From assembly GCA_023954155.1 (NCBI GenBank), contig JAMLIO010000003.1:124001-188000 (forward strand): DNA of 64,000 nt, in the 5' to 3' direction. Positions 1 to 64,000 of this stretch are shown here, piece after piece. The notes beneath the pieces were generated by a model. That model saw nothing but the letters and a program-made list of their open reading frames with translations, did no database searches and was not told where the DNA came from. Each line of letters opens with the position of its first letter. Within the stretch, counting starts at the first letter, position 1. Origin of the DNA: Pseudobdellovibrionaceae bacterium. Lineage in GTDB: Bacteria; Bdellovibrionota; Bdellovibrionia; Bdellovibrionales; UBA1609. Position numbers and translations under genes: made by a program.

Positions 1-509
1 TGCAAGATGAGCTCACCCGTATTCAAAACCAGAAAAAACTTTCTGTGATTCAAAACGAAGTTTTAAAAGATGTCCCAGGTAGTGCTTTGGCTTCAGACCA
101 ATTCTGCCGAGCCATAGACCTAGCTATCGACTTTTGCGAAGATGTGCCTGCATTACCCAAAGCCGACATACAAAAGATCGTTTCTATTTTTGAAAAACAT
201 GGAGCAACGGCCAAGGTCAGCTCTATCCATGTCAATGGTTGGTATGGTAACCACGACAAGCTCAGCACCTTTCTGGTTTACGCCAAAGAACGCCTAGGAC
301 TGAGCGACTCTCACGATTTACAAAATAAAACGGTCTTTATTGGTGACTCTCCTAATGATGAACCCATGTTTAAATATTTTAAAAATTCTGTGGGAGTTCA
401 AAACGTCGCACCCTTTCTGGATGAGCTGAAGTCTTTGCCACAATACATCTGCTCACAAGAAGGTGGAGCGGGTTTTGTCGAGTTTGCTAAGCATCTTTTA
501 AAAAAATAA
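1..509 (+). CDS. HAD-superfamily hydrolase, N-terminus outside window
   Basis: The frame is open to the left edge, so the gene begins before the window and about 168 C-terminal residues are visible. The block FIGDSPNDEPMF near the C-terminus matches HAD motif IV, where the paired acidic residues hold Mg2+, and is typical of the Cof-like/HAD-IIB phosphatases that act on sugar phosphates. A lysine in the preceding helical region could serve motif III. The nucleophile motif DxDxT must lie upstream of the window, so substrate class cannot be judged. A GTG at 45 is an internal codon rather than a convincing start, since the frame continues upstream without a stop. The gene converges on the YkgJ-like gene, with only 3 bases between the two stops. 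Confidence 0.8.
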   Translation, partial: QDELTRIQNQKKLSVIQNEVLKDVPGSALASDQFCRAIDLAIDFCEDVPALPKADIQKIVSIFEKHGATAKVSSIHVNGWYGNHDKLSTFLVYAKERLGLSDSHDLQNKTVFIGDSPNDEPMFKYFKNSVGVQNVAPFLDELKSLPQYICSQEGGAGFVEFAKHLLKK

Positions 510-512
510 GTT

Positions 513-962
513 TTACTCGCCGAAAAGTTCCTTTTCTGAAGCAGCTTGTTCTTTAAGTTGTTCTGCAATGACCTCTGGGGACTTCAGAGACTTTTTAGTT
601 TTCACACTGGCTCCAGGACAAAAATTGATCACATCTCTTTTCCATGCTTTAGGATTCATATTTTCTGGCCAAAAGGGCCATGTTCGACACTGAGTCGGGC
701 GTCCTTCGTACACACTGCACCGATTGTCTTGTAAAAAAACGCAGTTGATCGAATCTTCTGGCTGAATCAAGTGCAACACTCCACCTGTGACTCGGCAGTA
801 CTGCTTTTTAAATTCAGCCACTGTGAGTTCTAGAACCTTGGCCATGCGTTTGGCATCAGACTTCGTCAAATACACATAGCCGTATTCACCACGGGACAGA
901 CAGCATTTGCCTGATCCTTGGCATTCAAAGTGTAAGCCTTTTTTATAAAAGTTTTTTGACAT
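513..962 (-). CDS. YkgJ-family cysteine cluster protein
   Basis: This 149-residue cytoplasmic protein carries the CxxxxxKCC signature near the N-terminus (ECQGSGKCCLSRG). Further conserved cysteines follow in NCVFLQDNRCSVYEGRPTQC and a late FCPG, the pattern of the YkgJ/UPF0153 family. Eight cysteines in this spacing are expected to bind zinc or an iron-sulfur cluster; the biochemical role of the family is not established. The YxGRPxxCRTWPFWP segment is also characteristic. Length is normal for the family. The ATG at 962 has no strong Shine-Dalgarno sequence. The gene stands alone on the minus strand, downstream of tex and separated from it by a 150-bp spacer that carries a 21-bp direct repeat. 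Confidence 0.85.
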   Translation of the reverse strand: MSKNFYKKGLHFECQGSGKCCLSRGEYGYVYLTKSDAKRMAKVLELTVAEFKKQYCRVTGGVLHLIQPEDSINCVFLQDNRCSVYEGRPTQCRTWPFWPENMNPKAWKRDVINFCPGASVKTKKSLKSPEVIAEQLKEQAASEKELFGE

Positions 963-994
963 GTCTTAAGTATAAAGCATGAAACCTTAATGAC

Positions 995-1129
995 CAATTC
1001 TAATCTTTAAGATTCTTAAAGACCTCTTCCTAATACCAAGAGCAGTTCTGCCTCACAGACACAACTGCAATCGAAGGTGTCTCCAACCTTGTCAATGCTC
1101 TAAGGACTCAATTCTAATCTTTAAGATTC
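995..1129. repeat. 21-bp direct repeat flanking a 93-bp spacer
   Basis: The same 21 bases occur at 995-1015 and 1109-1129. Each copy contains a 13-base inverted repeat (AATCTT-T-AAGATT). The right copy covers the last codons and stop of tex, so the left copy looks like a duplicated tex tail. The interval contains a possible hairpin (AGACAC...GTGTCT). No gene is seen in it. Confidence 0.8.
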
Positions 1130-3534
1130 AAATCGCCGAGAGCTGCAAATGGGTTATTAAATGGAGACTGCGGTTTTTTATCACCACGATCCCTATTGGT
1201 TTTGGGTTTGCCACCACCTGATCGTGGTCCCTTGCCCTTATGGCCCTTAGCTTGCTTTTGATCTTTTCTGTCACCCTTGTAAGGTCGTTTGTTTTCAAAA
1301 CGGCCACGCCCTTCAGCTTGTCCTTCTGAACGCTCTGCGCGTGTAGAACCCGCTCTATCCTTAGAGGTTTTTGCGTTTCTTTCTGCTTTGATCTTTGAAA
1401 GGGAGAGAAGTTTTTTGTCTAAATTAAGATCGATCACTTTAACATAAATCCACTCACCAATGCCCACGGCTTTACGTGGATCAGAGACAAACTGTGCAGA
1501 CAGTTCTGACAAGTGCACTAAACCATCCTGACCAATTCCAAGATCCACAAAAGCACCAAAGCTGGAAAATCTAGTCACTAAACCTGGATAAATGGCGCCG
1601 ACTTGCACATCAGCTAGAGTTTTGATTTTATCACTAAATCCAAAAAATCTATAAACTCGTCTTGGGTCTTTACCTGGGGTCTTAAGCTGTTTGATGATGT
1701 CTTGTAACTCACTGGCTTCAAAAATATCTTTATACTTTGAAGATAGGATTTTTTCGGCATTCGCTTCACTTAAGGGTTCTGCCAAAGAAATGTCTAAATC
1801 CTTAGCCATATCCTTGATGGCTGCAAATCTAAAAGTTCTTAAGTTGGTTTTATCTAAAATAGATTTGGATAAGGCCACACGCACAAATCCTGTGCATGCA
1901 CGTAAGGTGTCATCATTAAATCCTAACTCTGTACTGAGTTGCGCTTTCTCAACAAAGCGACCTTTGGTTTGACGGTACCCTAAAATTTTAGTGACATGCT
2001 CGTCTGTAAGACCATTTACAAGCTTCAAGCTGTCTTCTGAAGATTCATTAAGGTCTACGCCTACACTGGCAACACAAAACTTAAGAACCTTTAAAAGTTC
2101 AGGCAACAGTTTTTCATCTGTCACATACGCAGGAACATCCACTAATGACTTTGGTGGGTACTTCGCAAGTTCTTTTAAGGGGTCTTGAAGGCGTCTGGCT
2201 AAAGACACTAGGGATCTTTCCACTTTAGGTTTAACCCCAAATTCTTTTTTAGCAGACTCAGATCCCACGTAAGCCGTCATGCCTCTCATATCTACAATGG
2301 CAACAGGAATTGTGACACCTTGAACTTTAAGTGTCTCTTCAACAAAGCCCACAAGAGTTCTTACGTGTTCATTCAACCCCACAGCCAAAGCCCCTAATTG
2401 AATTTTAGAAGAGATGTCTTTGAACACATCTGCAAACACAGACTTTGAATTTTCATCTTGAGTGTTGATCTGAGTGGCTGATACAAGTTCACCTTGATTT
2501 GTCACTAAGGCCACTTCAATGGTGCTGACTTCATTCTGAATAAAAGACAGAACAGGTACTGGTCCCAAAGCGGGAACCATTAAAATTCGGTTGTAGTCCT
2601 GTTTGAGTCTCTTGATGGCTTCAGTTTCAGAAATTTTTAATAACTCTTCTACGATCTCTTGCGTGATGGAAGGAAGAATATGAATCTCTATCGCCTTCTG
2701 GAAAGCCTGATCAATAAATTGAGTACAGTCATTTTCGGCAGCAAAATTAAAAATGTCTTGTTTGATCTTTTCTAACACGTCTCCGTTTTTAGCTTCGATC
2801 AGAACTTTGAAAAAACCTTCTTCCCATGCCTTCTTCACAACAGGGAATTTATAATAGTTTTTAGAATTTAAAAGCTCAGACACCTTCTCTCTGAATTGAG
2901 CTGTGGCAGAATACTTTCCTTCTTTAAATTTCTCTGTTTTTGCTACAGAGACCACACCCTCTGCGTAGTATCTTTCACTTAGTGCCTGTCGGATCTCTGA
3001 TCTCTTAAGAAGTCTCTCAACAATAATGTCTTGAGCCCCTTTTAAAACTAAATCATAAGTCACAAACCCTAACTGAGGTTTGATGTAATCTTTAGCTTTG
3101 ACTTCTAAACTTACAGGTCCCATTTCTTGTTTGCCAAATGCCACATCCCATACCCAGTCTGCAAATTCAGTCAGACCAGCCTCTCTGGCGACTGTAGCTT
3201 TGGTTTTTTTGCGTCTTTTAAATGGGCGGTATAAATCTTCCAATTCAAAAGCGTCGATGCTCTTTTGGATGCTTTCAATCAAAGCGGGGTTTTCCACTTT
3301 TTGATGTTCTAGGTCGACAAGAATCTTTTGTTTCTTGGCATCAAGCTTAGAGTATTCGTCAATCAAACTTGCAAATAAATCCAGTTGCCAGTAGGGCACT
3401 TCTTTAAGTTCAGGAGCATAAAAGTGCAAAACCTCTAAGCTCTCTTGCCCTTGAATACGTTTGATCGCTTCTTTTTGTGCCTGCGAAAGGCTCATTTTTG
3501 TACGACGTTCAATAAAGTGAGTTAAAAGATCCAT
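1114..3534 (-). CDS. tex: Tex-family RNA-binding transcription accessory protein
   Basis: This 806-residue protein has the full Tex architecture. It has an N-terminal helical domain (ALTxxQ-like opening and EDLYRPFKRRKKTKATVAREAGL near residues 90-115), a YqgF/RNase-H-like domain near 320-430, and helix-hairpin-helix repeats near 480-570. An S1 RNA-binding domain lies near 640-720 (GLVTRFSSFGAFVDLG, DGLVHLSELS), followed by a long Lys/Arg/Gly-rich tail of about 80 residues that is probably disordered and nucleic-acid binding. Tex proteins bind RNA and act in transcription elongation or termination. I chose ATG at 3534 because GGAG lies 9 bases upstream; a GTG at 3549 in the same frame overlaps that Shine-Dalgarno region. 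The 3' end is repeated as a 21-bp duplicate downstream. Confidence 0.93.
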   Translation of the reverse strand: MDLLTHFIERRTKMSLSQAQKEAIKRIQGQESLEVLHFYAPELKEVPYWQLDLFASLIDEYSKLDAKKQKILVDLEHQKVENPALIESIQKSIDAFELEDLYRPFKRRKKTKATVAREAGLTEFADWVWDVAFGKQEMGPVSLEVKAKDYIKPQLGFVTYDLVLKGAQDIIVERLLKRSEIRQALSERYYAEGVVSVAKTEKFKEGKYSATAQFREKVSELLNSKNYYKFPVVKKAWEEGFFKVLIEAKNGDVLEKIKQDIFNFAAENDCTQFIDQAFQKAIEIHILPSITQEIVEELLKISETEAIKRLKQDYNRILMVPALGPVPVLSFIQNEVSTIEVALVTNQGELVSATQINTQDENSKSVFADVFKDISSKIQLGALAVGLNEHVRTLVGFVEETLKVQGVTIPVAIVDMRGMTAYVGSESAKKEFGVKPKVERSLVSLARRLQDPLKELAKYPPKSLVDVPAYVTDEKLLPELLKVLKFCVASVGVDLNESSEDSLKLVNGLTDEHVTKILGYRQTKGRFVEKAQLSTELGFNDDTLRACTGFVRVALSKSILDKTNLRTFRFAAIKDMAKDLDISLAEPLSEANAEKILSSKYKDIFEASELQDIIKQLKTPGKDPRRVYRFFGFSDKIKTLADVQVGAIYPGLVTRFSSFGAFVDLGIGQDGLVHLSELSAQFVSDPRKAVGIGEWIYVKVIDLNLDKKLLSLSKIKAERNAKTSKDRAGSTRAERSEGQAEGRGRFENKRPYKGDRKDQKQAKGHKGKGPRSGGGKPKTNRDRGDKKPQSPFNNPFAALGDLNLKD

Positions 3535-3597
3535 AGGAGGTCTCTCCACATTACTATTTTAAATTAAATATCTATTTGAGGTGATCATTGATGAGTT

Positions 3598-3816
3598 TTA
3601 TTTATGGCGGTACATGATGAGGCCATGTGTAGGGTCATAAGGTGAAACACCCACTGTGACTTTATCCCCCACAACCACACGAATATTAAAACGGCGCATT
3701 TTGCCGCAAAGCTTGGCTTTAATTTCCACACCATTATCAAGCATGATTTTGTAGAGCCCGCCTGCCGCTGCATCGAGCACTTTACCTTCGAATTGAGCTA
3801 AATCGTCTTTTGCCAT
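3598..3816 (-). CDS. infA: Translation initiation factor IF-1
   Basis: The 72-residue product is exactly the usual IF-1 size and shows the OB-fold landmarks: an MAK start, the EGKV strand, LDNGVEIKAKLCGKMRR, the VGDKVTV strand and the SPYDPTHGLIMYR C-terminus. IF-1 binds the 30S A site during initiation with IF-2 and IF-3. A cysteine (LCGKMRR) replaces the more common serine in the HVSGKMR segment. The gene starts two bases after the stop of the upstream histone-H1-like gene, so the two are almost certainly co-transcribed and perhaps translationally coupled. The SD-like AGGG lies inside the last codons of that gene. Confidence 0.96.
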   Translation of the reverse strand: MAKDDLAQFEGKVLDAAAGGLYKIMLDNGVEIKAKLCGKMRRFNIRVVVGDKVTVGVSPYDPTHGLIMYRHK

Positions 3817-3818
3817 TA

Positions 3819-4304
3819 TTACCCTTTGTAATTTGAAATTAACATTTTTATGCCACTTTCAAACAAAACTTCAAGTCTATTGTTTTGTACTGATAAAATA
3901 AAACCCCAACCTAATGAAGGGTGCTCTAGTGGCGTGCTTGGCGAATACACTTCTGTCATTTTATATTTTTTTGTAGGAATTTCATGATCTAATTCCTTTA
4001 GCTTCACCCACTTTTCCATCAACTCGTTCATTTCTTTTGCAGCAGCTTGTTCTTTTTTCGTGGGTTTTTTAGCTTTAGCAGGTTTTTTCTCCGCCGCTTT
4101 TTTCAAAGTTGTGGGTGTCTCTTGCTCTTCTACTGCGGGCGCAGGTGCTGCTTTCGCGTTTACGACTTTTTCAGTGGCTTTAGCTGCCGCCTTCTTTTTT
4201 GAAGTGCTTTTTGTGGTCTCTTTTTTGGCGGCCGTTGTTTTCGTAGTCTTTTTCGTTGATGTCTTCTTTGCGGTCGCCTTTTTTGCTGCTTTTTTTGTGG
4301 CCAT
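3819..4304 (-). CDS. Histone-H1-like Lys/Ala-rich protein with C-terminal SH3-like domain
   Basis: The 161-residue product has two parts. Residues 1-90 are almost entirely Lys, Ala and Thr with AKK/TKK repeats, like bacterial histone-H1-type tails and expected to bind DNA or RNA while disordered. Residues 95-161 form a compact domain (YSPSTPLEHPSLGWGFILSVQNNRLEVLFESGIKML) resembling the small beta-barrel (HPxxGxGxV...IEVLFxxGxK) seen in many delta-type bacterial proteins. ATG at 4304 is preferred over an upstream in-frame start at 4343 because AAGGGG sits 8 bases before it and the H1-like repeat begins there. It lies immediately upstream of infA. Its function is unknown; a nucleoid or ribosome-associated role is inference. 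Confidence 0.85.
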   Translation of the reverse strand: MATKKAAKKATAKKTSTKKTTKTTAAKKETTKSTSKKKAAAKATEKVVNAKAAPAPAVEEQETPTTLKKAAEKKPAKAKKPTKKEQAAAKEMNELMEKWVKLKELDHEIPTKKYKMTEVYSPSTPLEHPSLGWGFILSVQNNRLEVLFESGIKMLISNYKG

Positions 4305-4613
4305 TCTCACTTCCCCTTTACTTATACTGCTAGAGCCTCTCATTCCACTTTGCTTCTAGCGATGCGCTCATCATGAGCATTTTTCGTCCTTAGAGCCCTC
4401 TTCCACAACCAAACTCGAAGTTTAGGACCCGATTCCAACATATTTTTTTAAACCCTGATTAAACAGGGCGTTATTATTCACCAGTGAGTCTAACTGAAAG
4501 ATTCCCTCTTGACTAGAGGCGCAGAGCTATGTGGCTGTATTTTTTGCGAAAAAGGGGGGTTTTGCTGTAAAGTCCTAAACAGACAAGGTCCTGTTTAAAA
4601 TATTGAGGTGAAC
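4305..4613. other. Divergent intergenic region between H1-like/infA operon and lpxD
   Basis: About 309 bases without a convincing gene. They should hold divergent promoters for the minus-strand H1-like/infA pair and for lpxD-metG. A 7-base inverted repeat (TAAACAG...CTGTTTA, 4576-4597) sits just before the lpxD Shine-Dalgarno and could be an operator or hairpin. Nothing else is recognised. Confidence 0.4.
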
Positions 4614-5714
4614 GTGAACGTAGTCCAAAAATCCAACCCCACACTTTCTGAACTTTTAGAAAAGTACTCAGGCCTCATTACTGAAGCCCCCACACGCAAG
4701 AGCACTTCAAACTCAGATGTGCTTCTGACCTGTGCTTCAGCTTTGGATCAACCTAAACCCAACTCCATTATTTTTTTAAACGAGCTTCAGGCACTAGCCG
4801 AAGTGATTCAAGTCCAACCCCAAGTGATTGTACTTCCCCAAAAGACCCCTGAAGATGTACTCAGCGGCATTCCATCAGACATCATCATACTTCTTAGCCC
4901 CAATCCCAAACTTGCCATGGCCCTGATCAATAAAGAGTATTTTTCTTATTCGCGCATAGATGGCCACTTTGATTTTTCTGAATCCCCTATTCATCCCACT
5001 GCGCAGATTCACCCCACGGCCGAGTTGGGTCAGAATGTCCATGTCGGTCCCTTTGCCGTCATCGGTGCTGATTCTAAAATCGGCAACAATAGTAAAATCG
5101 CTGCTCACGCTGTCATTGAAAAAGACTGCGAACTAGGTGAAGGCTGTGTCATCTTCTCTCACACCACAATCGGTTGGCGATCACGTTTGGGACAGTTTTG
5201 TGTGGTGCAATCAGGCTGCACCATTGGGTCTGATGGTTTTGGTTACGCCACAGACGAAAAGGGTCAACACCATGGCATTCCTCACCAAGGCCGAGTGATT
5301 CTGGGCCACCATGTGCATATCGGGGCTGGAACTCAGATTGATAGAGGCACTTACGGTGACACTATCATTGGGGATCAAACTAAAATTGATAATTTGGTTC
5401 ATATCGCTCACAACTGTAAAATAGGTCGATCTTGTTTGCTCACGGCAGGATTTATGATGGCGGGCTCCTCAGAACTGGGAGACTTTTTTGTTGCAGGTGG
5501 TGGCACATTTGTAACTGGACATATCAAGGTGACTAGCAACGTGCAAGTTGCTGGCAAGTCCGTTGTTCATAAGAGTGTGGATAAATCAGGGAGCTACGGA
5601 GGATACCCTCTTGTCCCCTTAAAAGAACATCTTAAAAACTTAGCCAGCTTAGGAAAAATCACTACTCTTAGAAAAGACATCGACACTATACTGAAAAAGA
5701 CAGGGCTAAGATAA
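4614..5714 (+). CDS. lpxD: UDP-3-O-acylglucosamine N-acyltransferase LpxD
   Basis: LpxD transfers an R-3-hydroxyacyl chain from acyl-ACP to the 2-amino group of UDP-3-O-acyl-glucosamine in lipid A synthesis. The 366-residue protein has a divergent N-terminal uridine-binding domain (about 1-120), then a left-handed beta-helix of hexapeptide repeats (IHPTAELGQNVHVGPFAVIG onward). The catalytic histidine is in DNLVHIAHNCKIG, followed by LTAGFMMAGSSELGD. A C-terminal helix ends in DTILKKTGLR. GTG at 4614 is favoured because the GTG at 4608 lies inside the GAGGTGA Shine-Dalgarno. It sits alone upstream of metG (14-base gap) rather than in a fabZ-lpxA cluster, so it could be a second, stand-alone LpxD. 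Confidence 0.92.
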   Translation: MNVVQKSNPTLSELLEKYSGLITEAPTRKSTSNSDVLLTCASALDQPKPNSIIFLNELQALAEVIQVQPQVIVLPQKTPEDVLSGIPSDIIILLSPNPKLAMALINKEYFSYSRIDGHFDFSESPIHPTAQIHPTAELGQNVHVGPFAVIGADSKIGNNSKIAAHAVIEKDCELGEGCVIFSHTTIGWRSRLGQFCVVQSGCTIGSDGFGYATDEKGQHHGIPHQGRVILGHHVHIGAGTQIDRGTYGDTIIGDQTKIDNLVHIAHNCKIGRSCLLTAGFMMAGSSELGDFFVAGGGTFVTGHIKVTSNVQVAGKSVVHKSVDKSGSYGGYPLVPLKEHLKNLASLGKITTLRKDIDTILKKTGLR

Positions 5715-5728
5715 AGGACCACTTCAAT

Positions 5729-7252
5729 ATGAAACCAAAGTTTTACACGACAACTCCGATTTACTACGTGAACGATAAACCGCATCTAGGTACGGCTTAC
5801 GCCACAGTCATGGTTGACACCATGAACCGCTTTAGAAAACTTGTAGGGTTTGAAACTAAGTTTCTTACAGGTGTCGATGAACATGGACAAAAGATTCAAC
5901 AGACCGCAGAAAAACGTGGCGTCACCCCTCAACAGCACTGCGATGAATTCGCACAAAATTTTCTCAATACTTGGGCGCGACTCAAAATTGATTATGATAT
6001 TTTTTATAGAACCACGGCTCCCTCACATATCAAAACCGTGCAGTACGTTTTACAACAATTGTTTGATAAAGGTGATATCTATAGCCAGAACTATGAGGGT
6101 TGGTATTGCGTCAGTGATGAAACATTTTATCCCGAAGACGATCTTGTCGATGGCAAATCCCCCACAGGTAAACCCGTAGAAAAAGTTTCAGAAAAAAATT
6201 ACTTTTTTAAGATGTCCAAATATCAACAGCAGTTGATTGATCACATCCAAAAAAATCCGCACTTCATTCAACCCGAAAGCAAGCGCAATGAAGTTTTGGG
6301 ATTTTTGGCCCAACCCTTAGAGGACTTAAGTATCAGTCGTCCCAAATCACGCATACACTGGGGCATCCCGCTTCCATTTGATGATTCCCACGTGACTTAT
6401 GTTTGGGTGGACGCTTTAAGTAATTATATTGCCGCCGTAGGGTATGGTTCTGACGAAGAACAATTCAAAACATGGTGGACCGATGCCAAAGTTCAACACA
6501 TCATCGGCAAAGACATCTTAACTACTCACGCTGTGTATTGGACCACAATTCTTTTTTCTTTAGGGGTCAAACTACCCGATGAGATCTTTGCCCACGGTTG
6601 GATTCTTAATAAAGACAGCGCAAAGATGAGTAAATCCCAAGGCGATGTCTTAGACCCCCTTGCCGTTGTAGACAAAGTGGGGCTTGAAAGCTTTAAATAC
6701 TATTTATCTAGCGAAATTCGTTTTGGTAATGATGCGCCCTTTTCTGAAGAGCTTGTGATTCAAAAGGTCAATTCTGATTTAGCCAATACTCTTGGAAACC
6801 TTTTAAGCCGATCCACTAATTTGATTGATAAGTTTTATTCACAAGCTTTACCAGAAGGCAGCGCGCAAGCTCATCCCATTAAAGATGCGGGCTTAGGTTT
6901 ATTTGCCAAAGTCAAAACTCATGTGTTAGCTAACGAACCCCATTTGGTCTGCTTTGAAGTGATTCAATATTTAAAACAAATCAATCAGTTTGTCGAAGAG
7001 AACGCGCCTTGGAAGATGGTCAAAGAAGACACCGTGAAAGCAGGAATTGTTTTACGTGATACCACAGAGGCCCTAAGAATCTCAGCCTGTCTGCTACGTC
7101 CTATTTTACAAGACAAAATGGATCAGCTTCTTACGGCGCTGAATTACAAGTTTGATTGGAACACAGTCGAGCAGGATGTCACTCAGTGGTATGTACTGAA
7201 GTCTGATCAACCGATCACTAAAGCAGAACCACTATTCCCTAGGATTCAATAA
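5729..7252 (+). CDS. metG: Methionyl-tRNA synthetase
   Basis: This class I aminoacyl-tRNA synthetase charges tRNA-Met. The Rossmann fold starts with TTPIYYVNDKPHLGTAYAT, where HLGT is the HIGH signature, and the second signature is AKMSKSQGD. The 507-residue length lacks the C-terminal tRNA-binding (Arc1p/EMAP-like) extension, so this is the short form. In the connective-peptide knuckle, the usual YCVxCE...CPxC is YCVSDE...SPTG, leaving one of the four zinc cysteines; it therefore probably belongs to the metal-free subtype. It follows lpxD closely. A GC-rich 9-bp inverted repeat over the stop codon (7235-7243 with 7258-7266) might attenuate transcription but has no U tract. Confidence 0.95.
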   Translation: MKPKFYTTTPIYYVNDKPHLGTAYATVMVDTMNRFRKLVGFETKFLTGVDEHGQKIQQTAEKRGVTPQQHCDEFAQNFLNTWARLKIDYDIFYRTTAPSHIKTVQYVLQQLFDKGDIYSQNYEGWYCVSDETFYPEDDLVDGKSPTGKPVEKVSEKNYFFKMSKYQQQLIDHIQKNPHFIQPESKRNEVLGFLAQPLEDLSISRPKSRIHWGIPLPFDDSHVTYVWVDALSNYIAAVGYGSDEEQFKTWWTDAKVQHIIGKDILTTHAVYWTTILFSLGVKLPDEIFAHGWILNKDSAKMSKSQGDVLDPLAVVDKVGLESFKYYLSSEIRFGNDAPFSEELVIQKVNSDLANTLGNLLSRSTNLIDKFYSQALPEGSAQAHPIKDAGLGLFAKVKTHVLANEPHLVCFEVIQYLKQINQFVEENAPWKMVKEDTVKAGIVLRDTTEALRISACLLRPILQDKMDQLLTALNYKFDWNTVEQDVTQWYVLKSDQPITKAEPLFPRIQ

Positions 7253-7364
7253 TTTTTCTTAGGGAATGTTCAAGCTTTAAAAATATATTACCGTCTCTGA
7301 CACAGCTATGTCGCCGAGAGTTGCAGATCGTTAAATTATATTTTCAAATCCTGTCACTTTGTCT

Positions 7365-8111
7365 TTAAGGACAGTTAAACTTAGCTTTAAGTAAATGATG
7401 ATCCGATAAAGAGGTGGGGACTTCTTCAGCTTCTTTCAATGTTAAATTTTTGTAAAAGATATGATCTAAAACAAAAACCCAAGTGTGTCTTGCGGTTTCA
7501 ACATGGGATAGTCCCAAACCTTCAGCCCACCAAAACAGAGTGTTCTCTCTAAAAATATTCCAGCTGTTAAAATCTCCAGCCACCACTAAAGGCCCTTGAT
7601 GATTTTTAATAGCGTCGCTCAACTGTTCTAACTGCCGACCATAGGCTGATCCTAAATTAAAATTTAACATGTGCAGATTGATCACTCGAACCTCTCCACA
7701 CATGGGAATCAGGTAGTCCGTCATGATCATCGACTTTGGAGTCGCTGCAAAGGGTTCTACATCTTGGCTTAATAACAACTCATGATTTGTAACTTCATAG
7801 TGGGACATGTTTAATGTTCCCGTGGCATATCCATCACTCATGATCCATGCAGGATTAAGTAACCAACGATAAGACTCACCCAGTGCGGTTTCCAGAGGGG
7901 ACAGCACTTGCAAAGGGTCTGTAGTGACCTCTTGAATCAAAGCAATGTCAGGCTGATGGACGTGTAAAAGTTCAGCCCAACCTGAGGTTCCGCCTTTTTG
8001 AATGTTCCAAGTGGCCACTGAAAACTCGGCTCCCCAAACCTGAGACGTAAAAATAAAAAGAACACTCATTACCATTATTTTGGCTGACACCAAAAATCTC
8101 ACCCCAACCAT
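7365..8111 (-). CDS. Secreted endonuclease/exonuclease/phosphatase-family protein
   Basis: The 248-residue protein opens with a signal peptide (hydrophobic MVMSVLFIFTSQVWG, cleavage near WGA-EF) and then an EEP fold. It contains WNIQKG (Asn near the metal), ALIQEV (the metal-binding Glu), NLHMLN, AGDFNSW (Asp/Asn pair) and SLSDHHLL (catalytic Asp-His). These are the active-site residues of Mg2+-dependent DNases and phosphodiesterases, so an exported nuclease or phosphodiesterase is likely; substrate is unknown. Start: ATG at 8111 has a strong GAGGGGGG 8 bases upstream, better than a TTG at 8117. It is a single gene transcribed divergently from the small membrane protein at 8256. Confidence 0.85.
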   Translation of the reverse strand: MVGVRFLVSAKIMVMSVLFIFTSQVWGAEFSVATWNIQKGGTSGWAELLHVHQPDIALIQEVTTDPLQVLSPLETALGESYRWLLNPAWIMSDGYATGTLNMSHYEVTNHELLLSQDVEPFAATPKSMIMTDYLIPMCGEVRVINLHMLNFNLGSAYGRQLEQLSDAIKNHQGPLVVAGDFNSWNIFRENTLFWWAEGLGLSHVETARHTWVFVLDHIFYKNLTLKEAEEVPTSLSDHHLLKAKFNCP

Positions 8112-8255
8112 GTCCAAATCCCCCCCTCAGAGATAATATGGAAAATATGCCCCTACACACCTGCTATGAAAAGTTGCACCTAGGCAAAAACCCTTTAAAT
8201 GCCCTTTATTTTAGGATAGAGTGCCTTCTATATTTAAAAGCCTAAGGAGACCGCC

Positions 8256-8600
8256 ATGAGTCCTACTTTTTATAAATTTTTGCATGTCGCCGCCATTCTT
8301 TTAACCTTTATCACTTTAGGTGGTCTGGTGGCCCTTGCTGAACAGGCAAAATCCCGCAAAGTGTATGTGGCCCTTAATGGTATTTGTTTACTCGTTGCTT
8401 TTATTGCTGGGTTTGGATGGCTGGCTAAAGCCAATATCTCATGGCCTCTGCCCATCTGGGTTTGGGTGAAAATGGTAGGATGGCTGTTAGTGGGTATGGG
8501 CCCATCTTTTGCCAAGAAACTTACTCCCATTCAACTTCTATTGATGTATGGATTTATTGCTCTTGTAATGGTCTATATGGCTTTATACAAACCTTTTTAA
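8256..8600 (+). CDS. Small integral membrane protein, four predicted helices
   Basis: A 114-residue hydrophobic protein with about four transmembrane segments (roughly residues 6-26, 37-56, 66-82 and 92-110) separated by short polar loops. An AKSRK loop would face the cytoplasm. The Shine-Dalgarno AAGGAG lies 6 bases before ATG. I do not recognise a motif; it resembles SirB-like or other small conserved inner-membrane proteins only in general form. Its last 18 bases overlap the 3' end of the convergent methyltransferase gene. Confidence 0.7.
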   Translation: MSPTFYKFLHVAAILLTFITLGGLVALAEQAKSRKVYVALNGICLLVAFIAGFGWLAKANISWPLPIWVWVKMVGWLLVGMGPSFAKKLTPIQLLLMYGFIALVMVYMALYKPF

Positions 8601-9731
8601 GTTTGGAAATCTTAAAAGTTTAATCTTCATTCCACCAGATTCGAAGCGAGCCAGCGAATCCACAGTGCACTTCATCTTACGTTCATCAAAATCCCCTGGA
8701 GCAAGTAACGACAGTCTCCAGTTAGGGAATACTTCTGCGGTTTTTAGAACCACTTGATCATAAAAATTTTCTAAATTGCCTTTGACCTGAAGCCTTTTGT
8801 CATAAGGGGGGTTAAGGACCACAAGTCCCTTTTCTGGTAAGTCTTGTTTTAAACGCATTTTTAATTTTTCAGCATTTAAGTTAAAGTAGTTCATTGAAAA
8901 TAAATTGATTTTATCAATCAACTTCGCACGTCTAAGATTACCCGCCGTGCTTTCAATGTTTTGATCAGAAATATCAGACCCCATGATAAAGGTGGGAGTC
9001 GAAGGTTTTTGTTTTTGTAATTCTTTAACCAGTTCGTTGTAGGGCTCTACTTGAAAGGCCTTCCAGCGTTTAAATCCAAAGCGATCATCACGCAGATCGT
9101 TCCATTTTGCGGCCTCGATCAAAAAGGTCCCCGTACCACACATAGGATCGTAAAGAGGTTCACCCACTTGCCATTTACTAAGCATCAACACAGCCGCAGC
9201 AAGATGTTCTTTGATGGGGGCTGTAGCTGTCTGCTCTCGGTAGCCTCTTTGGGTTAAAGAAAAACCCGTAGTGTCTAAAGCAATAGAGACTTGGCTATTA
9301 TAAATTTTTACAAATAAACTTAAGTCAGGCTGGTCTTTATTCACATTTGGTCGCTTGTTAAATTTTGCCTGAAACTGATCCACAACCACATCTTTTAACA
9401 GCATGCTTGGGTATCTTTGATCTGTAAAGATGCTGCCTTGCACACTGCTTTGCACCGCTAAGGTTTGATGGGGCTCAATATATTTCGTGAAGTCATGCTT
9501 TTTGGCATTATTATAAAAGTCTTCTTTGTTATAAGCAGAAAAGTCCAAGATGGGTTTTAAAATTCGTGGTGTACATTTTAAAAGTAAATTTGCACGATAA
9601 CACTCTTTCCATGAACCAGAAAACTCTACCCCTGAAGCGGTTTTATTTAAGGATTGAAAATCTCGCTCTGTCATTTCATCTAACAAAGCTTTGTGCAGAC
9701 CACGAGATGTTACAGCTAAAAAACTAGGCAC
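8583..9731 (-). CDS. THUMP-domain class I RNA methyltransferase (RlmL/YpsC type)
   Basis: The 382-residue enzyme combines an N-terminal THUMP-like RNA-binding region (about 40-160, including the VKIYNSQVSIALDTTG strand pair and the QRGYR junction) with a Rossmann methyltransferase domain. The SAM site is DPMCGTGTFLIEAA (195-208) and the catalytic motif is NPPYDKR (307-313), the N2-guanine/N6-adenine NPPY type. This matches the UPF0020 family that includes the 23S rRNA G2445 methyltransferase domain of RlmL and Bacillus YpsC; the exact target base is inferred. The start overlaps the end of the upstream nitrilase gene by 8 bases, so the two form an operon. The 3' end overlaps the convergent membrane-protein gene. 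Confidence 0.87.
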   Translation of the reverse strand: MPSFLAVTSRGLHKALLDEMTERDFQSLNKTASGVEFSGSWKECYRANLLLKCTPRILKPILDFSAYNKEDFYNNAKKHDFTKYIEPHQTLAVQSSVQGSIFTDQRYPSMLLKDVVVDQFQAKFNKRPNVNKDQPDLSLFVKIYNSQVSIALDTTGFSLTQRGYREQTATAPIKEHLAAAVLMLSKWQVGEPLYDPMCGTGTFLIEAAKWNDLRDDRFGFKRWKAFQVEPYNELVKELQKQKPSTPTFIMGSDISDQNIESTAGNLRRAKLIDKINLFSMNYFNLNAEKLKMRLKQDLPEKGLVVLNPPYDKRLQVKGNLENFYDQVVLKTAEVFPNWRLSLLAPGDFDERKMKCTVDSLARFESGGMKIKLLRFPNLKRFV

Positions 9732-10533
9732 GTTCCCGCCTTGCTAGAGGCAGCACCTGTTTGGTCTTTTGAATGATATCTTTATCAAGATAACAGTAAA
9801 AGGCACCTGAAGGTTTACCTGCATCTAATAAAATATTTCCCCAAGCATCTATGACAAGTGACTGGCCGTGACTCTGGCGTTCTGCGCCTGTCTTAGGGCA
9901 AACATGTGTACCTGTCTGTGCTGCGGCAATGATATAACACTGATTTTCGATGGCACGGGCTCTAAGTAAAGTCTCCCAATGGTCTCTGCCTGTGCGCACT
10001 GTAAAAGCCGCTGGCACGGTAATGATGTCTACGTTTTGTAAAGCATAGTTAAGAAAGTGATAACTGAAACGTATATCGTAACAGATCGAAGACCCGATCT
10101 TCCAATCTTTGTAGGCGTGAATCACACTTTGCTCGCCCGCTTTGAACTGGCGGCCTTCATCAATGTCTAGCTGCGGGAGCTTAACCTTAAAGAGGTGGTT
10201 CTTATCATAAACATCTTGGATTCCCTCTGACGTTACCCAGAAAGACGAGCTGTAAACTCCGTCTGGCTTTTGAATGGGGGTGCAAAAATGAATCTGATAG
10301 CCACCGACAAGACAGCGCTTTTGCAGTTGCTGAAAAAAATCATCTTCAAACGTAAAGGCCTTAGGCTTGTCGTCGGGTGCAATTGTGATACTTAGGGCAT
10401 TCTCTGGAAAAAAGACTAAGCGTATGTCATTAGGCATCGCTTCAAGCTGATGTAAAATCCATTCTTGATTTCTTTTGACGTCGTTACTTGAAGTCATTTG
10501 CATGACCGCAATACGCACCTGTGATTGAGTCAC
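9724..10533 (-). CDS. Carbon-nitrogen hydrolase (Nit/deaminated-glutathione amidase type)
   Basis: This 269-residue nitrilase-superfamily amidohydrolase shows the full catalytic triad: Glu44 (FFPENALS), Lys111 (YDKNHLFKV) and Cys151 (GSSICYDIRF). The sequence style (IAVMQMTS opening, RARAIENQCYIIAAAQTG, GxSLVIDAWGNIL) fits the Nit1/Nit2 branch, which repairs deaminated glutathione or hydrolyses omega-amides. Substrate assignment is inference. It starts with GTG, with GGAG 6 bases upstream. It overlaps the RNA methyltransferase start by 8 bases. No functional link between the two products is known; the coupling suggests housekeeping co-expression. Confidence 0.9.
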   Translation of the reverse strand: MTQSQVRIAVMQMTSSNDVKRNQEWILHQLEAMPNDIRLVFFPENALSITIAPDDKPKAFTFEDDFFQQLQKRCLVGGYQIHFCTPIQKPDGVYSSSFWVTSEGIQDVYDKNHLFKVKLPQLDIDEGRQFKAGEQSVIHAYKDWKIGSSICYDIRFSYHFLNYALQNVDIITVPAAFTVRTGRDHWETLLRARAIENQCYIIAAAQTGTHVCPKTGAERQSHGQSLVIDAWGNILLDAGKPSGAFYCYLDKDIIQKTKQVLPLARRERA

Positions 10534-10603
10534 AATCCACTCCTTGCTGTGTCCTCTTTTAAAATACCATAAGCTAAAGTGCGCGAGTAGTGTTGTGATT
10601 TGA

Positions 10604-10633
10604 AATAAAAAAACCCTCGTTTTGGCGAGGGTT
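10604..10633 (-). terminator. Rho-independent terminator for rpmB/KOW operon
   Basis: An 8-bp perfect stem (AACCCTCG/CGAGGGTT) with a 6-base loop. Read on the minus strand it is followed by an almost pure T run (complement of 10604-10611). It lies 43 bases past the stop of the KOW gene. Confidence 0.88.
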
Positions 10634-10676
10634 CTTATATCTAAACTAAAACACTCTAGCGGGTTTTAGTTCATCA

Positions 10677-10883
10677 CTATTTTACAGCAGCCACTTTAGA
10701 GTAATCAATATAGGCTTCTTTCTTTTGTAGACCATCTTCTTTAGAAAAATGAGTCTTAATGGCTACGCCTGAAACTTTGATCTTAAGATTTGTTTTATCA
10801 ATATCAAGAACTTCACCAGTCATACCTTTATGGCTACCAGAAATCACTTTTACTTTTTGGCCTTTTTTAATCTTTAACTTCAT
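10677..10883 (-). CDS. KOW-domain protein, ribosomal protein L24-like
   Basis: The 68-residue product is essentially a KOW motif: KIKKGQKVKVISGSHKGMTGEVLDID, with the invariant Gly and the GxxKGxxGxV pattern of L24/NusG. A second strand region ends in YIDYSKVAAVK. It is shorter than standard L24 (about 100 residues) and lies next to rpmB rather than in the S10/spc operon. It may therefore be a truncated L24 or a paralogue; whether another rplX exists cannot be seen here. It begins 2 bases after the rpmB stop, with GGAAA-like spacing, and shares the terminator at 10604-10633. Confidence 0.75.
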   Translation of the reverse strand: MKLKIKKGQKVKVISGSHKGMTGEVLDIDKTNLKIKVSGVAIKTHFSKEDGLQKKEAYIDYSKVAAVK

Positions 10884-10885
10884 GA

Positions 10886-11179
10886 CTAGTTTCCTTTTTT
10901 AGCTCTTAATTTCTTTTGAATTTTGTTTTTGATCACCAAAGCACGTTTAGACAGCACTTCGTCTTTTTGGCTAAGGATGAATTTATCAAATCCACCTGTG
11001 TGCTCGATACTTTTTAGAGTGCTCACAGCTACGTTTAAAGTCACTTGAGAATCCAAAGCCTGGCTCAAAAGTTTCTTCTTTTGAATATTGGGCAGAGCTG
11101 TAGATTTAGTTTTAATATTTGAGTGGCTCACTAAGTTCTTCACAACAGGGCCTTTTCCAGTCAATTCACAACGAGACAT
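10886..11179 (-). CDS. rpmB: 50S ribosomal protein L28
   Basis: The 97-residue protein starts MSRCELTGKGPVVKNLVSHSN and continues into LPNIQKKKLLSQAL, the conserved L28 core; the lysine-rich C-terminus (KNKIQKKLRAKKGN) is typical. Only one cysteine is present, so it lacks the zinc ribbon found in C+ L28 proteins. ATG at 11179 follows GGAGGAAGT, so the longer upstream reading frame is not used. It is transcribed divergently from the S18 gene across a 156-bp spacer and is followed after 2 bases by the KOW/L24-like gene. Confidence 0.93.
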   Translation of the reverse strand: MSRCELTGKGPVVKNLVSHSNIKTKSTALPNIQKKKLLSQALDSQVTLNVAVSTLKSIEHTGGFDKFILSQKDEVLSKRALVIKNKIQKKLRAKKGN

Positions 11180-11335
11180 ACTTCCTCCAAAAAAATTATG
11201 CGGCAGTGGTAAAATAAGACTTATAGTGAATTTTAGGGCTTGTTGGCAACTAAAAATTATTATATAAACCTTGAAACCACAGAGAAGGGCCACTTAAGGA
11301 CCCCTCTCCTGATGTCCAATGTGGAGGATCATAAC

Positions 11336-11653
11336 ATGGATAACGAAAAATTCGATAAAAACGCAGATTCAGGCGACAGATCAGAGAAAAAATCTACAAG
11401 AACCAAATTTCGCCCTGACTACCCTATTTCTTTTAAATTTGACTATAAGGACCCTTCTTCGCTAGCTCGTTTCCTATTTGAAGGCGGTAAGATTGTTCCT
11501 GCTCGCGTAAGCAAATTGAGCTTTAAACAGCAAAAGGCCCTTAATAAGGCGATCAAACGCGCTCGTCATCTTGCTTTATTGCCTAACGGCTCTATCGCTT
11601 ATGACGATTTCAAAAGACCTGCGCCGATCTCTCCAAAGCCTTTTGAATACTAG
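11336..11653 (+). CDS. rpsR: 30S ribosomal protein S18
   Basis: The 105-residue product contains the S18 core: [49 protein letters not shown]. The usual N-terminal RRKFCRFC segment is replaced by an acidic and lysine-rich leader of about 30 residues with no cysteine at all. There is an unusual C-terminal extension of about 20 residues ([20 protein letters not shown]). ATG at 11336 is chosen for the GGAGGAT 6 bases upstream; an earlier in-frame start at 11240 has no such support. It is not in an rpsF-rpsR-rplI cluster but divergent from rpmB, so it may be an alternative S18. A strong terminator follows. Confidence 0.9.
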
Positions 11654-11687
11654 ATCCTGTATTTATTACAGATTAACTCAACGCAAT

Positions 11688-11725
11688 AAAATCCCCTTTC
11701 ATGGGGATTTTTTATTTTATTTTAT
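11688..11725 (+). terminator. Rho-independent terminator after rpsR
   Basis: A 9-bp stem (AAAATCCCC/GGGGATTTT, loop TTTCAT) followed by a long T-rich tract that runs into the convergent CDS at 11722. The A-rich left flank means it may also work for that minus-strand gene. Confidence 0.88.
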
Positions 11726-12414
11726 TGATAGGGCAAGCAGTCCAAAGAAAATAAGCTTAATGTGAACGCACGATCGGGCTTCATTTTGGCCTTGCGGAAA
11801 TAATACTTATCGTCCTCTTCTTTATCCTTGGCTTCATTGGCATCAATCTCACTCAGACGGCGCTGTACTCTGGTTTTGGGTATTGTGGCAGGGTCTTCTA
11901 CCAGTAAACCCAAGGTGGAACTCACAAGAGCATTCCACTGTTCTTGAGGATAAAACATATTGTAAAATTCGCGAACCCGACAAAAAGTTTTTAAATCTGA
12001 AGACTTAAGCCAGCCCACCTTCTCAAATTGGGTTCCAGGTGGACGATCTCCCCAAGCCAGTTGCACCATAGTTCTTAAGTATTGTCCAAAAGACAAACTG
12101 ATCATGGGAGTTTCTGCTAGTTCCATTAAACATTTTTCTTGCAGCTTGGGCATGTCGCCAACTACAGACTCAAAAATTTGAAAGTACTCTACACATCCTG
12201 AACCACGAATAGAATTGATACACTTTTTTCTGGCTGGTGAAAGTCGCCCCAAAAGCTTGCCTTTCTGACTCCGAGAGAACTCATTGATCTGAGCATCACA
12301 CAGTTTATAAAGAGGTTTATCATACATAAAATAGGCTAGAGCACCTACGAGAATGATGGCCACAAACATCCATTCAGGAATATATCTGAATATTTGCGAC
12401 AGAAAACGTTCCAT
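11722..12414 (-). CDS. Unknown membrane-anchored protein
   Basis: I do not recognise this 230-residue protein. It has one N-terminal transmembrane segment (about 13-31, WMFVAIILVGALAYFMY) and a long soluble part probably in the periplasm. Seven scattered cysteines, several in CINSIRGSGC and LKTFC contexts, could form disulfides. Residues 190-215 are highly charged (ANEAKDKEEDDKYY). The start codon overlaps the stop of the upstream secreted protein in a TAATG arrangement, so the two are translationally coupled and likely act together in the envelope. No catalytic motif is visible. Confidence 0.7.
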   Translation of the reverse strand: MERFLSQIFRYIPEWMFVAIILVGALAYFMYDKPLYKLCDAQINEFSRSQKGKLLGRLSPARKKCINSIRGSGCVEYFQIFESVVGDMPKLQEKCLMELAETPMISLSFGQYLRTMVQLAWGDRPPGTQFEKVGWLKSSDLKTFCRVREFYNMFYPQEQWNALVSSTLGLLVEDPATIPKTRVQRRLSEIDANEAKDKEEDDKYYFRKAKMKPDRAFTLSLFSLDCLPYQ

Positions 12415-12920
12415 TACACGGGCTTACCACAATTCATAAATTTTAAATTGATCGGGTTCTGAGCTTTCGAGTCCTTTTGTAACCACAAGGCACGATCTAA
12501 AGGGCAAAAGAAGATCTTATATTTTTTAACATCAAAGACTTGTGTGATCTGCACGATCTCTTTAAAAAAATCTTTTAGTCCCCCAATGGCATCTGCGGCT
12601 TTTGGGTTATCGTTGTAGTTCTTTAACGAAGAGTATGCAGAATCTAGAATTTTAGTGATATGTACACTTTGCACATCATGAATCTTTTCGGATAAACTTT
12701 TTACCTCTACCAATTTTTTTGCCAGGTTAAGAGCTGTTTTTTGCGCTTCTTCTTCGGCCTTATTCACCCGTTCTTTATGAAATTCTGCTGTAAGACTCAG
12801 CACGACTTCAATCTCTTGAGTCAGTCTCTCGTCCATTTTCATCCGTTTAGAAGCCCAAACACTTGCCGTGGCCACTTGTCCTATTAAAACTACCAGTAAA
12901 AAAACTGAACACACTTTCAT
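12414..12920 (-). CDS. Unknown secreted helical protein
   Basis: A 168-residue protein with a Sec signal peptide (MKVCSVFLLVVLIGQVATASVWA) followed by a mainly helical, charged mature region (HKERVNKAEEEAQKTALNLAKKLVEV). There are two late cysteines (FFCPLDRA and MNCGKPV) that could pair. No family is recognised. Its stop overlaps the start of the following membrane-anchored gene by one base, pointing to a two-gene envelope unit. Confidence 0.7.
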   Translation of the reverse strand: MKVCSVFLLVVLIGQVATASVWASKRMKMDERLTQEIEVVLSLTAEFHKERVNKAEEEAQKTALNLAKKLVEVKSLSEKIHDVQSVHITKILDSAYSSLKNYNDNPKAADAIGGLKDFFKEIVQITQVFDVKKYKIFFCPLDRALWLQKDSKAQNPINLKFMNCGKPV

Positions 12921-13022
12921 GTCTTAAGCATATTAGATTTTTTATTTTTTTACAGGTCTAGTTTTTGGTTGCCAATTTAGGGATTTTATTGTTGCCCCCT
13001 CAACCAGACCTTGGCCTGAATT

Positions 13023-14393
13023 TTAGAAAGAAATTTCCACACCTAGTCTTTGAAAGAAAATCTGAGCATCTTTGCCATAAGCTTTCAGATAATCCCCAGG
13101 TAAAAGTAGCCCCGTGATAGACTGAAACCTAAGCCCAGATTCGGTTTGCAGTTCATAGGTCAAGTCCATCTCGTGTCCAATAAATTTTTCAGTGGAGTTC
13201 AAATTATTGTTATAGGGTCCATCTAAAGACGCCCCAGAATCCCACACCAGTGAGTTTCCTCCCAAGGCCCCAAGGCCACGAATACCAGAAGAGGCCGAAG
13301 TACGATAAAAACGATTATATTCTAAAAAGAATCTCGAGTTGCTTCCCAAAACCCATGTCAAACCCGCACTGTAATAGGTCAAATTGCTCCAGCCCAATAA
13401 GTTCATCTTTCCTGCATTTTGGAAATGGTTGTAGTAAAGGGGGTCATAGCTTTCATCTACGCCCGCTGTGCTTGCGTTATCTCCTGTGTCTGTATGGTAT
13501 TGGATATAAACTCCCAACTGCCACGGCTCATAAGCTATAAAACCTGTGCGCCCATGTAACATGTGAGCACGAATATCTTGTCCAGAGGTTCTGTTTACGC
13601 CTTCTTGGATCACTCCATCAAAGCTGTAAAAAAAACGTCCTGTCTCGCCCGTTAAAGAGATAGCGTAAATGTCCTTTTCTTCTTTAGGAAAATTCACTGG
13701 TAGAGGCACTGTGAGGGCCATCTCATCACGATCAAGCATCATAAACGTAAAGCTGATATTCTTTACATAAGGCTCAAGAGCTTTTAGGTCTGCGTTCAAG
13801 AAATAAATTTTATAGTCTTGATCATCATAGGCGGCAGCCCCAGAGGACCAGCTAGAGATCGCAAAGCCCCCAAGCTGAAACCTTGCCACATCGGTTTGGT
13901 ATTGAAAATATCCACCGTCAAAGCGTGTGGGGTAATCGTCATCTAGGTTTTTGGAAAACACGGCCCCATTGCCAATTTCAAAAGGCGTTCGACCCACAAA
14001 TACAGAAAGTCCCGAAGCAAAATTCCACTCTGCATTGGCCTCATACAGTTGAAGCATCTCTTGATCTTGACCACTGAAATAGGGGTACCCAGCGTAACCC
14101 AAGTAGTCGCTCCCCCAGGTTTCAAATCCCAAAAGAGAGGCTTTAAATTTTAGATTTTCCTGCGCCTTAAAGTTAGCGGAGAGAATAATTTGGTGAGCCA
14201 AACGGTTGGTCTTTCCCCCAGAAACCCCCGCAGGACGATGCAGGGATTCAAAACGCGAACGATAATTCCCCATCCACTGAATGTAGGTGGGGTTAGATTG
14301 CTGCGCAAAGGCCTCTGCCAAGAACAGGGCTTCCATAAGACCTGCACAAATCATTAGCAAAATAAGATGCGTAAGAGCTTTCGTATTCGTCAT
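13023..14393 (-). CDS. Outer-membrane beta-barrel porin, alginate-export-like
   Basis: The 456-residue protein has a signal peptide (hydrophobic stretch to AEAFA-QQ) and then alternating aromatic/polar beta strands across its whole length. It ends in the strand RLGVEISF with a C-terminal Phe, the BAM recognition signature of outer-membrane barrels. The arrangement YRSRFES, NLKFKASLLGFETWG, GLSVFVGRTPFEIGNG and FFLEYNRFYR resembles the alginate-export/OprD-like porin group; the solute is unknown. It is a single gene on the minus strand, ending 102 bases upstream of the secreted unknown gene and starting about 100 bases from tRNA-Pro. Confidence 0.8.
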   Translation of the reverse strand: MTNTKALTHLILLMICAGLMEALFLAEAFAQQSNPTYIQWMGNYRSRFESLHRPAGVSGGKTNRLAHQIILSANFKAQENLKFKASLLGFETWGSDYLGYAGYPYFSGQDQEMLQLYEANAEWNFASGLSVFVGRTPFEIGNGAVFSKNLDDDYPTRFDGGYFQYQTDVARFQLGGFAISSWSSGAAAYDDQDYKIYFLNADLKALEPYVKNISFTFMMLDRDEMALTVPLPVNFPKEEKDIYAISLTGETGRFFYSFDGVIQEGVNRTSGQDIRAHMLHGRTGFIAYEPWQLGVYIQYHTDTGDNASTAGVDESYDPLYYNHFQNAGKMNLLGWSNLTYYSAGLTWVLGSNSRFFLEYNRFYRTSASSGIRGLGALGGNSLVWDSGASLDGPYNNNLNSTEKFIGHEMDLTYELQTESGLRFQSITGLLLPGDYLKAYGKDAQIFFQRLGVEISF

Positions 14394-14491
14394 AAACCCA
14401 TGTTAAACGAGTTTTTTTGAAAAAAGTAGTGCTTCTAAGCCAAGAATAGTATAAACCAATATCTTCAAGTTCAGTCATGGACAATTCGACT

Positions 14492-14568
<77 letters not shown>

Positions 14569-14690
14569 TTTAAATTTCACGAGCCCTCGACCACCCAAAT
14601 CACCTAATTACTTAATATTACACCACTTTTAATTTGGTTCGTATGATATTTCACTTGATGGTACAGATGGGGTATCGAACCGTCTCTTAA

Positions 14691-14726
14691 TACAATAGTT
14701 GCAACCTTGCAAATATTGTATATACT
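14691..14726 (+). promoter_or_regulatory. Palindromic MarR operator overlapping operon promoter
   Basis: Positions 14691-14720 form a 30-bp inverted repeat matching at 13 of 15 positions per arm, with outer arms TACAATA/TATTGTA and two inner TTGCAA boxes. TTGCAA at 14699-14704 and TATACT at 14721-14726, 16 bases apart, read as -35 and -10. A start site near 14733 would leave almost no leader before the ATG at 14735. The position is ideal for autorepression by the MarR protein. Confidence 0.75.
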
Positions 14727-14734
14727 CATATGTC

Positions 14735-15154
14735 ATGAGCAGCAAAATAATAAATTCACCAATTGAACGTACCACTAGAAAACTATTCAGTATCGTTATT
14801 GAACGCCTGGCCGTTGTCATTAGCAAAGAGAGCTTAAGTTTCTCTCAGGTCGCCGCTCTTCACATTATTGATCGAGAGGGGTTCATTAACATTAATGACA
14901 TTTCAAACAAACTCAATCTCTCTGTGTCTGCGTCTAGCAGAATGATTGATGAACTTGTGAAAAAAGAATTTGTTGAAAGAAAAGAAGATCCCAAAAACAG
15001 AAGAGTTAAAATTTTATCTCTTTCACCAGATGGCGAGCACTTTATGAACAACCTAAGTATCGAAAGAGTGAAAATAATAAAACAATCAGCCAACTTGATA
15101 GTAGACAAAGTAAAATTAAAAATAATCGAAAAAAGCAAAGGGAGAAAAAAATGA
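14735..15154 (+). CDS. MarR-family transcriptional regulator
   Basis: The 139-residue protein has the MarR winged helix: LSFSQVAALHIIDREG, ISNKLNLSVSASSRMIDELVKKEFVERKEDPKNRRVKILSLS, with the DPKNRR wing. Flanking helices (about 5-30 and 110-139) form the dimer interface. ATG at 14735 is taken as start because the promoter and palindrome lie directly upstream; a longer frame from 14699 would start inside the operator. Its TGA overlaps the ATG of the next gene (ATGA), so it is the first gene of the efflux operon. It probably represses itself and the operon until an inducer binds. The absence of cysteine argues against an OhrR-type thiol sensor. Confidence 0.9.
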   Translation: MSSKIINSPIERTTRKLFSIVIERLAVVISKESLSFSQVAALHIIDREGFININDISNKLNLSVSASSRMIDELVKKEFVERKEDPKNRRVKILSLSPDGEHFMNNLSIERVKIIKQSANLIVDKVKLKIIEKSKGRKK

Positions 15155-15582
15155 AAACCATTATAATCGTATCACTAATTTTGGTGGCAAATGCAGCCAG
15201 TGCGCAAAGTCATGATCATCATCAAAGTCATTCTAAAAAAAGTGATCACCATTTAGAAATAAAAAAACAGTTTAAGCCTACAGATGATCTTAAAGTTCGA
15301 ATGGAAAAGGTCTTAAGTCTGATGAAGGAATTAAAAGTAAAAAAAGATGATGTAAAGAGCATTAAAGAATACGGAGATAAACTCACTCTCACCGTTAACG
15401 ATATATTCAAAACTTGCAAGCTTGATCCAGAAGCAGATGAGGCCATTCACCCATCACTAGGATTAATTCTTGATGGGGCTCAAGAATTTAAAAAGGGTCA
15501 ATATGATAGTGGTCACAAAAAAATTCACGAGGCCCTTTTAGATTATGAGAAGTTATTTAAGCATGAAGGATGGAATCATTAG
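15151..15582 (+). CDS. Secreted His-rich helical protein, possible metal binder
   Basis: The 143-residue protein has a clean signal peptide (cleavage near ASA-QS), then a histidine-rich stretch (HDHHQSHSKKSDHH) suited to binding Cu, Zn or Ni. The rest (45-143) is predicted helical and contains one cysteine (FKTCKLDPEADEAIHPSLG) and a late HEGWNH. The C-terminal half looks like a small helical bundle; no family is recognised with confidence. It overlaps the MarR gene by 4 bases, with GGGAG upstream, and precedes an efflux transporter. A role as periplasmic metal chaperone or sensor for the pump is inference. Confidence 0.75.
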   Translation: MKTIIIVSLILVANAASAQSHDHHQSHSKKSDHHLEIKKQFKPTDDLKVRMEKVLSLMKELKVKKDDVKSIKEYGDKLTLTVNDIFKTCKLDPEADEAIHPSLGLILDGAQEFKKGQYDSGHKKIHEALLDYEKLFKHEGWNH

Positions 15583-15636
15583 AAATTTAATTTAATAAAT
15601 CAAAGTTTAGAACAGACTAAAAATGAAAGGTTTAAA

Positions 15637-16059
15637 ATGGAAACTCAATTAGAAGGTAAGAAAAACATTGTCATTGGTCTCTTTTCAATGGCTGCGTTCA
15701 TGCTCTATGGCTTTTTATTAATATATTTAAGAGACTTTGCACCCAATGCGGCGGAGTGGGCTGCTGCTTATGGCAGTGGTAAGCATTTCGAGGCTAGACT
15801 AGCTCATGTCCATGGTAATCTTTTCGCTTTTTTAAATATTGTCATTGGTTATCTACTTTTCAAACTCGACATCAATTCAACTCAAAGAAAAATTGTGTCT
15901 TGGTTAGGTATTCTAGGTCTATTAATGCCGATTGGCATTTTGTTAGAGCTACTTTTGTCTGCATCTCCAATTTTTGTACTTATTGGAGCAGTATGTATGA
16001 CTGCCAGTGTTTTTTTGTTGGGTTACTTTTTAATGAAATCCAAAAAGGTAGTGATTTAG
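15637..16059 (+). CDS. Four-helix membrane protein with HxHG motif
   Basis: The 140-residue product has four predicted transmembrane helices (about 10-30, 53-75, 84-107 and 110-133). An ARLAHVHGNLFAFLN segment opens helix 2 and resembles histidine pairs in haem-copper-oxidase-like small proteins; whether it binds haem or metal is not shown. No firm family is recognised. ATG is preceded by GAAAGG. It is the third gene of the MarR operon and lies 37 bases before the RND gene. Confidence 0.72.
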   Translation: METQLEGKKNIVIGLFSMAAFMLYGFLLIYLRDFAPNAAEWAAAYGSGKHFEARLAHVHGNLFAFLNIVIGYLLFKLDINSTQRKIVSWLGILGLLMPIGILLELLLSASPIFVLIGAVCMTASVFLLGYFLMKSKKVVI

Positions 16060-16096
16060 ATTCTTGAGATCAAAGGAACCAAGAAAAGGTGGATAA

Positions 16097-19000
16097 ATGA
16101 AAAATGTAACCCTCTATTTTATAAAAAGACCAATTCTGGTAAATTTTATTTTGGCGCTCAATTTTATTATTGGTGGCTATTTCATTTATAAGGTTCCCAA
16201 GGAAGCCTTCCCTGGCGTTTCAATGAATCAGATCGTTATTGTGACTAAGTACCCTGGAGCATCGGCCAAAGATGTTGAGTTGAATGTCACTGTGAAGCTG
16301 GAAGAGAAGATCGCTGAAATTGGAAATATCAAAGAATATCGTTCAAGTTCCATTGAAAGTGTATCAAGGGTTACAATCTTTGCAGACGATAACTTAAATG
16401 AACTCCAATTTAAAGATCTTCTATTAGATGTGCAGACTGAAGTGGATAAAATTGATGATTTCCCATCAGATATTGAAGGTCAACCCATTATTACCAGTGT
16501 TACAACGGAAGATCGTCCAATTATGGAGATTGCCTTTACTGGCGATTATGCGCACTTAAAAAATACCTTACATGAAATAGAAAATGATCTTCGTAAAGTT
16601 TCAGGTGTTTCAAATGTAACTTTGGTGGGTCTCCCTGATGAAGAAATTCACATCGAAGTAGACGCTAATAAAGCTCAGGAAAAAGAAATTGATCTTAATT
16701 CGATTTACTTTGCGATCAATACTAGAAATCAAGTCGGAACAGGTGGAACGCTTGAATCTTTTTTATCTCAAAAAAAGATTGTTTCATTTAATAAATACGA
16801 CAAAGCAGAAGATGTTCTAAATACGGTAATTAGAATGTCACCTGATGGTCAAGGAGTTTACTTAAGTGATGTCGCTGAATTAAATTACCGACCTAAAGAT
16901 GAAAAACTTATTGTTCGTAATAATGGAAACCGTGGAGCTTCAATCCTAGTGGCGATTAGAAGTGGTGTAGATCAGTTAAAAGTATCTGATCAAATCAAAG
17001 AGTTTTTAGCAAATCTAGCACTCCCAGATGGTGTAACTTACAAGCTAAATAATGACGTATCTGATAATGCAAGAAGTAAGTTCTCTCTTCTCAAGAATAA
17101 TGGTCTCATTGGTTTTATTCTTGTTCTTATTCTACTCTTTTACTTCCTTGGTGGTAAACCAGCTTTTTGGACGGCATTTGGTATTCCCTTTTCCATTTTT
17201 GGAAGCATGATTATGTTTGTTCCTATGGGGATGACACTTAACTCAGTTTCAATGGGGGCATTTGTAATCGTTCTTGGGATGATTGTTGATGATGCTATGG
17301 TGATAAGTGAACGTTTCGATGTCAATATCGAAGATGGCCAATCACCAGAGGAAGCGGCCAGTAATGCTGTGGGAAGGCTCTGGAAACCAGTGTTAGCATC
17401 ATCTTTAACAACGATAGTAGCATTTTTACCATTATTAGCATTAGGTGGCCTATCAGGTAAATTTATTTGGCAGATGCCTACAGTTGTCATGATGGCGTTG
17501 TTTGTTTCACTTATTGACTGCTATTTATTATTACCAGCTCACCTTGCTCATGGGTCAAATAAAAAGGGGCAATATCAAAAAAATAAAATTGTCGTTTTTG
17601 GTGAGAATTTATATGAAAAACTACTTCGCAAGTTAATTGATCACCGTTATTTTGTGACACTTGGATTCTTAGGGATACTTGGTTTTAGTGTCTTTATTGG
17701 TGCAACAAAAGTAAGAAAAGATTCTTTTCCGCAAGAGGCCTCTGAAGGATTCACGATTAAAGCAACCCTTACAAAAGGATATGCTCCCGAAAAAGTCGAA
17801 GAAATAATCAGTGAATTAGAAAAGAGTATTCAAAGTCTAAAAAAGAAAGAGCTTGTAGGATATACCACGAGAATCGGTACACATAGCTTAAGCTCCCTTA
17901 CAAATTTAGGAACCGAAGAAAACTTAGTTGCTTTTATGGTTTATTTAACTCCCTATAGTGACAGAAATAGAACTGCTCAAGATATTGTAGATGATATTCG
18001 CGCAAAACATTACAGATTTTATACAGAAAAAGGATACGGTTTAGAATTTGACCTGATGCGGATCGGTCCCCCACTTGGCGAGCCATTTGAAATAATTATC
18101 TCTTCAAACAACAATGAAAACCGGGCGAACTCCTCACTAAAAGTAGCCAATTTTTTAAAGATGATTGATGGTCTCTCTGATGTGAAAGACGATCAAATTG
18201 AAGGAAAAGATGAGATTAATCTTAGGCTAAATTATAAAAAAGTTGCCCAAGCAGGTTTAACACCGGCAGACATTATCAGGACTTTAAGAATTGCTTTTGA
18301 TGGTCAGGTTGTCACAGATTATTCGTCAATAAATGAAACTTATGATTTTCGCTTGAGATTGAACAAAAAAACGAGAGGAGATTTAGATTTTGTTTCCAAT
18401 CTCCCGATAGCAAATAAGCGTGGTCAGCTTATTAAGTTAAACACGATGATTGAGTATGAAGAAAGACCATCTTTTGCAGAGATTAAGCATTTTAACGGTC
18501 AGCGATCAACATCTATTACAGGAAATATAAATACAGAAAAGATTACAGCAGTTGAAATGCTCAAGAAATTTAACGAAACTTTTGTCAAAGATAAAAATGT
18601 TAAATACACAATTAGTGGACGTCCAGTAGAGGAAGAAAAAATTTTTGCTGGCTTAAAAATTGCTGCGGCACTGGCGATTATTGGAATATATTTTATCCTA
18701 AGTTTAATGTTTGATTCTTATGCAAAACCTTTTTTAATATTAACAGTAATCCCTTTTGGAGTTGTAGGAATATTTCTATCCTTTTTTGCGCATGGATTAC
18801 CAATTTCGATGTTTGCAGGAATCGGTCTAATTGGTCTTTCTGGCATCGTTGTTAATGACTCCATCGTTCTTGTAGATCATTTAAGTCAACGACTTAAAGA
18901 AAATGCGAAATTCTCTATAGATGTTCTCATCCAAGGGGCCAAAGAGAGGCTTCGTCCAATCTCTTTAACTACCGTAAGTACAATGCTCGCCGTGGCTCCC

Positions 19001-20623
19001 ACTGGATATGCTATTGGTGGTTATGACTCCTTGTTGTCTCCACTGTCATTGGCAATACTTTATGGACTTTTATTTGGAACTACGGTCGTTCTTATTTTAA
19101 TGCCCAATCTATACGTAATTGGCAATGATCTAGGAAACTATATGAAAAAGGTTAAAGGTAACAAAAAGGCAGCACATTTATCAGTTTTATTAATCCCACT
19201 CATAATTGGTTTACACACAAAAGAAGTTAAGGCCGAAGCAAGAATAAACATTAAAAGAATTGTAGAACTTGTCGAAGATACCAATGAATTTAAGATTCAA
19301 AATGAGTCAGTAAGTCAGTCTGAATTTGGCATTGATGCAGTTGATGGACTCCTCGATTCAAAACTGAGTTCAAAGTTTTTTAAGTATTCCTCGGTAAATT
19401 ATCCCAACCCACCGATCTCTCTTGATTCTGAGAAAGAAGGATTCGGACTTAGTTTTGATTACGAAAAAATGACTTCATTTGGAGTAAAACTTGGTTTGGG
19501 GGTTGGATTTGAGGATAAAAAGCTTGGAACAATTCCGGCCAATAATCAATTTAATCTTAATGCGATGGATACTGTTTATAAAGCAAGTATTGCCGCTCCG
19601 CTCTGGAGAAACTTTGGCAGTAAGGAATATCACTTAAACAGAAGTGCTGCCCTTACCAAAAAGAGTGGCCAAACCCTTCAAGGTAAATCTTTAAAGGACA
19701 AACTAATTATCGATGCTGTCACTCATTATTGGTCGATAGTTAAGTTAGAAGAAGAGAGAGAAATTGCTCAAAATTCACTGACACGTTTTAAAGAACTACA
19801 TAAATTGAACATAACAAAAATAAAGTCTGGAATTATCAGTAAGTCCGAGTTCTTAACTTCTGAAGTTGAAATTACAAGTCGAGAGAAAATCTTAAAAGAT
19901 TTAGAGTCTAGGATAAGAATTGAGAAATTAACTCTAGAAAGTGCTTTAGAACTGAAATCTTCTGTTGTGATTGAGCATGACAAAATGAATGCTTCTAGTT
20001 CAATTCTAAGCAGCAAAAGTAGTTCTGCTCTAAATTTAGTAGAGTCTGGTCTTACCTATAAACAAATGCAAAGTAATAGTGAGCTTTTTGATGAATTGGT
20101 TTCAATTGAAAACGAAAAAACAAAATCAAATGTTGATTTTTTTGTATCTTTAAAGAGTTTTGGACGTGGTGATAATTTAAGCAACTCAATTAGTGAAAAC
20201 ACTCAAGATAAATACGAGGTATTTGCTGGTGTGACTTGGGATCTTGACGTAGGAACTAAGAAAAATGATTCTGCTATAGCAGCAGCGATGAGTCGAAAAA
20301 GACAAGCAGACTACAGGAGAAATAAGACCAAGCTTCAACTTATAAAGAGCGTAGAGTCGCTAAAAGAAAAAGTAAAATCTAATAAAGAGCAGATTGTATT
20401 TCTTGAAAAGATGAAAGAGCAACAGTTCAATATTTTGAAAGCTGAAAAGAAGAGGTTTGAAAATGGTAGAATTACAACATTAGACTTTGTAAAACTACAA
20501 GAGGCTTATGATAGAAGCTCATTGCAAGTTATAGCACTTAACTTTTCAAATGAAATAACCGCTCTTAATTTATATTTTACGGTTGGAAAGACGGATGAAT
20601 ATTTACGGTCATATATGGAGTAA
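16097..20623 (+). CDS. RND efflux transporter fused to TolC-like outer-membrane factor
   Basis: One 1508-residue frame encodes two pump parts. Residues 1-1010 are a complete RND permease: TM1 near 12-31, periplasmic loop 1, TM2-6 with the proton-relay pair in GMIVDDAMVISE (Asp398/Asp399), loop 2 from about 540, and TM8-12 with GLSGIVVNDSIVLVDH in TM10. Residues 1016-1046 look like a Sec signal peptide (MKKVKGNKK, hydrophobic LLIPLIIGL, then EVKA-EA). Residues 1047-1508 are an outer-membrane factor with two long helical hairpins (RFKELHKLNITKIKSGIISK and RFENGRITTLDFVKLQEAYD) and barrel strands. An internal ATG at 19142 has AGGA 6 bases upstream, so the factor might also be made separately. 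No adaptor (HlyD-like) gene is present. The sequence is A+T-rich. Substrate is unknown. Confidence 0.88.
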   Translation: MKNVTLYFIKRPILVNFILALNFIIGGYFIYKVPKEAFPGVSMNQIVIVTKYPGASAKDVELNVTVKLEEKIAEIGNIKEYRSSSIESVSRVTIFADDNLNELQFKDLLLDVQTEVDKIDDFPSDIEGQPIITSVTTEDRPIMEIAFTGDYAHLKNTLHEIENDLRKVSGVSNVTLVGLPDEEIHIEVDANKAQEKEIDLNSIYFAINTRNQVGTGGTLESFLSQKKIVSFNKYDKAEDVLNTVIRMSPDGQGVYLSDVAELNYRPKDEKLIVRNNGNRGASILVAIRSGVDQLKVSDQIKEFLANLALPDGVTYKLNNDVSDNARSKFSLLKNNGLIGFILVLILLFYFLGGKPAFWTAFGIPFSIFGSMIMFVPMGMTLNSVSMGAFVIVLGMIVDDAMVISERFDVNIEDGQSPEEAASNAVGRLWKPVLASSLTTIVAFLPLLALGGLSGKFIWQMPTVVMMALFVSLIDCYLLLPAHLAHGSNKKGQYQKNKIVVFGENLYEKLLRKLIDHRYFVTLGFLGILGFSVFIGATKVRKDSFPQEASEGFTIKATLTKGYAPEKVEEIISELEKSIQSLKKKELVGYTTRIGTHSLSSLTNLGTEENLVAFMVYLTPYSDRNRTAQDIVDDIRAKHYRFYTEKGYGLEFDLMRIGPPLGEPFEIIISSNNNENRANSSLKVANFLKMIDGLSDVKDDQIEGKDEINLRLNYKKVAQAGLTPADIIRTLRIAFDGQVVTDYSSINETYDFRLRLNKKTRGDLDFVSNLPIANKRGQLIKLNTMIEYEERPSFAEIKHFNGQRSTSITGNINTEKITAVEMLKKFNETFVKDKNVKYTISGRPVEEEKIFAGLKIAAALAIIGIYFILSLMFDSYAKPFLILTVIPFGVVGIFLSFFAHGLPISMFAGIGLIGLSGIVVNDSIVLVDHLSQRLKENAKFSIDVLIQGAKERLRPISLTTVSTMLAVAPTGYAIGGYDSLLSPLSLAILYGLLFGTTVVLILMPNLYVIGNDLGNYMKKVKGNKKAAHLSVLLIPLIIGLHTKEVKAEARINIKRIVELVEDTNEFKIQNESVSQSEFGIDAVDGLLDSKLSSKFFKYSSVNYPNPPISLDSEKEGFGLSFDYEKMTSFGVKLGLGVGFEDKKLGTIPANNQFNLNAMDTVYKASIAAPLWRNFGSKEYHLNRSAALTKKSGQTLQGKSLKDKLIIDAVTHYWSIVKLEEEREIAQNSLTRFKELHKLNITKIKSGIISKSEFLTSEVEITSREKILKDLESRIRIEKLTLESALELKSSVVIEHDKMNASSSILSSKSSSALNLVESGLTYKQMQSNSELFDELVSIENEKTKSNVDFFVSLKSFGRGDNLSNSISENTQDKYEVFAGVTWDLDVGTKKNDSAIAAAMSRKRQADYRRNKTKLQLIKSVESLKEKVKSNKEQIVFLEKMKEQQFNILKAEKKRFENGRITTLDFVKLQEAYDRSSLQVIALNFSNEITALNLYFTVGKTDEYLRSYME

Positions 20624-20627
20624 AAAA

Positions 20628-20903
20628 ATGAAAGAATTACCAGAAAATGTAAATGTATATAAACGCACTCCTGATTTTAATCAAGAAACCATCCCTGCTG
20701 GATTATTGAAGGCCCATACAACAAAAGAAGGAACTTGGGGAAAAATTTGTGTCTCCAATGGGAAATTACTATACACAATCGAGAAAGAACCACAGGAGAC
20801 AATAGAACTAATGCCCGGGAAAATTGGAGTTGTGGAGCCACAAGTTCCACATCATGTAGAACCATTGGGGGATGTTGAGTTTCATGTGGAGTTTTTAAAA
20901 TGA
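20628..20903 (+). CDS. DUF1971-domain protein (TehB-associated cupin-like)
   Basis: The 91-residue protein matches the DUF1971 pattern throughout: LPENVNVYKRTPDF, TIPAGLLKAHTTKEGTWGKI, GKLLYTI, GVVEPQVPHHVEPLG, VEFHVEF. This small cupin-like domain is also found next to or fused with TehB-type tellurite-resistance methyltransferases and in YeaR-type proteins. The histidines in PHHVEP could bind a metal. ATG at 20628 follows GGAG, which overlaps the stop of the RND fusion gene, so translation is probably coupled. Its stop overlaps the next ATG (ATGA). Confidence 0.83.
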   Translation: MKELPENVNVYKRTPDFNQETIPAGLLKAHTTKEGTWGKICVSNGKLLYTIEKEPQETIELMPGKIGVVEPQVPHHVEPLGDVEFHVEFLK

Positions 20904-21313
20904 GCGATAGAAATAAGAAAGTCATTGCCTTTACTTTGGGCTTGCTCGCAATTGGCTTTGGAGTAATGACGATAAAATCTGGAGGATTTGCTCTCTTTGG
21001 TGGAGTTGAAGGAAAGGATTTTGCTGGAAGGTATGTTCCATTTGTACTTTGGTTTAATTTCATTGCTGGTTTTTTCTATGTCATATCAGGGATTGGCATT
21101 ATTCTAAAGACCAAATGGGCCCTAAAATCATCCATCATTCTGGCAGCTTTGACACTGCTAGTATTTTTGGCTTTTGGAATACATATTTTTTTAGGAAATC
21201 CCTATGAGACGAGAACCATTGGAGCAATGTCCATTCGAACCATTTTTTGGATATTCATTTCCGTCTCTTTAATGAAAATTGGATCAAATAATAAGCAGGA
21301 AATTTCTCTTTAA
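20900..21313 (+). CDS. Four-helix membrane protein, last gene of efflux operon
   Basis: A 137-residue inner-membrane protein with four predicted helices (about 8-27, 46-70, 76-97 and 108-126) and short charged ends. No motif is recognised. It overlaps the DUF1971 gene by 4 bases and so belongs to the same operon. Its 3' end overlaps the 3' end of the convergent small gene 21255-21485 by 59 bases. That is more than usual and may mark the boundary of the acquired segment. Confidence 0.7.
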   Translation: MSDRNKKVIAFTLGLLAIGFGVMTIKSGGFALFGGVEGKDFAGRYVPFVLWFNFIAGFFYVISGIGIILKTKWALKSSIILAALTLLVFLAFGIHIFLGNPYETRTIGAMSIRTIFWIFISVSLMKIGSNNKQEISL

Positions 21314-21485
21314 TTTTATTTGAGTTATTTTTTATCAAGGCAGAACTAAACTGCTGAAGCGCCGGCAACCCCCGATCCAACTTCTTAATGGTTTCAACCT
21401 TGAATTCTTTGATCAGACTTGGGGCCATATAGCTGCCTGAAACCAGTAAAATAATGGCTGCTACTATTTCTGCTACTGCTTTCAT
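21255..21485 (-). CDS. Small membrane-anchored or secreted protein
   Basis: A 76-residue protein with an N-terminal hydrophobic segment (AVAEIVAAIILLVSGSYMA) and a basic helical remainder (KEFKVETIKKLDRGLPALQQF). The ATG at 21485 overlaps the TGA of the upstream HTH gene (ATGA) and has GGAGGAAG upstream, so the start is well supported. The last 19 or so codons run into the convergent operon gene, so the C-terminus may have been replaced when the neighbouring block was joined. No family is recognised. Confidence 0.6.
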   Translation of the reverse strand: MKAVAEIVAAIILLVSGSYMAPSLIKEFKVETIKKLDRGLPALQQFSSALIKNNSNKIKEKFPAYYLIQFSLKRRK

Positions 21486-22036
21486 TTTTCTTCCTCCTGT
21501 TGGCGGCGAACAATGGTAGTCACTACGGACTTGTCCCATTGCCCACCTTTTTTACTTTTAATTTTTTTATCGTTTAAGTGCTTAGCGATTTGACGAAATG
21601 ATTGGTCCTCTTCATGAAGCTTCATGATCAGCTTTATGACTTGCTGCTCCTTTGGGCTTGAAACGATCTGGCCCTTTACCAACATTTCCCCATACTTCAC
21701 TCGAAGCATTTGGGTGCCTTGATCCTTATTCAAGCCGTGAAGTTTGATGGCATCCAAGACAGAGGTTTTGGGCCAAGCTGAGTCAGTTACGACTACAATC
21801 TGCCTCATAGAGAGACCTAAATCGAGGTAAAGCTTCTTGAGTATTCCGTAATTTTCCGCTGGCGTATTGAAAAAATGTGTAATAAAAACAGAGATATAAC
21901 TAAGATTGGGAAGCGGTTCGTTTAGCGTTGCGGTTGCCCGACCAATTTTAACAACAAAGCGTAAAACCACTCCTTCATCCCCAAATTTGACCTTCTGCGG
22001 ACGGGAGGCTCTTGCACTGCGGACGGCGCGCTTCAA
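21482..22036 (-). CDS. HTH / recombinase-C-terminal-like DNA-binding protein
   Basis: The frame encodes 184 residues. Residues about 62-105 form one helix-turn-helix (YGILKKLYLDLGLSMRQIVVV...VLDAIKLHG). Residues 115-178 resemble the DNA-binding tail of serine recombinases (SPKEQQVIKLIMKLHEEDQS, FRQIAKHLNDKKIKSKKGGQW). The catalytic resolvase domain is absent, so it is not an integrase itself. The first 50 residues are Arg-rich and unconvincing; the true start may lie downstream, or the 5' end may be decayed. It is coupled by ATGA to the small membrane gene and sits at the right edge of the A+T-rich block. Confidence 0.6.
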   Translation of the reverse strand: MKRAVRSARASRPQKVKFGDEGVVLRFVVKIGRATATLNEPLPNLSYISVFITHFFNTPAENYGILKKLYLDLGLSMRQIVVVTDSAWPKTSVLDAIKLHGLNKDQGTQMLRVKYGEMLVKGQIVSSPKEQQVIKLIMKLHEEDQSFRQIAKHLNDKKIKSKKGGQWDKSVVTTIVRRQQEEEK

Positions 22037-22135
22037 AAATCAGTCCGATCATGAATGCAGAGTGGACTTCAAAATTTAGGTTACAGCTCTTAGTCTGCCT
22101 TAATGGCTGGTGAGATTTCACCGATAAGTATAAAT

Positions 22136-22467
22136 ATGAAAACTTTTTTATTCTTACTTTGTATCTCTTTAGCTGCATGTGCGTCCAGTCCCCCATTACA
22201 CTGCCGTAAACGAGTCAGGAAAACCGCCGAAGCGAAGTATAGCGAAAGAGGGTTTTTCAATCGAAAGGCCGCCAGCTTTTTTGGAAACCTGCGGGAACGG
22301 CACTTAGGAGCTATCATCAATGTGAAAGAGCCAAAATTTGTCATGTCATAGATCAATTTAAGTCTCTGAGTGGCGATTCTGGGCGTTTGGTGCCGTTTAA
22401 GCATGGCTGCACATCTCAAAAGTATGTGAGTGATTTTGATCGGGCATTGTCTGAATTTTCTAGATAA
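22136..22467 (+). pseudogene. Decayed lipoprotein gene with two frameshifts
   Basis: ATG at 22136 opens a lipoprotein signal (MKTFLFLLCISLAACASS, lipobox LAAC). The frame should shift by one base in the C5 run at 22190-22194, after which it reads HYTAVNESGKPPKRSIAKEG...FLETCGNGT. A second shift near 22300 continues as CERAKICHVIDQFKSL, HGCTSQKYVSDFDRALSEFSR and a stop at 22465-22467. The composite of about 110 residues reads as a genuine small lipoprotein. Two independent shifts suggest decay, though sequencing error cannot be excluded. Confidence 0.55.
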
Positions 22468-22750
22468 ATAAAAATATAATTAAAATTTCATATTAAAAGG
22501 CCTTACTGTTTCTTAGTATGTGATGCTCACGCATTTAACAGAAACATCCTCTTTATCCAATGCGGACCCTGCACAAAGAAATTTTGTGGGGGATTGAGCC
22601 CCAGATACCGAACTAGGCTGCCTTCTTCGGTAAAGCTTTAAAAAATTTTACGCATGTTGTTCAATATAGTTTCAGAAGCATTACGACGTAAGTGATGATC
22701 CCTTTAAAAGGATCTTCTGTTCAACTCTCTTTATGGGTAAGACCTGCTTT

Positions 22751-24514
22751 CTACTTCCACTCCGAAATTTTTTTCAAAAAGAATCCTGAGCTATATAGGA
22801 CTACTCCCGTAAATAGCAGACATAAAATTCGTATGATTGTGGGAGCTGAAGCGGCGTCATAAAGCAATGCCTTGCCTGCGGCCAAACCCAGAACCAATAA
22901 GGCAGACTTAGCCATAATCTCATCCTTTCTGTTATAAGAAAAAAGAATGACTGCTAGGGCATAAAGCAACCAACACATTGAAACCGCCAGAGAACCATAT
23001 TCTCGAACAAAATTATAAAAACCCGCAATTGCAAGAATATGGGTTGCTGTCAGAAGTGCGACTCCTAATGCCTTTGTAGATTCACTTGCTATCAATTTAG
23101 GATTTGTGGCAAACATGATCCATATAGTGATAAAAGCGGCAACAGCAGCAAGAGAGACATTGAGATCACTTCCATTTAATAGATGCGAAACAATCTTAAA
23201 ATATTCGATAATGCCAACAGCCCCGAGACAAATCTGTAAAGCCAGCAAAGCATTGTTTGATAGCGTAGAAGTCATCTTTTTTAGAGGATAAAATAGAAAT
23301 CCTACCAGAAGTAAAGTCAATAACCACGGACGAAAACTCTCTGGCATCAGTACCAAATAACCAGAATGAAATGCGACAATCGAAATAAAAGCAAAGACAA
23401 CACCATCGCTGTGCAGTTCTTTTTGAACCATCCACTTTTTTGCCAACAAATATAGTCCCATCAATAATCCTGCAAAACCTAAAGTGACCCATGGGGCAAT
23501 AGCAGGTTGAATTTGATAAATGAAATTATATTCTACGGCATAAAATATTAGGAGTACGGGAAAGAAACACCAGGCTTCAACTTCTGACAAAGGCAGCTTG
23601 GTTTTCTTGCTATGAAAAAAGGTTCCGACAGCAAAGATACAAAAATGTAATCCTAATAATGAAGCCGAAAGGGCATAATATTGCGTGCCCACACCCCCAG
23701 CAATACTAGTTAAAACAATAGCAAGATATGACGCCACCAAAGTCAGTAAGCGTGATTGAATAGAAATTGAAATTACAGAGTAAACCAAAGAACAACAAAT
23801 ATAGTAGTAAGATAGTAAATAAAAATTACTTTCTGCGAGAGGGCTGATATCTGCATCTAAAATTAAGGGAGACGCATAAGCCCCAATGGCTGAAACGACA
23901 GCATAAATATCATGTCTAATTTGAGTGTAAAGCCAAATACAGGCTCCAGAAATAGCACTTGTTAAAATTAAAGACAGATTAAAATTAAATAAGGAGTAAA
24001 AACCATAACCCGCATAGATCGTAAGAAAAAGGACAATGATTCCTGCAGCTGGCAACAGACTGGAGTAACCCCAATCAAATTTTTTTAAATACAGGCCCAT
24101 CCCAATAAGACTGAAACCTAAAAGAGCGGCCAAGCCCATTTGTCTTTCAGGAGTCAACCAGCCTGAGTCTAAAGAAAGCTTAATAATAAAGCATCCAGCT
24201 AAAACAAAACAGATCGCAGCAACCACACCCAACCAGTTTGCTTCTCTAAAATAAGCAGGCTCAGACTTTTTTGATCCTGAAGGGCGTGGAGAGTAATTAA
24301 CAGGCTTACTTTTTATATTATATGTTGGTGTTACTGGTGTATTTTTTTGAGCTGGGTTTTGCACTTCAGCTTGAGGTTGCACTTGGGACCTAGGTGCAGC
24401 ATGAGCCTGTGATTGCGTTTGGGGTTTAAATTCTAATTTAGAAATTGAGGTTTCAATTTGACTTAAACGCTTTTCGATAGAGTTAAGTCTATCTTCCATA
24501 TTTGCTATGTCCAT
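22751..24514 (-). CDS. DUF2339 polytopic membrane protein
   Basis: The 587-residue protein begins with a coiled-coil (MEDRLNSIEKRLSQIETSISKLE) and a Pro/Gln-rich linker to about residue 90. Some 16-18 transmembrane helices follow and run to the C-terminus. The coiled-coil plus linker plus many-helix plan, with ANWLGVVAAICFVLAGCFIIKL as first helix and HDIYAVVSAIGAYASPLIL inside, fits DUF2339. Members are conserved inner-membrane proteins of unknown role. The start ATG has AAGGA upstream. The gene is a single unit; the roughly 280-bp region downstream, up to the lipoprotein remnant, shows only a weak GATCC/GGATC hairpin near 22695-22715. Confidence 0.8.
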   Translation of the reverse strand: MDIANMEDRLNSIEKRLSQIETSISKLEFKPQTQSQAHAAPRSQVQPQAEVQNPAQKNTPVTPTYNIKSKPVNYSPRPSGSKKSEPAYFREANWLGVVAAICFVLAGCFIIKLSLDSGWLTPERQMGLAALLGFSLIGMGLYLKKFDWGYSSLLPAAGIIVLFLTIYAGYGFYSLFNFNLSLILTSAISGACIWLYTQIRHDIYAVVSAIGAYASPLILDADISPLAESNFYLLSYYYICCSLVYSVISISIQSRLLTLVASYLAIVLTSIAGGVGTQYYALSASLLGLHFCIFAVGTFFHSKKTKLPLSEVEAWCFFPVLLIFYAVEYNFIYQIQPAIAPWVTLGFAGLLMGLYLLAKKWMVQKELHSDGVVFAFISIVAFHSGYLVLMPESFRPWLLTLLLVGFLFYPLKKMTSTLSNNALLALQICLGAVGIIEYFKIVSHLLNGSDLNVSLAAVAAFITIWIMFATNPKLIASESTKALGVALLTATHILAIAGFYNFVREYGSLAVSMCWLLYALAVILFSYNRKDEIMAKSALLVLGLAAGKALLYDAASAPTIIRILCLLFTGVVLYSSGFFLKKISEWK

Positions 24515-24733
24515 GAATTGTCCTTGCTGTAAATTTAAATCGTAAACTTATTTTTAAGTTTCATGGTCATTGATATTAAAGTCAAATTGCTTTCAGCAAA
24601 GGTACACCTTGCGATATGTTTAACTTTTAGACGGACGTTATATGTGCCAAGAGGATAAAAGTGTCTTTACTGCTTTTAATAGGTCTAGACTTGGTATAAG
24701 ACGTGCACCCTTTCAGAGAAAGGGGAAAAATTT

Positions 24734-25213
24734 ATGAAAAATTTTATCAAAAACGCACTTCGTTTAAGTGGTTTCTTATGTTTGGGCTTTGCCGCTCACT
24801 CTGCAAATGCACAAGCCTGTCATTACTCTGATTTTAATGAGCATCACGTCTATGTAGGGTCTTATAATGCCTGCATTTATAAGACCATCCAAACAGTGGA
24901 TTGTGCTCCATTAGAAAATCAGAAGCAAAGCCTAAGCAAGTTAAAAAAAGCCGTCTTTTCAGTCTGCGGTCGCAAAGCAGGAGATTTAATTGAGAAGGAC
25001 TTACGTGCCAAAAAAGCTGATCCTCAAGCTCGTCTTAATTGCCATCGAGACTTTGGAGAATATATTGTTTCAAAAAGAGACGATGTTTTTGCGTTTAATT
25101 TAGAAGATAAACAAAAAGAGTGCAAAAATGATTTAAAAATTCAAAAGGCCCAAGCCAATACACCACGCCCATCAAATGGAAATGGTGCCTACTTAGACCA
25201 AGGTATTCAGTAA
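24734..25213 (+). CDS. Unknown secreted cysteine-containing protein
   Basis: A 159-residue protein with a Sec signal peptide (cleavage near ANA-QA) and six cysteines in the mature part (QACHYSD, NACIYK, VDCAP, SVCGRK, LNCHRD, KECKND), suggesting three disulfides. The mature region is mostly charged helix and ends in a Pro/Asn/Gly-rich tail. No family is recognised. Start ATG has AGGGGA upstream. It is a single gene with a strong terminator 56 bases downstream. Confidence 0.72.
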   Translation: MKNFIKNALRLSGFLCLGFAAHSANAQACHYSDFNEHHVYVGSYNACIYKTIQTVDCAPLENQKQSLSKLKKAVFSVCGRKAGDLIEKDLRAKKADPQARLNCHRDFGEYIVSKRDDVFAFNLEDKQKECKNDLKIQKAQANTPRPSNGNGAYLDQGIQ

Positions 25214-25268
25214 TCAGTGCTAAGCTTTCAAATAAGAATCTATGGGACCGCAGGTGTGGTCCTATCGT

Positions 25269-25297
25269 AAAAGGGGCCGATTAAGCCCCTTTTTTAA
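25269..25297 (+). terminator. Rho-independent terminator after 24734-25213
   Basis: A 9-bp stem (AAAAGGGGC/GCCCCTTTT, loop CGATTAA) runs directly into a T tract. A second small hairpin (GGACC/GGTCC, 25245-25262) precedes it. Confidence 0.88.
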
Positions 25298-25343
25298 TGC
25301 GTTTATAACATTATTCAACCGTGTAGGATTTTTCAGAAAGATT

Positions 25344-25529
25344 TTATTTATTTTGTAATTTCCTGAAAACTTTTTCTACTAGACAAAATTTAGTGACACT
25401 AGATTGTAATAAATTAACGCCTACAAAAACAGTGAACCACACCCAAAGTGGTGAGTGATAGTAGGTCAACGCTACACTTGATAAAACCATGGTGCCCGCA
25501 AAGGCTCTGATTTGATTTTCGATTGTCAT
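25344..25529 (-). CDS. DUF2892 (YgaP-type) small membrane protein
   Basis: The 61-residue product has two transmembrane helices and the DUF2892 endings: IENQIRAFAGTMVLSS and FVGVNLLQSSVTKFCLVEKVFRK. DUF2892 domains form the membrane part of rhodanese YgaP and often sit beside heavy-metal or thiol-responsive genes. ATG at 25529 is preceded by GGAGGA that overlaps the end of the RND gene, so it is the last gene of that operon. A longer upstream frame is not supported. The single Cys in TKFCLVEK is the conserved position. Confidence 0.82.
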   Translation of the reverse strand: MTIENQIRAFAGTMVLSSVALTYYHSPLWVWFTVFVGVNLLQSSVTKFCLVEKVFRKLQNK

Positions 25530-25530
25530 T

Positions 25531-28500
25531 TTAATCCTCCATTTTAAGTTCGTGTTGAATTTGAATTTGTCTTTGATGTCCCACAAACCAGTAGTAAAGC
25601 ACGGGTACAGCAAAGCGACTTAAGATTGTGGCGGCGATCTCGCCAAAGATTAGGCTCACAGCTAAACCTTGAAAAATGGGGTCTGCTAACATCACTGAAC
25701 TGCCCACAACCACTGCGGCGGCAGTTAAAAGCATAGGGCGAAACCTAAGTACACCCGCACTGACCACTGCCTCTTTTAAAGCCATCCCTTGCGCAATTTG
25801 ATGTTCAATGAAGTCGACCAGAATGATGGAGTTCCTGACAATGATTCCCGCACCCGCAATAAATCCAATCATTGAGGTTGCCGTAAAATACGATCCTACA
25901 AGGGCATGTCCTGGCAGAATCCCAATTAAACTGATGGGAATCGGAGTCATAATAATCAGGGGAACCGTAAAGCTTCGAAACCATCCTAAAACTAGAACAT
26001 AAATCAAAATCATAACCATACCAAAGGCCCCACCCAAATCACGAAAGACTTCATAGGTGATAAACCACTCTCCATCCCACTTCACTACAGGAGCCAGAGT
26101 ATCCCAAGGTACTTCTGCGGTTTGGATGGGATATTTTATTTGTGGTGCCAATTTAAGAATTCCATAAACGGGCGCTTCTTCTGCCCCAGCCAATTCGCTC
26201 ATCACATAGGACACTGGTTTTAAGTTTTTTCTATGAAGGGTGGTCTGTTTAAATTCACGAGGCTCCTTTAAAACATCACTGGCCTCCACGGAACCTGATT
26301 CAAAAGAGGGAATCTGTAAACGCGCAAAGGGTCTGACACTGGAGCGATGATCTTGAGCCACAGATAAATCTACAGAAACATCTTCTGGCGACAGAGTATC
26401 CGATAAGGTAGTGATGGAGGTTTCTGAAAATAACAAATGCCCCAAGTGCATAAGGTCTTCTGCACTCGTTCCTAATAGTCCGCCTTTTTTTTGATCATAT
26501 TCATACAACAAGCGTGTACGCCCTTCTCGCATGGTCGTATCTAAGTCGACCACACTAGGTTCGTTGGCAAAAATCTGGGCCAGCTCTTCAGCGACCTGAT
26601 CACGCACTTGTTGGTTCGGTCCATACACTTCAGCAATCATGGTGGCCAAGACAGGAGGACCTGGTGGGATTTCAAGAACTTTGGTGATGGCTTTCATTTT
26701 TTGACCAAAATCAGAAATCACTGGTCGCAGCTTTTCGATCACTTCGTGACTGGACTGGTCTCGATCATGTTTGGGTGTAAGTAGAACATGAAGATCATTT
26801 TGATAGTCAGTCCCCCTTAGAAAAGTGTGCTTCACCATTCCAGAAAATGAAAATGGTGCCGCTTCGCCTGAAAACACTTGCACCATTTTAACGTCTTTAT
26901 TTTTTAAAATTTCTTGAGCCAGTTCTACAGAATGCTCTTTGGCTATTTCTCTTGGCGTTTCCGCAGGATAATCCACAAGAACTTGGAACTCTTCTTTATT
27001 ATCAAAGGGAAGCATTTTGACCTTTACAGATTTAAAGGCAATTAAGCTTGAGGCGAGCAAAAGTAAAACCATAATGAACGAACCAAAAACTAGAGATGAT
27101 TTCTTTGATCCTAATAATAACTCCATCACACGCTCATAAATTTGATCCAGTCGACTGGATTTTTGCCCTTCTTCTGACTCGTCATGCGATTCTTCTTTAA
27201 GAAGTTTAACCGAAGCCCATGGAGTGATAATAAACGCGACAAACAGCGAAAGAATCATGGCAAGACTAGCACCCACAGGGATAGGTTTCATATAAGGACC
27301 CATCAATCCTCTGACAAAAGCCATCGGCAAAATCGCAGCAATCACGGTAAAGGTCGCTAAAATTGTAGGGTTGCCTACCTCACTTACAGCGCGGATAGTG
27401 GCTTTCACAAGTCCACCCTTTGCTCCTGCACGTAAGTGTCTTTCTATGTTTTCCACCACCACAATGGCGTCATCCACTAAAATTCCTATAGAAAAAATCA
27501 ATGCAAATAGAGTGACTCGATTCAGGGTGTATCCCATAAAATAATAGATCGCCAAAGTCAGAGCCAACGTGACTGGAATAGCAATGGCCACTACAAGAGC
27601 TGCACGCAAACCCATAAAAAGAGCAATTAAAAACGCTACAGAAAAAGTGGCAATCAGCAAATGTTCAATCAGTTCATGGGATTTATCTGAAGCGGTGGAG
27701 CCATAATCTCTGACCACACTCATTTTCAAGTCTGAATTTTCAGGCTTCGACTTCGTCTCTTCCACAAAGACATTCACTCGTTTTAAAATCTGTTCTGCAA
27801 GGGTGACAACGTTTGTGCCTTTACGTTTTGAAAAGACAATCGAAACCGCTTTTTGTGGAGCTTTCCCTTCTTCTACAAGAACCGAACCTCTAACCACTTG
27901 CTCAGGGCCATCCGTGACTTCTGCAATATCCTTAATATAAACAACTTGGCCACCTCGTTGGCCAATGACCACGTTTTTGACATCTTCAAGATTCTTAAGA
28001 CGACCACCGACTTCTACATCTAAAGTTTTTTCGTTGTTCCAGTTTTTTCCTGAAGGTGCCAAAGCATCATTTTTCTTTAGGGCCTGGGCCACAGAAAGTA
28101 GTGAAACGCCTCTTTGATTCATCTTAGTGGGGTCCACAATCACTCGTAGCGCTCGTTTTTGTCCTCCTAATAATTCCACCCGCGAGAGATCGGGAGTGCT
28201 AGACAGCTCTCTGGCTAACGGGGCCACTACTGAACGCAACTCATACTCACTTAATTGGTCTGAGGTGAAAGACAGTACAAGAAAAGGAACATCATCAATA
28301 GAAAATGCCTGAACTTGCGGAGCCATTGCATTGGCAGGAAGTTCACTTTTAATTAACATAAGCTTATGGTGAATTTTAACCAAGCTAGGTTCCATAGGCT
28401 CACCCACTTTAAACCGCACCGTCACCAAACTTCCATGGGGTTGGCTGCTGGAGTAGACATACTCAACACCATCAAGCCCCCACACTGCGCGCTCTATGGG

Positions 28501-28719
28501 TTCTGTGACTTTTCTTTCAATCTCTTCGGCTGTAAATCCAGGCGCGCCCGTTCGTATATCAATCATAGGAACAGAAATTTGTGGTTCTTCTTCTTTCGGG
28601 GTTAGATATACAGCAAACAGTCCCAAAAGAATGCTCACCACCGCAATCACGGGAGTCAGTTTAGAATGTACGAAAGCCTTTCCGATTTGCCCTGCAAAAC
28701 CTAATTTATTGTTATTCAT
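25531..28719 (-). CDS. RND efflux permease (second system)
   Basis: This 1062-residue RND-superfamily permease has TM1 near 22-42 (IAVVSILLGLFAVYLTPKEEE) and two large periplasmic loops. TM4 contains the proton-relay Asp pair in IGILVDDAIVVVENIERHL. TM8-12 are near the C-terminus (MIGFIAGAGIIVRNSIILVDF in TM10). The opening LTPKEEEPQI and GAPGFTAEEIE are common in RND pumps next to ArsR genes. ATG at 28719 follows AGGTGG; GTG at 28728 lies within that site. It lies between the tolC-like gene and DUF2892. No membrane-fusion (adaptor) gene is in the operon. Substrate is unknown; the ArsR regulator suggests metals or thiol-reactive compounds. Confidence 0.92.
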   Translation of the reverse strand: MNNNKLGFAGQIGKAFVHSKLTPVIAVVSILLGLFAVYLTPKEEEPQISVPMIDIRTGAPGFTAEEIERKVTEPIERAVWGLDGVEYVYSSSQPHGSLVTVRFKVGEPMEPSLVKIHHKLMLIKSELPANAMAPQVQAFSIDDVPFLVLSFTSDQLSEYELRSVVAPLARELSSTPDLSRVELLGGQKRALRVIVDPTKMNQRGVSLLSVAQALKKNDALAPSGKNWNNEKTLDVEVGGRLKNLEDVKNVVIGQRGGQVVYIKDIAEVTDGPEQVVRGSVLVEEGKAPQKAVSIVFSKRKGTNVVTLAEQILKRVNVFVEETKSKPENSDLKMSVVRDYGSTASDKSHELIEHLLIATFSVAFLIALFMGLRAALVVAIAIPVTLALTLAIYYFMGYTLNRVTLFALIFSIGILVDDAIVVVENIERHLRAGAKGGLVKATIRAVSEVGNPTILATFTVIAAILPMAFVRGLMGPYMKPIPVGASLAMILSLFVAFIITPWASVKLLKEESHDESEEGQKSSRLDQIYERVMELLLGSKKSSLVFGSFIMVLLLLASSLIAFKSVKVKMLPFDNKEEFQVLVDYPAETPREIAKEHSVELAQEILKNKDVKMVQVFSGEAAPFSFSGMVKHTFLRGTDYQNDLHVLLTPKHDRDQSSHEVIEKLRPVISDFGQKMKAITKVLEIPPGPPVLATMIAEVYGPNQQVRDQVAEELAQIFANEPSVVDLDTTMREGRTRLLYEYDQKKGGLLGTSAEDLMHLGHLLFSETSITTLSDTLSPEDVSVDLSVAQDHRSSVRPFARLQIPSFESGSVEASDVLKEPREFKQTTLHRKNLKPVSYVMSELAGAEEAPVYGILKLAPQIKYPIQTAEVPWDTLAPVVKWDGEWFITYEVFRDLGGAFGMVMILIYVLVLGWFRSFTVPLIIMTPIPISLIGILPGHALVGSYFTATSMIGFIAGAGIIVRNSIILVDFIEHQIAQGMALKEAVVSAGVLRFRPMLLTAAAVVVGSSVMLADPIFQGLAVSLIFGEIAATILSRFAVPVLYYWFVGHQRQIQIQHELKMED

Positions 28720-28728
28720 AGAATCCAC

Positions 28729-30054
28729 CTATTTCACTTTCAATATTTGATTCGGATCGAATTTAGTCTGTTGGGATGATTTTTCTGCGGATTCAACATA
28801 GCTTTGTGCCGCCTCAAAGGTCTGAGCGATGACATCCGCTCGGCGATTAAACACTTCGGCAAGCTGTAAGGCATTGATAGAGCCATTTTTAAAAAGCCTT
28901 TCCATTGTCTTAAGCTGTTCGTCCATAGCTTTGGCAGATTGATTCAAAAGATCCAAGTTTTCATCAATAGCAGTAAGCTGTTTTTGAAATGCGTTCTTCT
29001 GAGCCTCTTGTTGCACTCTTAGTGCTTGAGCATACTGACCATAAGCTTCTGCTTGAAGCCTTGATTTTTTGTAAACCCCTCGATCTGAGGGATTAAATAG
29101 GCTCCATTGCAAATACACACCTGCTGTATACCCTGTGGCTGTATCGCGCTTGCCATTAAACAAGTATGTTTCTGCAAATGCTCCGATGCGAGGTCGATAT
29201 CTTGCTTTTTCCATCTCGGCCATCATCGTCGAAGCCTTTGACTGTTCTAGTTTCACCTCAAGCTCAAAAGACTCCTGACTTGAATTTTGATTTGATTTTG
29301 TAAATATATTTCTTTTCACAAAAACTCTAGGATCAGCAATCATCAAAGACGAAATGTCTACCTGTGACCCCATGGTTTGTAGCGTTTCCTGTAAAGCCCG
29401 ACTGTGGGTAGAATATTGGCTGATCTGACCTACTAAGCGCAAACGCAAAGATTTAAGCCCCAGCAGTCCCGAATACCCGACTGGATTTTCACGGGAACCA
29501 AACTGATATCTTTTTAATAAGCCATCTACCTGATCACGCAAATTTTTAAGCTCTTTTACTTTATAATTTAAAACACCTACTTCGATATAAGATTTAGCTA
29601 CAGCCAAATACAGACTGGCTCGAGTTTGGTTCCTATGATGTTCTTTTGCATTTTTTAGATGCTCCATCATTTTTTGTTTAGAGGTGCTCATTCCTCCCTC
29701 ATACAGATTGATATTCACCCCTAAAGCTCCTTGTGCATATAAACTGGCATCTGGCTCATTGATCAATGAAGGGTTGAAATCAGACGCTTGTAGGTCTCTT
29801 TGTTGGATCACACCAAAAAACGAAGCACCAGGATCATTGGTATGGTACGCATTAGCATTTAAATACACTTGCGGAAGCCAGTGTTGCTTTGACATTTCAT
29901 AAGAAATTTGTGCTGACTCATATTCCAAAGCTGTGGCTTTATGAGCTGGAGAATGGGCCTCAATCTGTACCCACACCTCTGAAAACTCTTGTGCTCCCAA
30001 AGTGGTGGATGTAGTGAGTGCTAATAAGATTAAAAAAGAATAGATATGTTTCAT
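28729..30054 (-). CDS. TolC-family outer-membrane efflux protein
   Basis: The 441-residue protein has a signal peptide (cleavage near LGA-QE) and the duplicated OEP fold. Helical hairpin blocks lie near 40-75, 120-215 (KSYIEVGVLNYKVKELKNLRDQVDGL) and 310-430 (RLFKNGSINALQLAEVFNRRADVIAQT), with strand segments such as LGVNINLYEGG and AGVYLQWSLFNP. It would form the trimeric outer-membrane channel for the adjacent RND permease. It starts 3 bases after the arsR stop, and its stop is immediately followed by the RND ribosome binding site. Confidence 0.92.
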   Translation of the reverse strand: MKHIYSFLILLALTTSTTLGAQEFSEVWVQIEAHSPAHKATALEYESAQISYEMSKQHWLPQVYLNANAYHTNDPGASFFGVIQQRDLQASDFNPSLINEPDASLYAQGALGVNINLYEGGMSTSKQKMMEHLKNAKEHHRNQTRASLYLAVAKSYIEVGVLNYKVKELKNLRDQVDGLLKRYQFGSRENPVGYSGLLGLKSLRLRLVGQISQYSTHSRALQETLQTMGSQVDISSLMIADPRVFVKRNIFTKSNQNSSQESFELEVKLEQSKASTMMAEMEKARYRPRIGAFAETYLFNGKRDTATGYTAGVYLQWSLFNPSDRGVYKKSRLQAEAYGQYAQALRVQQEAQKNAFQKQLTAIDENLDLLNQSAKAMDEQLKTMERLFKNGSINALQLAEVFNRRADVIAQTFEAAQSYVESAEKSSQQTKFDPNQILKVK

Positions 30055-30057
30055 AGA

Positions 30058-30429
30058 CTAAACCTTTGTAGATTTTAAAGCCTTAACGATTTCAGAGTTT
30101 TGTTTTTCTTCCTGAGTCACTCGCGTCATCAAAAGCACTCTAAGCATTCCACAAGCTTCTTTGATGCCAGGAAGGCCCAAACTGTAATACTGATACAGTC
30201 CTTCTTTTCTGGCTTGAACTACACCTGCCTCTTTTAAAACCGAAAGATGTTGAGACAGATTCGCTTTGGGAATTTTAAGGGTATCTAGAAGTTCTGACGC
30301 ATTTTTTTCGCTTTCGCCTAAAATATCCAAAATCTCTAGGCGAACTGGATGAGCCAGTGCCGAACATATTCCCGCTTGAAGCTCATAAATCTCTTTGGTT
30401 GCTCTTTTATATCCCTTTGTTTTTGCCAT
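30058..30429 (-). CDS. ArsR-family winged-helix repressor
   Basis: A 123-residue ArsR/SmtB-type regulator: CSALAHPVRLEILDILGES, ASELLDTLKIPKANLSQHLSVLKEAGVVQARKEGLYQYYSL is a complete winged helix. Two cysteines, one in the first helix (GICSALAHP) and one near the C-terminus (KEACGML), could sense metals or thiols, but the classical ELCVCDL site is absent. It is the first gene of the minus-strand RND-TolC operon and has an 8-bp inverted repeat upstream, so autoregulation is likely. Confidence 0.9.
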   Translation of the reverse strand: MAKTKGYKRATKEIYELQAGICSALAHPVRLEILDILGESEKNASELLDTLKIPKANLSQHLSVLKEAGVVQARKEGLYQYYSLGLPGIKEACGMLRVLLMTRVTQEEKQNSEIVKALKSTKV

Positions 30430-30451
30430 AATATGCCCTTCCTACACCAAT

Positions 30452-30479
30452 TATTAGTTCATATATTTATAAACTAATA
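30452..30479 (-). promoter_or_regulatory. Inverted repeat upstream of arsR, candidate operator
   Basis: TATTAGTT (30452-30459) and AACTAATA (30472-30479) are perfect 8-base arms around a 12-base A/T-only-rich spacer. They lie 23-50 bases before the arsR start, where an autorepressor would bind. Confidence 0.6.
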
Positions 30480-30681
30480 TACTAATCGACATTTGTAAAG
30501 AAAATTAAAGCCTAATGTCTCAAAAAAAACGTTTACAAAGGAATACTGTGTGTTTTTAACTAGATAACGCAAAAGGTCTCGTCCTTAAATCTGTGCACAC
30601 GAGGTCAAGCCTTGAGTTTTTAGACAAGTTCAAAGAAAGTGGTTGCAGATTCTAAAATACAGTCACTTTCGAGGGGGTCCC

Positions 30682-31089
30682 ATGAATGTCGACACATCTG
30701 AACTCAAAAGCTTAATGGAAAAGTATAAAAAGATCTGCGTGTATGGACTGAGTCCAGACAGCACTAAAGCCAGTTTTCATGTTCCTGAATATTTAAGATC
30801 ACACGGCTGGGACATCGTTGGTGTTTATCCCAAGGAGCATAATGCTGGTGGCTTTAAAATCTACACCAGTCTCAGTGATGTGCCTGCGGACTATCGCAAG
30901 TTTGTTGATGTCTTTCGTGCTTCAGACAAAGTTCCTTCTGTCGTAGATGAAGTTTTATCTCTTGGAGGAACTGAGGTGCTTTGGCTCCAACTTGGCATTT
31001 CCAACGCCGAAGCAGAACAAAAAGCAGAAGATGCAGGTCTACAAGTGGTCTCTAACCATTGTTTGGTGATTGAACATCAAAAGGGGTAA
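30682..31089 (+). CDS. CoA-binding domain protein
   Basis: The 135-residue protein is a single Rossmann-type CoA-binding domain (YccU-like). It contains YKKICVYGLSPDSTKASFHVPEYLRSHGW, the VYPK strand end, VDVFRASDKVPSVVDE, LWLQLGISN and the terminal VSNHCLVIEH. Such proteins bind CoA through the N-terminal glycine loop; their physiological role is poorly defined. ATG at 30682 follows AGGGGG. It is a single gene between the arsR operon and ogt. Confidence 0.87.
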   Translation: MNVDTSELKSLMEKYKKICVYGLSPDSTKASFHVPEYLRSHGWDIVGVYPKEHNAGGFKIYTSLSDVPADYRKFVDVFRASDKVPSVVDEVLSLGGTEVLWLQLGISNAEAEQKAEDAGLQVVSNHCLVIEHQKG

Positions 31090-31201
31090 TTTGATTGTTG
31101 GTGGGAGTTACCAGAAAGACTGAGTTATTTACTTTCGAAACTTAAAAATGTAAATATTTAACGAACTTTGAATACTGTAAAAAATTTTAAAAGGATACTG
31201 T

Positions 31202-31684
31202 ATGACACTAGCACAACGAAAAATAAAATCACCCTTAGGTCCTCTTTTTCTTGTGGCTTCACCTAAAGCCATTAAGGGAATCTATTTTGACAAACAAAAT
31301 CTTCCCACACACACAGACGACACTTCCACCCAACGTCTGTTAGATCTTTTAGAACAGCAACTGCAAGAGTACTTTGCTGGAGACAGAACTTCTTTTGACC
31401 TTCCTCTTGATCCTGATGGAACAGAATTTCAAAAAAAGGTTTGGAAACAACTTTTAAAAATTCCTTATGGCCAAACCCAATCTTATAAAGATATTGCTAA
31501 AGGCATTAAAGACGCCAACGCCAGTCGTGCAGTGGGGACAGCCAATAGCAAAAATCCCATTTGCATTATTATCCCCTGTCATCGCGTGATCACCTCCAAT
31601 GCTACACTCGGTGGGTACACTGGGGGCCTAGACAAAAAGATTAAACTTCTTAATATTGAACACATCGACACCAAAAATTTATAA
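31202..31684 (+). CDS. ogt: Methylated-DNA-protein-cysteine methyltransferase
   Basis: The 160-residue protein repairs O6-methylguanine by irreversible transfer to its own cysteine. The active site PCHRVI places Cys126. Upstream FQKKVWKQLLKIPYGQTQSYKDIAK is the conserved helix-turn-helix region, and GGYTGGLDKKIKLLNIE closes the domain. The length is that of the minimal Ogt form without an Ada N-terminal domain. SD GGAT precedes ATG. The 3' end overlaps the convergent cdh stop by 6 bases. Confidence 0.95.
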   Translation: MTLAQRKIKSPLGPLFLVASPKAIKGIYFDKQNLPTHTDDTSTQRLLDLLEQQLQEYFAGDRTSFDLPLDPDGTEFQKKVWKQLLKIPYGQTQSYKDIAKGIKDANASRAVGTANSKNPICIIIPCHRVITSNATLGGYTGGLDKKIKLLNIEHIDTKNL

Positions 31685-32467
31685 AGGGAAAATAATACGA
31701 CATTCGTGGTCTTGAATTTCTTCTACAGAGCCTCTGTTTTTTGTTGCCGCATCTCTTTTACTGGCTAATAAAACCAAAGCGTACCCTTCTGGAGTTTTTT
31801 TATCAGCCACAGCAACCATGGCTAAACCATACTCACCCATATTTTTTGCCGCCCCTTCAATTTCATCTGCCATACTTTTAAAAACATTCATTTCCGAAAG
31901 TTCTTTTTCTGTCACTTTTTTAGCTAAATAGGAATGTCCTCTGATCTCAAAAGGCAAAGCAGACCATGTGGGTTTGAACTCTGAGGCATGTTCATCAAAT
32001 TGTTTTTTTAAATCAGGCTTGATACATGAAATATGCACATGCAGGTGATTCTGCGTGCGACCAAATTGTGAGTTGATCGCCAGAGACGCATGCTCTGGAT
32101 TGAGTTTGTCACGCATTTTTCTTTGCATATAAAGACGAGCCTCCCAAGATAGATAAAAATAATTGGGAATATCTTCTTTTAAAAGCTTAGGACTCTCCAT
32201 TCCTGAAATGTCTGCCGTGGGCATCAGAAGATATTGTAAGACACCGACACGGTCTTTAAAAACAACATGTCCCGCATCTATCCCCTCTTTAGTGTCAACA
32301 TGGATACATGGGTTGACCTTTTGGTTTTTATATTCGCCTTGAGCAAGACACTGTTTACTGACAATATTCCACAAGACATCGGAAGGTTTATTTCGACTTG
32401 CACTTCCACAACCCGCACAGAACACAAACATAAATATCACAGCTATCATCTTCAAAGCGTGTTGCAC
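31679..32467 (-). CDS. cdh: CDP-diacylglycerol pyrophosphatase, lipoprotein
   Basis: Cdh hydrolyses CDP-diacylglycerol to CMP and phosphatidate at the membrane. The protein matches the enterobacterial enzyme over its length: CIHVDTKEG, YLLMPTADISGMESPKLL, NYFYLSWEARLYM, SLAINSQFGRTQNHLHVHISCI (HIT-like catalytic histidines), RGHSYLAKKVTEKEL and EEIQDHECRI. GTG at 32467 is chosen because GAGGTGA lies just upstream and it gives a compact lipoprotein signal (IAVIFMFVFCAGC), 262 residues in all. Longer frames to 32563 exist but add an odd basic leader. Lipidation is inferred from the lipobox. Confidence 0.9.
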   Translation of the reverse strand: MQHALKMIAVIFMFVFCAGCGSASRNKPSDVLWNIVSKQCLAQGEYKNQKVNPCIHVDTKEGIDAGHVVFKDRVGVLQYLLMPTADISGMESPKLLKEDIPNYFYLSWEARLYMQRKMRDKLNPEHASLAINSQFGRTQNHLHVHISCIKPDLKKQFDEHASEFKPTWSALPFEIRGHSYLAKKVTEKELSEMNVFKSMADEIEGAAKNMGEYGLAMVAVADKKTPEGYALVLLASKRDAATKNRGSVEEIQDHECRIIFPL

Positions 32468-32577
32468 ATTCACCTCTCGTTTCAGTTTTAAAGCTTTATA
32501 CTTAAATTTATACATTATAGTCTCAAAAAGAAATAAACTTTTTGCCAGTTTCTTAACACTCAAATTGATTTCTGATT

Positions 32578-32949
32578 TTAGGATTTAGGTCGAGTTGCAA
32601 TATAAATGGAACAGCAAAATAAAATCACAGTCACTAAAACTTTAACCCATAGAATTTCAACTGTAATCCAAATGATTCCCAAGGAACAGGCTATCATGGA
32701 AATCGCCAGACACTTTGCTTGTGTAGAAATAGCTCCTCGTTCTTCCCACCGAATCAACGACGGGCCTACCACTCTATTCTCTCGAAGACGTTGATGGGTT
32801 TTGGGTGAACTTTTGATAAAACACCATGCCGCTAGAATAATAAAGATTGTAGTAGGTAGTAAGGGCACAAAGGCACCAACGACCCCTATCAAGAGAAATA
32901 AGCAGCCCAATAAAAAAACCATGACTCTTAATGCTTTATTTCGAATCAT
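32578..32949 (-). CDS. YbaN/DUF454-family inner-membrane protein
   Basis: The 123-residue protein carries the DUF454 pattern: RVMVFLLGCLFLLIGVVGAFVPLLPTTIFIILAAWCFIKSSPK, NRVVGPSLIRWEERGAIS and a C-terminal helix pair. There are about four transmembrane helices. The family is widespread and its function is unknown. It lies upstream of cdh on the same strand with a 110-base gap, so the two may share a transcript. Confidence 0.87.
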   Translation of the reverse strand: MIRNKALRVMVFLLGCLFLLIGVVGAFVPLLPTTIFIILAAWCFIKSSPKTHQRLRENRVVGPSLIRWEERGAISTQAKCLAISMIACSLGIIWITVEILWVKVLVTVILFCCSIYIATRPKS

Positions 32950-33123
32950 AATCTGCCCATTTCCTTAGGTTCACATGACCATATTGAACTGATTGCTAAT
33001 AAATTAACACAATTTTTATGTAATTCATGTACTTTTCTAAACAAAGATCGCGTAACTCCTTCAAGAAAAAGACAATTTGGACACATATAATTAAAAGCAA
33101 GAACCAATTATAGGAGGTCTTAA

Positions 33124-33444
33124 ATGTCTAAATCCGTATTAGCGTCCATCGTACTTGCTATGTCTTTGTCAGCTCCCGTCTTTTATGCCTCAGCAGCAGA
33201 TCAACAAAAGACTGTGGGAGCAAAAGTAGAAGCTGGATATGAAAAAACCAAAGACGTCACCAAAGAAGCCTATGAAGATGTCAGAGACGGAACCAAAAAA
33301 GCTTATCGCAAAGCCAAAGATGAAACTTGTGAACTCGTTAATGGCAAAATGGAATGCAAAGCCAAAAAAGCAAAACATAAGATACAAAATACTTATGACA
33401 GTGCAAAAGATAAAGCCAACGACCCAGTAAGAAAAACCAACTAG
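33124..33444 (+). CDS. Secreted Lys-rich helical protein
   Basis: A 106-residue protein with a signal peptide (cleavage near ASA-AD) and a mature region of amphipathic charged helix built from irregular 11-residue-like units (YEKTKDVTKEAYEDVRDGTKKAY). This is similar in style to LEA-like and CsbD-like stress proteins. Two cysteines (ETCELVNGKMECK) could form a loop disulfide. The Shine-Dalgarno AGGAGG is strong and a strong terminator follows, suggesting good expression. Function is not known. Confidence 0.75.
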   Translation: MSKSVLASIVLAMSLSAPVFYASAADQQKTVGAKVEAGYEKTKDVTKEAYEDVRDGTKKAYRKAKDETCELVNGKMECKAKKAKHKIQNTYDSAKDKANDPVRKTN

Positions 33445-33500
33445 AGGTCTTTATCGCCTGCCCCAGCCTCTCCTTACATAAGAGAGAGTGAAGTTCACAA

Positions 33501-33531
33501 AAAAAGCCTAGGGTTTACCTAGGCTTTTTTT
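33501..33531 (+). terminator. Strong Rho-independent terminator after 33124-33444
   Basis: A 12-bp stem (AAAAAGCCTAGG/CCTAGGCTTTTT, loop GTTTA) followed by more T residues. The A tract on the left makes it potentially bidirectional, so it may also end desaturase transcription from the right. Confidence 0.92.
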
Positions 33532-33638
33532 TGTATTCATATACGCATATTTTATATCTTATGTTCTACATGTATGTCTTATATTTATTAGGGCTCACCA
33601 AATGACTTTCCGAGTGACCCTAAATATGCAGTGCCTTT

Positions 33639-34778
33639 TTATGCAAAGGACAGCATGGCGCGCTTTAAAGTCAGTCGCCAGATTTTATAACTGATCAACC
33701 ACTCAGACTTTTCTTTTTGCCACTGACGTTTAATCTCATCCATTCTTCGCTTATAGTCTTGTGTCTTTTCGGCTTTAAGCTTCACATACTCTTTCTTTAA
33801 AGCGTTGATTTTGGTTTGCGCCTCAAGCAACCTAGCTTTTAAATCCTCAAGATGAATCTGCCAATGAGCATAATGATCTACCGAAGTCTTTTGCGCTAAA
33901 CGCTTTTCATCCATTAACAATTTGGCTTTTAAGATCTCTTCTTCAGGAGCCTTTCTTAAGCTATAAACCAAACCTAACTTTGCTTTGAACTTGATCAACC
34001 ATTTTGTGGGATCCCAGTGATACCATCTGATTCCATTTCTGTAGTCGTTAGCAAATAAATGATGGAAGTTATGATAACCCTCACCAAAAGTTAAAAAAGC
34101 AGCAAATAGATTATCTTTAGCAGAATTTTGATCTGTATAGGTCTGCTTTCCCCACCAGTGACTTAACGAATTGATCAAGAATGTGCCATGGTGCACGCAC
34201 ACCAGTCTCATAAATCCACCCAAGGCCAAACCACCTAAGAAGGAATTAAATATCCACAACCCTAACAGTCCTGGCAAAATCAATCCCATAAAAATAGCAA
34301 TGGGCACGTAGTACTTATCCTGCCACATCACGATCTTGTCATTCACTAGGTCTCTTTGATAAGCCTTGTAGTGAGGGTGTTGCTCTTCTTTAAAAAGCAT
34401 CCAGCCTATATGGGCATACAAAAAACCTTTTTTAATAGAGTAGGGGTCCTTGTCAGAATCCACAAATCTATGATGAATTCTATGGTCAGTGGCCCACTTT
34501 AAAATTGAGTTTTGAAATGCTGCCGCACCAAACAAAGCATACATCAAGCGCACAAATGTGCTGGCCTCGTAAGACTTGTGCGAAAACAGTCTGTGGTATC
34601 CGCCCGTGATCGACATGGCTGTGATTGTATAAAAAACACCAAACAGAACTATAGACCACCAGCTGAAATTTCCGCTCATGATATACCAAACGGTCAAAAC
34701 CACAGCAGTAACAGGTGTCAGAGTTAAAAATAAAGTGGGCAATATATCTAGATTAGATAATTTATAATTGGGTTTCAT
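33639..34778 (-). CDS. Acyl-CoA/acyl-lipid delta-9-type fatty acid desaturase
   Basis: The membrane di-iron desaturase introduces a double bond into a saturated acyl chain. All three His boxes are present: HRLFSH (62-67), HRIHH (99-103) and HNFHH (236-240). Transmembrane pairs lie near 12-55 and 158-200. The core ends near residue 285. An additional Lys/Glu-rich coiled coil of about 80 residues (near 295-365) is not part of usual stearoyl-CoA-type desaturases. ATG at 34778 has GGGGGAGG upstream. It is a single gene; temperature or membrane-fluidity control is likely for this class but not shown here. Confidence 0.9.
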   Translation of the reverse strand: MKPNYKLSNLDILPTLFLTLTPVTAVVLTVWYIMSGNFSWWSIVLFGVFYTITAMSITGGYHRLFSHKSYEASTFVRLMYALFGAAAFQNSILKWATDHRIHHRFVDSDKDPYSIKKGFLYAHIGWMLFKEEQHPHYKAYQRDLVNDKIVMWQDKYYVPIAIFMGLILPGLLGLWIFNSFLGGLALGGFMRLVCVHHGTFLINSLSHWWGKQTYTDQNSAKDNLFAAFLTFGEGYHNFHHLFANDYRNGIRWYHWDPTKWLIKFKAKLGLVYSLRKAPEEEILKAKLLMDEKRLAQKTSVDHYAHWQIHLEDLKARLLEAQTKINALKKEYVKLKAEKTQDYKRRMDEIKRQWQKEKSEWLISYKIWRLTLKRAMLSFA

Positions 34779-34883
34779 GGTTGTTACCTCCCCCTTAATG
34801 AACTGCTACAAGAATAACAGAAAGTGATGAACAATCTATCTTTATCGTCCCGCTCAATGAAATCCTCATAAAAAGGTCCAGAT

Positions 34884-34916
34884 ACAAAAAAAGCCCTAGT
34901 CATCACGACCAAGGCT
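34884..34916 (-). terminator. Rho-independent terminator after hppA
   Basis: On the minus strand a 10-bp stem (two G-U pairs, 34892-34901 with 34907-34916, loop 5) is followed by a T7 run. It lies about 70 bases past the hppA stop. Confidence 0.82.
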
Positions 34917-34985
34917 CTTATATTCGTTTCTTTTTAAGTAGAGCCATAGGCACTTTTCTTAAAAAGTTTTAAATTTTAAGTGTTC

Positions 34986-37046
34986 CTAACCACCAATTGT
35001 TGCAATCAAAGGAGCAATGGCTAAAGAGACCACGCTCATCACCTTAATCAGAATGGCCACACCTGGACCAGAAGTGTCTTTGAACGGATCACCCACTGTG
35101 TCTCCCACAACAGCTCCTTTATGAGCCTCAGAACCTTTAGCGTGACCCGCTAAGTTTCCTTTTTCAATGTACTTCTTCGCATTGTCCCAAGCTCCGCCTG
35201 CGTTAGCCATAAATAAAGCCATGGTGGCTCCAACAGCTAAAGCACCAGCAAGCATCCCCGCTAACGCAATAGGACCTAACACAAAACCCACTGCAACTGG
35301 AGCAAGTACAGCAATCAAACCAGGAACAATCATTTCAAACAGAGCCGCTTTAGTTGTGATGTCTACAATCTTTGCTGAGTCAGGATCAGCTTTGCCCTCA
35401 AGAAGACCTGTGATTTCTTTAAATTGTCTTCCAATTTCAACCACAATACTTTGGGCCGCTCTACCCACTGCGGTCATAGTTGTTGCCGCCACTAAGAATG
35501 GCAAAACTGAACCAATTAAAAGCCCAATCAAAACACCAGAAGAAGTCAGGTTCAGAGCAATCTCATCTAAGTTGTTAAGCACACGCACATGGTTGACTTC
35601 CATATTGAAAGCACTAAATAATGCCACCACAGTAAGTACAGCAGAACCAATCGCAAAACCTTTCCCGATGGCCGCAGTGGTGTTACCCACAGAATCTAGT
35701 TCATCAGTGATTGCTCTTGTTTCTGGTCCCAAACCAGACATTTCAGAAATTCCACCCGCGTTGTCAGCGATAGGACCATAAGCGTCCACAGTCATCACTA
35801 CAGCAGTACCTGCAAGCATACCTACGGCAGCAATAGCTATTCCGTATAAGCCCAAAGCAATGTCTGCCACATACGCCGAAGCAATCACCACAGCTAATGA
35901 CACAGCTACAGATTCCATACCTACAGCTAAACCACGAATTAAGTTGGTCGCTGGTCCAGTGATAGAGGCTTCCGCCACTAACTTAATGGGACGAGCACTG
36001 GTGTAATAGTCTGTGATCAGACCAATCAAAGCTCCACCAATGGCACCTGCCGCAAGAGCTTGAGTCACGGCCTGGCTGATTCCCCAAATGGGCATCAAGA
36101 TCGCAGAGGCGATAGTTAAAAGAATAGGTGGAATCAATAAAGCCAAACGTAAAACCATGGCTGGTGAAGAATTAGAAAGAAGTCGTGTCACAAAAATCGT
36201 GAGCATGGAAATTCCAATCCCTAATGCTGAAAGCAGTAACGGTAAGAACAAAGCTGTTGTTCTAATGTCTGCATCTCCTGTCACTAAATTTGAAAGTGCG
36301 TCTGTGTTTACGGTCAGTGCAATCGCCATTGCGGCAACGATGGCCGCAATCATAGATTCATAAATATCTGCACCCATACCTGCAACGTCACCCACATTGT
36401 CACCAACGTTATCTGCAATCACTCCAGGATTTCTTGGATCATCTTCGGGAATGCCTTCAATGACTTTACCTGCGATGTCTGCACCCACGTCTGCGGCTTT
36501 GGTATAAATACCGCCACCAATTCTAGCAAACAGAGCAATAGATGAAGCTCCCACAGCAAAAGAGTGAATCACAGTTCCTAAAGAATCCGTGCCCCAATAC
36601 ATTTGAGACAGCACACCAATTCCTAACAGTCCTAAGCCCGCCACACATAGACCCATGACTGCACCACCGTCTAGGGCAACAAGAAGTGCCTTTGACTTTG
36701 AACCCGTTCTTGCGGCTTGAGCCGTACGAACGTTGGCATAGGTCGCAGCTTTCATTCCAAAAAAACCAGCAAGCAAACTTAAGAACGCACCTAAAGCAAA
36801 ACAGGCTGACGCCAACCAACCTAAAGGTGACACACCTAAAGCAACTGAAACCACTAGGGCATAAATAGCAAGAACCTTATACTCGCGAGATAAAAAGGCC
36901 ATCGCCCCTTCACGAACATATTGTGAAATTCGATTCATGTCCTCATTGCCTGTTTCTTGGGACTTCACTCTGAAGTATAAAACCAGAGCAAAGACTAGAC
37001 CTAAACCACCCGCCAAAGCTGGAGCCATTAGATAATTCTCGATCAT
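34986..37046 (-). CDS. hppA: Membrane-bound ion-pumping pyrophosphatase, K+-dependent type
   Basis: HppA couples pyrophosphate hydrolysis to H+ or Na+ export. The 686-residue protein has about 16 transmembrane helices and the signature [20 protein letters not shown] (186-205) with [19 protein letters not shown] (213-231), the Mg-PPi site. [10 protein letters not shown] (454-463) has Ala rather than Lys at the first variable position and Gly rather than Thr later, which marks the K+-dependent subfamily. H+ versus Na+ specificity is not decided here. The C-terminal substrate motif [14 protein letters not shown] is intact. The start has TTAGGAG upstream. It is divergent from the secreted gene at 37293. 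Confidence 0.95.
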
Positions 37047-37292
37047 GCTTAATCTCCTAAAAAGATAATTTGAATAAAGGTTTAACTATAATGAACTAGC
37101 ACAGATCAAAAAAATGACAAAGCGAATAAAGTGAAATTTACGTGCTGAGCAAAAAGCCCTCACCGTATTGCTTATTTTTTAAGCAAGGACTTTTGTTGAG
37201 AGATCGCCATGAAAACAAAAAACTCTTAGGCAGTTAGTTGTTTACTAAGATAGACTGTTTTTATCCACTCACACAAAAGGGGATCAAATACT

Positions 37293-37880
37293 ATGGCGCT
37301 AAAGCTTTGGATCACAAGTCTTGCTCTATGTCTTGTTACAAGTGCTCAAGCTAGTTTCTTAGATTGCACACAGTCAAAGTGGTGGAAACCCGAAGTGGTG
37401 CTTGATGCTCCCGAAGATCTTGCTCAGTTTATCACTATTGAAAACGACGGTGAGCTAGTAAAATTGCAAAACAGCACAGATAAATCCTTGTATCTGGTGT
37501 ACCAAGATAAAAAAGTGTACCGACTCGTGAAAAATAAGGTCTACAAAAAGGTCAAAGTGAAATCCAAAGACAAGTGGCTTAAGGTTCAGCACGAAGTTCT
37601 TTCCGATGTGGGGGCTGGCAAAAACAAAAAAACAGATGCCTCTTACCTGATTCTGACCAAAGAGGATTACAAACGCTTTGCCACATCCCCTGCTCCACAG
37701 CAAAAATCTTTTTTTAATCAGCTCGATAAATGTGGCAAAGGCAGACTTGCAGGTCGCCCTGATGCCAACATTGCTTTTAAGTTTTTTTTGAACCACAACA
37801 AAGAATCACAAGTGATCAATGGTCAGGTGATTTTAGTTCCTAACAAAAACTACAACCCTGAAGTTCCGTGTTGTAAATAA
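37293..37880 (+). CDS. Unknown secreted basic protein
   Basis: A 195-residue protein with a signal peptide (cleavage near AQA-SF) and a lysine-rich mature region containing short beta-like repeats (KVYRLVKNKVYKKVKVKSKDKW). It has four cysteines: one at the mature N-terminus, one in LDKCGKG and two adjacent at the C-terminus (VPCCK). No family is recognised. AAAGGGGA precedes ATG. It is a single gene between hppA and the convergent ndh. Confidence 0.7.
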   Translation: MALKLWITSLALCLVTSAQASFLDCTQSKWWKPEVVLDAPEDLAQFITIENDGELVKLQNSTDKSLYLVYQDKKVYRLVKNKVYKKVKVKSKDKWLKVQHEVLSDVGAGKNKKTDASYLILTKEDYKRFATSPAPQQKSFFNQLDKCGKGRLAGRPDANIAFKFFLNHNKESQVINGQVILVPNKNYNPEVPCCK

Positions 37881-37898
37881 AAATTTATTGATATTTCC

Positions 37899-39200
37899 CT
37901 ATGTGTGATCGGTGCGTTTGCCTAAACGCCAATTTTTATCTGTGATCAATCGTGAACCACGTTTAGAAAAAATGTAGCTCCATGCCCACTGAGCCATAAC
38001 TGAAATTCTATTCTTAAACCCGATCAGATAAAAAATATGAATGAACAGCCATGTGTACCATGCCCACAATCCTGAAAATTTAAGCTTGCCCGATTGAACA
38101 ATGGCACTTTTTTTCCCGATAGTGGCCATGATCCCTTTGTTTATATATTTAAAGGGCTTACGTTGAGCCTGGCCTGAGACTTCACTTAAGATTGTCTTTG
38201 CCGCATACTTGCCTGCTTGGATCGCTGCGGGAGCTAAACCAGGAACTTGTATTCCTTCACTGATGATATGAGCCATATCACCAATAACAAATACATTTGA
38301 AAACTGTGATACAGCCAAATCTGGTCCTACCATGACTCGTCCTGCCCGATCAGTCTCAACTTCTGGAGTCCATTTGAGTCTAACCGCTTCCACTCCAGCT
38401 GCCCATATAACAGTTCTTGCAGGAATAAATTGATCTGTGCACATTTGCACACCATTATGATTGATCTCAGTGACTCGAATTTGCGTGTAAACTTCAACGC
38501 CTAACTTTTCTAAAGCCTTTTGCGCTTTGACAGAAAGACTTTCGTCAAAAGCAGCAAGCACTCTTGATCCTGCCTCTACCAAAATCACACGCGCACTACT
38601 GGGATCTATTCTGCGAAAGTCTTTCACCAAAACAGTTCTGCTGATATCGGCAATAGCTCCCGCCATTTCCACACCTGTGGGCCCTCCGCCCACAACCACA
38701 AAGGTCAAAAGCGCTTGCTGAATTTCAGCTGAGTCTTCATTTTCGGCCCGTTCAAATGCCGCTAAAATACGACGGCGTATCTCTGTTGCCTGTTCTACGG
38801 ATTTTAAACCTGGAGCAAACTCTTCCCACTCGGGCTTGCCAAAGTAACTATGGTTAGCTCCACAAGCTACAATCAGATAGTCATATTCAATGACGGAATC
38901 TGAATACCCTAGCCCGTGACCATGACGTTCACGAACAACGACCTTTTTTTCTTGCAAACAAATTTCTTTTGCTGTTCCCCATACTACTTTAATGTTTGGA
39001 GCTTTCACAAATTGCGCACGTATTGGAGCTGCAATATCCGCAGGATTAAGACCCGCTGTGGCCACTTGATACAACAAAGGTTGGAAAAGGTGGTGATTCT
39101 TTCGATCTAATAATGTCACTTGAATGTTTTTTTTGTTTTCGAAATATTTGGCGGCATTTAAACCTGCAAAGCCGCCACCTATAATCAAAACTTTTGTCAC
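37899..39200 (-). CDS. ndh: Type II NADH dehydrogenase (NDH-2)
   Basis: This 433-residue flavoprotein transfers electrons from NADH to quinone without pumping ions. The FAD site is VLIIGGGFAGLNAAKYFE and the NADH site is VVVGGGPTGVEMAGAIADI; FVIGDMAH lies in the second FAD motif. The C-terminal amphipathic membrane anchor (WLFIHIFYLIGFKNRISVM) is typical. GTG at 39200 starts directly at the GxGxxG strand, while the longer frame to 39365 would overlap the upstream gene. It begins 7 bases after the small secreted gene and is thus the last gene of the phnDCE-like operon. With Nqr also present, the cell has two NADH:quinone routes. Confidence 0.92.
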   Translation of the reverse strand: MTKVLIIGGGFAGLNAAKYFENKKNIQVTLLDRKNHHLFQPLLYQVATAGLNPADIAAPIRAQFVKAPNIKVVWGTAKEICLQEKKVVVRERHGHGLGYSDSVIEYDYLIVACGANHSYFGKPEWEEFAPGLKSVEQATEIRRRILAAFERAENEDSAEIQQALLTFVVVGGGPTGVEMAGAIADISRTVLVKDFRRIDPSSARVILVEAGSRVLAAFDESLSVKAQKALEKLGVEVYTQIRVTEINHNGVQMCTDQFIPARTVIWAAGVEAVRLKWTPEVETDRAGRVMVGPDLAVSQFSNVFVIGDMAHIISEGIQVPGLAPAAIQAGKYAAKTILSEVSGQAQRKPFKYINKGIMATIGKKSAIVQSGKLKFSGLWAWYTWLFIHIFYLIGFKNRISVMAQWAWSYIFSKRGSRLITDKNWRLGKRTDHT

Positions 39201-39207
39201 TTGAACT

Positions 39208-39600
39208 TTACCGCCACCAAGAAGACTCTGAATCCATAACAATACCGTTATAGATGAGTGTGCCTTGAAATTTTTCTGAAGTCCCTTCCAAGCACACCAA
39301 AAACCAATAGGTGTTAGAGTCATTTGTATGAGTGATCTGCACATACCCTCGAATAATATGGGCACAGTTGGCTGTGTTATTTTCGTAATGTTCTAAACCC
39401 CAAATGTCAGATTCAGTGATGATTCCTTCATAAGCCTTTGTCACAGCCATTCTGGTGGCCTGCTCTTGAGCCTCTGTTACTTTTTCTGGGCGATTTTTTG
39501 TAAAGCCTAGCTGCTGCCAAAAGAAAATAGGAAAAGCAAAAGCACTGGTGCTACTGAGCACAAGACTTACAAAAAATAAATTTCTTATCAAAGTTTTCAT
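39208..39600 (-). CDS. Unknown small secreted protein in phn-ndh operon
   Basis: A 130-residue protein with a signal peptide (cleavage near AFA-FP). The mature part has a pair of cysteines (NCAHIIRGYVQIT and FLVCLEG) and a beta-rich C-terminus (YWFLVCLEGTSEKFQGTLIYNG). No family is recognised. It starts 2 bases after the phnE stop and ends 7 bases before ndh, so it is cotranscribed with both. A periplasmic accessory role is only a guess. Confidence 0.72.
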   Translation of the reverse strand: MKTLIRNLFFVSLVLSSTSAFAFPIFFWQQLGFTKNRPEKVTEAQEQATRMAVTKAYEGIITESDIWGLEHYENNTANCAHIIRGYVQITHTNDSNTYWFLVCLEGTSEKFQGTLIYNGIVMDSESSWWR

Positions 39601-39602
39601 AG

Positions 39603-40691
39603 CTACTTCAATGCTTCACGTATGTACGCCGATGCTGCATCCATCACCCACACGACAACTGCAATCACTAAAATAATACAACCCACTTCGGGCCACATAG
39701 CTTGACCTTGATATTTGATCAACATTGTACCAATACCGCCCCCACCGACAAGACCAATGATGGTGGCCATTCTCACGTTGATGTCCCAACGATAAATAGT
39801 AAACGCGATGTAAGGCAGAACCACTTGCGGCACAATCGCAAACCACACTGTCTGAACGGCGTTGGCCCCAGTAGATTTAATACCTTCTATAGGTCCATCA
39901 CTAACGCCTTCTACGATTTCTGAATACTGCTTAGCTAAAGAGGCCACCGAGTGAATCAATAAAGCAAGCATCCCTGCAAAAGGACCAATACCTACCCAGA
40001 CCGTAAAAATAATAGCCCAAATTAAAGGTTCCACTGAGCGAGTGATGTTTAATAAAGTTCTTAACAGGGCATAAAAAGCAAAAGCCACAGGATGCACCAT
40101 AATGTTTTTAGAACACAAAAACGAAAGCACAAAAGCTATAGGTACCGCGATCACTGTAGCCAAGAAAGCGATAAAGATGGTTTCAACCACCTCCACAATA
40201 GCCATCGGCAATAGACCCAGATTGGCATTCAATAGTCCTTGAAATAACTTGGTCGCTCCTTCAAAACCATCAGGGTCTGTCAGCTCATACCAACTGGCTT
40301 CTGTTACTGAAATACTTAAAATTAAAGTCGCCAGAAATGTAAGCGTTAAATGCACACCATAAACGCTTGTGAAAAAACCTTGCTCGATAATGTCTTGCTT
40401 ACGATTGGCATTAGAAAATAAATAATCTCCTAAAGTTGAAAATCCCAACTTATAAAAAAGCACGGCCACACCCGCGCAGACCACAAGCAACACGGCATAA
40501 ACACTAGCCATCATCGACATGTTAGCTACAGCCCATTTTTGGTCCATATACAAAAAGCTATCACTGAATAAAGAGATGATCTGAATCCCTAAAAAGAAAA
40601 ACACTAAAACCGAATAACTGAAAAATAAGGCGTCAAAAAAAATCTTCTTAGGAGAGTAAACCGCTCCTATGCTGTTACTACTAGTTGACAT
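39603..40691 (-). CDS. phnE: PhnE-type ABC transporter permease
   Basis: The 362-residue permease has about eight hydrophobic segments, three in an N-terminal extension (residues 20-125) and the rest in the BPD_transp_1 domain. The EAA-like cytoplasmic loop is VEGVSDGPIEGIKSTGANAVQT, followed by VPQVVLPYIAFTIYRWDINVRMATIIGLVGGGGIG, highly characteristic of PhnE. It imports phosphonate, phosphite or phosphate esters with PhnC and PhnD. ATG at 40691 follows GGAGG and overlaps the phnC end by 11 bases; the longer frame to 40778 is unlikely. Confidence 0.9.
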   Translation of the reverse strand: MSTSSNSIGAVYSPKKIFFDALFFSYSVLVFFFLGIQIISLFSDSFLYMDQKWAVANMSMMASVYAVLLVVCAGVAVLFYKLGFSTLGDYLFSNANRKQDIIEQGFFTSVYGVHLTLTFLATLILSISVTEASWYELTDPDGFEGATKLFQGLLNANLGLLPMAIVEVVETIFIAFLATVIAVPIAFVLSFLCSKNIMVHPVAFAFYALLRTLLNITRSVEPLIWAIIFTVWVGIGPFAGMLALLIHSVASLAKQYSEIVEGVSDGPIEGIKSTGANAVQTVWFAIVPQVVLPYIAFTIYRWDINVRMATIIGLVGGGGIGTMLIKYQGQAMWPEVGCIILVIAVVVWVMDAASAYIREALK

Positions 40692-41466
40692 GGACCTCCT
40701 TAGCGCCTTCACCATAAATCTTTGCAAACCATGCTTCATCAATATGGCTTGGACTACCTTCAAATACGATTTCCCCACCCTTAAGAGCGATCACACGTGT
40801 GGCGTACTGTCTGACTAAAGATAAAAAGTGCAAATTACAGATCATGGTGATTCCCAATTCTTGATTTACCTTTCTAAGATAGTCCATCACCACATGACAT
40901 GTCGCTGGGTCTAAGCTGGCAACGGGTTCATCAGCCAACAGAACTTCAGGAACTTGTGTCAAAGCTCTAGCAATAGCCACGCGTTGCTGTTGTCCTCCTG
41001 ATAATTGGTCCGCACGAACGCGAGCTTTGTTCTCAATACCCACAAGTTTTAGATATTCTAAAGCCTTTTCACGATCTTGCTTAGAAAACATTTTAAAGAC
41101 ACTTTTAAACGTACCCATACCACCTAAGCGTCCCATAAGAACATTGCTCATCACAGAATGTCTGGGAATCAGGTTAAAGTGCTGGAAGATCATAGCAATG
41201 CGACGACGAAGATTTAAAATCTCACGCCCCTTAATATTATCAATTCTTTGATTATTGAAGCTGATCTCACCCGATGTAGGGTCATGCAAACGATTCAGAC
41301 ATCTAAGTAGAGTGGACTTTCCTGAACCACTCAGCCCAATGATGACCAAAAACTCACCTGGGTACACATCAAAGCTCACACCCTTTAAAGCTTGCACGCC
41401 ATTATCATAGGTCTTAGTCAGATTTTTGACCGATAAAATCGGCTTTGCATTTTGCTCACTACTCAT
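40681..41466 (-). CDS. phnC: PhnC-type ABC transporter ATP-binding protein
   Basis: The 261-residue ATPase shows Walker A GLSGSGKSTLLR, Q-loop MIFQHFNLIPRHSV, signature LSGGQQQRVAIARAL, Walker B EVLLADEPVASLD and switch HFLSL (the usual H-loop, NLHF). FNLIPRHSVMSNVLMGRLG is diagnostic of the phosphonate family. It overlaps phnD by 4 bases (ATGA) and phnE by 11. It powers uptake of a phosphorus compound. Confidence 0.93.
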   Translation of the reverse strand: MSSEQNAKPILSVKNLTKTYDNGVQALKGVSFDVYPGEFLVIIGLSGSGKSTLLRCLNRLHDPTSGEISFNNQRIDNIKGREILNLRRRIAMIFQHFNLIPRHSVMSNVLMGRLGGMGTFKSVFKMFSKQDREKALEYLKLVGIENKARVRADQLSGGQQQRVAIARALTQVPEVLLADEPVASLDPATCHVVMDYLRKVNQELGITMICNLHFLSLVRQYATRVIALKGGEIVFEGSPSHIDEAWFAKIYGEGAKEVHVN

Positions 41467-42374
41467 TGATTCACCATTTCTGTTGCTGACTTACCTAGAT
41501 CTTTTAACATTTTCACCACAGGAGCATAGTCCTCATCCGTAGCACGAATAAAGCCTGTAACTGAAGACAGCTTTAGAAAGGTATCTCTGCCTTCTTCTGT
41601 TTGCACAAAGTCCTCTAGGGCTTTTACAATATTATTTTTTACTTCTTCTGGAAGATCTTTACGGAAGACAACGGGGTCATTGGGAATAGACTCTGTAAGC
41701 TCTAAAATTTTGACCTTCTCTTCCACATCAGGGTACTGAGTTTTCACTAAGCGTCTGGCATCTTGGATTTCCCCATCAGCCTTTGGAGAATAAAACGTGG
41801 CCCCCGCATCCACCTGCCCCTGATAAATCATCGACACCACATTGTCGTGCCTCATAGCAAACATATTATCTTTAGGTTTAATCTGTCTGTCTTTAAGAAC
41901 CTTGAGGGGCATTAAGTATCCACTGGTAGAGGATGGATCTACATAGGCAATGGTTTTGTTATTTAAGTCTTCTAATTTTTTGATCGGGCCATCGGCTCTT
42001 GCCAAGAATTGCGCTTTGTAAGAACTCTCACCATAACGAATGACTGTCAGTCTGGCTTGGGCTCCATACTTTTCATGAGCTAAGAGATACCCAAAAGTAT
42101 TGATCGAAGCCACATCCGCCCGCTTGGTGCCGAAAGCTTCCACCACGGCAATAAAACTTGTAGGGATACTGACTTTAAATTTGTAAGGCGTGTGCTCTTC
42201 TAAGTACTTTTCTAAAACTGAAGAGGTGTCTTCGATGACCTTCACATCTACTGAAGGGACGAAAAATAATTTGATGGGATTAGTTGCCGATCCAATTTCG
42301 CCACGTTCACGGCGAGTACATCCCATTGTTAATGCCATGGAACACATCATAACCAGCAGTAAGGCACGCTTCAT
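41463..42374 (-). CDS. phnD: PhnD-type phosphonate/phosphate-binding lipoprotein
   Basis: The 303-residue binding protein has a lipoprotein signal ending LTMGC (Cys19) and a type II periplasmic-binding fold. It contains IKLFFVPSVD at the start of lobe 1, NKTIAYVDPSSTSGYLMPLKVL (the conserved Ser-Thr-Ser phosphonate contact), VVSMIYQGQVDAGATFYSP and IPNDPVVFRKDLP. Lipidation keeps it at the inner or outer membrane face rather than free in the periplasm. GGGGGTCGAG precedes ATG. It heads the operon phnD-phnC-phnE-unknown-ndh. No PhnG-M lyase genes are seen, so the ligand may be phosphite, phosphate or a phosphonate used elsewhere. Confidence 0.92.
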   Translation of the reverse strand: MKRALLLVMMCSMALTMGCTRRERGEIGSATNPIKLFFVPSVDVKVIEDTSSVLEKYLEEHTPYKFKVSIPTSFIAVVEAFGTKRADVASINTFGYLLAHEKYGAQARLTVIRYGESSYKAQFLARADGPIKKLEDLNNKTIAYVDPSSTSGYLMPLKVLKDRQIKPKDNMFAMRHDNVVSMIYQGQVDAGATFYSPKADGEIQDARRLVKTQYPDVEEKVKILELTESIPNDPVVFRKDLPEEVKNNIVKALEDFVQTEEGRDTFLKLSSVTGFIRATDEDYAPVVKMLKDLGKSATEMVNQ

Positions 42375-42492
42375 CTCGACCCCCGAGTAAAATTTTTGAG
42401 CTATTTAGAATTAACAAATCATTACTTAAGGGCCAAGAGGATAGAGCTATGACGCAGGCGTTTGGCTCACATCTGCTTATTTTATCAACACA

Positions 42493-43509
42493 TCAGTGAG
42501 TGCCAGAATTTTTGGTTTTGATCCAAGAAAACAAACCTGAACCCAAGATGAGTGTAAGGATAATGGCCAAGGACCACACCACTGGAAACTTCCCACCAAA
42601 TAGCTCATTGAGGATCGTCATTTTTAAACCCACAAAAATGAGCACCAGAGACAAGCCATATTTAAGGTACTCAAAACGATCCACAATCCCAGCTAAAAAG
42701 AAATACATCGCTCGCAAGCCCAAAATGGCAAAAATATTAGACGTGAACACAATAAAAGGCTCTTTGGTCACAGCAAAGATGGCAGGTACAGAGTCAATTG
42801 CAAAAATGACATCTGAAAGTTCTAAGAATACGAGTGCTAAAAATAAAGGAGTGACATGCTTCACCCCATTCAGCACCACAAAGAAACTCTGTCCATGTAG
42901 TTCTGAGGTCACAGGATAAATCTTACGTATCCATTTGATGAGAAAGTTCTTCTCAGGATCGACTTTACTCTCTCCCCCAAAGACCAATTTCAAACCCGTA
43001 AAGATCAAGAAGCCACCGAACACCCACAACACCCAATGAAACTGCATCAGAATAGAGCCTAAGGCGATAAAAATAGCGCGGAACACAAGAGCCCCTAGTA
43101 TCCCAAAAAATAACACTCGGTGTTGATATTTTAAAGAGATATCAAAATAAGAAAAGATCAACACAAAGACAAAGATATTGTCCATAGCCAAACTCTTCTC
43201 GATCACAAGCCCTGTCAAAAACTCAAGAGCCACCTGTTTGGCTTTGTCAGCAGCTGGCATTCCCCACGTGCTTAAAAAATTTGGATCCGCAGAGAATTTA
43301 TTCAGACTGTAGAGATAAAATAACACATTAAAGACTAAGGCTAAAGATATCCACACGACAGTCCATACCGCCGCTTCTTTAATACTCACAGCGTGAGCTT
43401 TACGGTGAAACACTCCCAAATCTAAAGCTAACATGAGACAGACAAAGATAATAAAGCCAATATAGGCCCACCAATAATCAACAAGAGGAAACAAGACTTC
43501 ACTTGGCAT
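42493..43509 (-). CDS. TerC/Alx-family integral membrane protein
   Basis: The protein has about nine transmembrane helices and the TerC markers: LALDLGVFHRKAHAVSIKEA, FLTGLVIEKSLAMDNIFVFVLIFSYF, FLELSDVIFAIDSVPAIFAVT and SNIFAILGLRAMYFFLA. The conserved acidic residues in SLAMDN and SDVIFAIDS are proposed metal ligands. Alx/MeeF-type members export Mn2+. The neighbouring Mn-type SOD gene, divergently placed, fits a manganese theme, but that is inference. Start at 43509 (ATG) is uncertain; in-frame Met codons also occur at 43518 and 43545 and no clear Shine-Dalgarno decides. Confidence 0.87.
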   Translation of the reverse strand: MPSEVLFPLVDYWWAYIGFIIFVCLMLALDLGVFHRKAHAVSIKEAAVWTVVWISLALVFNVLFYLYSLNKFSADPNFLSTWGMPAADKAKQVALEFLTGLVIEKSLAMDNIFVFVLIFSYFDISLKYQHRVLFFGILGALVFRAIFIALGSILMQFHWVLWVFGGFLIFTGLKLVFGGESKVDPEKNFLIKWIRKIYPVTSELHGQSFFVVLNGVKHVTPLFLALVFLELSDVIFAIDSVPAIFAVTKEPFIVFTSNIFAILGLRAMYFFLAGIVDRFEYLKYGLSLVLIFVGLKMTILNELFGGKFPVVWSLAIILTLILGSGLFSWIKTKNSGTH

Positions 43510-43665
43510 GGGGGCCATTCTATAGAAGCAGAAATCCAAAAGCAACCTCCAGCGTTACCACCTTTATGGAAAGTCTGGTATGATGCCCGTGCAGCTTCTT
43601 TATTGAAACAAGCGCCCTTATCCCACTTGGGGATACCGTTAATCATTCGTAACAGGAGGTCAAAG

Positions 43666-44307
43666 ATGTCTGAAACTTTAGAAAAATTAAATACTATGCG
43701 TTCTCCCTTTAAATTACCTGAGCTGCCTTATGCCACAAACGCTCTTGAAGCATGTGTAGACGAAGCCACAATGAAAATTCACCATAGTTTACACCACCAA
43801 GCTTATGTGAATAACCTTAACGCCGCTATCGACAATGAAGACATTGATATGATGAGCCTGCTAAAGAACATCTCTTCACGTGGTAATGCAGTAAGAAACA
43901 ATGGCGGTGGTCACTGGAATCATAGCTTCTTTTGGACTGTGATGACCAACAAAGACGACAACAAGCAGATTCCAGCAGATTTAAAAAAAGAAATTGAAAG
44001 TACTTTTGGTTCTTTTGAAAAATTCCAAGAGGCTTTTGAAAAAGCAGGAGCCACACAATTTGGATCAGGCTGGGCTTGGTTGATTCGTAATAGCAGCGGA
44101 AAACTAGAAGTCACTTCTACTCCTAACCAAGATAATCCTCTAATGGATGTCGCCGCAGTGAAAGGCACACCTATTTTAGGCGTAGACGTTTGGGAGCACG
44201 CTTACTATCTCAAATATCAAAACAAACGCGCAGACTATTTGAAAAACTTTTGGAAAGTAGTGAACTGGAAACAAGTCGCTCAATACGATGCTGAAGCCAA
44301 AGGCTAA
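43666..44307 (+). CDS. sodA: Superoxide dismutase, Mn-type
   Basis: The 213-residue enzyme converts superoxide to peroxide and oxygen. Metal ligands are His39 (MKIHHSLHHQAY), His86 (GGHWNHSFFW), Asp174 and His178 (DVWEHAYY). The Gly before HWNH and Gln155 in TPNQDNPLMD are the pattern of manganese enzymes rather than iron ones. An extra N-terminal segment of about 14 residues precedes FKLPELPYA; there is no signal peptide, so the protein is cytoplasmic. ATG at 43666 follows AGGAGGTC. A strong terminator follows. Confidence 0.95.
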   Translation: MSETLEKLNTMRSPFKLPELPYATNALEACVDEATMKIHHSLHHQAYVNNLNAAIDNEDIDMMSLLKNISSRGNAVRNNGGGHWNHSFFWTVMTNKDDNKQIPADLKKEIESTFGSFEKFQEAFEKAGATQFGSGWAWLIRNSSGKLEVTSTPNQDNPLMDVAAVKGTPILGVDVWEHAYYLKYQNKRADYLKNFWKVVNWKQVAQYDAEAKG

Positions 44308-44329
44308 AATTTAATTATTGATTTGATCA

Positions 44330-44359
44330 GGGATTTGCTCGGCGCAAGTCCCTTTTTTT
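44330..44359 (+). terminator. Rho-independent terminator after sodA
   Basis: A 9-bp stem (GGGATTTGC/GCAAGTCCC, one G-U pair, loop TCGGC) followed by T7. It overlaps the very end of the convergent nqrM gene. Confidence 0.9.
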
Positions 44360-44564
44360 ATACTTTTTGTTTCTTCTCTAAAGCGCTGATATCTTGACAA
44401 GACACAGGGGCACCGCAAGCACAAGGCTTAGCCTTCTCACCCATAACTGTATTTAAACCGCCACAAGAACCTTTTATAGGTTTATTGCTAAAGATCACTC
44501 CTAAAGCCAAGGCAAACACTCCTAAAGAAAACACTAATAAAGTGACTAGAAAATATGTAAGCAT
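44358..44564 (-). CDS. nqrM: Na+-NQR maturation factor NqrM
   Basis: NqrM delivers iron for the metal centre held between NqrD and NqrE. The 68-residue protein has one N-terminal transmembrane helix (about 4-25) and four cysteines, C34, C48, C50 and C56, in GSCGGLN and KPCACGAPVSC, the DUF539 arrangement. It is the last gene of the nqr operon, 12 bases after apbE, which is the known location in Na+-NQR bacteria. Confidence 0.92.
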   Translation of the reverse strand: MLTYFLVTLLVFSLGVFALALGVIFSNKPIKGSCGGLNTVMGEKAKPCACGAPVSCQDISALEKKQKV

Positions 44565-44576
44565 TGTTACCTCCCT

Positions 44577-45719
44577 TTATGGGTTTTGATCTGCCTTATT
44601 TAAAACACCACCACTCAGTTCTGTAAAGCGTTTTGTGGCTTTTGTAAGCAACTTCACATCAGCCGCAACCTCTGCTTCCTCGCCTGCATCATCTTTTGTG
44701 GTAGGCTTCTTCGCTGCGGGTGGAGCAATGATGAAGTAGGCAGCTATATTACTCTTTTCGGCATATTGTAGACCAAGTTTAGGCCCCATCGCCATAAGTG
44801 CCGTAGCTAATCCATCTGCTTTCATACAAGACGAATCTAAAACCGTCACCGAAAGCAAACCATGGGGAACAGGACGTCCCGTTCTGGTATTGATAGTGTG
44901 TGAATAAAATTTATCACCCTCTTCAAAAAAGTTGCGGTAAGAGCCTGATGTTGCAATCGAATAGTCTTTAAGGGGAAACTTCAACTGTATTCCCCCTCTT
45001 TGACCCTGCACAGGTTTTTCAATGGCCACCACCCAAGGTTCGCCACTGGCTTTAGCTCCTCGAACTTTAATCTCACCACCAATTTCTACCAAGTGATTCA
45101 CTAAACCTTTTAAAGTTAAAAGTTCCGAAACTTTATCTACAGCAAAACCCTTCGCAGTTGCTGAAAGATCCAAGCGAACTCTTCTGTCTGTCTTTTCCAG
45201 CAACCACTTCTCATTGTCAGCAGGCTTTAGACGAACTCGGCCATACCCTACATACTTCAAAACCGCATTGATTTCACTTTGGCTGGGGGCTTTTGCTTTT
45301 CTGACTCCAGGTCCAAAACCCCACAAGTTCACCAGTGGTCCTACTGTTGGATCAAAAAAACCTTGAGTGTCTTGAGCTAGTTCTAAAGAATAATTTAAGA
45401 CTTGCGCAAACCATGAACTGATATACATCGGTTTATCTTCATAAGTGTGATTGACTCGGCCAATTTCAGAACTTGAAAGGTAGGTCGACATCTGTCTGTT
45501 GATCTCTTTGAGCAAATCATCCACTTCTTGTTGTAATAAAGCATGGTCTACTTTGATATCAGGTTCAGCCTTAATAGAGTAATGTGTGCCCATTGTTGGG
45601 CCTTCCAAATGGATAGGCTTATCTTTACAAGCTTGCAGTACTAACAAGATCAAAACAAAAACAGGGACTCTGGTTAAGAGGTCCCTGTAATTCAAAAAAG
45701 CACTTACTGACTTTTTCAT
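44577..45719 (-). CDS. apbE: FAD:protein FMN transferase ApbE
   Basis: ApbE attaches FMN through a phosphoester to Thr residues in NqrB and NqrC. The 380-residue protein has a lipoprotein-type signal (hydrophobic VFVLILLVLQAC, Cys31). Its conserved blocks are GPTMGTHYSIKA, MSTYLSSSEIGRVN, FDPTVGPLVNLWGFGP, LDLSATAKGFAVDKV, VEIGGEIKVRGA, TSGSYRNFFEEG, SHTINTRTGRPV and ADGLATALMAMG. A polar C-terminal tail is extra. Its start overlaps the nqrF stop by one base (TAATG). It acts at the outer face of the inner membrane. Confidence 0.95.
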   Translation of the reverse strand: MKKSVSAFLNYRDLLTRVPVFVLILLVLQACKDKPIHLEGPTMGTHYSIKAEPDIKVDHALLQQEVDDLLKEINRQMSTYLSSSEIGRVNHTYEDKPMYISSWFAQVLNYSLELAQDTQGFFDPTVGPLVNLWGFGPGVRKAKAPSQSEINAVLKYVGYGRVRLKPADNEKWLLEKTDRRVRLDLSATAKGFAVDKVSELLTLKGLVNHLVEIGGEIKVRGAKASGEPWVVAIEKPVQGQRGGIQLKFPLKDYSIATSGSYRNFFEEGDKFYSHTINTRTGRPVPHGLLSVTVLDSSCMKADGLATALMAMGPKLGLQYAEKSNIAAYFIIAPPAAKKPTTKDDAGEEAEVAADVKLLTKATKRFTELSGGVLNKADQNP

Positions 45720-46942
45720 TAGCCACCGAAATCGTCTAGCATGATGTCTTCGCGTTCAACTCCTAGGTCTAATAACATATTGATCACACTTTGGTTCATG
45801 ATTGGGGGACCACACAAGTAGTACTCACAATCTTCTGGGTTAGGATGATTTTTCAAATATTGCTCGAAGAGCACATTATGAATAAACCCTTTGTAGCCCG
45901 TCCAGTTGTCTTCAGGCTGAGCATCAGACAGTGCCACATACCATTTGAAGTTTTCGTTCTCTGCTTGAATGGCATCAAAATCTTCCACATAAAACATTTC
46001 TCTTTTTGAACGAGCCCCATACCAGAATGTCGCTTTACGTTTAGTTTTAATACGACGGAACTGATCAAAAATATGAGAACGCATAGGAGCCATACCCGCG
46101 CCACCACCGATAAAGACCATCTCTTTATCCGTATCACGAGCAAAGAACTCACCAAATGGCCCAGAAATGATCACATCATCACCTGGCTTTAAATCAAAAA
46201 TATAAGACGACATAATTCCAGGAGGAACATTGGGTTTATTTGGTGGAGGAGTGGCAATACGCACGTTAAGCATGATAATGCCTTTTTCTTCTGGATAGTT
46301 GGCCATAGAATAGGCTCTTACTGTTTCTTCAGACACATTTGATTTATACTGCCATAAATTAAATCTGTCCCAGTCACCACGGTATTCCTCTTCCACATCA
46401 AAACTCTTAAAGTCGATGTTTAATCCTGCAGGTCTTTCGATTTGAATAAATCCGCCTGCACGGAAAGGTACAGATTCACCAGCAGGCAGATCAAGCACAA
46501 GTTCTTTAATAAAAGTGGCCACGTTGTGGTTAGAGCGAACTTTACAGTTCCACTTTTTCACACCAAAGACCTCTTCAGGAACTTCGATTTTCATATTTTG
46601 TTTTACTGTCACTTGGCAGGAAAGACGAGTGCCTTCACGAGCTTCACGCTTATTGATGTGTGACGTTTCAGTTTCTAAGATGTCACCGCCACCTTCAAAA
46701 ACTTTAACTTTACATTGAGCGCAAGTTCCACCACCACCACACGCACTTGAAACGTACAGCTTGTTATCCGCCAATGTATTTAGAAGCTTTGATCCTGATT
46801 TTACAACCAGATCTTTTTCTCCATTAACGTTAATCGTGACGGGACCTGAGGCCACCAATCTTGATTTGGCAGCTAGAATGATCCCCACCAAAGCGAGAAT
46901 CACGACCGTAAACATTGCTACACCTAAAATGATCAATTCCAT
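45719..46942 (-). CDS. nqrF: Na+-translocating NADH:quinone reductase subunit F
   Basis: NqrF is the NADH-oxidising entry subunit. The 407-residue protein has an N-terminal transmembrane anchor (about 3-24) and a 2Fe-2S ferredoxin domain with C68, C74, C77 and C109 ([13 protein letters not shown]...LSC). A ferredoxin-reductase module follows, with FAD site RAYSMANYP and NADH site [15 protein letters not shown], ending in LDDFGG. Length is normal. Confidence 0.96.
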
Positions 46943-46969
46943 GTTTTATCCTTAAATGCTCGTCTCAAA

Positions 46970-47581
46970 TTAAAGTTGAATTCCTGAGAATGATAAAAAT
47001 CCAAGTGCCATCAAACCCACAATAATAAACGTAATTCCCAAACCTCTTAAACCAGGAGGGATATCCGAGTATTTTAATTTTTCACGAATACCGGCCAAAG
47101 CCACAATAGCAAGCGCCCAGCCAAAGCCCGATCCTACACCATACACTACAGATTCAGCAAAAGTGTAATCTCTTTCCACCATGAAAAGAGAGCCCCCCAT
47201 AATAGCACAGTTCACTGTAATTAAAGGCAAGAAGATGCCTAAGGCATTATAGAGAGCAGGAAAGTATTTATCTAAAGTCATCTCTAGGATTTGTACCACA
47301 GCTGCAATCAACCCAATATAACATATGAATCCCAGAAAGCTTAAATCAACTCCTTCAACGCCAGCCCACTTCAAAGCATCCTCACGTAAAAGATAATTAT
47401 ACATAAGATTGTTCAACGGCACCGTTAAAGCTTGAACTACAATAACAGCGATACCTAGCCCCATAGCCGTTTTAACTTTTTTAGAAACAGCAAGAAAAGT
47501 ACACATTCCCAAAAAGAAGGCTAATGCCATGTTCTCGATAAAAACTGATTTTATAAATAATGATAAATAATGCTCTAACAT
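46970..47581 (-). CDS. nqrE: Na+-translocating NADH:quinone reductase subunit E
   Basis: A 203-residue, six-helix membrane subunit. Together with NqrD it holds the intramembrane iron centre; conserved cysteines are in [14 protein letters not shown] and [12 protein letters not shown]. It opens [25 protein letters not shown], which is diagnostic. It lies 9 bases after nqrD and 27 before nqrF. Confidence 0.96.
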
Positions 47582-47590
47582 GTCTTACCT

Positions 47591-48211
47591 CTATGCCTCT
47601 TCAATTTGATCGGTCTTCCAAGTTCTTAAAGCCCAAATCAAAAGTCCAATGATAAAAAACGCACTTGGAGCAAGCAGCAACATACCATTGGGCTCATACC
47701 AACCACCATCTTTAGCAAGCTTAAGCACTGTGTATCCTAATAATTTTCCACTACCAAAAATTTCACGGAAAAAAGCCACAATGATAAGGATCAAGCTGTA
47801 TCCCAGCCCGTTTCCAAACCCATCTAGAAAGCTCATGATAGGCGGATTCTTCATTGCATACCCTTCTGCTCTTCCCATCACAATACAGTTTGTGATGATC
47901 AAGCCGACAAAGACTGACATCTCTTTTGCTAAACTGTAAGCATAGGCTTTTAAAATTTGATCTGTCACAATCACTAAAGAGGCAATGATGGCCATCTGAA
48001 CAATAATACGAATACTAGAAGGAATATAATTTCTGATTAAACTCACAAAAAAACTAGAAAAGGCTGTCACTAAGGTCACAGCAACACTCATGACCAGTGC
48101 CTTATCCATTTTTGTGGTCACAGCAAGTGCCGAACAGATTCCTAAGATTTGTAATGCAATTGGGTTATTTGCAAATAGAGGTTCAAATAAAACCTTTTTA
48201 ATTTTTTCCAT
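47591..48211 (-). CDS. nqrD: Na+-translocating NADH:quinone reductase subunit D
   Basis: A 206-residue, six-helix membrane subunit, pseudo-symmetric to NqrE. Key segments are [30 protein letters not shown] (Cys at the metal site) and [17 protein letters not shown] (second Cys), plus [14 protein letters not shown]. Its ATG overlaps the nqrC stop by one base, implying coupling. Confidence 0.96.
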
Positions 48212-49029
48212 TATGCACCTTCCTCCATGCTTGCTGACTCTTCTTTATGCTCTGAATGATCCGCACCCGTAGATAATTTCTTAAGAAATGGACCAAAGCC
48301 ATCTGGTCCCAACCAATAACGAAGCATATTGGTTACCCCATTACTGGTGATCGTCGCGCCAGACAGGCCATCTACCTTGTAATCCGCTTGAGGAGTGGAC
48401 TCTGACACTGCTCCTTTAACAACCTTCACTTCCACATTGAAGTTGTTATCAAAGACTTTTTTTCCAATCCATAACTCTTTCCATTTTGGATTGTCGATTT
48501 CACCACCCAACCCAGGCGTTTCTCCATGAGAATAAAAGCCCAAGCCTTTAATTGTTTGTGCATCCGAAGATAAAGCCAAGAAACCATACATCGTTGACCA
48601 CAAACCTTTTCCATATACAGGAAGCACAACCATTTCTACTTGATCGTCTTTGATATATTTATAGACTGGAGCAAACTTAGAACGTGTCTTAATCCCAGAT
48701 ACATCTTTCTCTGCAGGGATGAACATACCCATTTCAGGATCTTTGGTGGCTTTAGCCTGATCAAAGGTCTCTGGGTTGATGTCCGTCACCTCACCCGTAG
48801 CTAAGTCTATCACTTCAGCTTTGATTTGCGTGTAAGCCTCTTCAATCTCTGCCTTAGTAACGGGTTCATGAATTAAACCTGATGCCAAAAGCAAATTCTT
48901 CTTCACATCTAGTTCTTTATTGATATCTTGCATAGGTTTTAAAAGTACCGCAGCACCTGACACCAAAACCGAACACACTACACATAGTATCGTTGCGACT
49001 ACTAAGGTTTTTATTGCTTCATTGTCCAT
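48211..49029 (-). CDS. nqrC: Na+-translocating NADH:quinone reductase subunit C
   Basis: The 272-residue subunit has one N-terminal helix (about 8-30) and a periplasmic domain carrying covalent FMN at the Thr of [13 protein letters not shown] (Thr226). Other family blocks are [13 protein letters not shown] and [17 protein letters not shown] charged C-terminal tail ([16 protein letters not shown]) is slightly longer than usual. It overlaps nqrB by 11 bases. Confidence 0.95.
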
Positions 49030-50224
49030 ACTTTAACTTCCGTCTTCTAATGTTGGCATTTATAACAAAATAATCAATCAATGGGGCAAACACGTTACCA
49101 AACAGAATGGCAAGCATCACACCCTCAGGGAAAGCAGGATTCACCACACGAATGATGATCGCCACAAACCCAATCAGTGCACCATAGAAATACTGCCCTA
49201 CCTGAGTCATAGACGCACTCACTGGATCGGTAGCCATAAAGACACACCCAAAAGCAAAACCACCCAAAACAAAATGCCATACTGGAGGCACCGCAAAGAG
49301 CGGGTTCGTATCGCTACCGATGAAGTTGAATAAGAGTACTGTCGCCGCTGCCATTAAAGTCATACTGAGCATGATTCTCCAAGAACCAATGCCTGTTGCA
49401 ATCAACACTAAGGCTCCAAATAAACACAGCAATGTCGAAGTCTCGCCCATAGACCCAGGCATCAAACCCATAAAGGCTTCAGTCCAAGAGTAAGTCACCG
49501 CTGACATTCCCTCTAACGCAATTGCACCTAAGGGTGTTGCCCCAGAAAATCCGTCAGCAGCTGTCCAAACCAAATCCCCAGAGATTTGTGCAGGGTAAGC
49601 AAAGAATAAAAACGCACGAGCCGTTAAAGCAGGGTTTAAGAAGTTCTTTCCTGTTCCACCAAAAACTTCTTTTCCCAAAACCACTCCAAAGCTGATACCA
49701 ATAGCGACCTGCCAAAGAGGAATCGTAGGTGGTAGAATCAGCGGAAATAACATCCCCGTCACTAAAAATCCTTCATTGATTTCATGCTTACGTACAGTGG
49801 CAAATATAGCTTCCCAAAAACCCCCAACTAAGTTGGTTACCAGAAAGACGGGCAGGAAGTAAAGGGCACCCAAAACTATGGAACCTAAAACAGAAGATGA
49901 GCTGACCATAAATCCAAGGGCGTGAAAGATATCTCCTCTCCACCCTAAAATTGTATCTTTACTCATACCTTCTAAGGCCAACTGAGATTGGTACCCTGTA
50001 TTGTACATGGCCCAAAACATGATGGGTGTTAAGGCCATCGCCACAGTGATCATTGTCCTTTTTAGATCAATGCCATCGCGAACATGAACTTCACCAGAAC
50101 TCACATCTGGTGGAGTGTACAAAAAAGTATCTATCATTTCGTACATGGGGTAAAACTTTTCTAGTTTTCCTCCCTTTACGAAGTGCTTGTGCTGATTATC
50201 AAGAAAGTTTCTTACAAATTTCAT
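49019..50224 (-). CDS. nqrB: Na+-translocating NADH:quinone reductase subunit B
   Basis: The 401-residue subunit has about ten helices and is the main Na+-translocating part. Covalent FMN is expected at Thr230 in [11 protein letters not shown]; riboflavin and quinone sites are near [34 protein letters not shown] and the [21 protein letters not shown] ending are conserved. It begins directly at the nqrA stop with no gap. Confidence 0.96.
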
Positions 50225-51577
50225 CTAGCCATCCTTCTCAATGATATTCAAATTTTCTCTTAATACGGGTCCAAAATCTGTCTTGCCCACATCCACAAAT
50301 GTTAATAGTGCCAAGTCTTCTTCTGCCAGCTCTAGGCAACCCAAGTCTTGTGACATATCTGTATCTTTAGACACCAATGAACGCACTAGCTGTGTGGCAA
50401 GAATATTTAAAGGCATCACACGCTCGTAAGAACCAATGGGAACGATGGCACGGTGTGAACCGTTTTGATTTGAAGTGAACGCAAATTTCTTAAGTGGCAA
50501 TAATTTAGAAACATAGATTCTTTTCACAGAAAACTTATTAAAACCAGGAGATTGCCATCCTAAAAGTTCGCGGGTGGCATCTTCTGCAATCGCAGACACT
50601 TGGTTGTAGTACCTGCCCATATAGCACACTTCTGGTGTAGATTTTCTGCCATTAAATACAGAACCCGCAATCACACGCACTGGTCCTTCTTTTAGTTCTC
50701 CACTGATAATGTCATCAAGATGAGAGCCTCGTCTGATTTTAACAACCTTTGGAGATTGAACCATGGGACCCGCAAGCGAAATCACTTTTTCTAAATCTAG
50801 CTTTCCTGTTTTAAATAAAGCTCCAATAGAGATCACATCCTGATAGTTGATGTGCCACACGGCTTTGTTAGGATTTACTGGATCGACAAAGTGAATATGA
50901 GTCCCTGGATTTCCTGCAGGGTGTGGACCCGCAAACTCTACCTTCTCAAGAGACTTCACAGAAGGAACCGCAATTTGAGATTGGTCCTTCACACATAGAT
51001 ACACTTTTCCTGAAGTCAGTTTGCTTAGAGCCAACGCTCCTGCTTCAAAGTCTTCTTTGCGTGCATTCACAATATCCGTTGGATCTAATGCCAAGGGGTT
51101 CGTATCAATAGCTGTGATAAAAATAGAACGAGGAGTTGAATCTATCGCGGGAATCTTTTCATAAGGGCGTTGTCTTAAGGCTGTCCATTCCCCTGACTCT
51201 ACTAGCAAGGCTCTGATTTGCTCTGCTGTGAGTTCTGCAACTGATTTTCCCAAATAGTTTTTAAATTGAACTTGTTCTTCAGTGGCAGCAACATCCACAA
51301 TGATGGCTTGAAAAGCACGCCTCTCGCCTCTACGAATCTCTTTGACGACACCTGCGGCAGGCGAAGTGTAAACCACGCCCACATTCTTTTTACATTCAAA
51401 AAGAGGTTGGCCTATCTTTACAGTGTCGCCTTCTTTGACCAGCATAGTCGGCTTCATCCCAATATAGTCCAAGCCCACTATGGCTACTTGCTTTGTTGTC
51501 TTGGTTCCTTCGATCTTCTGAGAGCTTAACCCACCCATGATAGGTAAATCCAAACCCTTACGAATTTTAAATTTCAT
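50225..51577 (-). CDS. nqrA: Na+-translocating NADH:quinone reductase subunit A
   Basis: NqrA is the peripheral cytoplasmic subunit near the quinone site. The 450-residue protein starts MKFKIRKGLDLPIMG and includes VGLDYIGMKPTMLVKEGDTVKIGQPLFE (the barrel-sandwich domain), FAGPHPAGNPGTHIHFVDPV and CLELAEEDLALLTFVDVGKTDFGPVLR. ATG at 51577 follows AGGTGG; the longer frame to 51646 is not supported. It is the first gene of nqrABCDEF-apbE-nqrM. Confidence 0.96.
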   Translation of the reverse strand: MKFKIRKGLDLPIMGGLSSQKIEGTKTTKQVAIVGLDYIGMKPTMLVKEGDTVKIGQPLFECKKNVGVVYTSPAAGVVKEIRRGERRAFQAIIVDVAATEEQVQFKNYLGKSVAELTAEQIRALLVESGEWTALRQRPYEKIPAIDSTPRSIFITAIDTNPLALDPTDIVNARKEDFEAGALALSKLTSGKVYLCVKDQSQIAVPSVKSLEKVEFAGPHPAGNPGTHIHFVDPVNPNKAVWHINYQDVISIGALFKTGKLDLEKVISLAGPMVQSPKVVKIRRGSHLDDIISGELKEGPVRVIAGSVFNGRKSTPEVCYMGRYYNQVSAIAEDATRELLGWQSPGFNKFSVKRIYVSKLLPLKKFAFTSNQNGSHRAIVPIGSYERVMPLNILATQLVRSLVSKDTDMSQDLGCLELAEEDLALLTFVDVGKTDFGPVLRENLNIIEKDG

Positions 51578-51840
51578 GCTTGACCACCTGAAATAATTTA
51601 TAAAATCACTGACCTTGGCATTTGTACTAAAGAACCTCAAAATCATTAAGTCTTAAGTAATAATGCTAAAGGCTATCAATATTGCAAACGAAGAGATAAT
51701 ACGCTCAAGAATTACGAATAGCCAGAGGCTCACGCTCACAAACAATGCACAGTGTTGTATCTGTAACCATAATATCTAAATGATATTGCTCGAAGATGCT
51801 GCTTTATGGTAACTGCTAGGCAGAAAGTACGGGGGTATCC

Positions 51841-52101
51841 ATGAAGTCTTTATTGTTAACTTTAATTTTGTCTGTTTTTTCAGCAGGAGTTTTTACTCCA
51901 GCCGCTTTTGCTATTGATGACGAGGTTCCTCCTGGAATCAAAATTGACTACGTGTCTTGGTGTGAGGGTGACGCGATCAAAACACGTGATGAAGATGGCC
52001 AAGCTTATACAGAATTTGACTGTTACGATGCTGACCGCAGATGTATAGAAACCACAGTCAAAAAAAATGACTGGTACGTTGTCACAGCGACTTGTAAATA
52101 A
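51841..52101 (+). CDS. Unknown small secreted protein with four cysteines
   Basis: An 86-residue protein with a signal peptide (cleavage near AFA-ID). The short mature domain has cysteines at WCEGD, FDCYDADRRC and TATC-K, the last just before the C-terminus, consistent with two disulfides. No family is recognised. GGGGGT lies upstream of ATG. It is divergent from nqrA and has a terminator-like hairpin about 80 bases downstream. Confidence 0.7.
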   Translation: MKSLLLTLILSVFSAGVFTPAAFAIDDEVPPGIKIDYVSWCEGDAIKTRDEDGQAYTEFDCYDADRRCIETTVKKNDWYVVTATCK

Positions 52102-52417
52102 TCTGTCAAACCCTTACCTAGCTTTTTGAACACAAAAAATGTGGGGTGCTTTACACTTCACAGACCAAAAGAGCACTCAACCCCCATATCACAACGTGTA
52201 TGGGGTTGTTTATTTTTTTCGCAGGCCTTATACTGCGTTTATGTATAAGATTGATCTGGCCCTTTTTAAATATGTTGCAGAGACTCCTAAGAGCATCTCT
52301 ATCCGCAACGCCTTAACGAGTCCATTGCACTCGCGATAAGCCAAAGTTTACAAAATCTCACTACAAAATTTCACCGACAACACAAAGCACACCCAACCCC
52401 CTAACAGAGAGGTTCAA
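52102..52417. other. Intergenic region before rnk-like gene
   Basis: A 316-base region. It holds the terminator at 52179-52219 and then a leader of about 200 bases. In the leader, TTGC-AGAGA...TCTCT-(4)-GCAA at about 52275-52310 could fold as a stem with an internal bulge. A short frame at 52139-52339 runs through the terminator and is not believable as a gene. Confidence 0.35.
52179..52219 (+). terminator. Terminator-like hairpin after 51841-52101
   Basis: AACCCCCATA pairs with TATGGGGTT (one bulged C, loop about 10) and is followed by a T-rich tract GTTTATTTTTTT. It is the probable end of the small secreted gene transcript. Confidence 0.75.
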
Positions 52418-52792
52418 ATGAAAACAGAAAAACCAAAACTCGTCTTATGCCAAAAGGACTTTGATCAGATCATGTCCCTTATGTCTGTCAATGCCACAGA
52501 AGCTATGGAGCTTTTAGAAGAAGAGATCAGTGACGCACAAGTCATCGAAGGCGATGCTTCGCCCGAAAATCGCGTCGGGTTAAATACAACTGTAGAAATT
52601 TTAGATTTAGATAAAGACACCAAAAGCTCATTTCAGTTGGTTCTTCCCAAAGATGCCAATGCAGATGAAGGCATGGTGTCCATTCTGACTCCTATGGGTA
52701 TGGCTGTGATTGGACTGGCCGTGGGGCAGGAATACAAGTGGCCTATGCCCAATGGGAATATCAAAAATTTCAAAATTTTAAGTGTAAAGTAA
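52418..52792 (+). CDS. rnk: Rnk-like GreA/GreB C-terminal-domain protein
   Basis: The 124-residue protein has a short helical N-terminus and the FKBP-like C-terminal domain of GreA/GreB. It contains VGLNTTVEILDLDKDTKSSFQLVLPKDANADEGMVSILTPMGMAVIGLAVGQ and PMPNGNIKNFKIL. Without the long Gre coiled coil it fits Rnk, which binds RNA polymerase near the secondary channel. GAGAGG precedes ATG. Single gene, convergent with the DUF3299 gene (2-base gap). Confidence 0.88.
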   Translation: MKTEKPKLVLCQKDFDQIMSLMSVNATEAMELLEEEISDAQVIEGDASPENRVGLNTTVEILDLDKDTKSSFQLVLPKDANADEGMVSILTPMGMAVIGLAVGQEYKWPMPNGNIKNFKILSVK

Positions 52793-52794
52793 AA

Positions 52795-53274
52795 CTAACG
52801 CCTTCGTCTTGGAGGCACATACTTTTCCATCTCAGCATCCACCATTTTAAAAGAGGACTGACCGTGGATGCTGGTTGAAGTTTCAATCTTTAAGATGCCT
52901 GTCACCCATGAAGGATTATGCACCTGTCGCATTGGCAAAGTACTTTTAAGATGCACATGCACAATCAAGTTCGGTGGCGGTGGCGGGACATGTATGCAGG
53001 CTTGAGCGTTAGGCACTAATAAAAATTCATTGAGCACGCTGTAATTATCAGTCAGTGGCACCACAAACCCTGGCATTTTGACCATTTTATTATGTAAACG
53101 CTTTAACTCTCTCGGAGCATCTCCTGTTTTATAATCCAATTTACTTAACAGATACCAATCTATCTCTACAGGTTTATCGCTTGCACCCTCATTCCACAGG
53201 TTCATTGCAAAAAAACCTACGGCTATAAGCAGTAGGACACCCGTAAGACTCAGAACTCTTCGTTTTTTTGTCAT
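52795..53274 (-). CDS. DUF3299 membrane-anchored protein
   Basis: The 159-residue protein has one N-terminal anchor (about 8-26) and a periplasmic DUF3299 domain: WYLLSKLDYKTGDAPRELKRLHNKMVKMPGFVVPL, FLLVPNAQACIHVPPPPPNLIVHV, GILKIETSTS. The CIHVPPPPPN block is the family hallmark. DUF3299 genes commonly accompany the FtsX-like ABC transporter and a DUF2796/ZrgA gene, as here. It lies 3 bases after the permease stop and is the last gene of this operon. Its role in metal handling is inferred from context. Confidence 0.87.
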   Translation of the reverse strand: MTKKRRVLSLTGVLLLIAVGFFAMNLWNEGASDKPVEIDWYLLSKLDYKTGDAPRELKRLHNKMVKMPGFVVPLTDNYSVLNEFLLVPNAQACIHVPPPPPNLIVHVHLKSTLPMRQVHNPSWVTGILKIETSTSIHGQSSFKMVDAEMEKYVPPRRRR

Positions 53275-53277
53275 GAG

Positions 53278-54543
53278 TTAAACCTTAATCGTTAGGCCGT
53301 CTGCCAAAGAATTCCTATACGCACGCCATGCAGGAAATAAACTTGCAACAAGAGCACATCCAAAAATAGCCAGAAGATACCATCCTTCAATCACAGTGGG
53401 CTTAAATAAATTTAAAGATAATCCTAATTGTGATTCTAGAATTCCCTTGCTTATCCCCAATCCTGCATAAAGAAAACCTATCCCCAATACACTACCCAAT
53501 ATAACCAAAAGAATGCTTTCAGCCACTAGCAATGTAAAAATAAACTTTTTGCTGGCCCCCGAAGCTCGTAGAATGGCCATTTCTCGTCGTCGTTCATTTA
53601 ACGTAGATAAAAGAGCAATCAGCATCGACAACAGACTGACAAGCAAAACTAAAAAACTTATAAAGATCAACACCTGCTCTGCCCAGCCTAAGGTTTGCCA
53701 AAGTTCACTAAGGCTCACTCCTGGAAGAATCGCCATTAAAGGTTCGGCCTTATAATCGTTGATGTGTCTTTGAAAGTTAAAGATTTGCATTTTTGAAGTC
53801 AATTTTACAAAAGCAGCCGTAATATCTGCTTCTTCCACATCTGCATCAGTGAGTGCGTGCATGTGATCTTCTGCGCTTGGCGCACCTTCTTGCCAATCTT
53901 TATGCAAAGCTGTCATAGCTTTGAGTGAGATATGCAGCGAACTGTCTACTGGCGTTCCTGTAGGTTTTAAAATTCCTTTCACAGTAAAAGGATGATCTTC
54001 GTGGTCTTGAAAAGACACGGCATCGGCTCCGTGAGATAAAATAATCTGATCACCCACCTTGTAAGATAAAGTTTGGGCCACCTTAGCACCTAGGACTACA
54101 TCGTATAAATCTTTTATCCATGTCCCATCAGATTCTAGAGTTAAAGTTTTATCCCCAGCATACCTATAATGCTGGATGTAGCCGTTGCTGGTTCCAATAA
54201 CTTTATAACCTTTATGTGAGTCTCCCAGAGAGATCGGAATCATCCACTCTACATGTTCATTTTCTATAAGATCGTTGTACGTTCTATTAGAAATATTGTT
54301 AGTGGCATTTCCAATTCTAAAAACCGAATACAATAAAAGATTCACCGAACCACTTCTGGCGCCCACAATTAAATCCACTCCAGACACCGTAGATTCAAAG
54401 CTTGAACGTGCACTTTGACGAATGCGCTCAATCCCCAATAGAAGCACCACACTCAGTGATATAGATAGAATAGACAGCAATGCTGGTATTTTTCTGTTCC
54501 ACAAACTTTGCAGTGCAATTGAAAATAACGTCTTTACAAACAT
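53278..54543 (-). CDS. FtsX/MacB-like ABC transporter permease
   Basis: The 421-residue permease has the type VII topology. TM1 is at about 17-37 (IPALLSILSISLSVVLLLGI). A periplasmic domain spans about 45-275. Three C-terminal helices follow (about 285-312, 335-362, 390-410), with the coupling-helix region LNERRREMAILRASGASKKFI. Such permeases work as mechanotransmission complexes with LolD-like ATPases. It begins one base after the ATPase stop. Position between an ATPase and DUF3299, behind ZrgA, suggests a metal-related role. Confidence 0.88.
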   Translation of the reverse strand: MFVKTLFSIALQSLWNRKIPALLSILSISLSVVLLLGIERIRQSARSSFESTVSGVDLIVGARSGSVNLLLYSVFRIGNATNNISNRTYNDLIENEHVEWMIPISLGDSHKGYKVIGTSNGYIQHYRYAGDKTLTLESDGTWIKDLYDVVLGAKVAQTLSYKVGDQIILSHGADAVSFQDHEDHPFTVKGILKPTGTPVDSSLHISLKAMTALHKDWQEGAPSAEDHMHALTDADVEEADITAAFVKLTSKMQIFNFQRHINDYKAEPLMAILPGVSLSELWQTLGWAEQVLIFISFLVLLVSLLSMLIALLSTLNERRREMAILRASGASKKFIFTLLVAESILLVILGSVLGIGFLYAGLGISKGILESQLGLSLNLFKPTVIEGWYLLAIFGCALVASLFPAWRAYRNSLADGLTIKV

Positions 54544-55260
54544 TTATTGATCTCCTGCACGAGTTTGCGCCTTATTGATATCTGCAAGTGCTATGACTCT
54601 GTCAAATTTTTCTCCTAAAGCCATATCATGGCTTACAAAGATGAGTCCTAAATTATTCCGAGAGCATTCAGAAAATAACAAATCAAGAAATCCTTGACGT
54701 GCGTTTGCATCTAGAGCCGATGTAGGTTCGTCAGCAATGATCAACTCAGGACTTCCTACCAAGGCTCTGCACGCAGCCACTCTTTGTTGCTGTCCTACGC
54801 TTAAATGATTCACTTTTTGATTTAAAATGTCAGAGGTCAAATCGAGGGCTGAGATCAACCTATCGACCTCGTCATTGATATTTCTATTCTTTAAAAGTCT
54901 TTGTCTTTTATGTTCAGAAAAACTTAGGGGCAAGATGATATTCTCATAAGCCGATAAATACGGAAGCAGGTTGAACATTTGAAAGATAAAGCCCATATGA
55001 TCACCACGCCACCCGTCTTTTTGACTTTCAGGCATAGAAACCAAATTTTGCCCCAAAACTTTAATCTGACCTGCTTGAGGAGACAAAACACCACTCAATA
55101 AATTTAAAAAGGTAGACTTCCCTACTCCGCTGGGTCCATAGATAAAGACTTTCTCTCCTTGGTTTACAACAAAAGAGTCCACATCAATAAGATAAGGGCC
55201 CTTGGGGTTCCATGAAAATTTCAAATTGTGCAACTCTAATAGCTGAATGTCTGCCATCAT
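54544..55260 (-). CDS. LolD/MacB-like ABC transporter ATP-binding protein
   Basis: The 238-residue ATPase shows Walker A GPSGVGKSTFLN, Q-loop FIFQMFNLLPYLSAYENIILPL, signature LSVGQQQRVAACRAL (Val for Gly at the second position), Walker B ELIIADEPTSALD and H-loop FVSHD. The FNLLPYLSxxENIxLPL block is typical of LolD/FtsE-type ATPases. It overlaps the ZrgA-like gene by 4 bases and abuts the permease. Confidence 0.9.
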   Translation of the reverse strand: MMADIQLLELHNLKFSWNPKGPYLIDVDSFVVNQGEKVFIYGPSGVGKSTFLNLLSGVLSPQAGQIKVLGQNLVSMPESQKDGWRGDHMGFIFQMFNLLPYLSAYENIILPLSFSEHKRQRLLKNRNINDEVDRLISALDLTSDILNQKVNHLSVGQQQRVAACRALVGSPELIIADEPTSALDANARQGFLDLLFSECSRNNLGLIFVSHDMALGEKFDRVIALADINKAQTRAGDQ

Positions 55261-55901
55261 TTTCCTAAAATAAAAAATGGTTTTTTAGCATTCACAACCG
55301 AGGCACTCTGCACCTCTTCACTCACAAGTTGTGTTTTTAATTTTTGTATATTAGGAAATAGTTCAAACAGTAAAACTTTAATCTGTTTAAGATCTGATAC
55401 ACTCGAGCACTCCAACATATAACTGACTTGAATGTCTGAATGACCTGATGAAGAAGGCTTGTGCACATGCGCACTTTCTTGGTGGGCAGACTTTGAATTT
55501 TTTTTGGACTTTCCTTTATGTTTATGACGCTTTTGTTTTGGTGTTTTACTTTCTGAATTTAAAATGGCTTCAGCTGAAACAAAAGCTTGATCTAAAAGTT
55601 TACAGCGTGCTTCTTTCTGAAACTCAAACATACTGTGAACATCTTTGAGTCTCGCGATGGCCCTGTCCACAACCAACTTTTCTTCTTTTGACTTGGGCGC
55701 TCTCTCAAAACCAATCACATCTTCTGCGGGTAAGGTCACAGAGAGCACCAACTTATTGTCCTCAATGACCAAATTTAAGTTTCCTTGTCCGTGCACATGG
55801 GCCATTGAAACGTGCAAAAAAATAATTTGAATCCATGTCACTAGTGCCATTATGGCAACGAACTTTCCGTGTTTAGGCCTTTGTTTGTAACTTGAAGACA
55901 C
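55257..55901 (-). CDS. zrgA: ZrgA-like (DUF2796) periplasmic metal-binding protein
   Basis: The 214-residue protein has a signal peptide (about 17-41, cleavage after MAHVHG region uncertain) and the DUF2796 opening HVHGQGNLNLVIEDNKLVLSVTLPAEDVIGFER. A long His/Lys-rich stretch (KQKRHKHKGKSKK...HQESAHVHKPSSSGHSD, about 125-160) should bind zinc. The C-terminal LFELFPNIQKLKTQLVSEE is a conserved helix. DUF2796/ZrgA proteins act in zinc uptake with ABC partners in Vibrio. GTG at 55901 follows GAGGTGA and is preferred to TTG at 55925. It heads the ATPase-permease-DUF3299 operon. Confidence 0.82.
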   Translation of the reverse strand: MSSSYKQRPKHGKFVAIMALVTWIQIIFLHVSMAHVHGQGNLNLVIEDNKLVLSVTLPAEDVIGFERAPKSKEEKLVVDRAIARLKDVHSMFEFQKEARCKLLDQAFVSAEAILNSESKTPKQKRHKHKGKSKKNSKSAHQESAHVHKPSSSGHSDIQVSYMLECSSVSDLKQIKVLLFELFPNIQKLKTQLVSEEVQSASVVNAKKPFFILGK

Positions 55902-55984
55902 CTGTTCACCTCTATCGCAATTCAATCTAAATATAGAATATAAACTATTTCACTTCGTGTGGCAAAATATGTATAATCTCTTTC

Positions 55985-57915
55985 ATGAATATGATGAGTC
56001 TTTTCAAGCTCATAATACGAGCGACTTGCTTCTGTTGTATTGGCCTTAATGCTGTTGTCGCTTTTGCCCAAAGCGACTTTACTGAACAGGCCCACTCTAC
56101 AGTCAAATTTGTTTCTGAACATCAAGTGATGTACGCTGGAGAAAAATATTATCTTGGACTAGACATAAAGCTGGACCCAAAATGGCACACCTATTGGATC
56201 AACCCTGGGGACTCGGCATCCGCTTCGATTTTTAATTTTAAACCTATCAAAGGTGTCCATATTGGTGAACCTCTCTATCCCACACCTCAACGATATCAGG
56301 TGGGGCCTCTTTATTCGTTTGGATATGAGGACCGAGTTTTAATCCAGTTTCCCATCGAAATTTCACCCAAACTTTCACAAAGACAACTGACGTTTGAACT
56401 TTCGGCAGAATGGTTGGTCTGTCAGGAAGAATGTATCCCAGGAATTTATGATTTTAAACTCACCCTCCCTGCTCCTCCTCCTATGGACATTTACAGTGAA
56501 ACAGAAAAGCAGCACATCAAAGACAGCACGCTCAACGAAGAGTATAGAACTCTATTTGAAACCACACGTAAGTCTTGGCCCATCAAAACATTAACCGCCA
56601 CTGTCGACCGCACTGATACTCATACCACTTTAACTTTCCCCACCTTCCCCCATCTTGTCGACATCTTTCCATACCCTGGCCTGAACATAAGTAGCACACC
56701 TCCAGAACCACTGGATTCTGAATCACCTCAACAGACGAGATATCAATTTAAAAACGAAAACCACTCTATAGAAAATGCGTCGTGGCAGTTTCTTGCCAGC
56801 TTCAAAGATCAAGACGGCATTCTTAAGTCTTACATTTTATCCTCAAAGGCAAAATCATCGGGCGGAGGTTCTGCCATTTTACTGATGATGCTGTTTGGTC
56901 TACTTGGAGGCCTGATTCTTAACCTTATGCCCTGTGTGTTTCCTATTCTGATGCTTAAAGTGTTTCAGGTCGTACAGTCTCACCAAGAAAAGAACATTCG
57001 CACATCCCTACTGTTTTATGTTCTAGGTATTCTTGTATCTTTTTGGGTTTTATCTATTACTATTTTAATCTTACAATCTGCGGGACACTTTGTTGGCTGG
57101 GGATTTCAATTGCAGTCTCCTATCTTCACTGGTTTTTTAATTTTGCTTTTTGTACTGATGGCCTTTTACTTTCTGGACTTCTTTTCACTGCCCCAATTTC
57201 GTTTTTTAAATATAGGGCAAGACTTAAGTAAAGACAGGATAATGTTAGTGCCTTTTTTACTGGGGTGCTGGCAGTGATCGTGGCCTCTCCTTGCACGGCC
57301 CCCTTTATGGGAGCGGCAATGGGATATGCGCTGTCTCGATCCACATTCGAGGTGCTCGCAATTTTTACAAGTCTTGGGCTTGGTTTGGGATTGCCGTTTT
57401 TACTTTTATCTTTATTCCCCCACTCTCTATCATGGTTGCCCCGCCCAGGCACTTGGATGATTTACTTTAAAAAAGCCATGGCCATACCCCTTTTACTCAC
57501 AGCACTTTGGCTGGCTTGGGTTTTAATGCAACAGTTGTTACCTCAGAGCGCTCAAGAGGATGGATTTTGGACTCCTTATTCTAAAGAACGCGTCGCTGAG
57601 CAAAGAAAGTCTCAGCCTGTTTTTGTCAACTTCACAGCCGCTTGGTGCATCAGTTGTAAGGTGAACGAAAAAGTCGCCTTTCAAGATGCTGAAGTACAAA
57701 AATTTATCGAAGATCATAAAATCAAAATGTTTAAAGCGGACTGGACGCAAAAAAGTCCCGAAATAGCCAAAATATTACAATCTTATGGACGGGCTGGAGT
57801 TCCCATGTATTTGTTCTTTACACCCGAGTCCTCTGAGCCTGTTCTTTTACCAGAAGTTTTAACACCACAAATACTGATTCAACATTTAAAAACACACTTA
57901 AGGAGAGAGTTATGA
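55985..57915 (+). pseudogene. dsbD: DsbD-type thiol:disulfide interchange protein with one-base frameshift
   Basis: Two adjacent frames together encode a roughly 643-residue DsbD. The first (55985-57277) has a signal peptide, a periplasmic N-terminal domain with WLVCQEEC and the first half of the membrane domain with NLMPCVFPIL. The second continues FFTGVLAVIVASPCTAPFMG (second membrane Cys) and a C-terminal thioredoxin domain with AAWCISCK. One base is missing between about 57235 and 57258. Restoring it near 57239 gives DNVSAFFTG; adding a T in the T6 run at 57253-57258 also restores the frame. The GTG at 57265 is not a real start. A TATAAT at 55972-55977 lies only 7 bases before ATG. Sequencing error or recent mutation are both possible. 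Confidence 0.85.
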
Positions 57916-58604
57916 AATATGTTTTATCTATTTTAATTTTAAGCTTTATGCTTCAAGGCTGCACGAAACAAAATCATGCCGCAGAAAAAGCTTCAACCCA
58001 AGACAGTCCAACCATCAATGCGTCAGACAGACCCACGACTGCCACCCTAGATCAAATGGCACCAGACTTTGAACTTCCAGGACACGATGGCAAGACCTAC
58101 AAACTGAGCGACCTCAAAGGAAAAATTGTAGTCCTTGAGTGGTTCAACCATGAGTGTCCTTACGTCGTAAAGCACTACGATCAAAAAGCAAAAAATATGC
58201 AAAACACCCAGTCCAATATGATGAAACTTGTCTCTGCCCAAGGTCAGGAGCTGATCTGGTTGAGCATCATTTCTTCTGCTCCAGGTAAACAAGGTCACAT
58301 CACGGCTGAAGAAGCCACCGCTTTGAAATCTAAACTTCAGGGCAACATGACAGCCTTTTTATTTGATCCCGAGGGAACAGTAGGAAAAGCCTATGAGGCC
58401 AAAACCACTCCACACATGTATGTGATAGACCAAAAAGGTATTTTAAAATACATGGGCGGAATGGATAACAAACCTTCTGCGAACGTCAGCAGTTTAGCGG
58501 GCGCACAAAACTATGTCGTGGAAGCCGTTACAAGTGTTTTAGACAATAAGCCGATTACAAACGCCTCTACAAAACCTTACGGCTGCTCGGTGAAATATCT
58601 ATAA
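57912..58604 (+). CDS. Redoxin-family lipoprotein
   Basis: The 230-residue protein has a lipoprotein signal (ILSFMLQGC, Cys17) and a thioredoxin-like AhpC/TSA fold: APDFELPGHDGKTYKLSDLKGKIVVLEWFNHECPYVVKHYD. The active site is CPYV with a single cysteine; a second cysteine lies at the C-terminus (KPYGCSVKY). TTPHMYVIDQKGILKYMGG contains the cis-Pro. It overlaps dsbD by 4 bases (ATGA), so it probably receives electrons from DsbD as a periplasmic peroxidase or thiol reductase. If dsbD is truly frameshifted this partner may lack its reductant. Confidence 0.88.
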   Translation: MKYVLSILILSFMLQGCTKQNHAAEKASTQDSPTINASDRPTTATLDQMAPDFELPGHDGKTYKLSDLKGKIVVLEWFNHECPYVVKHYDQKAKNMQNTQSNMMKLVSAQGQELIWLSIISSAPGKQGHITAEEATALKSKLQGNMTAFLFDPEGTVGKAYEAKTTPHMYVIDQKGILKYMGGMDNKPSANVSSLAGAQNYVVEAVTSVLDNKPITNASTKPYGCSVKYL

Positions 58605-58629
58605 AACCTAAATCTATCTTTACCGAATC

Positions 58630-59529
58630 TTAAAGCGCAGATACTGTCTGCGCTTTTTTCTTAAACCTTTGTGCATAATCACATCTTTGACACAGATCTT
58701 CTAACATACGCCCCTGCTCAAAGCCCTGTCTTATTCGCGTTGCCTTTGTGCCATCCACAATGTCTGCAAAGCTGGTCTGTCCCATCACACCTAAATTGAT
58801 GGCCGCTTCTTTGTCTAAGCAGCAGGGAACCACTACTCCATCAGCTAAGACAGCCACTTGCGATCTTGTACCGTAACACGAACCTGCATCTGAAATTTTA
58901 TTATGCTTTAAATCGGGCCAAATAAAACGTGAATCAAAATGAATGTAGAGTCTGGATTTTACATTTTTAGATTTTTTAAAACCCACGTCCACACTTCTGT
59001 TGATTTGAACATCAAATTTACTTTCAATTTGCTTTAAAAAAAACTCTGTGTCTTGCCCCGCTTTGTGATCGCCAATATTCCACAGCCTGAGATTTATATA
59101 TAAATCTGGACGCTCAATAAAGGCCTGATCAATAAACCCAAATATTTTATTTAAATACGTCAGAGGGTTAGCTGTAGGAAAATTGTCCGTGAAACTCTGC
59201 AAAGAAAAGTTCACTTGCTTGACTGTTTTGTGAAGTAAAGACGCTTGCACTGAAGCAGACAATAGAGTTCCATTCGTAGTGATTTCTAAATCCACTTGAT
59301 GGTCCCCAGCGATTTCAATAAATCTGGGAAGTAAAGGATGAGCCAAGGGCTCGCCCATCACATGCAGACACACTCTTTCTGCCCAAGGGCTCACTTCTAA
59401 AAGCCGCGCCTTAAAGGTGTCCTCAGCCACTTGCTGTTCACCACGCTCTACGGCTGGGCAAAACGAACACTTAAGATTGCAGATGTTGCTGATCTCTAAA
59501 TAAACTTTCTTAAAACGTTTATAGCTCAC
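58630..59529 (-). CDS. Radical SAM / SPASM-type protein
   Basis: The 299-residue enzyme has the radical-SAM CxxxCxxC cluster motif at Cys17, Cys21 and Cys24 (NICNLKCSFC). HVMGEPLAHPLL (SAM-binding GGE-like) and EITTNGTLL follow. The C-terminal SPASM-like cysteines (GSCYG, VVPCCLD, LCQRCDY) should hold an auxiliary Fe-S cluster. Substrate is unknown; relatives modify peptides or act in cofactor biosynthesis. It is a single gene; its last codons coincide with the terminator of the convergent redoxin gene. Confidence 0.88.
   Translation of the reverse strand: MSYKRFKKVYLEISNICNLKCSFCPAVERGEQQVAEDTFKARLLEVSPWAERVCLHVMGEPLAHPLLPRFIEIAGDHQVDLEITTNGTLLSASVQASLLHKTVKQVNFSLQSFTDNFPTANPLTYLNKIFGFIDQAFIERPDLYINLRLWNIGDHKAGQDTEFFLKQIESKFDVQINRSVDVGFKKSKNVKSRLYIHFDSRFIWPDLKHNKISDAGSCYGTRSQVAVLADGVVVPCCLDKEAAINLGVMGQTSFADIVDGTKATRIRQGFEQGRMLEDLCQRCDYAQRFKKKAQTVSAL
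58632..58659 (+). terminator. Terminator of dsbD-redoxin operon, inside radical-SAM 3' end
   Basis: A 10-bp stem (AAAGCGCAGA/TCTGCGCTTT, loop TACTG) followed by T residues. It encodes the last residues of the convergent radical-SAM gene (KKKAQTVSAL), so the two functions share sequence. Confidence 0.87.
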
Positions 59530-59669
59530 TTTAACCCACAGCCTCCAACACCCTGCCCCTGCCTATTTGGCCCTATTACGGAGCAGCGTTGTGAGAACTA
59601 AATCTTGATTCTGGAGTTCATCACTACTACTGTGTCCTCTACTTAAGCAACTAAAATCGGGGGAATTTT

Positions 59670-61058
59670 ATGTCTGTCACCACAGAAAACCAGCCCAAAA
59701 TGCCTAAAGGCATTGCCTATATTATAGGGAACGAAGCGGCTGAACGTTTTAGCTATTACGGAATGCGCACCATCCTATTCATCTTTATGACCGACTATTT
59801 GCTTAATAGTTCAGGCATGTCAGATGCCATGTCCAAAGAACAAGCCACAACTTGGTACCATGTTTTTATGCTTTCCAATTACTTTTTCCCTTTCTTAGGG
59901 GCCATCGTTGCGGATGCCTTTTGGGGGAAATACAAAACTATTTTAAATCTCTCTTTGGTTTACTGTCTGGGCCACCTCTGCTTAGCTTTTATGGACATCC
60001 ATTTTATGACTCAAATTTTTGAGCCTCGTACTTGGTTGGCTTTGGGTTTAGGTTTAATTGCTATAGGCTCTGGCGGGATTAAGCCCTGCGTTTCCGCCCA
60101 TGTGGGAGATCAGTTTAATGCTTCACAAGCCAGTCTCTTTAACAAAGTCTTTGGATATTTTTACTTTGCCATTAACTTTGGAGCTTTTTTCTCTACGCTT
60201 TTGACTCCTGTACTTTTAAAGCACGTTGGTCCTGCTGTAGCTTTTGGTTTGCCTGGAGCCTTAATGTTCCTTGCAACCTACGTCTTTTACTTAGGACGCA
60301 AAGAGTTTGTGGCCATGCCTGCTGTGGGTTGGAAGAAATATAAACAAGATGTTTTAAGTCCTGAAGGCATTAAAGCCATTTTAAAACTCAGTCGCCTTTA
60401 TCTTTTCATCGCCTTCTTTTGGGCCCTCTATGAACAGACAGGTTCTACTTGGGTGGATCAAGCTAAAAAGATGAACCGCTGGGTGGATTTAAAGTTTATA
60501 GAACCTTTTGAGATGGACCCCGCTCAAATGCAAGCTATCAATCCTATCTTAGTGATGCTCTTTATTCCTTTATTCACAAATATCATTTATCCCTTCGTAC
60601 AAAAACGAATTGACCTCAATCCTCTCCGTAAAATTGGAACAGGATTTTTTATTGCTGCGGTCTCTTTTGTAATTGTGGCCTATGCGGAGTCTTTGATTGT
60701 GGCTGGGCAAACTCCTAGTGTTCTTTGGCAGGTTTTTGCTTACATCATCCTGACTTCTGCAGAAGTGATTCTATATCTGACCGCATTAGAGTTTTCTTAC
60801 ACCCAAGCTCCAAACAGTATGAAGTCTTTAATTATGGGTGTGTTTATGCTTTCCATCTCGTTAGGAAATCTGATTACGGCTGCCATCAATTACTTTATCC
60901 AACGTCCTGATGGAAGTGTGATCTTATCAGGTCCATCTTATTATTTATTTTTTGCTGGCATGATCACCGTTGTAGCCATTCGCTATGTCTTTGTAGCTAA
61001 AAAGTACGAAATCAAAAGCTACACTCAAGATCACAGCTTATCGGTTCAAGAGGCCTAA
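59670..61058 (+). CDS. POT/PTR2-family proton-dependent oligopeptide transporter
   Basis: The 462-residue, roughly 12-14 helix transporter imports di- and tripeptides with protons. The POT signature EAAERFSYYGMR (ExxERFxYYG) lies in helix 1; GAIVADAFWGKYKTI in the 2-3 loop and FNKVFGYFYFAINFGAFFSTLL in helix 5 (PTR2 signature) are clear. A GGGGG-type Shine-Dalgarno precedes ATG at 59670. Single gene with a hairpin terminator downstream. Peptide uptake suits an organism feeding on protein-rich prey or substrates, which is inference. Confidence 0.93.
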   Translation: MSVTTENQPKMPKGIAYIIGNEAAERFSYYGMRTILFIFMTDYLLNSSGMSDAMSKEQATTWYHVFMLSNYFFPFLGAIVADAFWGKYKTILNLSLVYCLGHLCLAFMDIHFMTQIFEPRTWLALGLGLIAIGSGGIKPCVSAHVGDQFNASQASLFNKVFGYFYFAINFGAFFSTLLTPVLLKHVGPAVAFGLPGALMFLATYVFYLGRKEFVAMPAVGWKKYKQDVLSPEGIKAILKLSRLYLFIAFFWALYEQTGSTWVDQAKKMNRWVDLKFIEPFEMDPAQMQAINPILVMLFIPLFTNIIYPFVQKRIDLNPLRKIGTGFFIAAVSFVIVAYAESLIVAGQTPSVLWQVFAYIILTSAEVILYLTALEFSYTQAPNSMKSLIMGVFMLSISLGNLITAAINYFIQRPDGSVILSGPSYYLFFAGMITVVAIRYVFVAKKYEIKSYTQDHSLSVQEA

Positions 61059-61108
61059 GCGGCTTCTTCTTAACAGGCTTTTTATTGCCGCAGTCCTTTT
61101 GTTAAAAG

Positions 61109-61137
61109 ACACCAGCACTCTTTTGTGCTGGTGTTTC
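61109..61137 (+). terminator. Hairpin terminator after POT gene
   Basis: A perfect 10-bp stem (ACACCAGCAC/GTGCTGGTGT, loop TCTTTT) with a short T run after it. It lies 50 bases past the stop. Confidence 0.72.
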
Positions 61138-61259
61138 GAGATTAAAATTTATCCAATAGCTCTGTTTAAGGATCTGTTCGTTCATAAACGGAACGCCAGA
61201 TTTGTGTTGGGGAGCAAAACTCTTAAAGAGTTCCTCCCCTATCTTTAGACCAAAATTTT

Positions 61260-61676
61260 TTAGAATATTTTTTTATCGGCAGAGTAGTTTCCTGGGCCAA
61301 ATGCCAAGAAGACTAAAGATAAACAAAAGTAAAGAGCGGCTAATTCATAAGAAGATCCCGCACCTACGAAGGGATCACCATTGACCAAAATGTGAAATCC
61401 CGCAGCCACGATCATAGTGGCTAAAATTCCTAACGAAGCCAAAGGAAAGAGTAACCCTAAAATCCAAGCTAAACCTCCGCCAAATTCTGAAAATGCAGCT
61501 AAAAATTGAAAGACACCAGGAATACTTGAATCCGCTCCCATCCAATTAAAGGGAGATTGAATTTTACCCCATCCATGCAACATCATAGCTAATCCTGCCA
61601 CCACTCTTAAAATCAAAAGCACTGCAGACGGTGCCGTATGGTAAGACTTCACTTTAAAATAAGACTTCACACTCAT
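61260..61676 (-). CDS. DoxX-family membrane protein
   Basis: The 138-residue protein has four transmembrane helices and the DoxX pattern: LLILRVVAGLAMMLHGWGKIQSP, FSEFGGGLAWILGLLFPLAS, ATMIVAAGFHILVNGDPF and YELAALYFCLSLVFLAFGPG. DoxX/DoxD-type proteins include MbcS-like oxidoreductase partners, but most have no assigned function. GGAGAA precedes ATG at 61676. Single gene. Confidence 0.9.
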   Translation of the reverse strand: MSVKSYFKVKSYHTAPSAVLLILRVVAGLAMMLHGWGKIQSPFNWMGADSSIPGVFQFLAAFSEFGGGLAWILGLLFPLASLGILATMIVAAGFHILVNGDPFVGAGSSYELAALYFCLSLVFLAFGPGNYSADKKIF

Positions 61677-61815
61677 GCTCTTTTCTCCTCACATCTTGTG
61701 ATTATTAAATTCTTCATTTCAAGTATCTATGTCCTTTTTAAGATGAGCAAGAGTAAACTCATATTCTATATATAAAATGGGTGCCCCACTCTTATAAAAG
61801 TGCTAAAATGGCTTA

Positions 61816-62679
61816 ATGTCGATTCTAAAAAGTGACTTCGCACAACAACTTCTGGCAAAACTCAATGTTTATTACTTTACCATTGCAGGCCAAATATTAC
61901 CCGAAGTGGCGGCTCAACAGGCTCTTCGACGTTTTATGACTCCACCTAAAACCCAGCGCGGCCCCACAGAAACGCACTTTTGGGATAGTGCTGATCGAGT
62001 GCCACTCCCCAGTGGTCTTGATGCTAGAAGCTTTGGTAGTCCTCAAGACCCCGAAGTGTGGGTGGTGCATGGTTGGGGTTCACGCAGCTCTGTTTTGCGC
62101 AATATCATCGAAGCCTTAGTCATTCAAAACTATTACGTGATCGCATGGGATGCTCCCGCGCATGGCAGAAACCCACAACGCACCACCAATATGTTGCAAG
62201 TCGCCACATTGCTACAAAAAGACCTCTCTATTGTGGGAAAGCCTGAAGTGACTCTTATTGGACATTCCTTTGGCGCAGGAGCATGCGCTTATGTGGCTTC
62301 AAGACATGATCAGGTCACCAAACTGATCACCATTGGTGGTGTGCCTGACATCAGAAAAGTGATTTTTAATTTTTGGAAAAGAATCCAGCTCCCACTCCAA
62401 GCTCAAAAGCACTTTATAGATAGGGTCGAGAACACCTTTGGCATTACTCCATTAGAACTCAGTCCCATTCATTTTTACCCTCAGGTGAAAGCCAAGTGGT
62501 TACTTATTCATGATAAAAATGACGAGGATGTAGATTTTAAAGGGATAGAACGATTTATGAGCCTCAAACCTTCTATACAATTTTTAATTACAGAAAATTT
62601 AGGCCACTATAAAATTTTAAAAAATACTTGGGTGATCACCAAGATCATTCAATTTTTAAGAACGGGTACAATCAGTTAA
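61816..62679 (+). CDS. Alpha/beta hydrolase
   Basis: The 287-residue hydrolase has the oxyanion HG (VWVVHGWGSRS, 84-88) and nucleophile elbow GHSFGAG with Ser151. A late Asp sits in LLIHDKNDEDVDF (Asp236 by position) and a His in ENLGHYKIL (His264), giving a complete triad. There is no signal peptide. An N-terminal leader of about 70 residues (FAQQLLAKLNVYYFTIAGQ) is hydrophobic in part and could associate with membrane. Substrate cannot be assigned. The 3' end overlaps the convergent ABC exporter gene by 4 bases. Confidence 0.87.
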   Translation: MSILKSDFAQQLLAKLNVYYFTIAGQILPEVAAQQALRRFMTPPKTQRGPTETHFWDSADRVPLPSGLDARSFGSPQDPEVWVVHGWGSRSSVLRNIIEALVIQNYYVIAWDAPAHGRNPQRTTNMLQVATLLQKDLSIVGKPEVTLIGHSFGAGACAYVASRHDQVTKLITIGGVPDIRKVIFNFWKRIQLPLQAQKHFIDRVENTFGITPLELSPIHFYPQVKAKWLLIHDKNDEDVDFKGIERFMSLKPSIQFLITENLGHYKILKNTWVITKIIQFLRTGTIS

Positions 62680-64000
62680 AGTTTCGCACCAGTTTGTACA
62701 TTCCACAAAGAATGATAGATTCCTTCGGCTTTTAAAAGCTTGGTATGCCCACCCTCTTCCAAAATCTGACCTTCTTCTAAGACCAAAATTCTATCACAAT
62801 TGATCACAGTAGATAAACGATGGGCAATGATCAGTGTGGTTTTATTTTTTAATATCCCTTGGAGATTCAATTGCAAATTGGCCTCTGTCACATTGTCCAC
62901 AGCACTGGTGGCTTCATCTAAAACTAAAATGGGGCTATCTGCTAACAACGCACGCGCAATAGATAGTCTTTGCTTCTGCCCCCCAGAAAGCCGCTGCCCT
63001 CTTTCACCTACAATTGTATTATAACCCTCAGAAAGAGTAAGAATAAAATCATGAATGCACGCCGTCTTACATACTTCGTACACTTCATCAGGGGTTGCTG
63101 AGGGTTTAACAAACATTAAGTTTTCTAAAATAGAACCATGAAACAAATAAACATCTTGTCCCACCACTGAAATCACTGACCTTAACGATTGTAAGTCATA
63201 ATCTCTGAGTGGTTTTTTATCTAAGGTGATCTCTCCTAAATCTGGGTCATAGAATCTTTGTAAAAGTTTAACCAACGAGCTTTTGCCAGAACCCGTTGCC
63301 CCCACAATACCTATAGACTCTCCATGGTGAATCTTAAGATTAAAATCGGAAAGGATAGGTTCGCTGGCGTTATACGCAAAATTTACGTTTTTAAACTCGA
63401 TTTCACCTTTTACATTTGAACCGTGGGCCATATAAAACCCGTTTTTCATATCAATGGGCTGGGACAACAGTTCAAAAATTCGACTGACACTAGCCATCGC
63501 TCTTTGGAACAAATCTAAAGTTTGACCTAAACGAGTCAGTGGCCAAAGAAGTCTTTGAATCATAAAGATCATCACCGAATAGGTTCCCACATCTATTTTT
63601 CCCTGCAAGGCTAAGTGTCCACCCACCAGCAAAGTCATTAAAAATCCCACCATCACTAACATGCGGATCAATGGAGTAAATAAAGAACTGATATAAATCG
63701 CTTTTTCATTAGCCTTGTAGTATTCCATAGAAAGTGCGTTAAGTTTCTCATAACTTTCATTTTCTTTGGCAAAACTTTTAATCGTACTCATCCCTTGCAA
63801 ATTGTTATTCAACTCACTGGTTAAAAGCCCTACGCGGTCCCTGACTGTTCTATAAAGCGGGGTAAGGAATCTTTGAAACCAAATCCCACCATACACAATC
63901 AACGGCATAGTGATAAAACTGAGCAAGGCCATATAAGGGCTCTTTACAAAGTAAAGTGTTCCAATAGCAAGTACTGTCACTGTGATTTGAATAAGATCAT
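62676..64000 (-). CDS. ABC exporter (MsbA/LmrA-like half transporter), N-terminus outside window
   Basis: The frame is open to the right edge, so the first transmembrane helices lie beyond the window. About 441 residues are visible: helices 3-6 of the exporter domain (about 1-190), then the ATPase with Walker A GATGSGKSSL, Q-loop VVGQDVYLFHGSILENL, signature LSGGQKQRLSIARAL, Walker B PILVLDEATSAVD and H-loop IAHRLST. This is the type IV exporter arrangement of lipid/multidrug half transporters. A GTG at 63978-63980 is internal, not a start. A partner half-transporter might lie upstream. Confidence 0.92.
   Translation of the reverse strand, partial: DLIQITVTVLAIGTLYFVKSPYMALLSFITMPLIVYGGIWFQRFLTPLYRTVRDRVGLLTSELNNNLQGMSTIKSFAKENESYEKLNALSMEYYKANEKAIYISSLFTPLIRMLVMVGFLMTLLVGGHLALQGKIDVGTYSVMIFMIQRLLWPLTRLGQTLDLFQRAMASVSRIFELLSQPIDMKNGFYMAHGSNVKGEIEFKNVNFAYNASEPILSDFNLKIHHGESIGIVGATGSGKSSLVKLLQRFYDPDLGEITLDKKPLRDYDLQSLRSVISVVGQDVYLFHGSILENLMFVKPSATPDEVYEVCKTACIHDFILTLSEGYNTIVGERGQRLSGGQKQRLSIARALLADSPILVLDEATSAVDNVTEANLQLNLQGILKNKTTLIIAHRLSTVINCDRILVLEEGQILEEGGHTKLLKAEGIYHSLWNVQTGAKL

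Follow-up and report, generated by a model that had tools for sequence, protein, structure and literature searches.

HAE-1-type RND pumps that work with TolC, such as AcrAB-TolC and MdtABC, are among the closest described systems to the locus analysed here. Whether transporter and channel touch each other in such pumps has been debated for two decades: the relevant section of a published account (PMC4446572) reports that cross-linking and surface plasmon resonance favour direct contact, and that later cryo-EM models with bridging adaptors exclude it. Like AcrAB-TolC and MdtABC, our locus has a complete ACR_tran permease, an OEP channel and an operon that begins with a regulator. Unlike them, it has permease and channel in one frame, lacks an adaptor gene and belongs to an RND clade of its own. 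A pump operon with permease and channel only, in genomes that often contain no spare adaptor, makes the question of direct docking testable, and the fused pump may show whether RND efflux can work without a bridging adaptor.

The window is the whole stretch of DNA analysed, 64,000 nucleotides long. Six ORFs, all on the + strand, span 14699–21313 as first described. The tight packing claimed by an earlier sequence-only reading is present, with two starts corrected: 4-nt ATGA overlaps occur at MarR/P143 and at DUF1971/P137, and the remaining gaps are 54, 37 and 4 nt. The features are as follows.

14492..14568, + strand: tRNA-Pro(TGG), just 5' of the operon
14699..14726, + strand: putative autoregulated promoter/operator, TTGCAACCTTGCAA palindrome overlapping the -35, with TATACT as -10
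14735..15154, + strand: MarR-family regulator, 139 aa (PF01047, 1.4e-14)
15151..15582, + strand: secreted His-rich protein, 143 aa (P143)
15637..16059, + strand: four-helix membrane protein, 140 aa (P140)
16097..19126, + strand: RND permease part of the fusion, residues 1–1010 (PF00873, 1.1e-157, residues 7–1008)
19127..19234, + strand: signal-peptide-like junction, residues 1011–1046 (hydrophobic core 1028–1039; VKA ends at 1046)
19235..20623, + strand: TolC-type outer-membrane channel part, residues 1047–1508 (PF02321, 3.5e-19)
20628..20903, + strand: DUF1971 (TehB-N-like cupin), 91 aa (PF09313, 1.1e-25), start corrected to ATG 20628
20900..21313, + strand: membrane protein, 137 aa (P137), 3' of the pump in five of seven loci
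21485..22036, - strand: recombinase-domain ORF bordering the block (PF07508, 5.6e-9)

The regulator scores 54.1 bits to PF01047 (cut-off 24.6, Pfam) and is 72% identical to the MarR protein at the L003/L004 loci. Translation most probably begins at ATG 14735, for a protein of 139 aa, and not at TTG 14699, because the TTG lies inside the palindrome and the promoter-like site and because the equivalent ATGAGCA start in L039 and L040 is preceded by the same layout. The TTGCA...TGCAA palindrome over the promoter hexamers is common to the region upstream of the L039 MarR gene and is less exact in L040; this shared layout suggests MarR autoregulation. For a single promoter serving the operon, the conservation upstream of MarR speaks in favour, whereas a scan for consensus promoters came out at chance level (23 found versus 23.2 expected).

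The fusion has 1508 residues in one open frame, a full RND permease followed by a full TolC-type channel. The permease matches ACR_tran over its full length (527 bits versus a PF00873 cut-off of 28), and the channel reaches 69.8 bits against the PF02321 cut-off of 22, with two OEP stretches after the signal-like segment; the two matches bear out the proposed RND-channel fusion. Scores against more specific models lie below their curated cut-offs: 310 bits for CusA/CzcA TIGR00914 (cut-off 701), 431 for NF033617 (1250), 363 for NF000282 (1250) and 311 for TIGR00915 (940). An adaptor concealed within the fusion can be ruled out, as the whole chain is taken up by the ACR_tran and channel domains, with no room left in the ~462-residue channel. 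Read by eye, the channel tips retain the usual repeat pattern and so give no argument for altered docking.

Using the junction and channel part as a query (E ≤ 1e–20), we found relatives of the pump in seven of 368 genomes of the phylum: the window genome, G098, G127, G188, G189, G201 and G202. Permease and channel are fused in all of these except G127, with an open frame of 1508–1536 codons. In G127 two genes with a 4-nt ATGA overlap encode the permease (1023 aa) and the channel (490 aa) separately, and this channel is 52% identical to the channel part of the window's fusion. In a quick RND tree, where long branches were flagged and relations among distant clades are unsure, the seven pumps form one clade with support 100, separate from E. 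coli AcrB, MdtB, MdtC and CusA. G098 is outermost and the split G127 pump is nested among the fused ones; hence the fused state probably came first and was split again in G127. The split relative might also hint that the one-frame fusion is an artefact of sequencing or assembly, or a decaying gene, but the frame is open in six genomes at 46–75% channel identity, and we give this explanation practically no weight.

RND permeases have a cytoplasmic C-terminus, so a channel domain fused to one needs an internal export signal. Signal peptidase I sites combine a basic start, a hydrophobic core and small residues at -3 and -1, and these traits occur at the junction of all seven pumps: 3–7 basic residues, a 12-residue core with a Kyte-Doolittle mean of 2.4–2.8 and, in the same alignment column, a [V/A/T]-x-A motif (VKA, VQA, VYA, AKA, AIA, TYA or THA). 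In the alignment of the seven the junction is the fastest-changing stretch of the fusion. Identity to the window's protein is 71–89% for the permease and 46–75% for the channel versus only 12–58% for residues 1011–1043. In G127, where the channel is a protein of its own, the conserved junction pattern stands at its N-terminus and is, judging from its sequence, the ordinary signal peptide of that channel. A junction that evolves fast yet keeps signal-peptide traits in 7/7 pumps makes a precursor cut by signal peptidase the likeliest explanation.

The fusion might instead stay uncut, as a 13-helix inner-membrane anchor that reaches the outer membrane and whose covalent tether replaces the adaptor. 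The retention of the fusion in six of the seven pumps would fit such a design, as would the split case, a sign that permease and channel form a set. However, the join that would form the tether evolves fastest and retains signal-peptide traits only. Moreover, about 7 residues lead from the core to [V/A/T]-x-A and a conserved channel segment follows soon after, a distance probably too short for a tether to the channel's equator. Around the split G127 pump, too, the neighbouring genes are of the same kind (TetR, P137). We consider an uncut tether quite unlikely. The P137 of G127 (L053:319–624) is shortened to 102 aa, perhaps by a frameshift.

A pump-channel precursor is thus well supported by the fusion in six of seven pumps, with G127 split at a 4-nt overlap, and also by comparable fusions in Bacteroidota. 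Three CusA/CzcA-type proteins (L061, 1464 aa; L067, 1440 aa; L072, 1441 aa) likewise have the RND domain and then the TolC domain in one frame, with a signal-like join as read by eye. They differ from the window's pump in being CusA-type and only ~23–24% identical over the RND part, and in having an adaptor gene directly downstream. Fusion and signal-like join appear to have arisen independently in these proteins. Besides the adaptor, their neighbours include the P140 module, a haem-binding-domain gene and a putative P-type ATPase-like gene. A cleavable internal signal between an inner-membrane pump and an outer-membrane channel would, if true, set the ratio of the two in an uncommon manner.

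No adaptor gene was found near the pump at any of the seven loci (in G202 coverage extends only ~0.75 kb past the pump). The gap that had been noticed at the window pump is therefore real and is common to its family: none of these loci encodes the dedicated periplasmic adaptor that a tripartite pump has. As an ordinary tripartite pump, cut or uncut, the protein could still borrow an adaptor encoded elsewhere. Pumps of other bacteria are known to share adaptors, as AcrD does with AcrA, and the window genome (G000) does contain MacA-like, CusB-like and short 228–237-aa adaptors. We searched G000, G045, G005, G098, G127, G188, G189, G201 and G202 with a profile built from 20 varied adaptors; negatives from this search cover adaptors that such a profile detects, and strongly diverged ones would escape it. 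G201 and G202 gave 9 matches each, and adaptor neighbours were inspected in the five other genomes of the family. In these five (G000, G098, G127, G188 and G189) each full adaptor adjoins another transporter, and no adaptor pairing with the pump, a possibility that the sequence-only reading had raised, was found. In G000 the MacA-like adaptor lies by an ABC exporter and channel, the CusB-like one by CusA, and the short one by another RND gene; of the six RND genes, three, the window pump among them, lack an adaptor in their vicinity, and a fourth is accompanied by no more than a 211-aa remnant. G098 and G127 contain one full adaptor each, beside a CusA-type pump, for 6 and 4 RND genes, respectively. 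The adaptors found in G188 and G189 adjoin their own RND genes. These arrangements all speak against borrowing, which we regard as unlikely, if still to be reckoned with.

Further evidence against borrowing comes from the wider group. A class-level search with the junction-channel query in 143 genomes added 19 genomes that encode a distantly related channel. In 19/19 loci (L140–L158) the genes for this channel and for an RND protein are spaced by -1 to 89 nt, and no adaptor gene separates them; beyond the RND gene, no clear adaptor was found in the 18 loci where that side was covered. These pairs resemble the window's pump in their side-by-side arrangement without an adaptor; they differ in having separate genes, with the channel first, and in belonging to different RND clades. 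Weak adaptor-profile matches were seen in L147, 3–4 kb from the pump (E 1.2e–5; E 0.008 and model positions 10–57 only in the whole-genome search), and in L157, some kb away (E 0.006). G045, a single contig with 100% completeness, has 5 RND pumps, counted from 6 RND matches because one gene lies in two frames; its single full adaptor adjoins a channel gene, not an RND gene. In G005 (one contig, 6 pumps) none of three adaptor-type genes inspected is beside an RND gene. In the quick RND tree adaptor-free pumps spread over several clades. The 19 channel-RND pairs without an adaptor, together with the five pumps and one full adaptor of G045, support adaptor-free function.

Six copper-type pumps have a 148–211-aa protein between the channel and the CusA-type permease (L134:10334–10966, L163:3159–3626, L191:4421–4864, L192:4289–4732, L193:4417–5010 and L194:2947–3420). 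These reduced adaptors match only profile positions 275–349 of 369 (E 1e–10 to 0.007); hence their hairpin and lipoyl parts are missing. In general terms, RND efflux in Bdellovibrionota may be adaptor-free with direct docking, the present family being made as one precursor and the copper-type adaptors being ~75-residue membrane-proximal intermediates; to this generalization we give slightly less than an even chance.

The window genome has a third channel-RND pair without an adaptor (G000:C1, L135:19076 to L136:3534), whose channel is distantly related to that of the fusion (E 9e–10). A second RND operon of the window (25534–30429, - strand), with the order ArsR-channel-RND, likewise has no adaptor gene. 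In loci of other adaptor-free pumps, a 244–253-aa exported protein is encoded ahead of the channel (L164:2615–3373, L169:8485–9216, L173:2735–3487), and one of these proteins has a weak beta-barrel match.

Overall, we suggest, with a probability of about two thirds, that the operon encodes a pump-channel precursor that is cut and probably works without an adaptor, the small proteins being accessory. MarR would silence its own promoter until the substrate releases it. The RND part would insert with its C-terminus in the cytoplasm, residues 1011–1046 would act as a second export signal, and signal peptidase I would cut after VKA (1046). The released channel part would then move to the outer membrane, and one message would yield equal amounts of pump and channel. 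In a less certain step, the pump and its own channel would need no periplasmic adaptor dedicated to them, which also seems to hold for several RND groups of the phylum. P143, P140, DUF1971 and P137 would be accessory envelope proteins that bind or sense the same toxic compound, possibly via a metal or haem. Both the cleavage at the junction and the adaptor-free function are what we infer from the comparison of genes and proteins. A literature search that covered few subscription journals found no report of an RND pump fused to its channel, of such internal signal peptides or of RND pumps that lack an adaptor. Fusions and shared adaptors are already known; what stands out here is the absence of adaptors beside many RND pumps of the phylum.

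P143, P140 and P137 match no Pfam family above cut-off. DUF1971 reaches 89.9 bits (PF09313 cut-off 23.1) and is the sole copy in the genome. Around the seven pump loci, P137 is present at five, P143 at two and P140 at the window only; relatives' genes come from a simple longest-ORF caller, so starts and small genes there are approximate. DUF1971 lies immediately 3' of the pump in two loci, with another a few kb off in G188. The idea that the small genes are conserved with the pump thus stands for the 137-aa protein and largely fails for the 140- and 143-aa ones.

We scanned for P140 in one genome per species (84,980 species) and examined the best 80 of 186 coding stretches. P137 occurs within 5 kb of P140 at 48 of these 80 loci, P143 at 35 and a cupin at 42; two or more of the three are present at 44 loci and all three at 15. 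An RND gene lies within 5 kb at 32 of the 80, and an adaptor is there too at 31 of these, the sole exception (L126) being close to a contig end. Other P140 partners are ABC exporters (L041–L044, L117); none was seen at L047 and L049. The recurring co-occurrence and the changing exporters indicate that P143, P140, P137 and the cupin form a mobile accessory module that moves with unrelated exporters. In Bacteroidota, an operon with the order TetR-P137-P143-cupin-channel-adaptor-RND-DUF2141 (e.g. L098) shares the P140, P137 and P143 families, but its RND protein is ~24% identical to the window's and it has an adaptor and a separate channel. The window's pump was also considered as a member of this P140-linked Bacteroidota pump family and rejected (~24% identity, another clade).

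It had been proposed that P143, P140 and P137 may stand in for the adaptor. They share the operon with the pump, and P143 is secreted and helical. However, of the 32 loci (among the best 80 of 186) where P140 has an RND gene within 5 kb, 31 have an adaptor as well, P140 is absent from six of the seven loci of the pump family, and none of the three proteins occurs at 34 control RND loci without P140, most of them adaptor-free. The proposal is largely refuted, and we regard it as very improbable.

Structure prediction gave P143 a four-helix bundle (45–135) after a disordered His-rich start. Cys89 and His100 are invariant in 27 aligned sequences, and CXXCH is absent from P143. Cytochromes b562/c', four-helix bundles with haem ligands, were considered as a possible fold for P143. 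Its best structural match is to 6r6n (VIA Z 11.2, rmsd 2.6, 96 aligned), with a Z of ~9.9 to b562 variants and a best Foldseek E of 0.32. P140 (mean pLDDT 90; His50, Arg54, His57 and His59 invariant) aligns with 8pnu (VIA Z 11.3, rmsd 3.2, 128 aligned) and 3om3 (VIA Z 11.2, rmsd 3.6, 129 aligned), with a best Foldseek E of 0.12. Its fold, predicted at high confidence, resembles styrene oxide isomerase and four helices of haem-copper oxidase subunit I; VIA Z of this size is common among helical bundles, and neither protein shows a sequence relation to its matches. No convincing Pfam match was found among 42 P140 members, and searches of the PDB gave no significant sequence relative of P140 or P143. 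Styrene oxide isomerase is described in the relevant section of PMC11374702 as holding haem b through a histidine. Haem or metal binding by P140 or P143 may serve as a lead only, and metal donation by the small proteins is a guess. Some Bacteroidota P140-module loci contain CusA-type pumps, a haem-binding-domain protein and, on reading the sequence, a putative P-type ATPase-like gene; these neighbours favour a metal or redox theme. In Bdellovibrionota, a cytochrome c556-like exported protein (180–187 aa, CxxCH) adjoins the P140 module at L044, L045 and L050.

The operon is richer in A+T than its surroundings, as claimed: its GC content is 35.1% versus 41.2% elsewhere (sd 0.6, minimum 39.3, in 221 overlapping windows of operon size across the rest of the 64 kb). 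Transfer of the block as one unit had been proposed on this basis. The A+T-rich and patchily distributed block supports this in part only, for the operon looks composite. MarR-P143-P140 resembles L039 (72%, 69% and 82% identity, respectively), and fusion-DUF1971-P137 resembles G189 (permease 88%, channel 74%, DUF1971 81%, P137 71%). G189 belongs to another family and lies outside the class, whereas the same-family pumps of G098 and G127 are more distant from the window's, a pattern that fits horizontal transfer.

The block starts past the tRNA-Pro gene and stops short of the recombinase-domain ORF. The tRNA, the only structured RNA found within 12000–24000 of the window, is a possible insertion landmark; no duplicated attachment site was found, its 3' end being single-copy in the window. 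Small recombinase-domain ORFs recur near such modules, at L040–L043 as well as beside the window's block, and in L180 two similar ones (4733–5080 and 13611–13958) bracket the pump operon.

Follow-up and report, generated by a model that had tools for sequence, protein, structure and literature searches.

A conserved, narrowly distributed fusion of an RND permease with a TolC-like outer-membrane factor in Bdellovibrionota, probably processed by signal peptidase

We describe a gene from a 64,000-nucleotide stretch of a Pseudobdellovibrionaceae genome (hereafter, the window) that is a genuine fusion of an RND permease with an outer-membrane factor (OMF), conserved and narrowly distributed. The textbook view of RND pumps is of a permease and an exit channel that are distinct proteins, each located in its own membrane. 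In the window, both are encoded by one open frame of 1508 codons, running without interruption on the forward strand from ATG (16097) to TAA (20623), with an AAGGTGG stretch 5' of its first ATG. The original prediction of such an uninterrupted permease plus outer-membrane factor frame was confirmed by a frame check and by Pfam. We consider it likely that the gene gives rise to a single precursor, which signal peptidase would cut into permease and channel in equal amounts.

The permease domain is full-length: ACR_tran covers residues 7–1008 of the protein, equivalent to positions 4–1019 of the 1021 in the model (E 1e-157), and OEP is found in two stretches of the fusion, the best at residues 1351–1484 (E 3.5e-19). 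The sequences of solved structure nearest to the permease part are those of MexK and MexB. Asp398-Asp399 of TM4 align with the Asp pair of the MexB proton relay, and the position of the TM10 relay Lys of AcrB/MexB is occupied by Val (residues 916–927, nt 18842–18877, GIVVNDSIVLVD), as it also is in some other HAE1-like pumps. The NCBIfam comparison shows that the protein is not a member of the CusA/CzcA family TIGR00914 (310 bits vs a cut-off of 701); its RND_permease_2 score of 431 is higher, yet still below the cut-off of that model. The identity of the permease is based on sequence, since the structure model of this part was poor (pLDDT 44) and was not used. The AlphaFold model of the OMF part, built from five input sequences with a mean pLDDT of 63 and low confidence in the barrel, matches CmeC, TolC, CusC, and OprM (best Foldseek E 5e-13, TM about 0.5–0.6). 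Promoter and terminator scans did not rise above chance level.

Table 1. Coordinates of the fused gene, its parts, and its neighbours in the window
Feature	Coordinates	Strand	Basis or remark
MarR-family regulator	14699..15154	+	Pfam; TetR-type regulator upstream of the pump at the other six loci
Small His-rich protein, 143 aa, signal-like N-terminus	15151..15582	+	No family match
Small hydrophobic protein, 140 aa	15637..16059	+	No family match
RND permease part, residues 1–1015	16097..19141	+	HAE1-like by Pfam and PDB sequence comparison
Possible internal ribosome-binding site AGGA and ATG codon 1016	19132..19144	+	Unconserved in the family
Internal Sec-type signal peptide (predicted), residues 1016–1046	19142..19234	+	Basic n-region, SVLLIPLIIGL h-core, EVKA/EA site
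Outer-membrane factor (TolC/CmeC/OprM fold), predicted mature residues 1047–1508	19235..20620	+	Pfam, structure model
DUF1971 protein, 91 aa, 3' of the fusion	20628..20903	+	Pfam
Small hydrophobic protein, 137 aa	20900..21313	+	ATGA overlap with the DUF1971 gene

Five more genomes of the phylum share this fused frame, with very similar lengths (1508 codons in the window, G202, and G203; 1509 in G025 and G190; 1512 in G189), making a total of six genomes from about four lineages. G025, from the same family as the window, is 63% identical to the window protein over 1505 residues. A search of 369 genomes of the phylum with the OMF part added the four other fused genes, in G190 (74% identity in the OMF), G189, G202, and G203; the remaining matches were only 22–28% identical and lay in frames of 471–685 codons, too short for an RND-OMF fusion. 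A contig search with the full-length protein gave no match, and one with the OMF alignment returned four loci, in two Oligoflexia MAGs (JADGAM010000104.1, G202; JADFZW010000046.1, G203), a Pseudobdellovibrionaceae MAG (JAUVAX010000049.1, G008), and a Bdellovibrionaceae MAG (JABJQG010000071.1, G025). Among the RND genes listed from 59 relatives, all other frames reach at most about 1130 codons, so that within this set the fusion is confined to the clade of the window.

The sole split relative is G008, again of the same family, in which a permease of 1023 aa and an OMF of 490 aa are encoded by two genes with an ATGA overlap. The fusion is therefore not indispensable. The existence of this split copy is also what could be said for an artefact, in which two genes of the window had been run together because an assembly or sequencing error took out a stop or a frameshift. 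However, the five other assemblies are fused at the same place, and on this ground we reject the artefact, to which we assign a very small probability. The original prediction had called for homologues with the same fusion, and this search thus yielded five of them, with G008 alone having two genes. Ahead of the ATGA overlap, the split junction of G008 (L047, near 2090–2120) contains a run of eight A, at which polymerase slippage could in principle give some fused product.

The permease tree groups all seven proteins in a single clade (100/100) that is well separated from every outgroup, and the split G008 is placed inside the fused clade as sister to the fused G189 (94/92). Given this position of G008 within the fused copies, one fusion followed by one later fission is the simplest history: a fused ancestor requires two events, a split ancestor about four fusions. 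The OMF tree, unresolved at its base, is consistent with this history. The root of the permease tree is its weak point, owing to the long branches between the clade and the outgroups. The copy in the window is nearer to that of G190, which belongs to a different family of the phylum, than to those of its own family, a closeness which suggests horizontal transfer of the pump gene.

The segment at the junction in which the original prediction had seen a Sec-type signal peptide, ending in EVKA/EA, is indeed present, with the junction reading LYVIGNDLGNYMKKVKGNKKAAHLSVLLIPLIIGLHTKEVKA up to the cleavage site and EARINIKR after it. We called the signal peptide by rule and by comparison only, and measured the n-region and core in the six fused copies. 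It occupies the same position in every one of them (n=6), 64–65 residues after the last permease motif; 3–5 Lys/Arg precede the hydrophobic core in each, and a small-x-Ala site is found at residue 1045–1046 in six of six. In the split copy G008, the corresponding position is taken by an ordinary signal peptide, and, with this copy included, all seven retain the small residue at -3 and the Ala at -1 of the signal-peptidase site, as VKA, AKA, AIA, THA, TYA, VQA, and VYA. This is despite the fact that the 30 residues around the site rank among the most variable of the protein. Between the window and G190, the junction differs by 16 synonymous and 17 non-synonymous codon changes, with no stop and no frame shift; judged by these changes, it is relaxed in sequence and maintained in frame. 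Since RND permeases end in the cytoplasm, as is established for their topology, the orientation of the junction suits a Sec signal.

The same topology (N-in, C-out) would also permit the segment to serve as a 13th transmembrane helix, leaving the channel attached to the permease once the pump is assembled, and the retention of the fused state in six of the seven copies could be read in this way. Against such an uncut fusion, the hydrophobic core is only ~11 residues long (mean hydropathy about 2.7) and the best 19-residue window reaches no more than 1.3–1.8, values more in keeping with a signal that is cleaved than with a complete membrane anchor. Further to that, the mature OMF begins directly after the cleavage site, so that, from what is known of TolC structure, there would be no long linker to span the periplasm uncut. 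Together with the site kept in seven of seven copies, this makes an uncut pump very unlikely in our view.

The two products could, in another reading, come from two starts, most of the channel being made by independent initiation at Met1016 as in an overlapping operon. The original prediction had correctly identified the Met codon (nt 19142) and the AGGA that precedes it by six bases; G189 has an ATG at its junction preceded by GAGGTG, and in G008 the ATG of the OMF gene overlaps the permease stop. The GAGGTG-(spacer)-ATG arrangement is common to G189 and G008, but only one of the two has it in the permease frame, and this shows that fused and split states interconvert easily. However, G025, G202, and G203 are without any in-frame ATG, GTG, or TTG from TM12 to the signal core, and G190 has TTG only, in place of the ATG of the window and G189. 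Also, as the permease frame contains no stop, each ribosome that completes the permease would make the channel as well. With half of the six fused copies devoid of a start codon at the junction, an internal start can be ruled out as a conserved route, and we regard it as unlikely that two starts account for most of the channel. Of the two outcomes originally envisaged, a cleaved fusion or two starts, the fusion with its conserved cleavage motif thus stands, but the internal start does not hold as a general feature. Cleavage is the option conserved throughout, internal initiation being at most an extra: in some lineages, given the ATG in the window and G189, separate initiation may supplement or replace it.

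We therefore favour a single precursor that is cut by signal peptidase, a model in which the cleavage, the stoichiometry, the substrate, and the source of the adaptor are the parts that we infer. The first 12 transmembrane segments would insert as in a normal RND permease. With the permease C-terminus in the cytoplasm, the Lys-rich stretch and short hydrophobic core of residues 1016–1046 would then act as an internal Sec signal and thread the rest of the chain into the periplasm, where signal peptidase I would cut after Ala1046. The channel part would fold into a TolC-like trimer that inserts in the outer membrane, and the permease would retain the signal peptide as an additional C-terminal membrane segment, one message supplying permease and channel at 3:3 per pump. 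The pump would probably export amphiphilic compounds or drugs under the control of the local TetR/MarR-type regulator, and a periplasmic adaptor, if any, would be supplied from elsewhere in the genome or else be dispensable. A comparable layout is that of the cytochrome bc1 precursor FbcH of Bradyrhizobium, in which a single frame leads from a multi-span membrane protein through an internal signal peptide into an exported one, with signal peptidase cutting the product; the likeness is in layout only, the proteins being unrelated.

The neighbourhood comprises a TetR gene (in the window, MarR and two small genes), the fusion, sometimes DUF1971, and a small hydrophobic protein in this order. In G189, a His-rich small protein also adjoins the TetR gene. 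The DUF1971 gene is directly behind the fusion in G190 too, and its G189 homologue is about 5 kb away; homologues of the 137-aa hydrophobic protein are found behind the pump in G190, G189, G025, and G008. Both genes are possibly linked to the substrate of the pump.

At each of the seven loci, 11–20 kb of surrounding sequence was covered and no adaptor gene was recognised in it. A local adaptor profile, for which two CusB-like proteins of Bacteroidota served as seed, did not detect one at any locus either; because this profile is weak alone, we also inspected the genes on either side, some of them with a Pfam scan. The periplasmic adaptor encoded with the pump, by which a tripartite RND system is recognised, was accordingly not seen at the seven loci. 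The outgroup loci are similar in this respect, with no adaptor recognised nearby; at 15 of them an OMF gene stands next to the RND gene and precedes it. In the genome of the window, strong matches to the adaptor model TIGR01730 adjoin other transporters. Other RND operons of this genome are arranged as OMF, a 228-aa gene, and RND, or as OMF, a 386-aa CusB-like gene, and RND, both middle genes matching the adaptor model, and as OMF, a 211-aa gene, and a CusA-like RND gene. The genome also has two OMF-RND pairs with no gene between, one at 25531–30054 of the window and the other at about G000:C1:43076-47537. The pair in the window (25531–28728 and 28729–30054, reverse strand) lies behind an ArsR-like regulator.

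These observations could point to a pump free of any adaptor, made from one cut precursor in a lineage that already commonly has two-gene OMF-RND pumps with no adaptor close by, with the RND trimer docking directly on the OMF trimer. This is compatible with the precursor model and agrees with the lack of a recognised adaptor at the seven loci and the outgroup pairs, as well as with the placement of the TIGR01730 matches beside other transporters. However, the adaptor genes of other operons in these genomes could be shared, and diverged adaptors can evade the models, as is illustrated in the genome of the window by the 228-aa and 211-aa products of genes that separate OMF from RND, neither of which has a Pfam match. 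In addition, the OMF retains two repeated tip-like motifs, SGIIS..E and NG.ITTLD, of the kind that in TolC meet the adaptor tips. We regard an adaptor-free pump as rather unlikely on balance.

Compared with MexAB-OprM, AcrAB-TolC, and MexJK-OprM, the window gene encodes a permease nearest to MexK/MexB and an OMF of the TolC/OprM fold; those systems, however, are made of three separate proteins including an adaptor, whereas here permease and OMF share one gene. The two-gene OMF-RND pairs of the phylum (outgroups among L048–L064) likewise combine an HAE1-like permease (about 30% identity) with a neighbouring OMF, without a recognised adaptor nearby and with TetR in several cases, but their genes are separate, the OMF comes first, and both trees place them a long way from the fused clade.

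The original prediction knew of no standard description of a fused pump; on this point it has to be amended, as databases hold Bacteroidota CusA/CzcA-OMF fusions of the same layout, with a full ACR_tran, a short basic and hydrophobic signal-like stretch, and OEP. Examples are WP_079466130.1 of Chryseobacterium balustinum and WP_013931245.1 of Runella slithyformis (1446–1449 aa), of which one has an internal ATG at the joint and the other has none. Alignments covering at least 80% of a Bacteroidota fusion were obtained for 37 plasmid records, mostly annotated simply as CusA/CzcA RND transporters. A literature search, with most subscription journals outside its coverage, found no paper on a natural RND-OMF fusion, and the architecture is visible in databases but seemingly little discussed. 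The Bacteroidota fusions differ from ours in belonging to the heavy-metal (HME) branch and in having an adaptor gene directly after them, and the permeases are only about 23% identical. The Bdellovibrionota fusion is therefore apparently an independent event, in the multidrug (HAE1-like) branch. What is new here is that the fusion recurs in another RND branch and another phylum, without a linked adaptor.

A single conserved precursor for the permease and the exit channel, probably cut by signal peptidase, would hold the two in a fixed ratio and suggests that the channel is dedicated to this pump and not shared. With the same layout present in Bacteroidota metal pumps and, with no linked adaptor, in the clade of the window, it becomes testable whether RND-OMF docking can dispense with an adaptor or can use one taken from another system.
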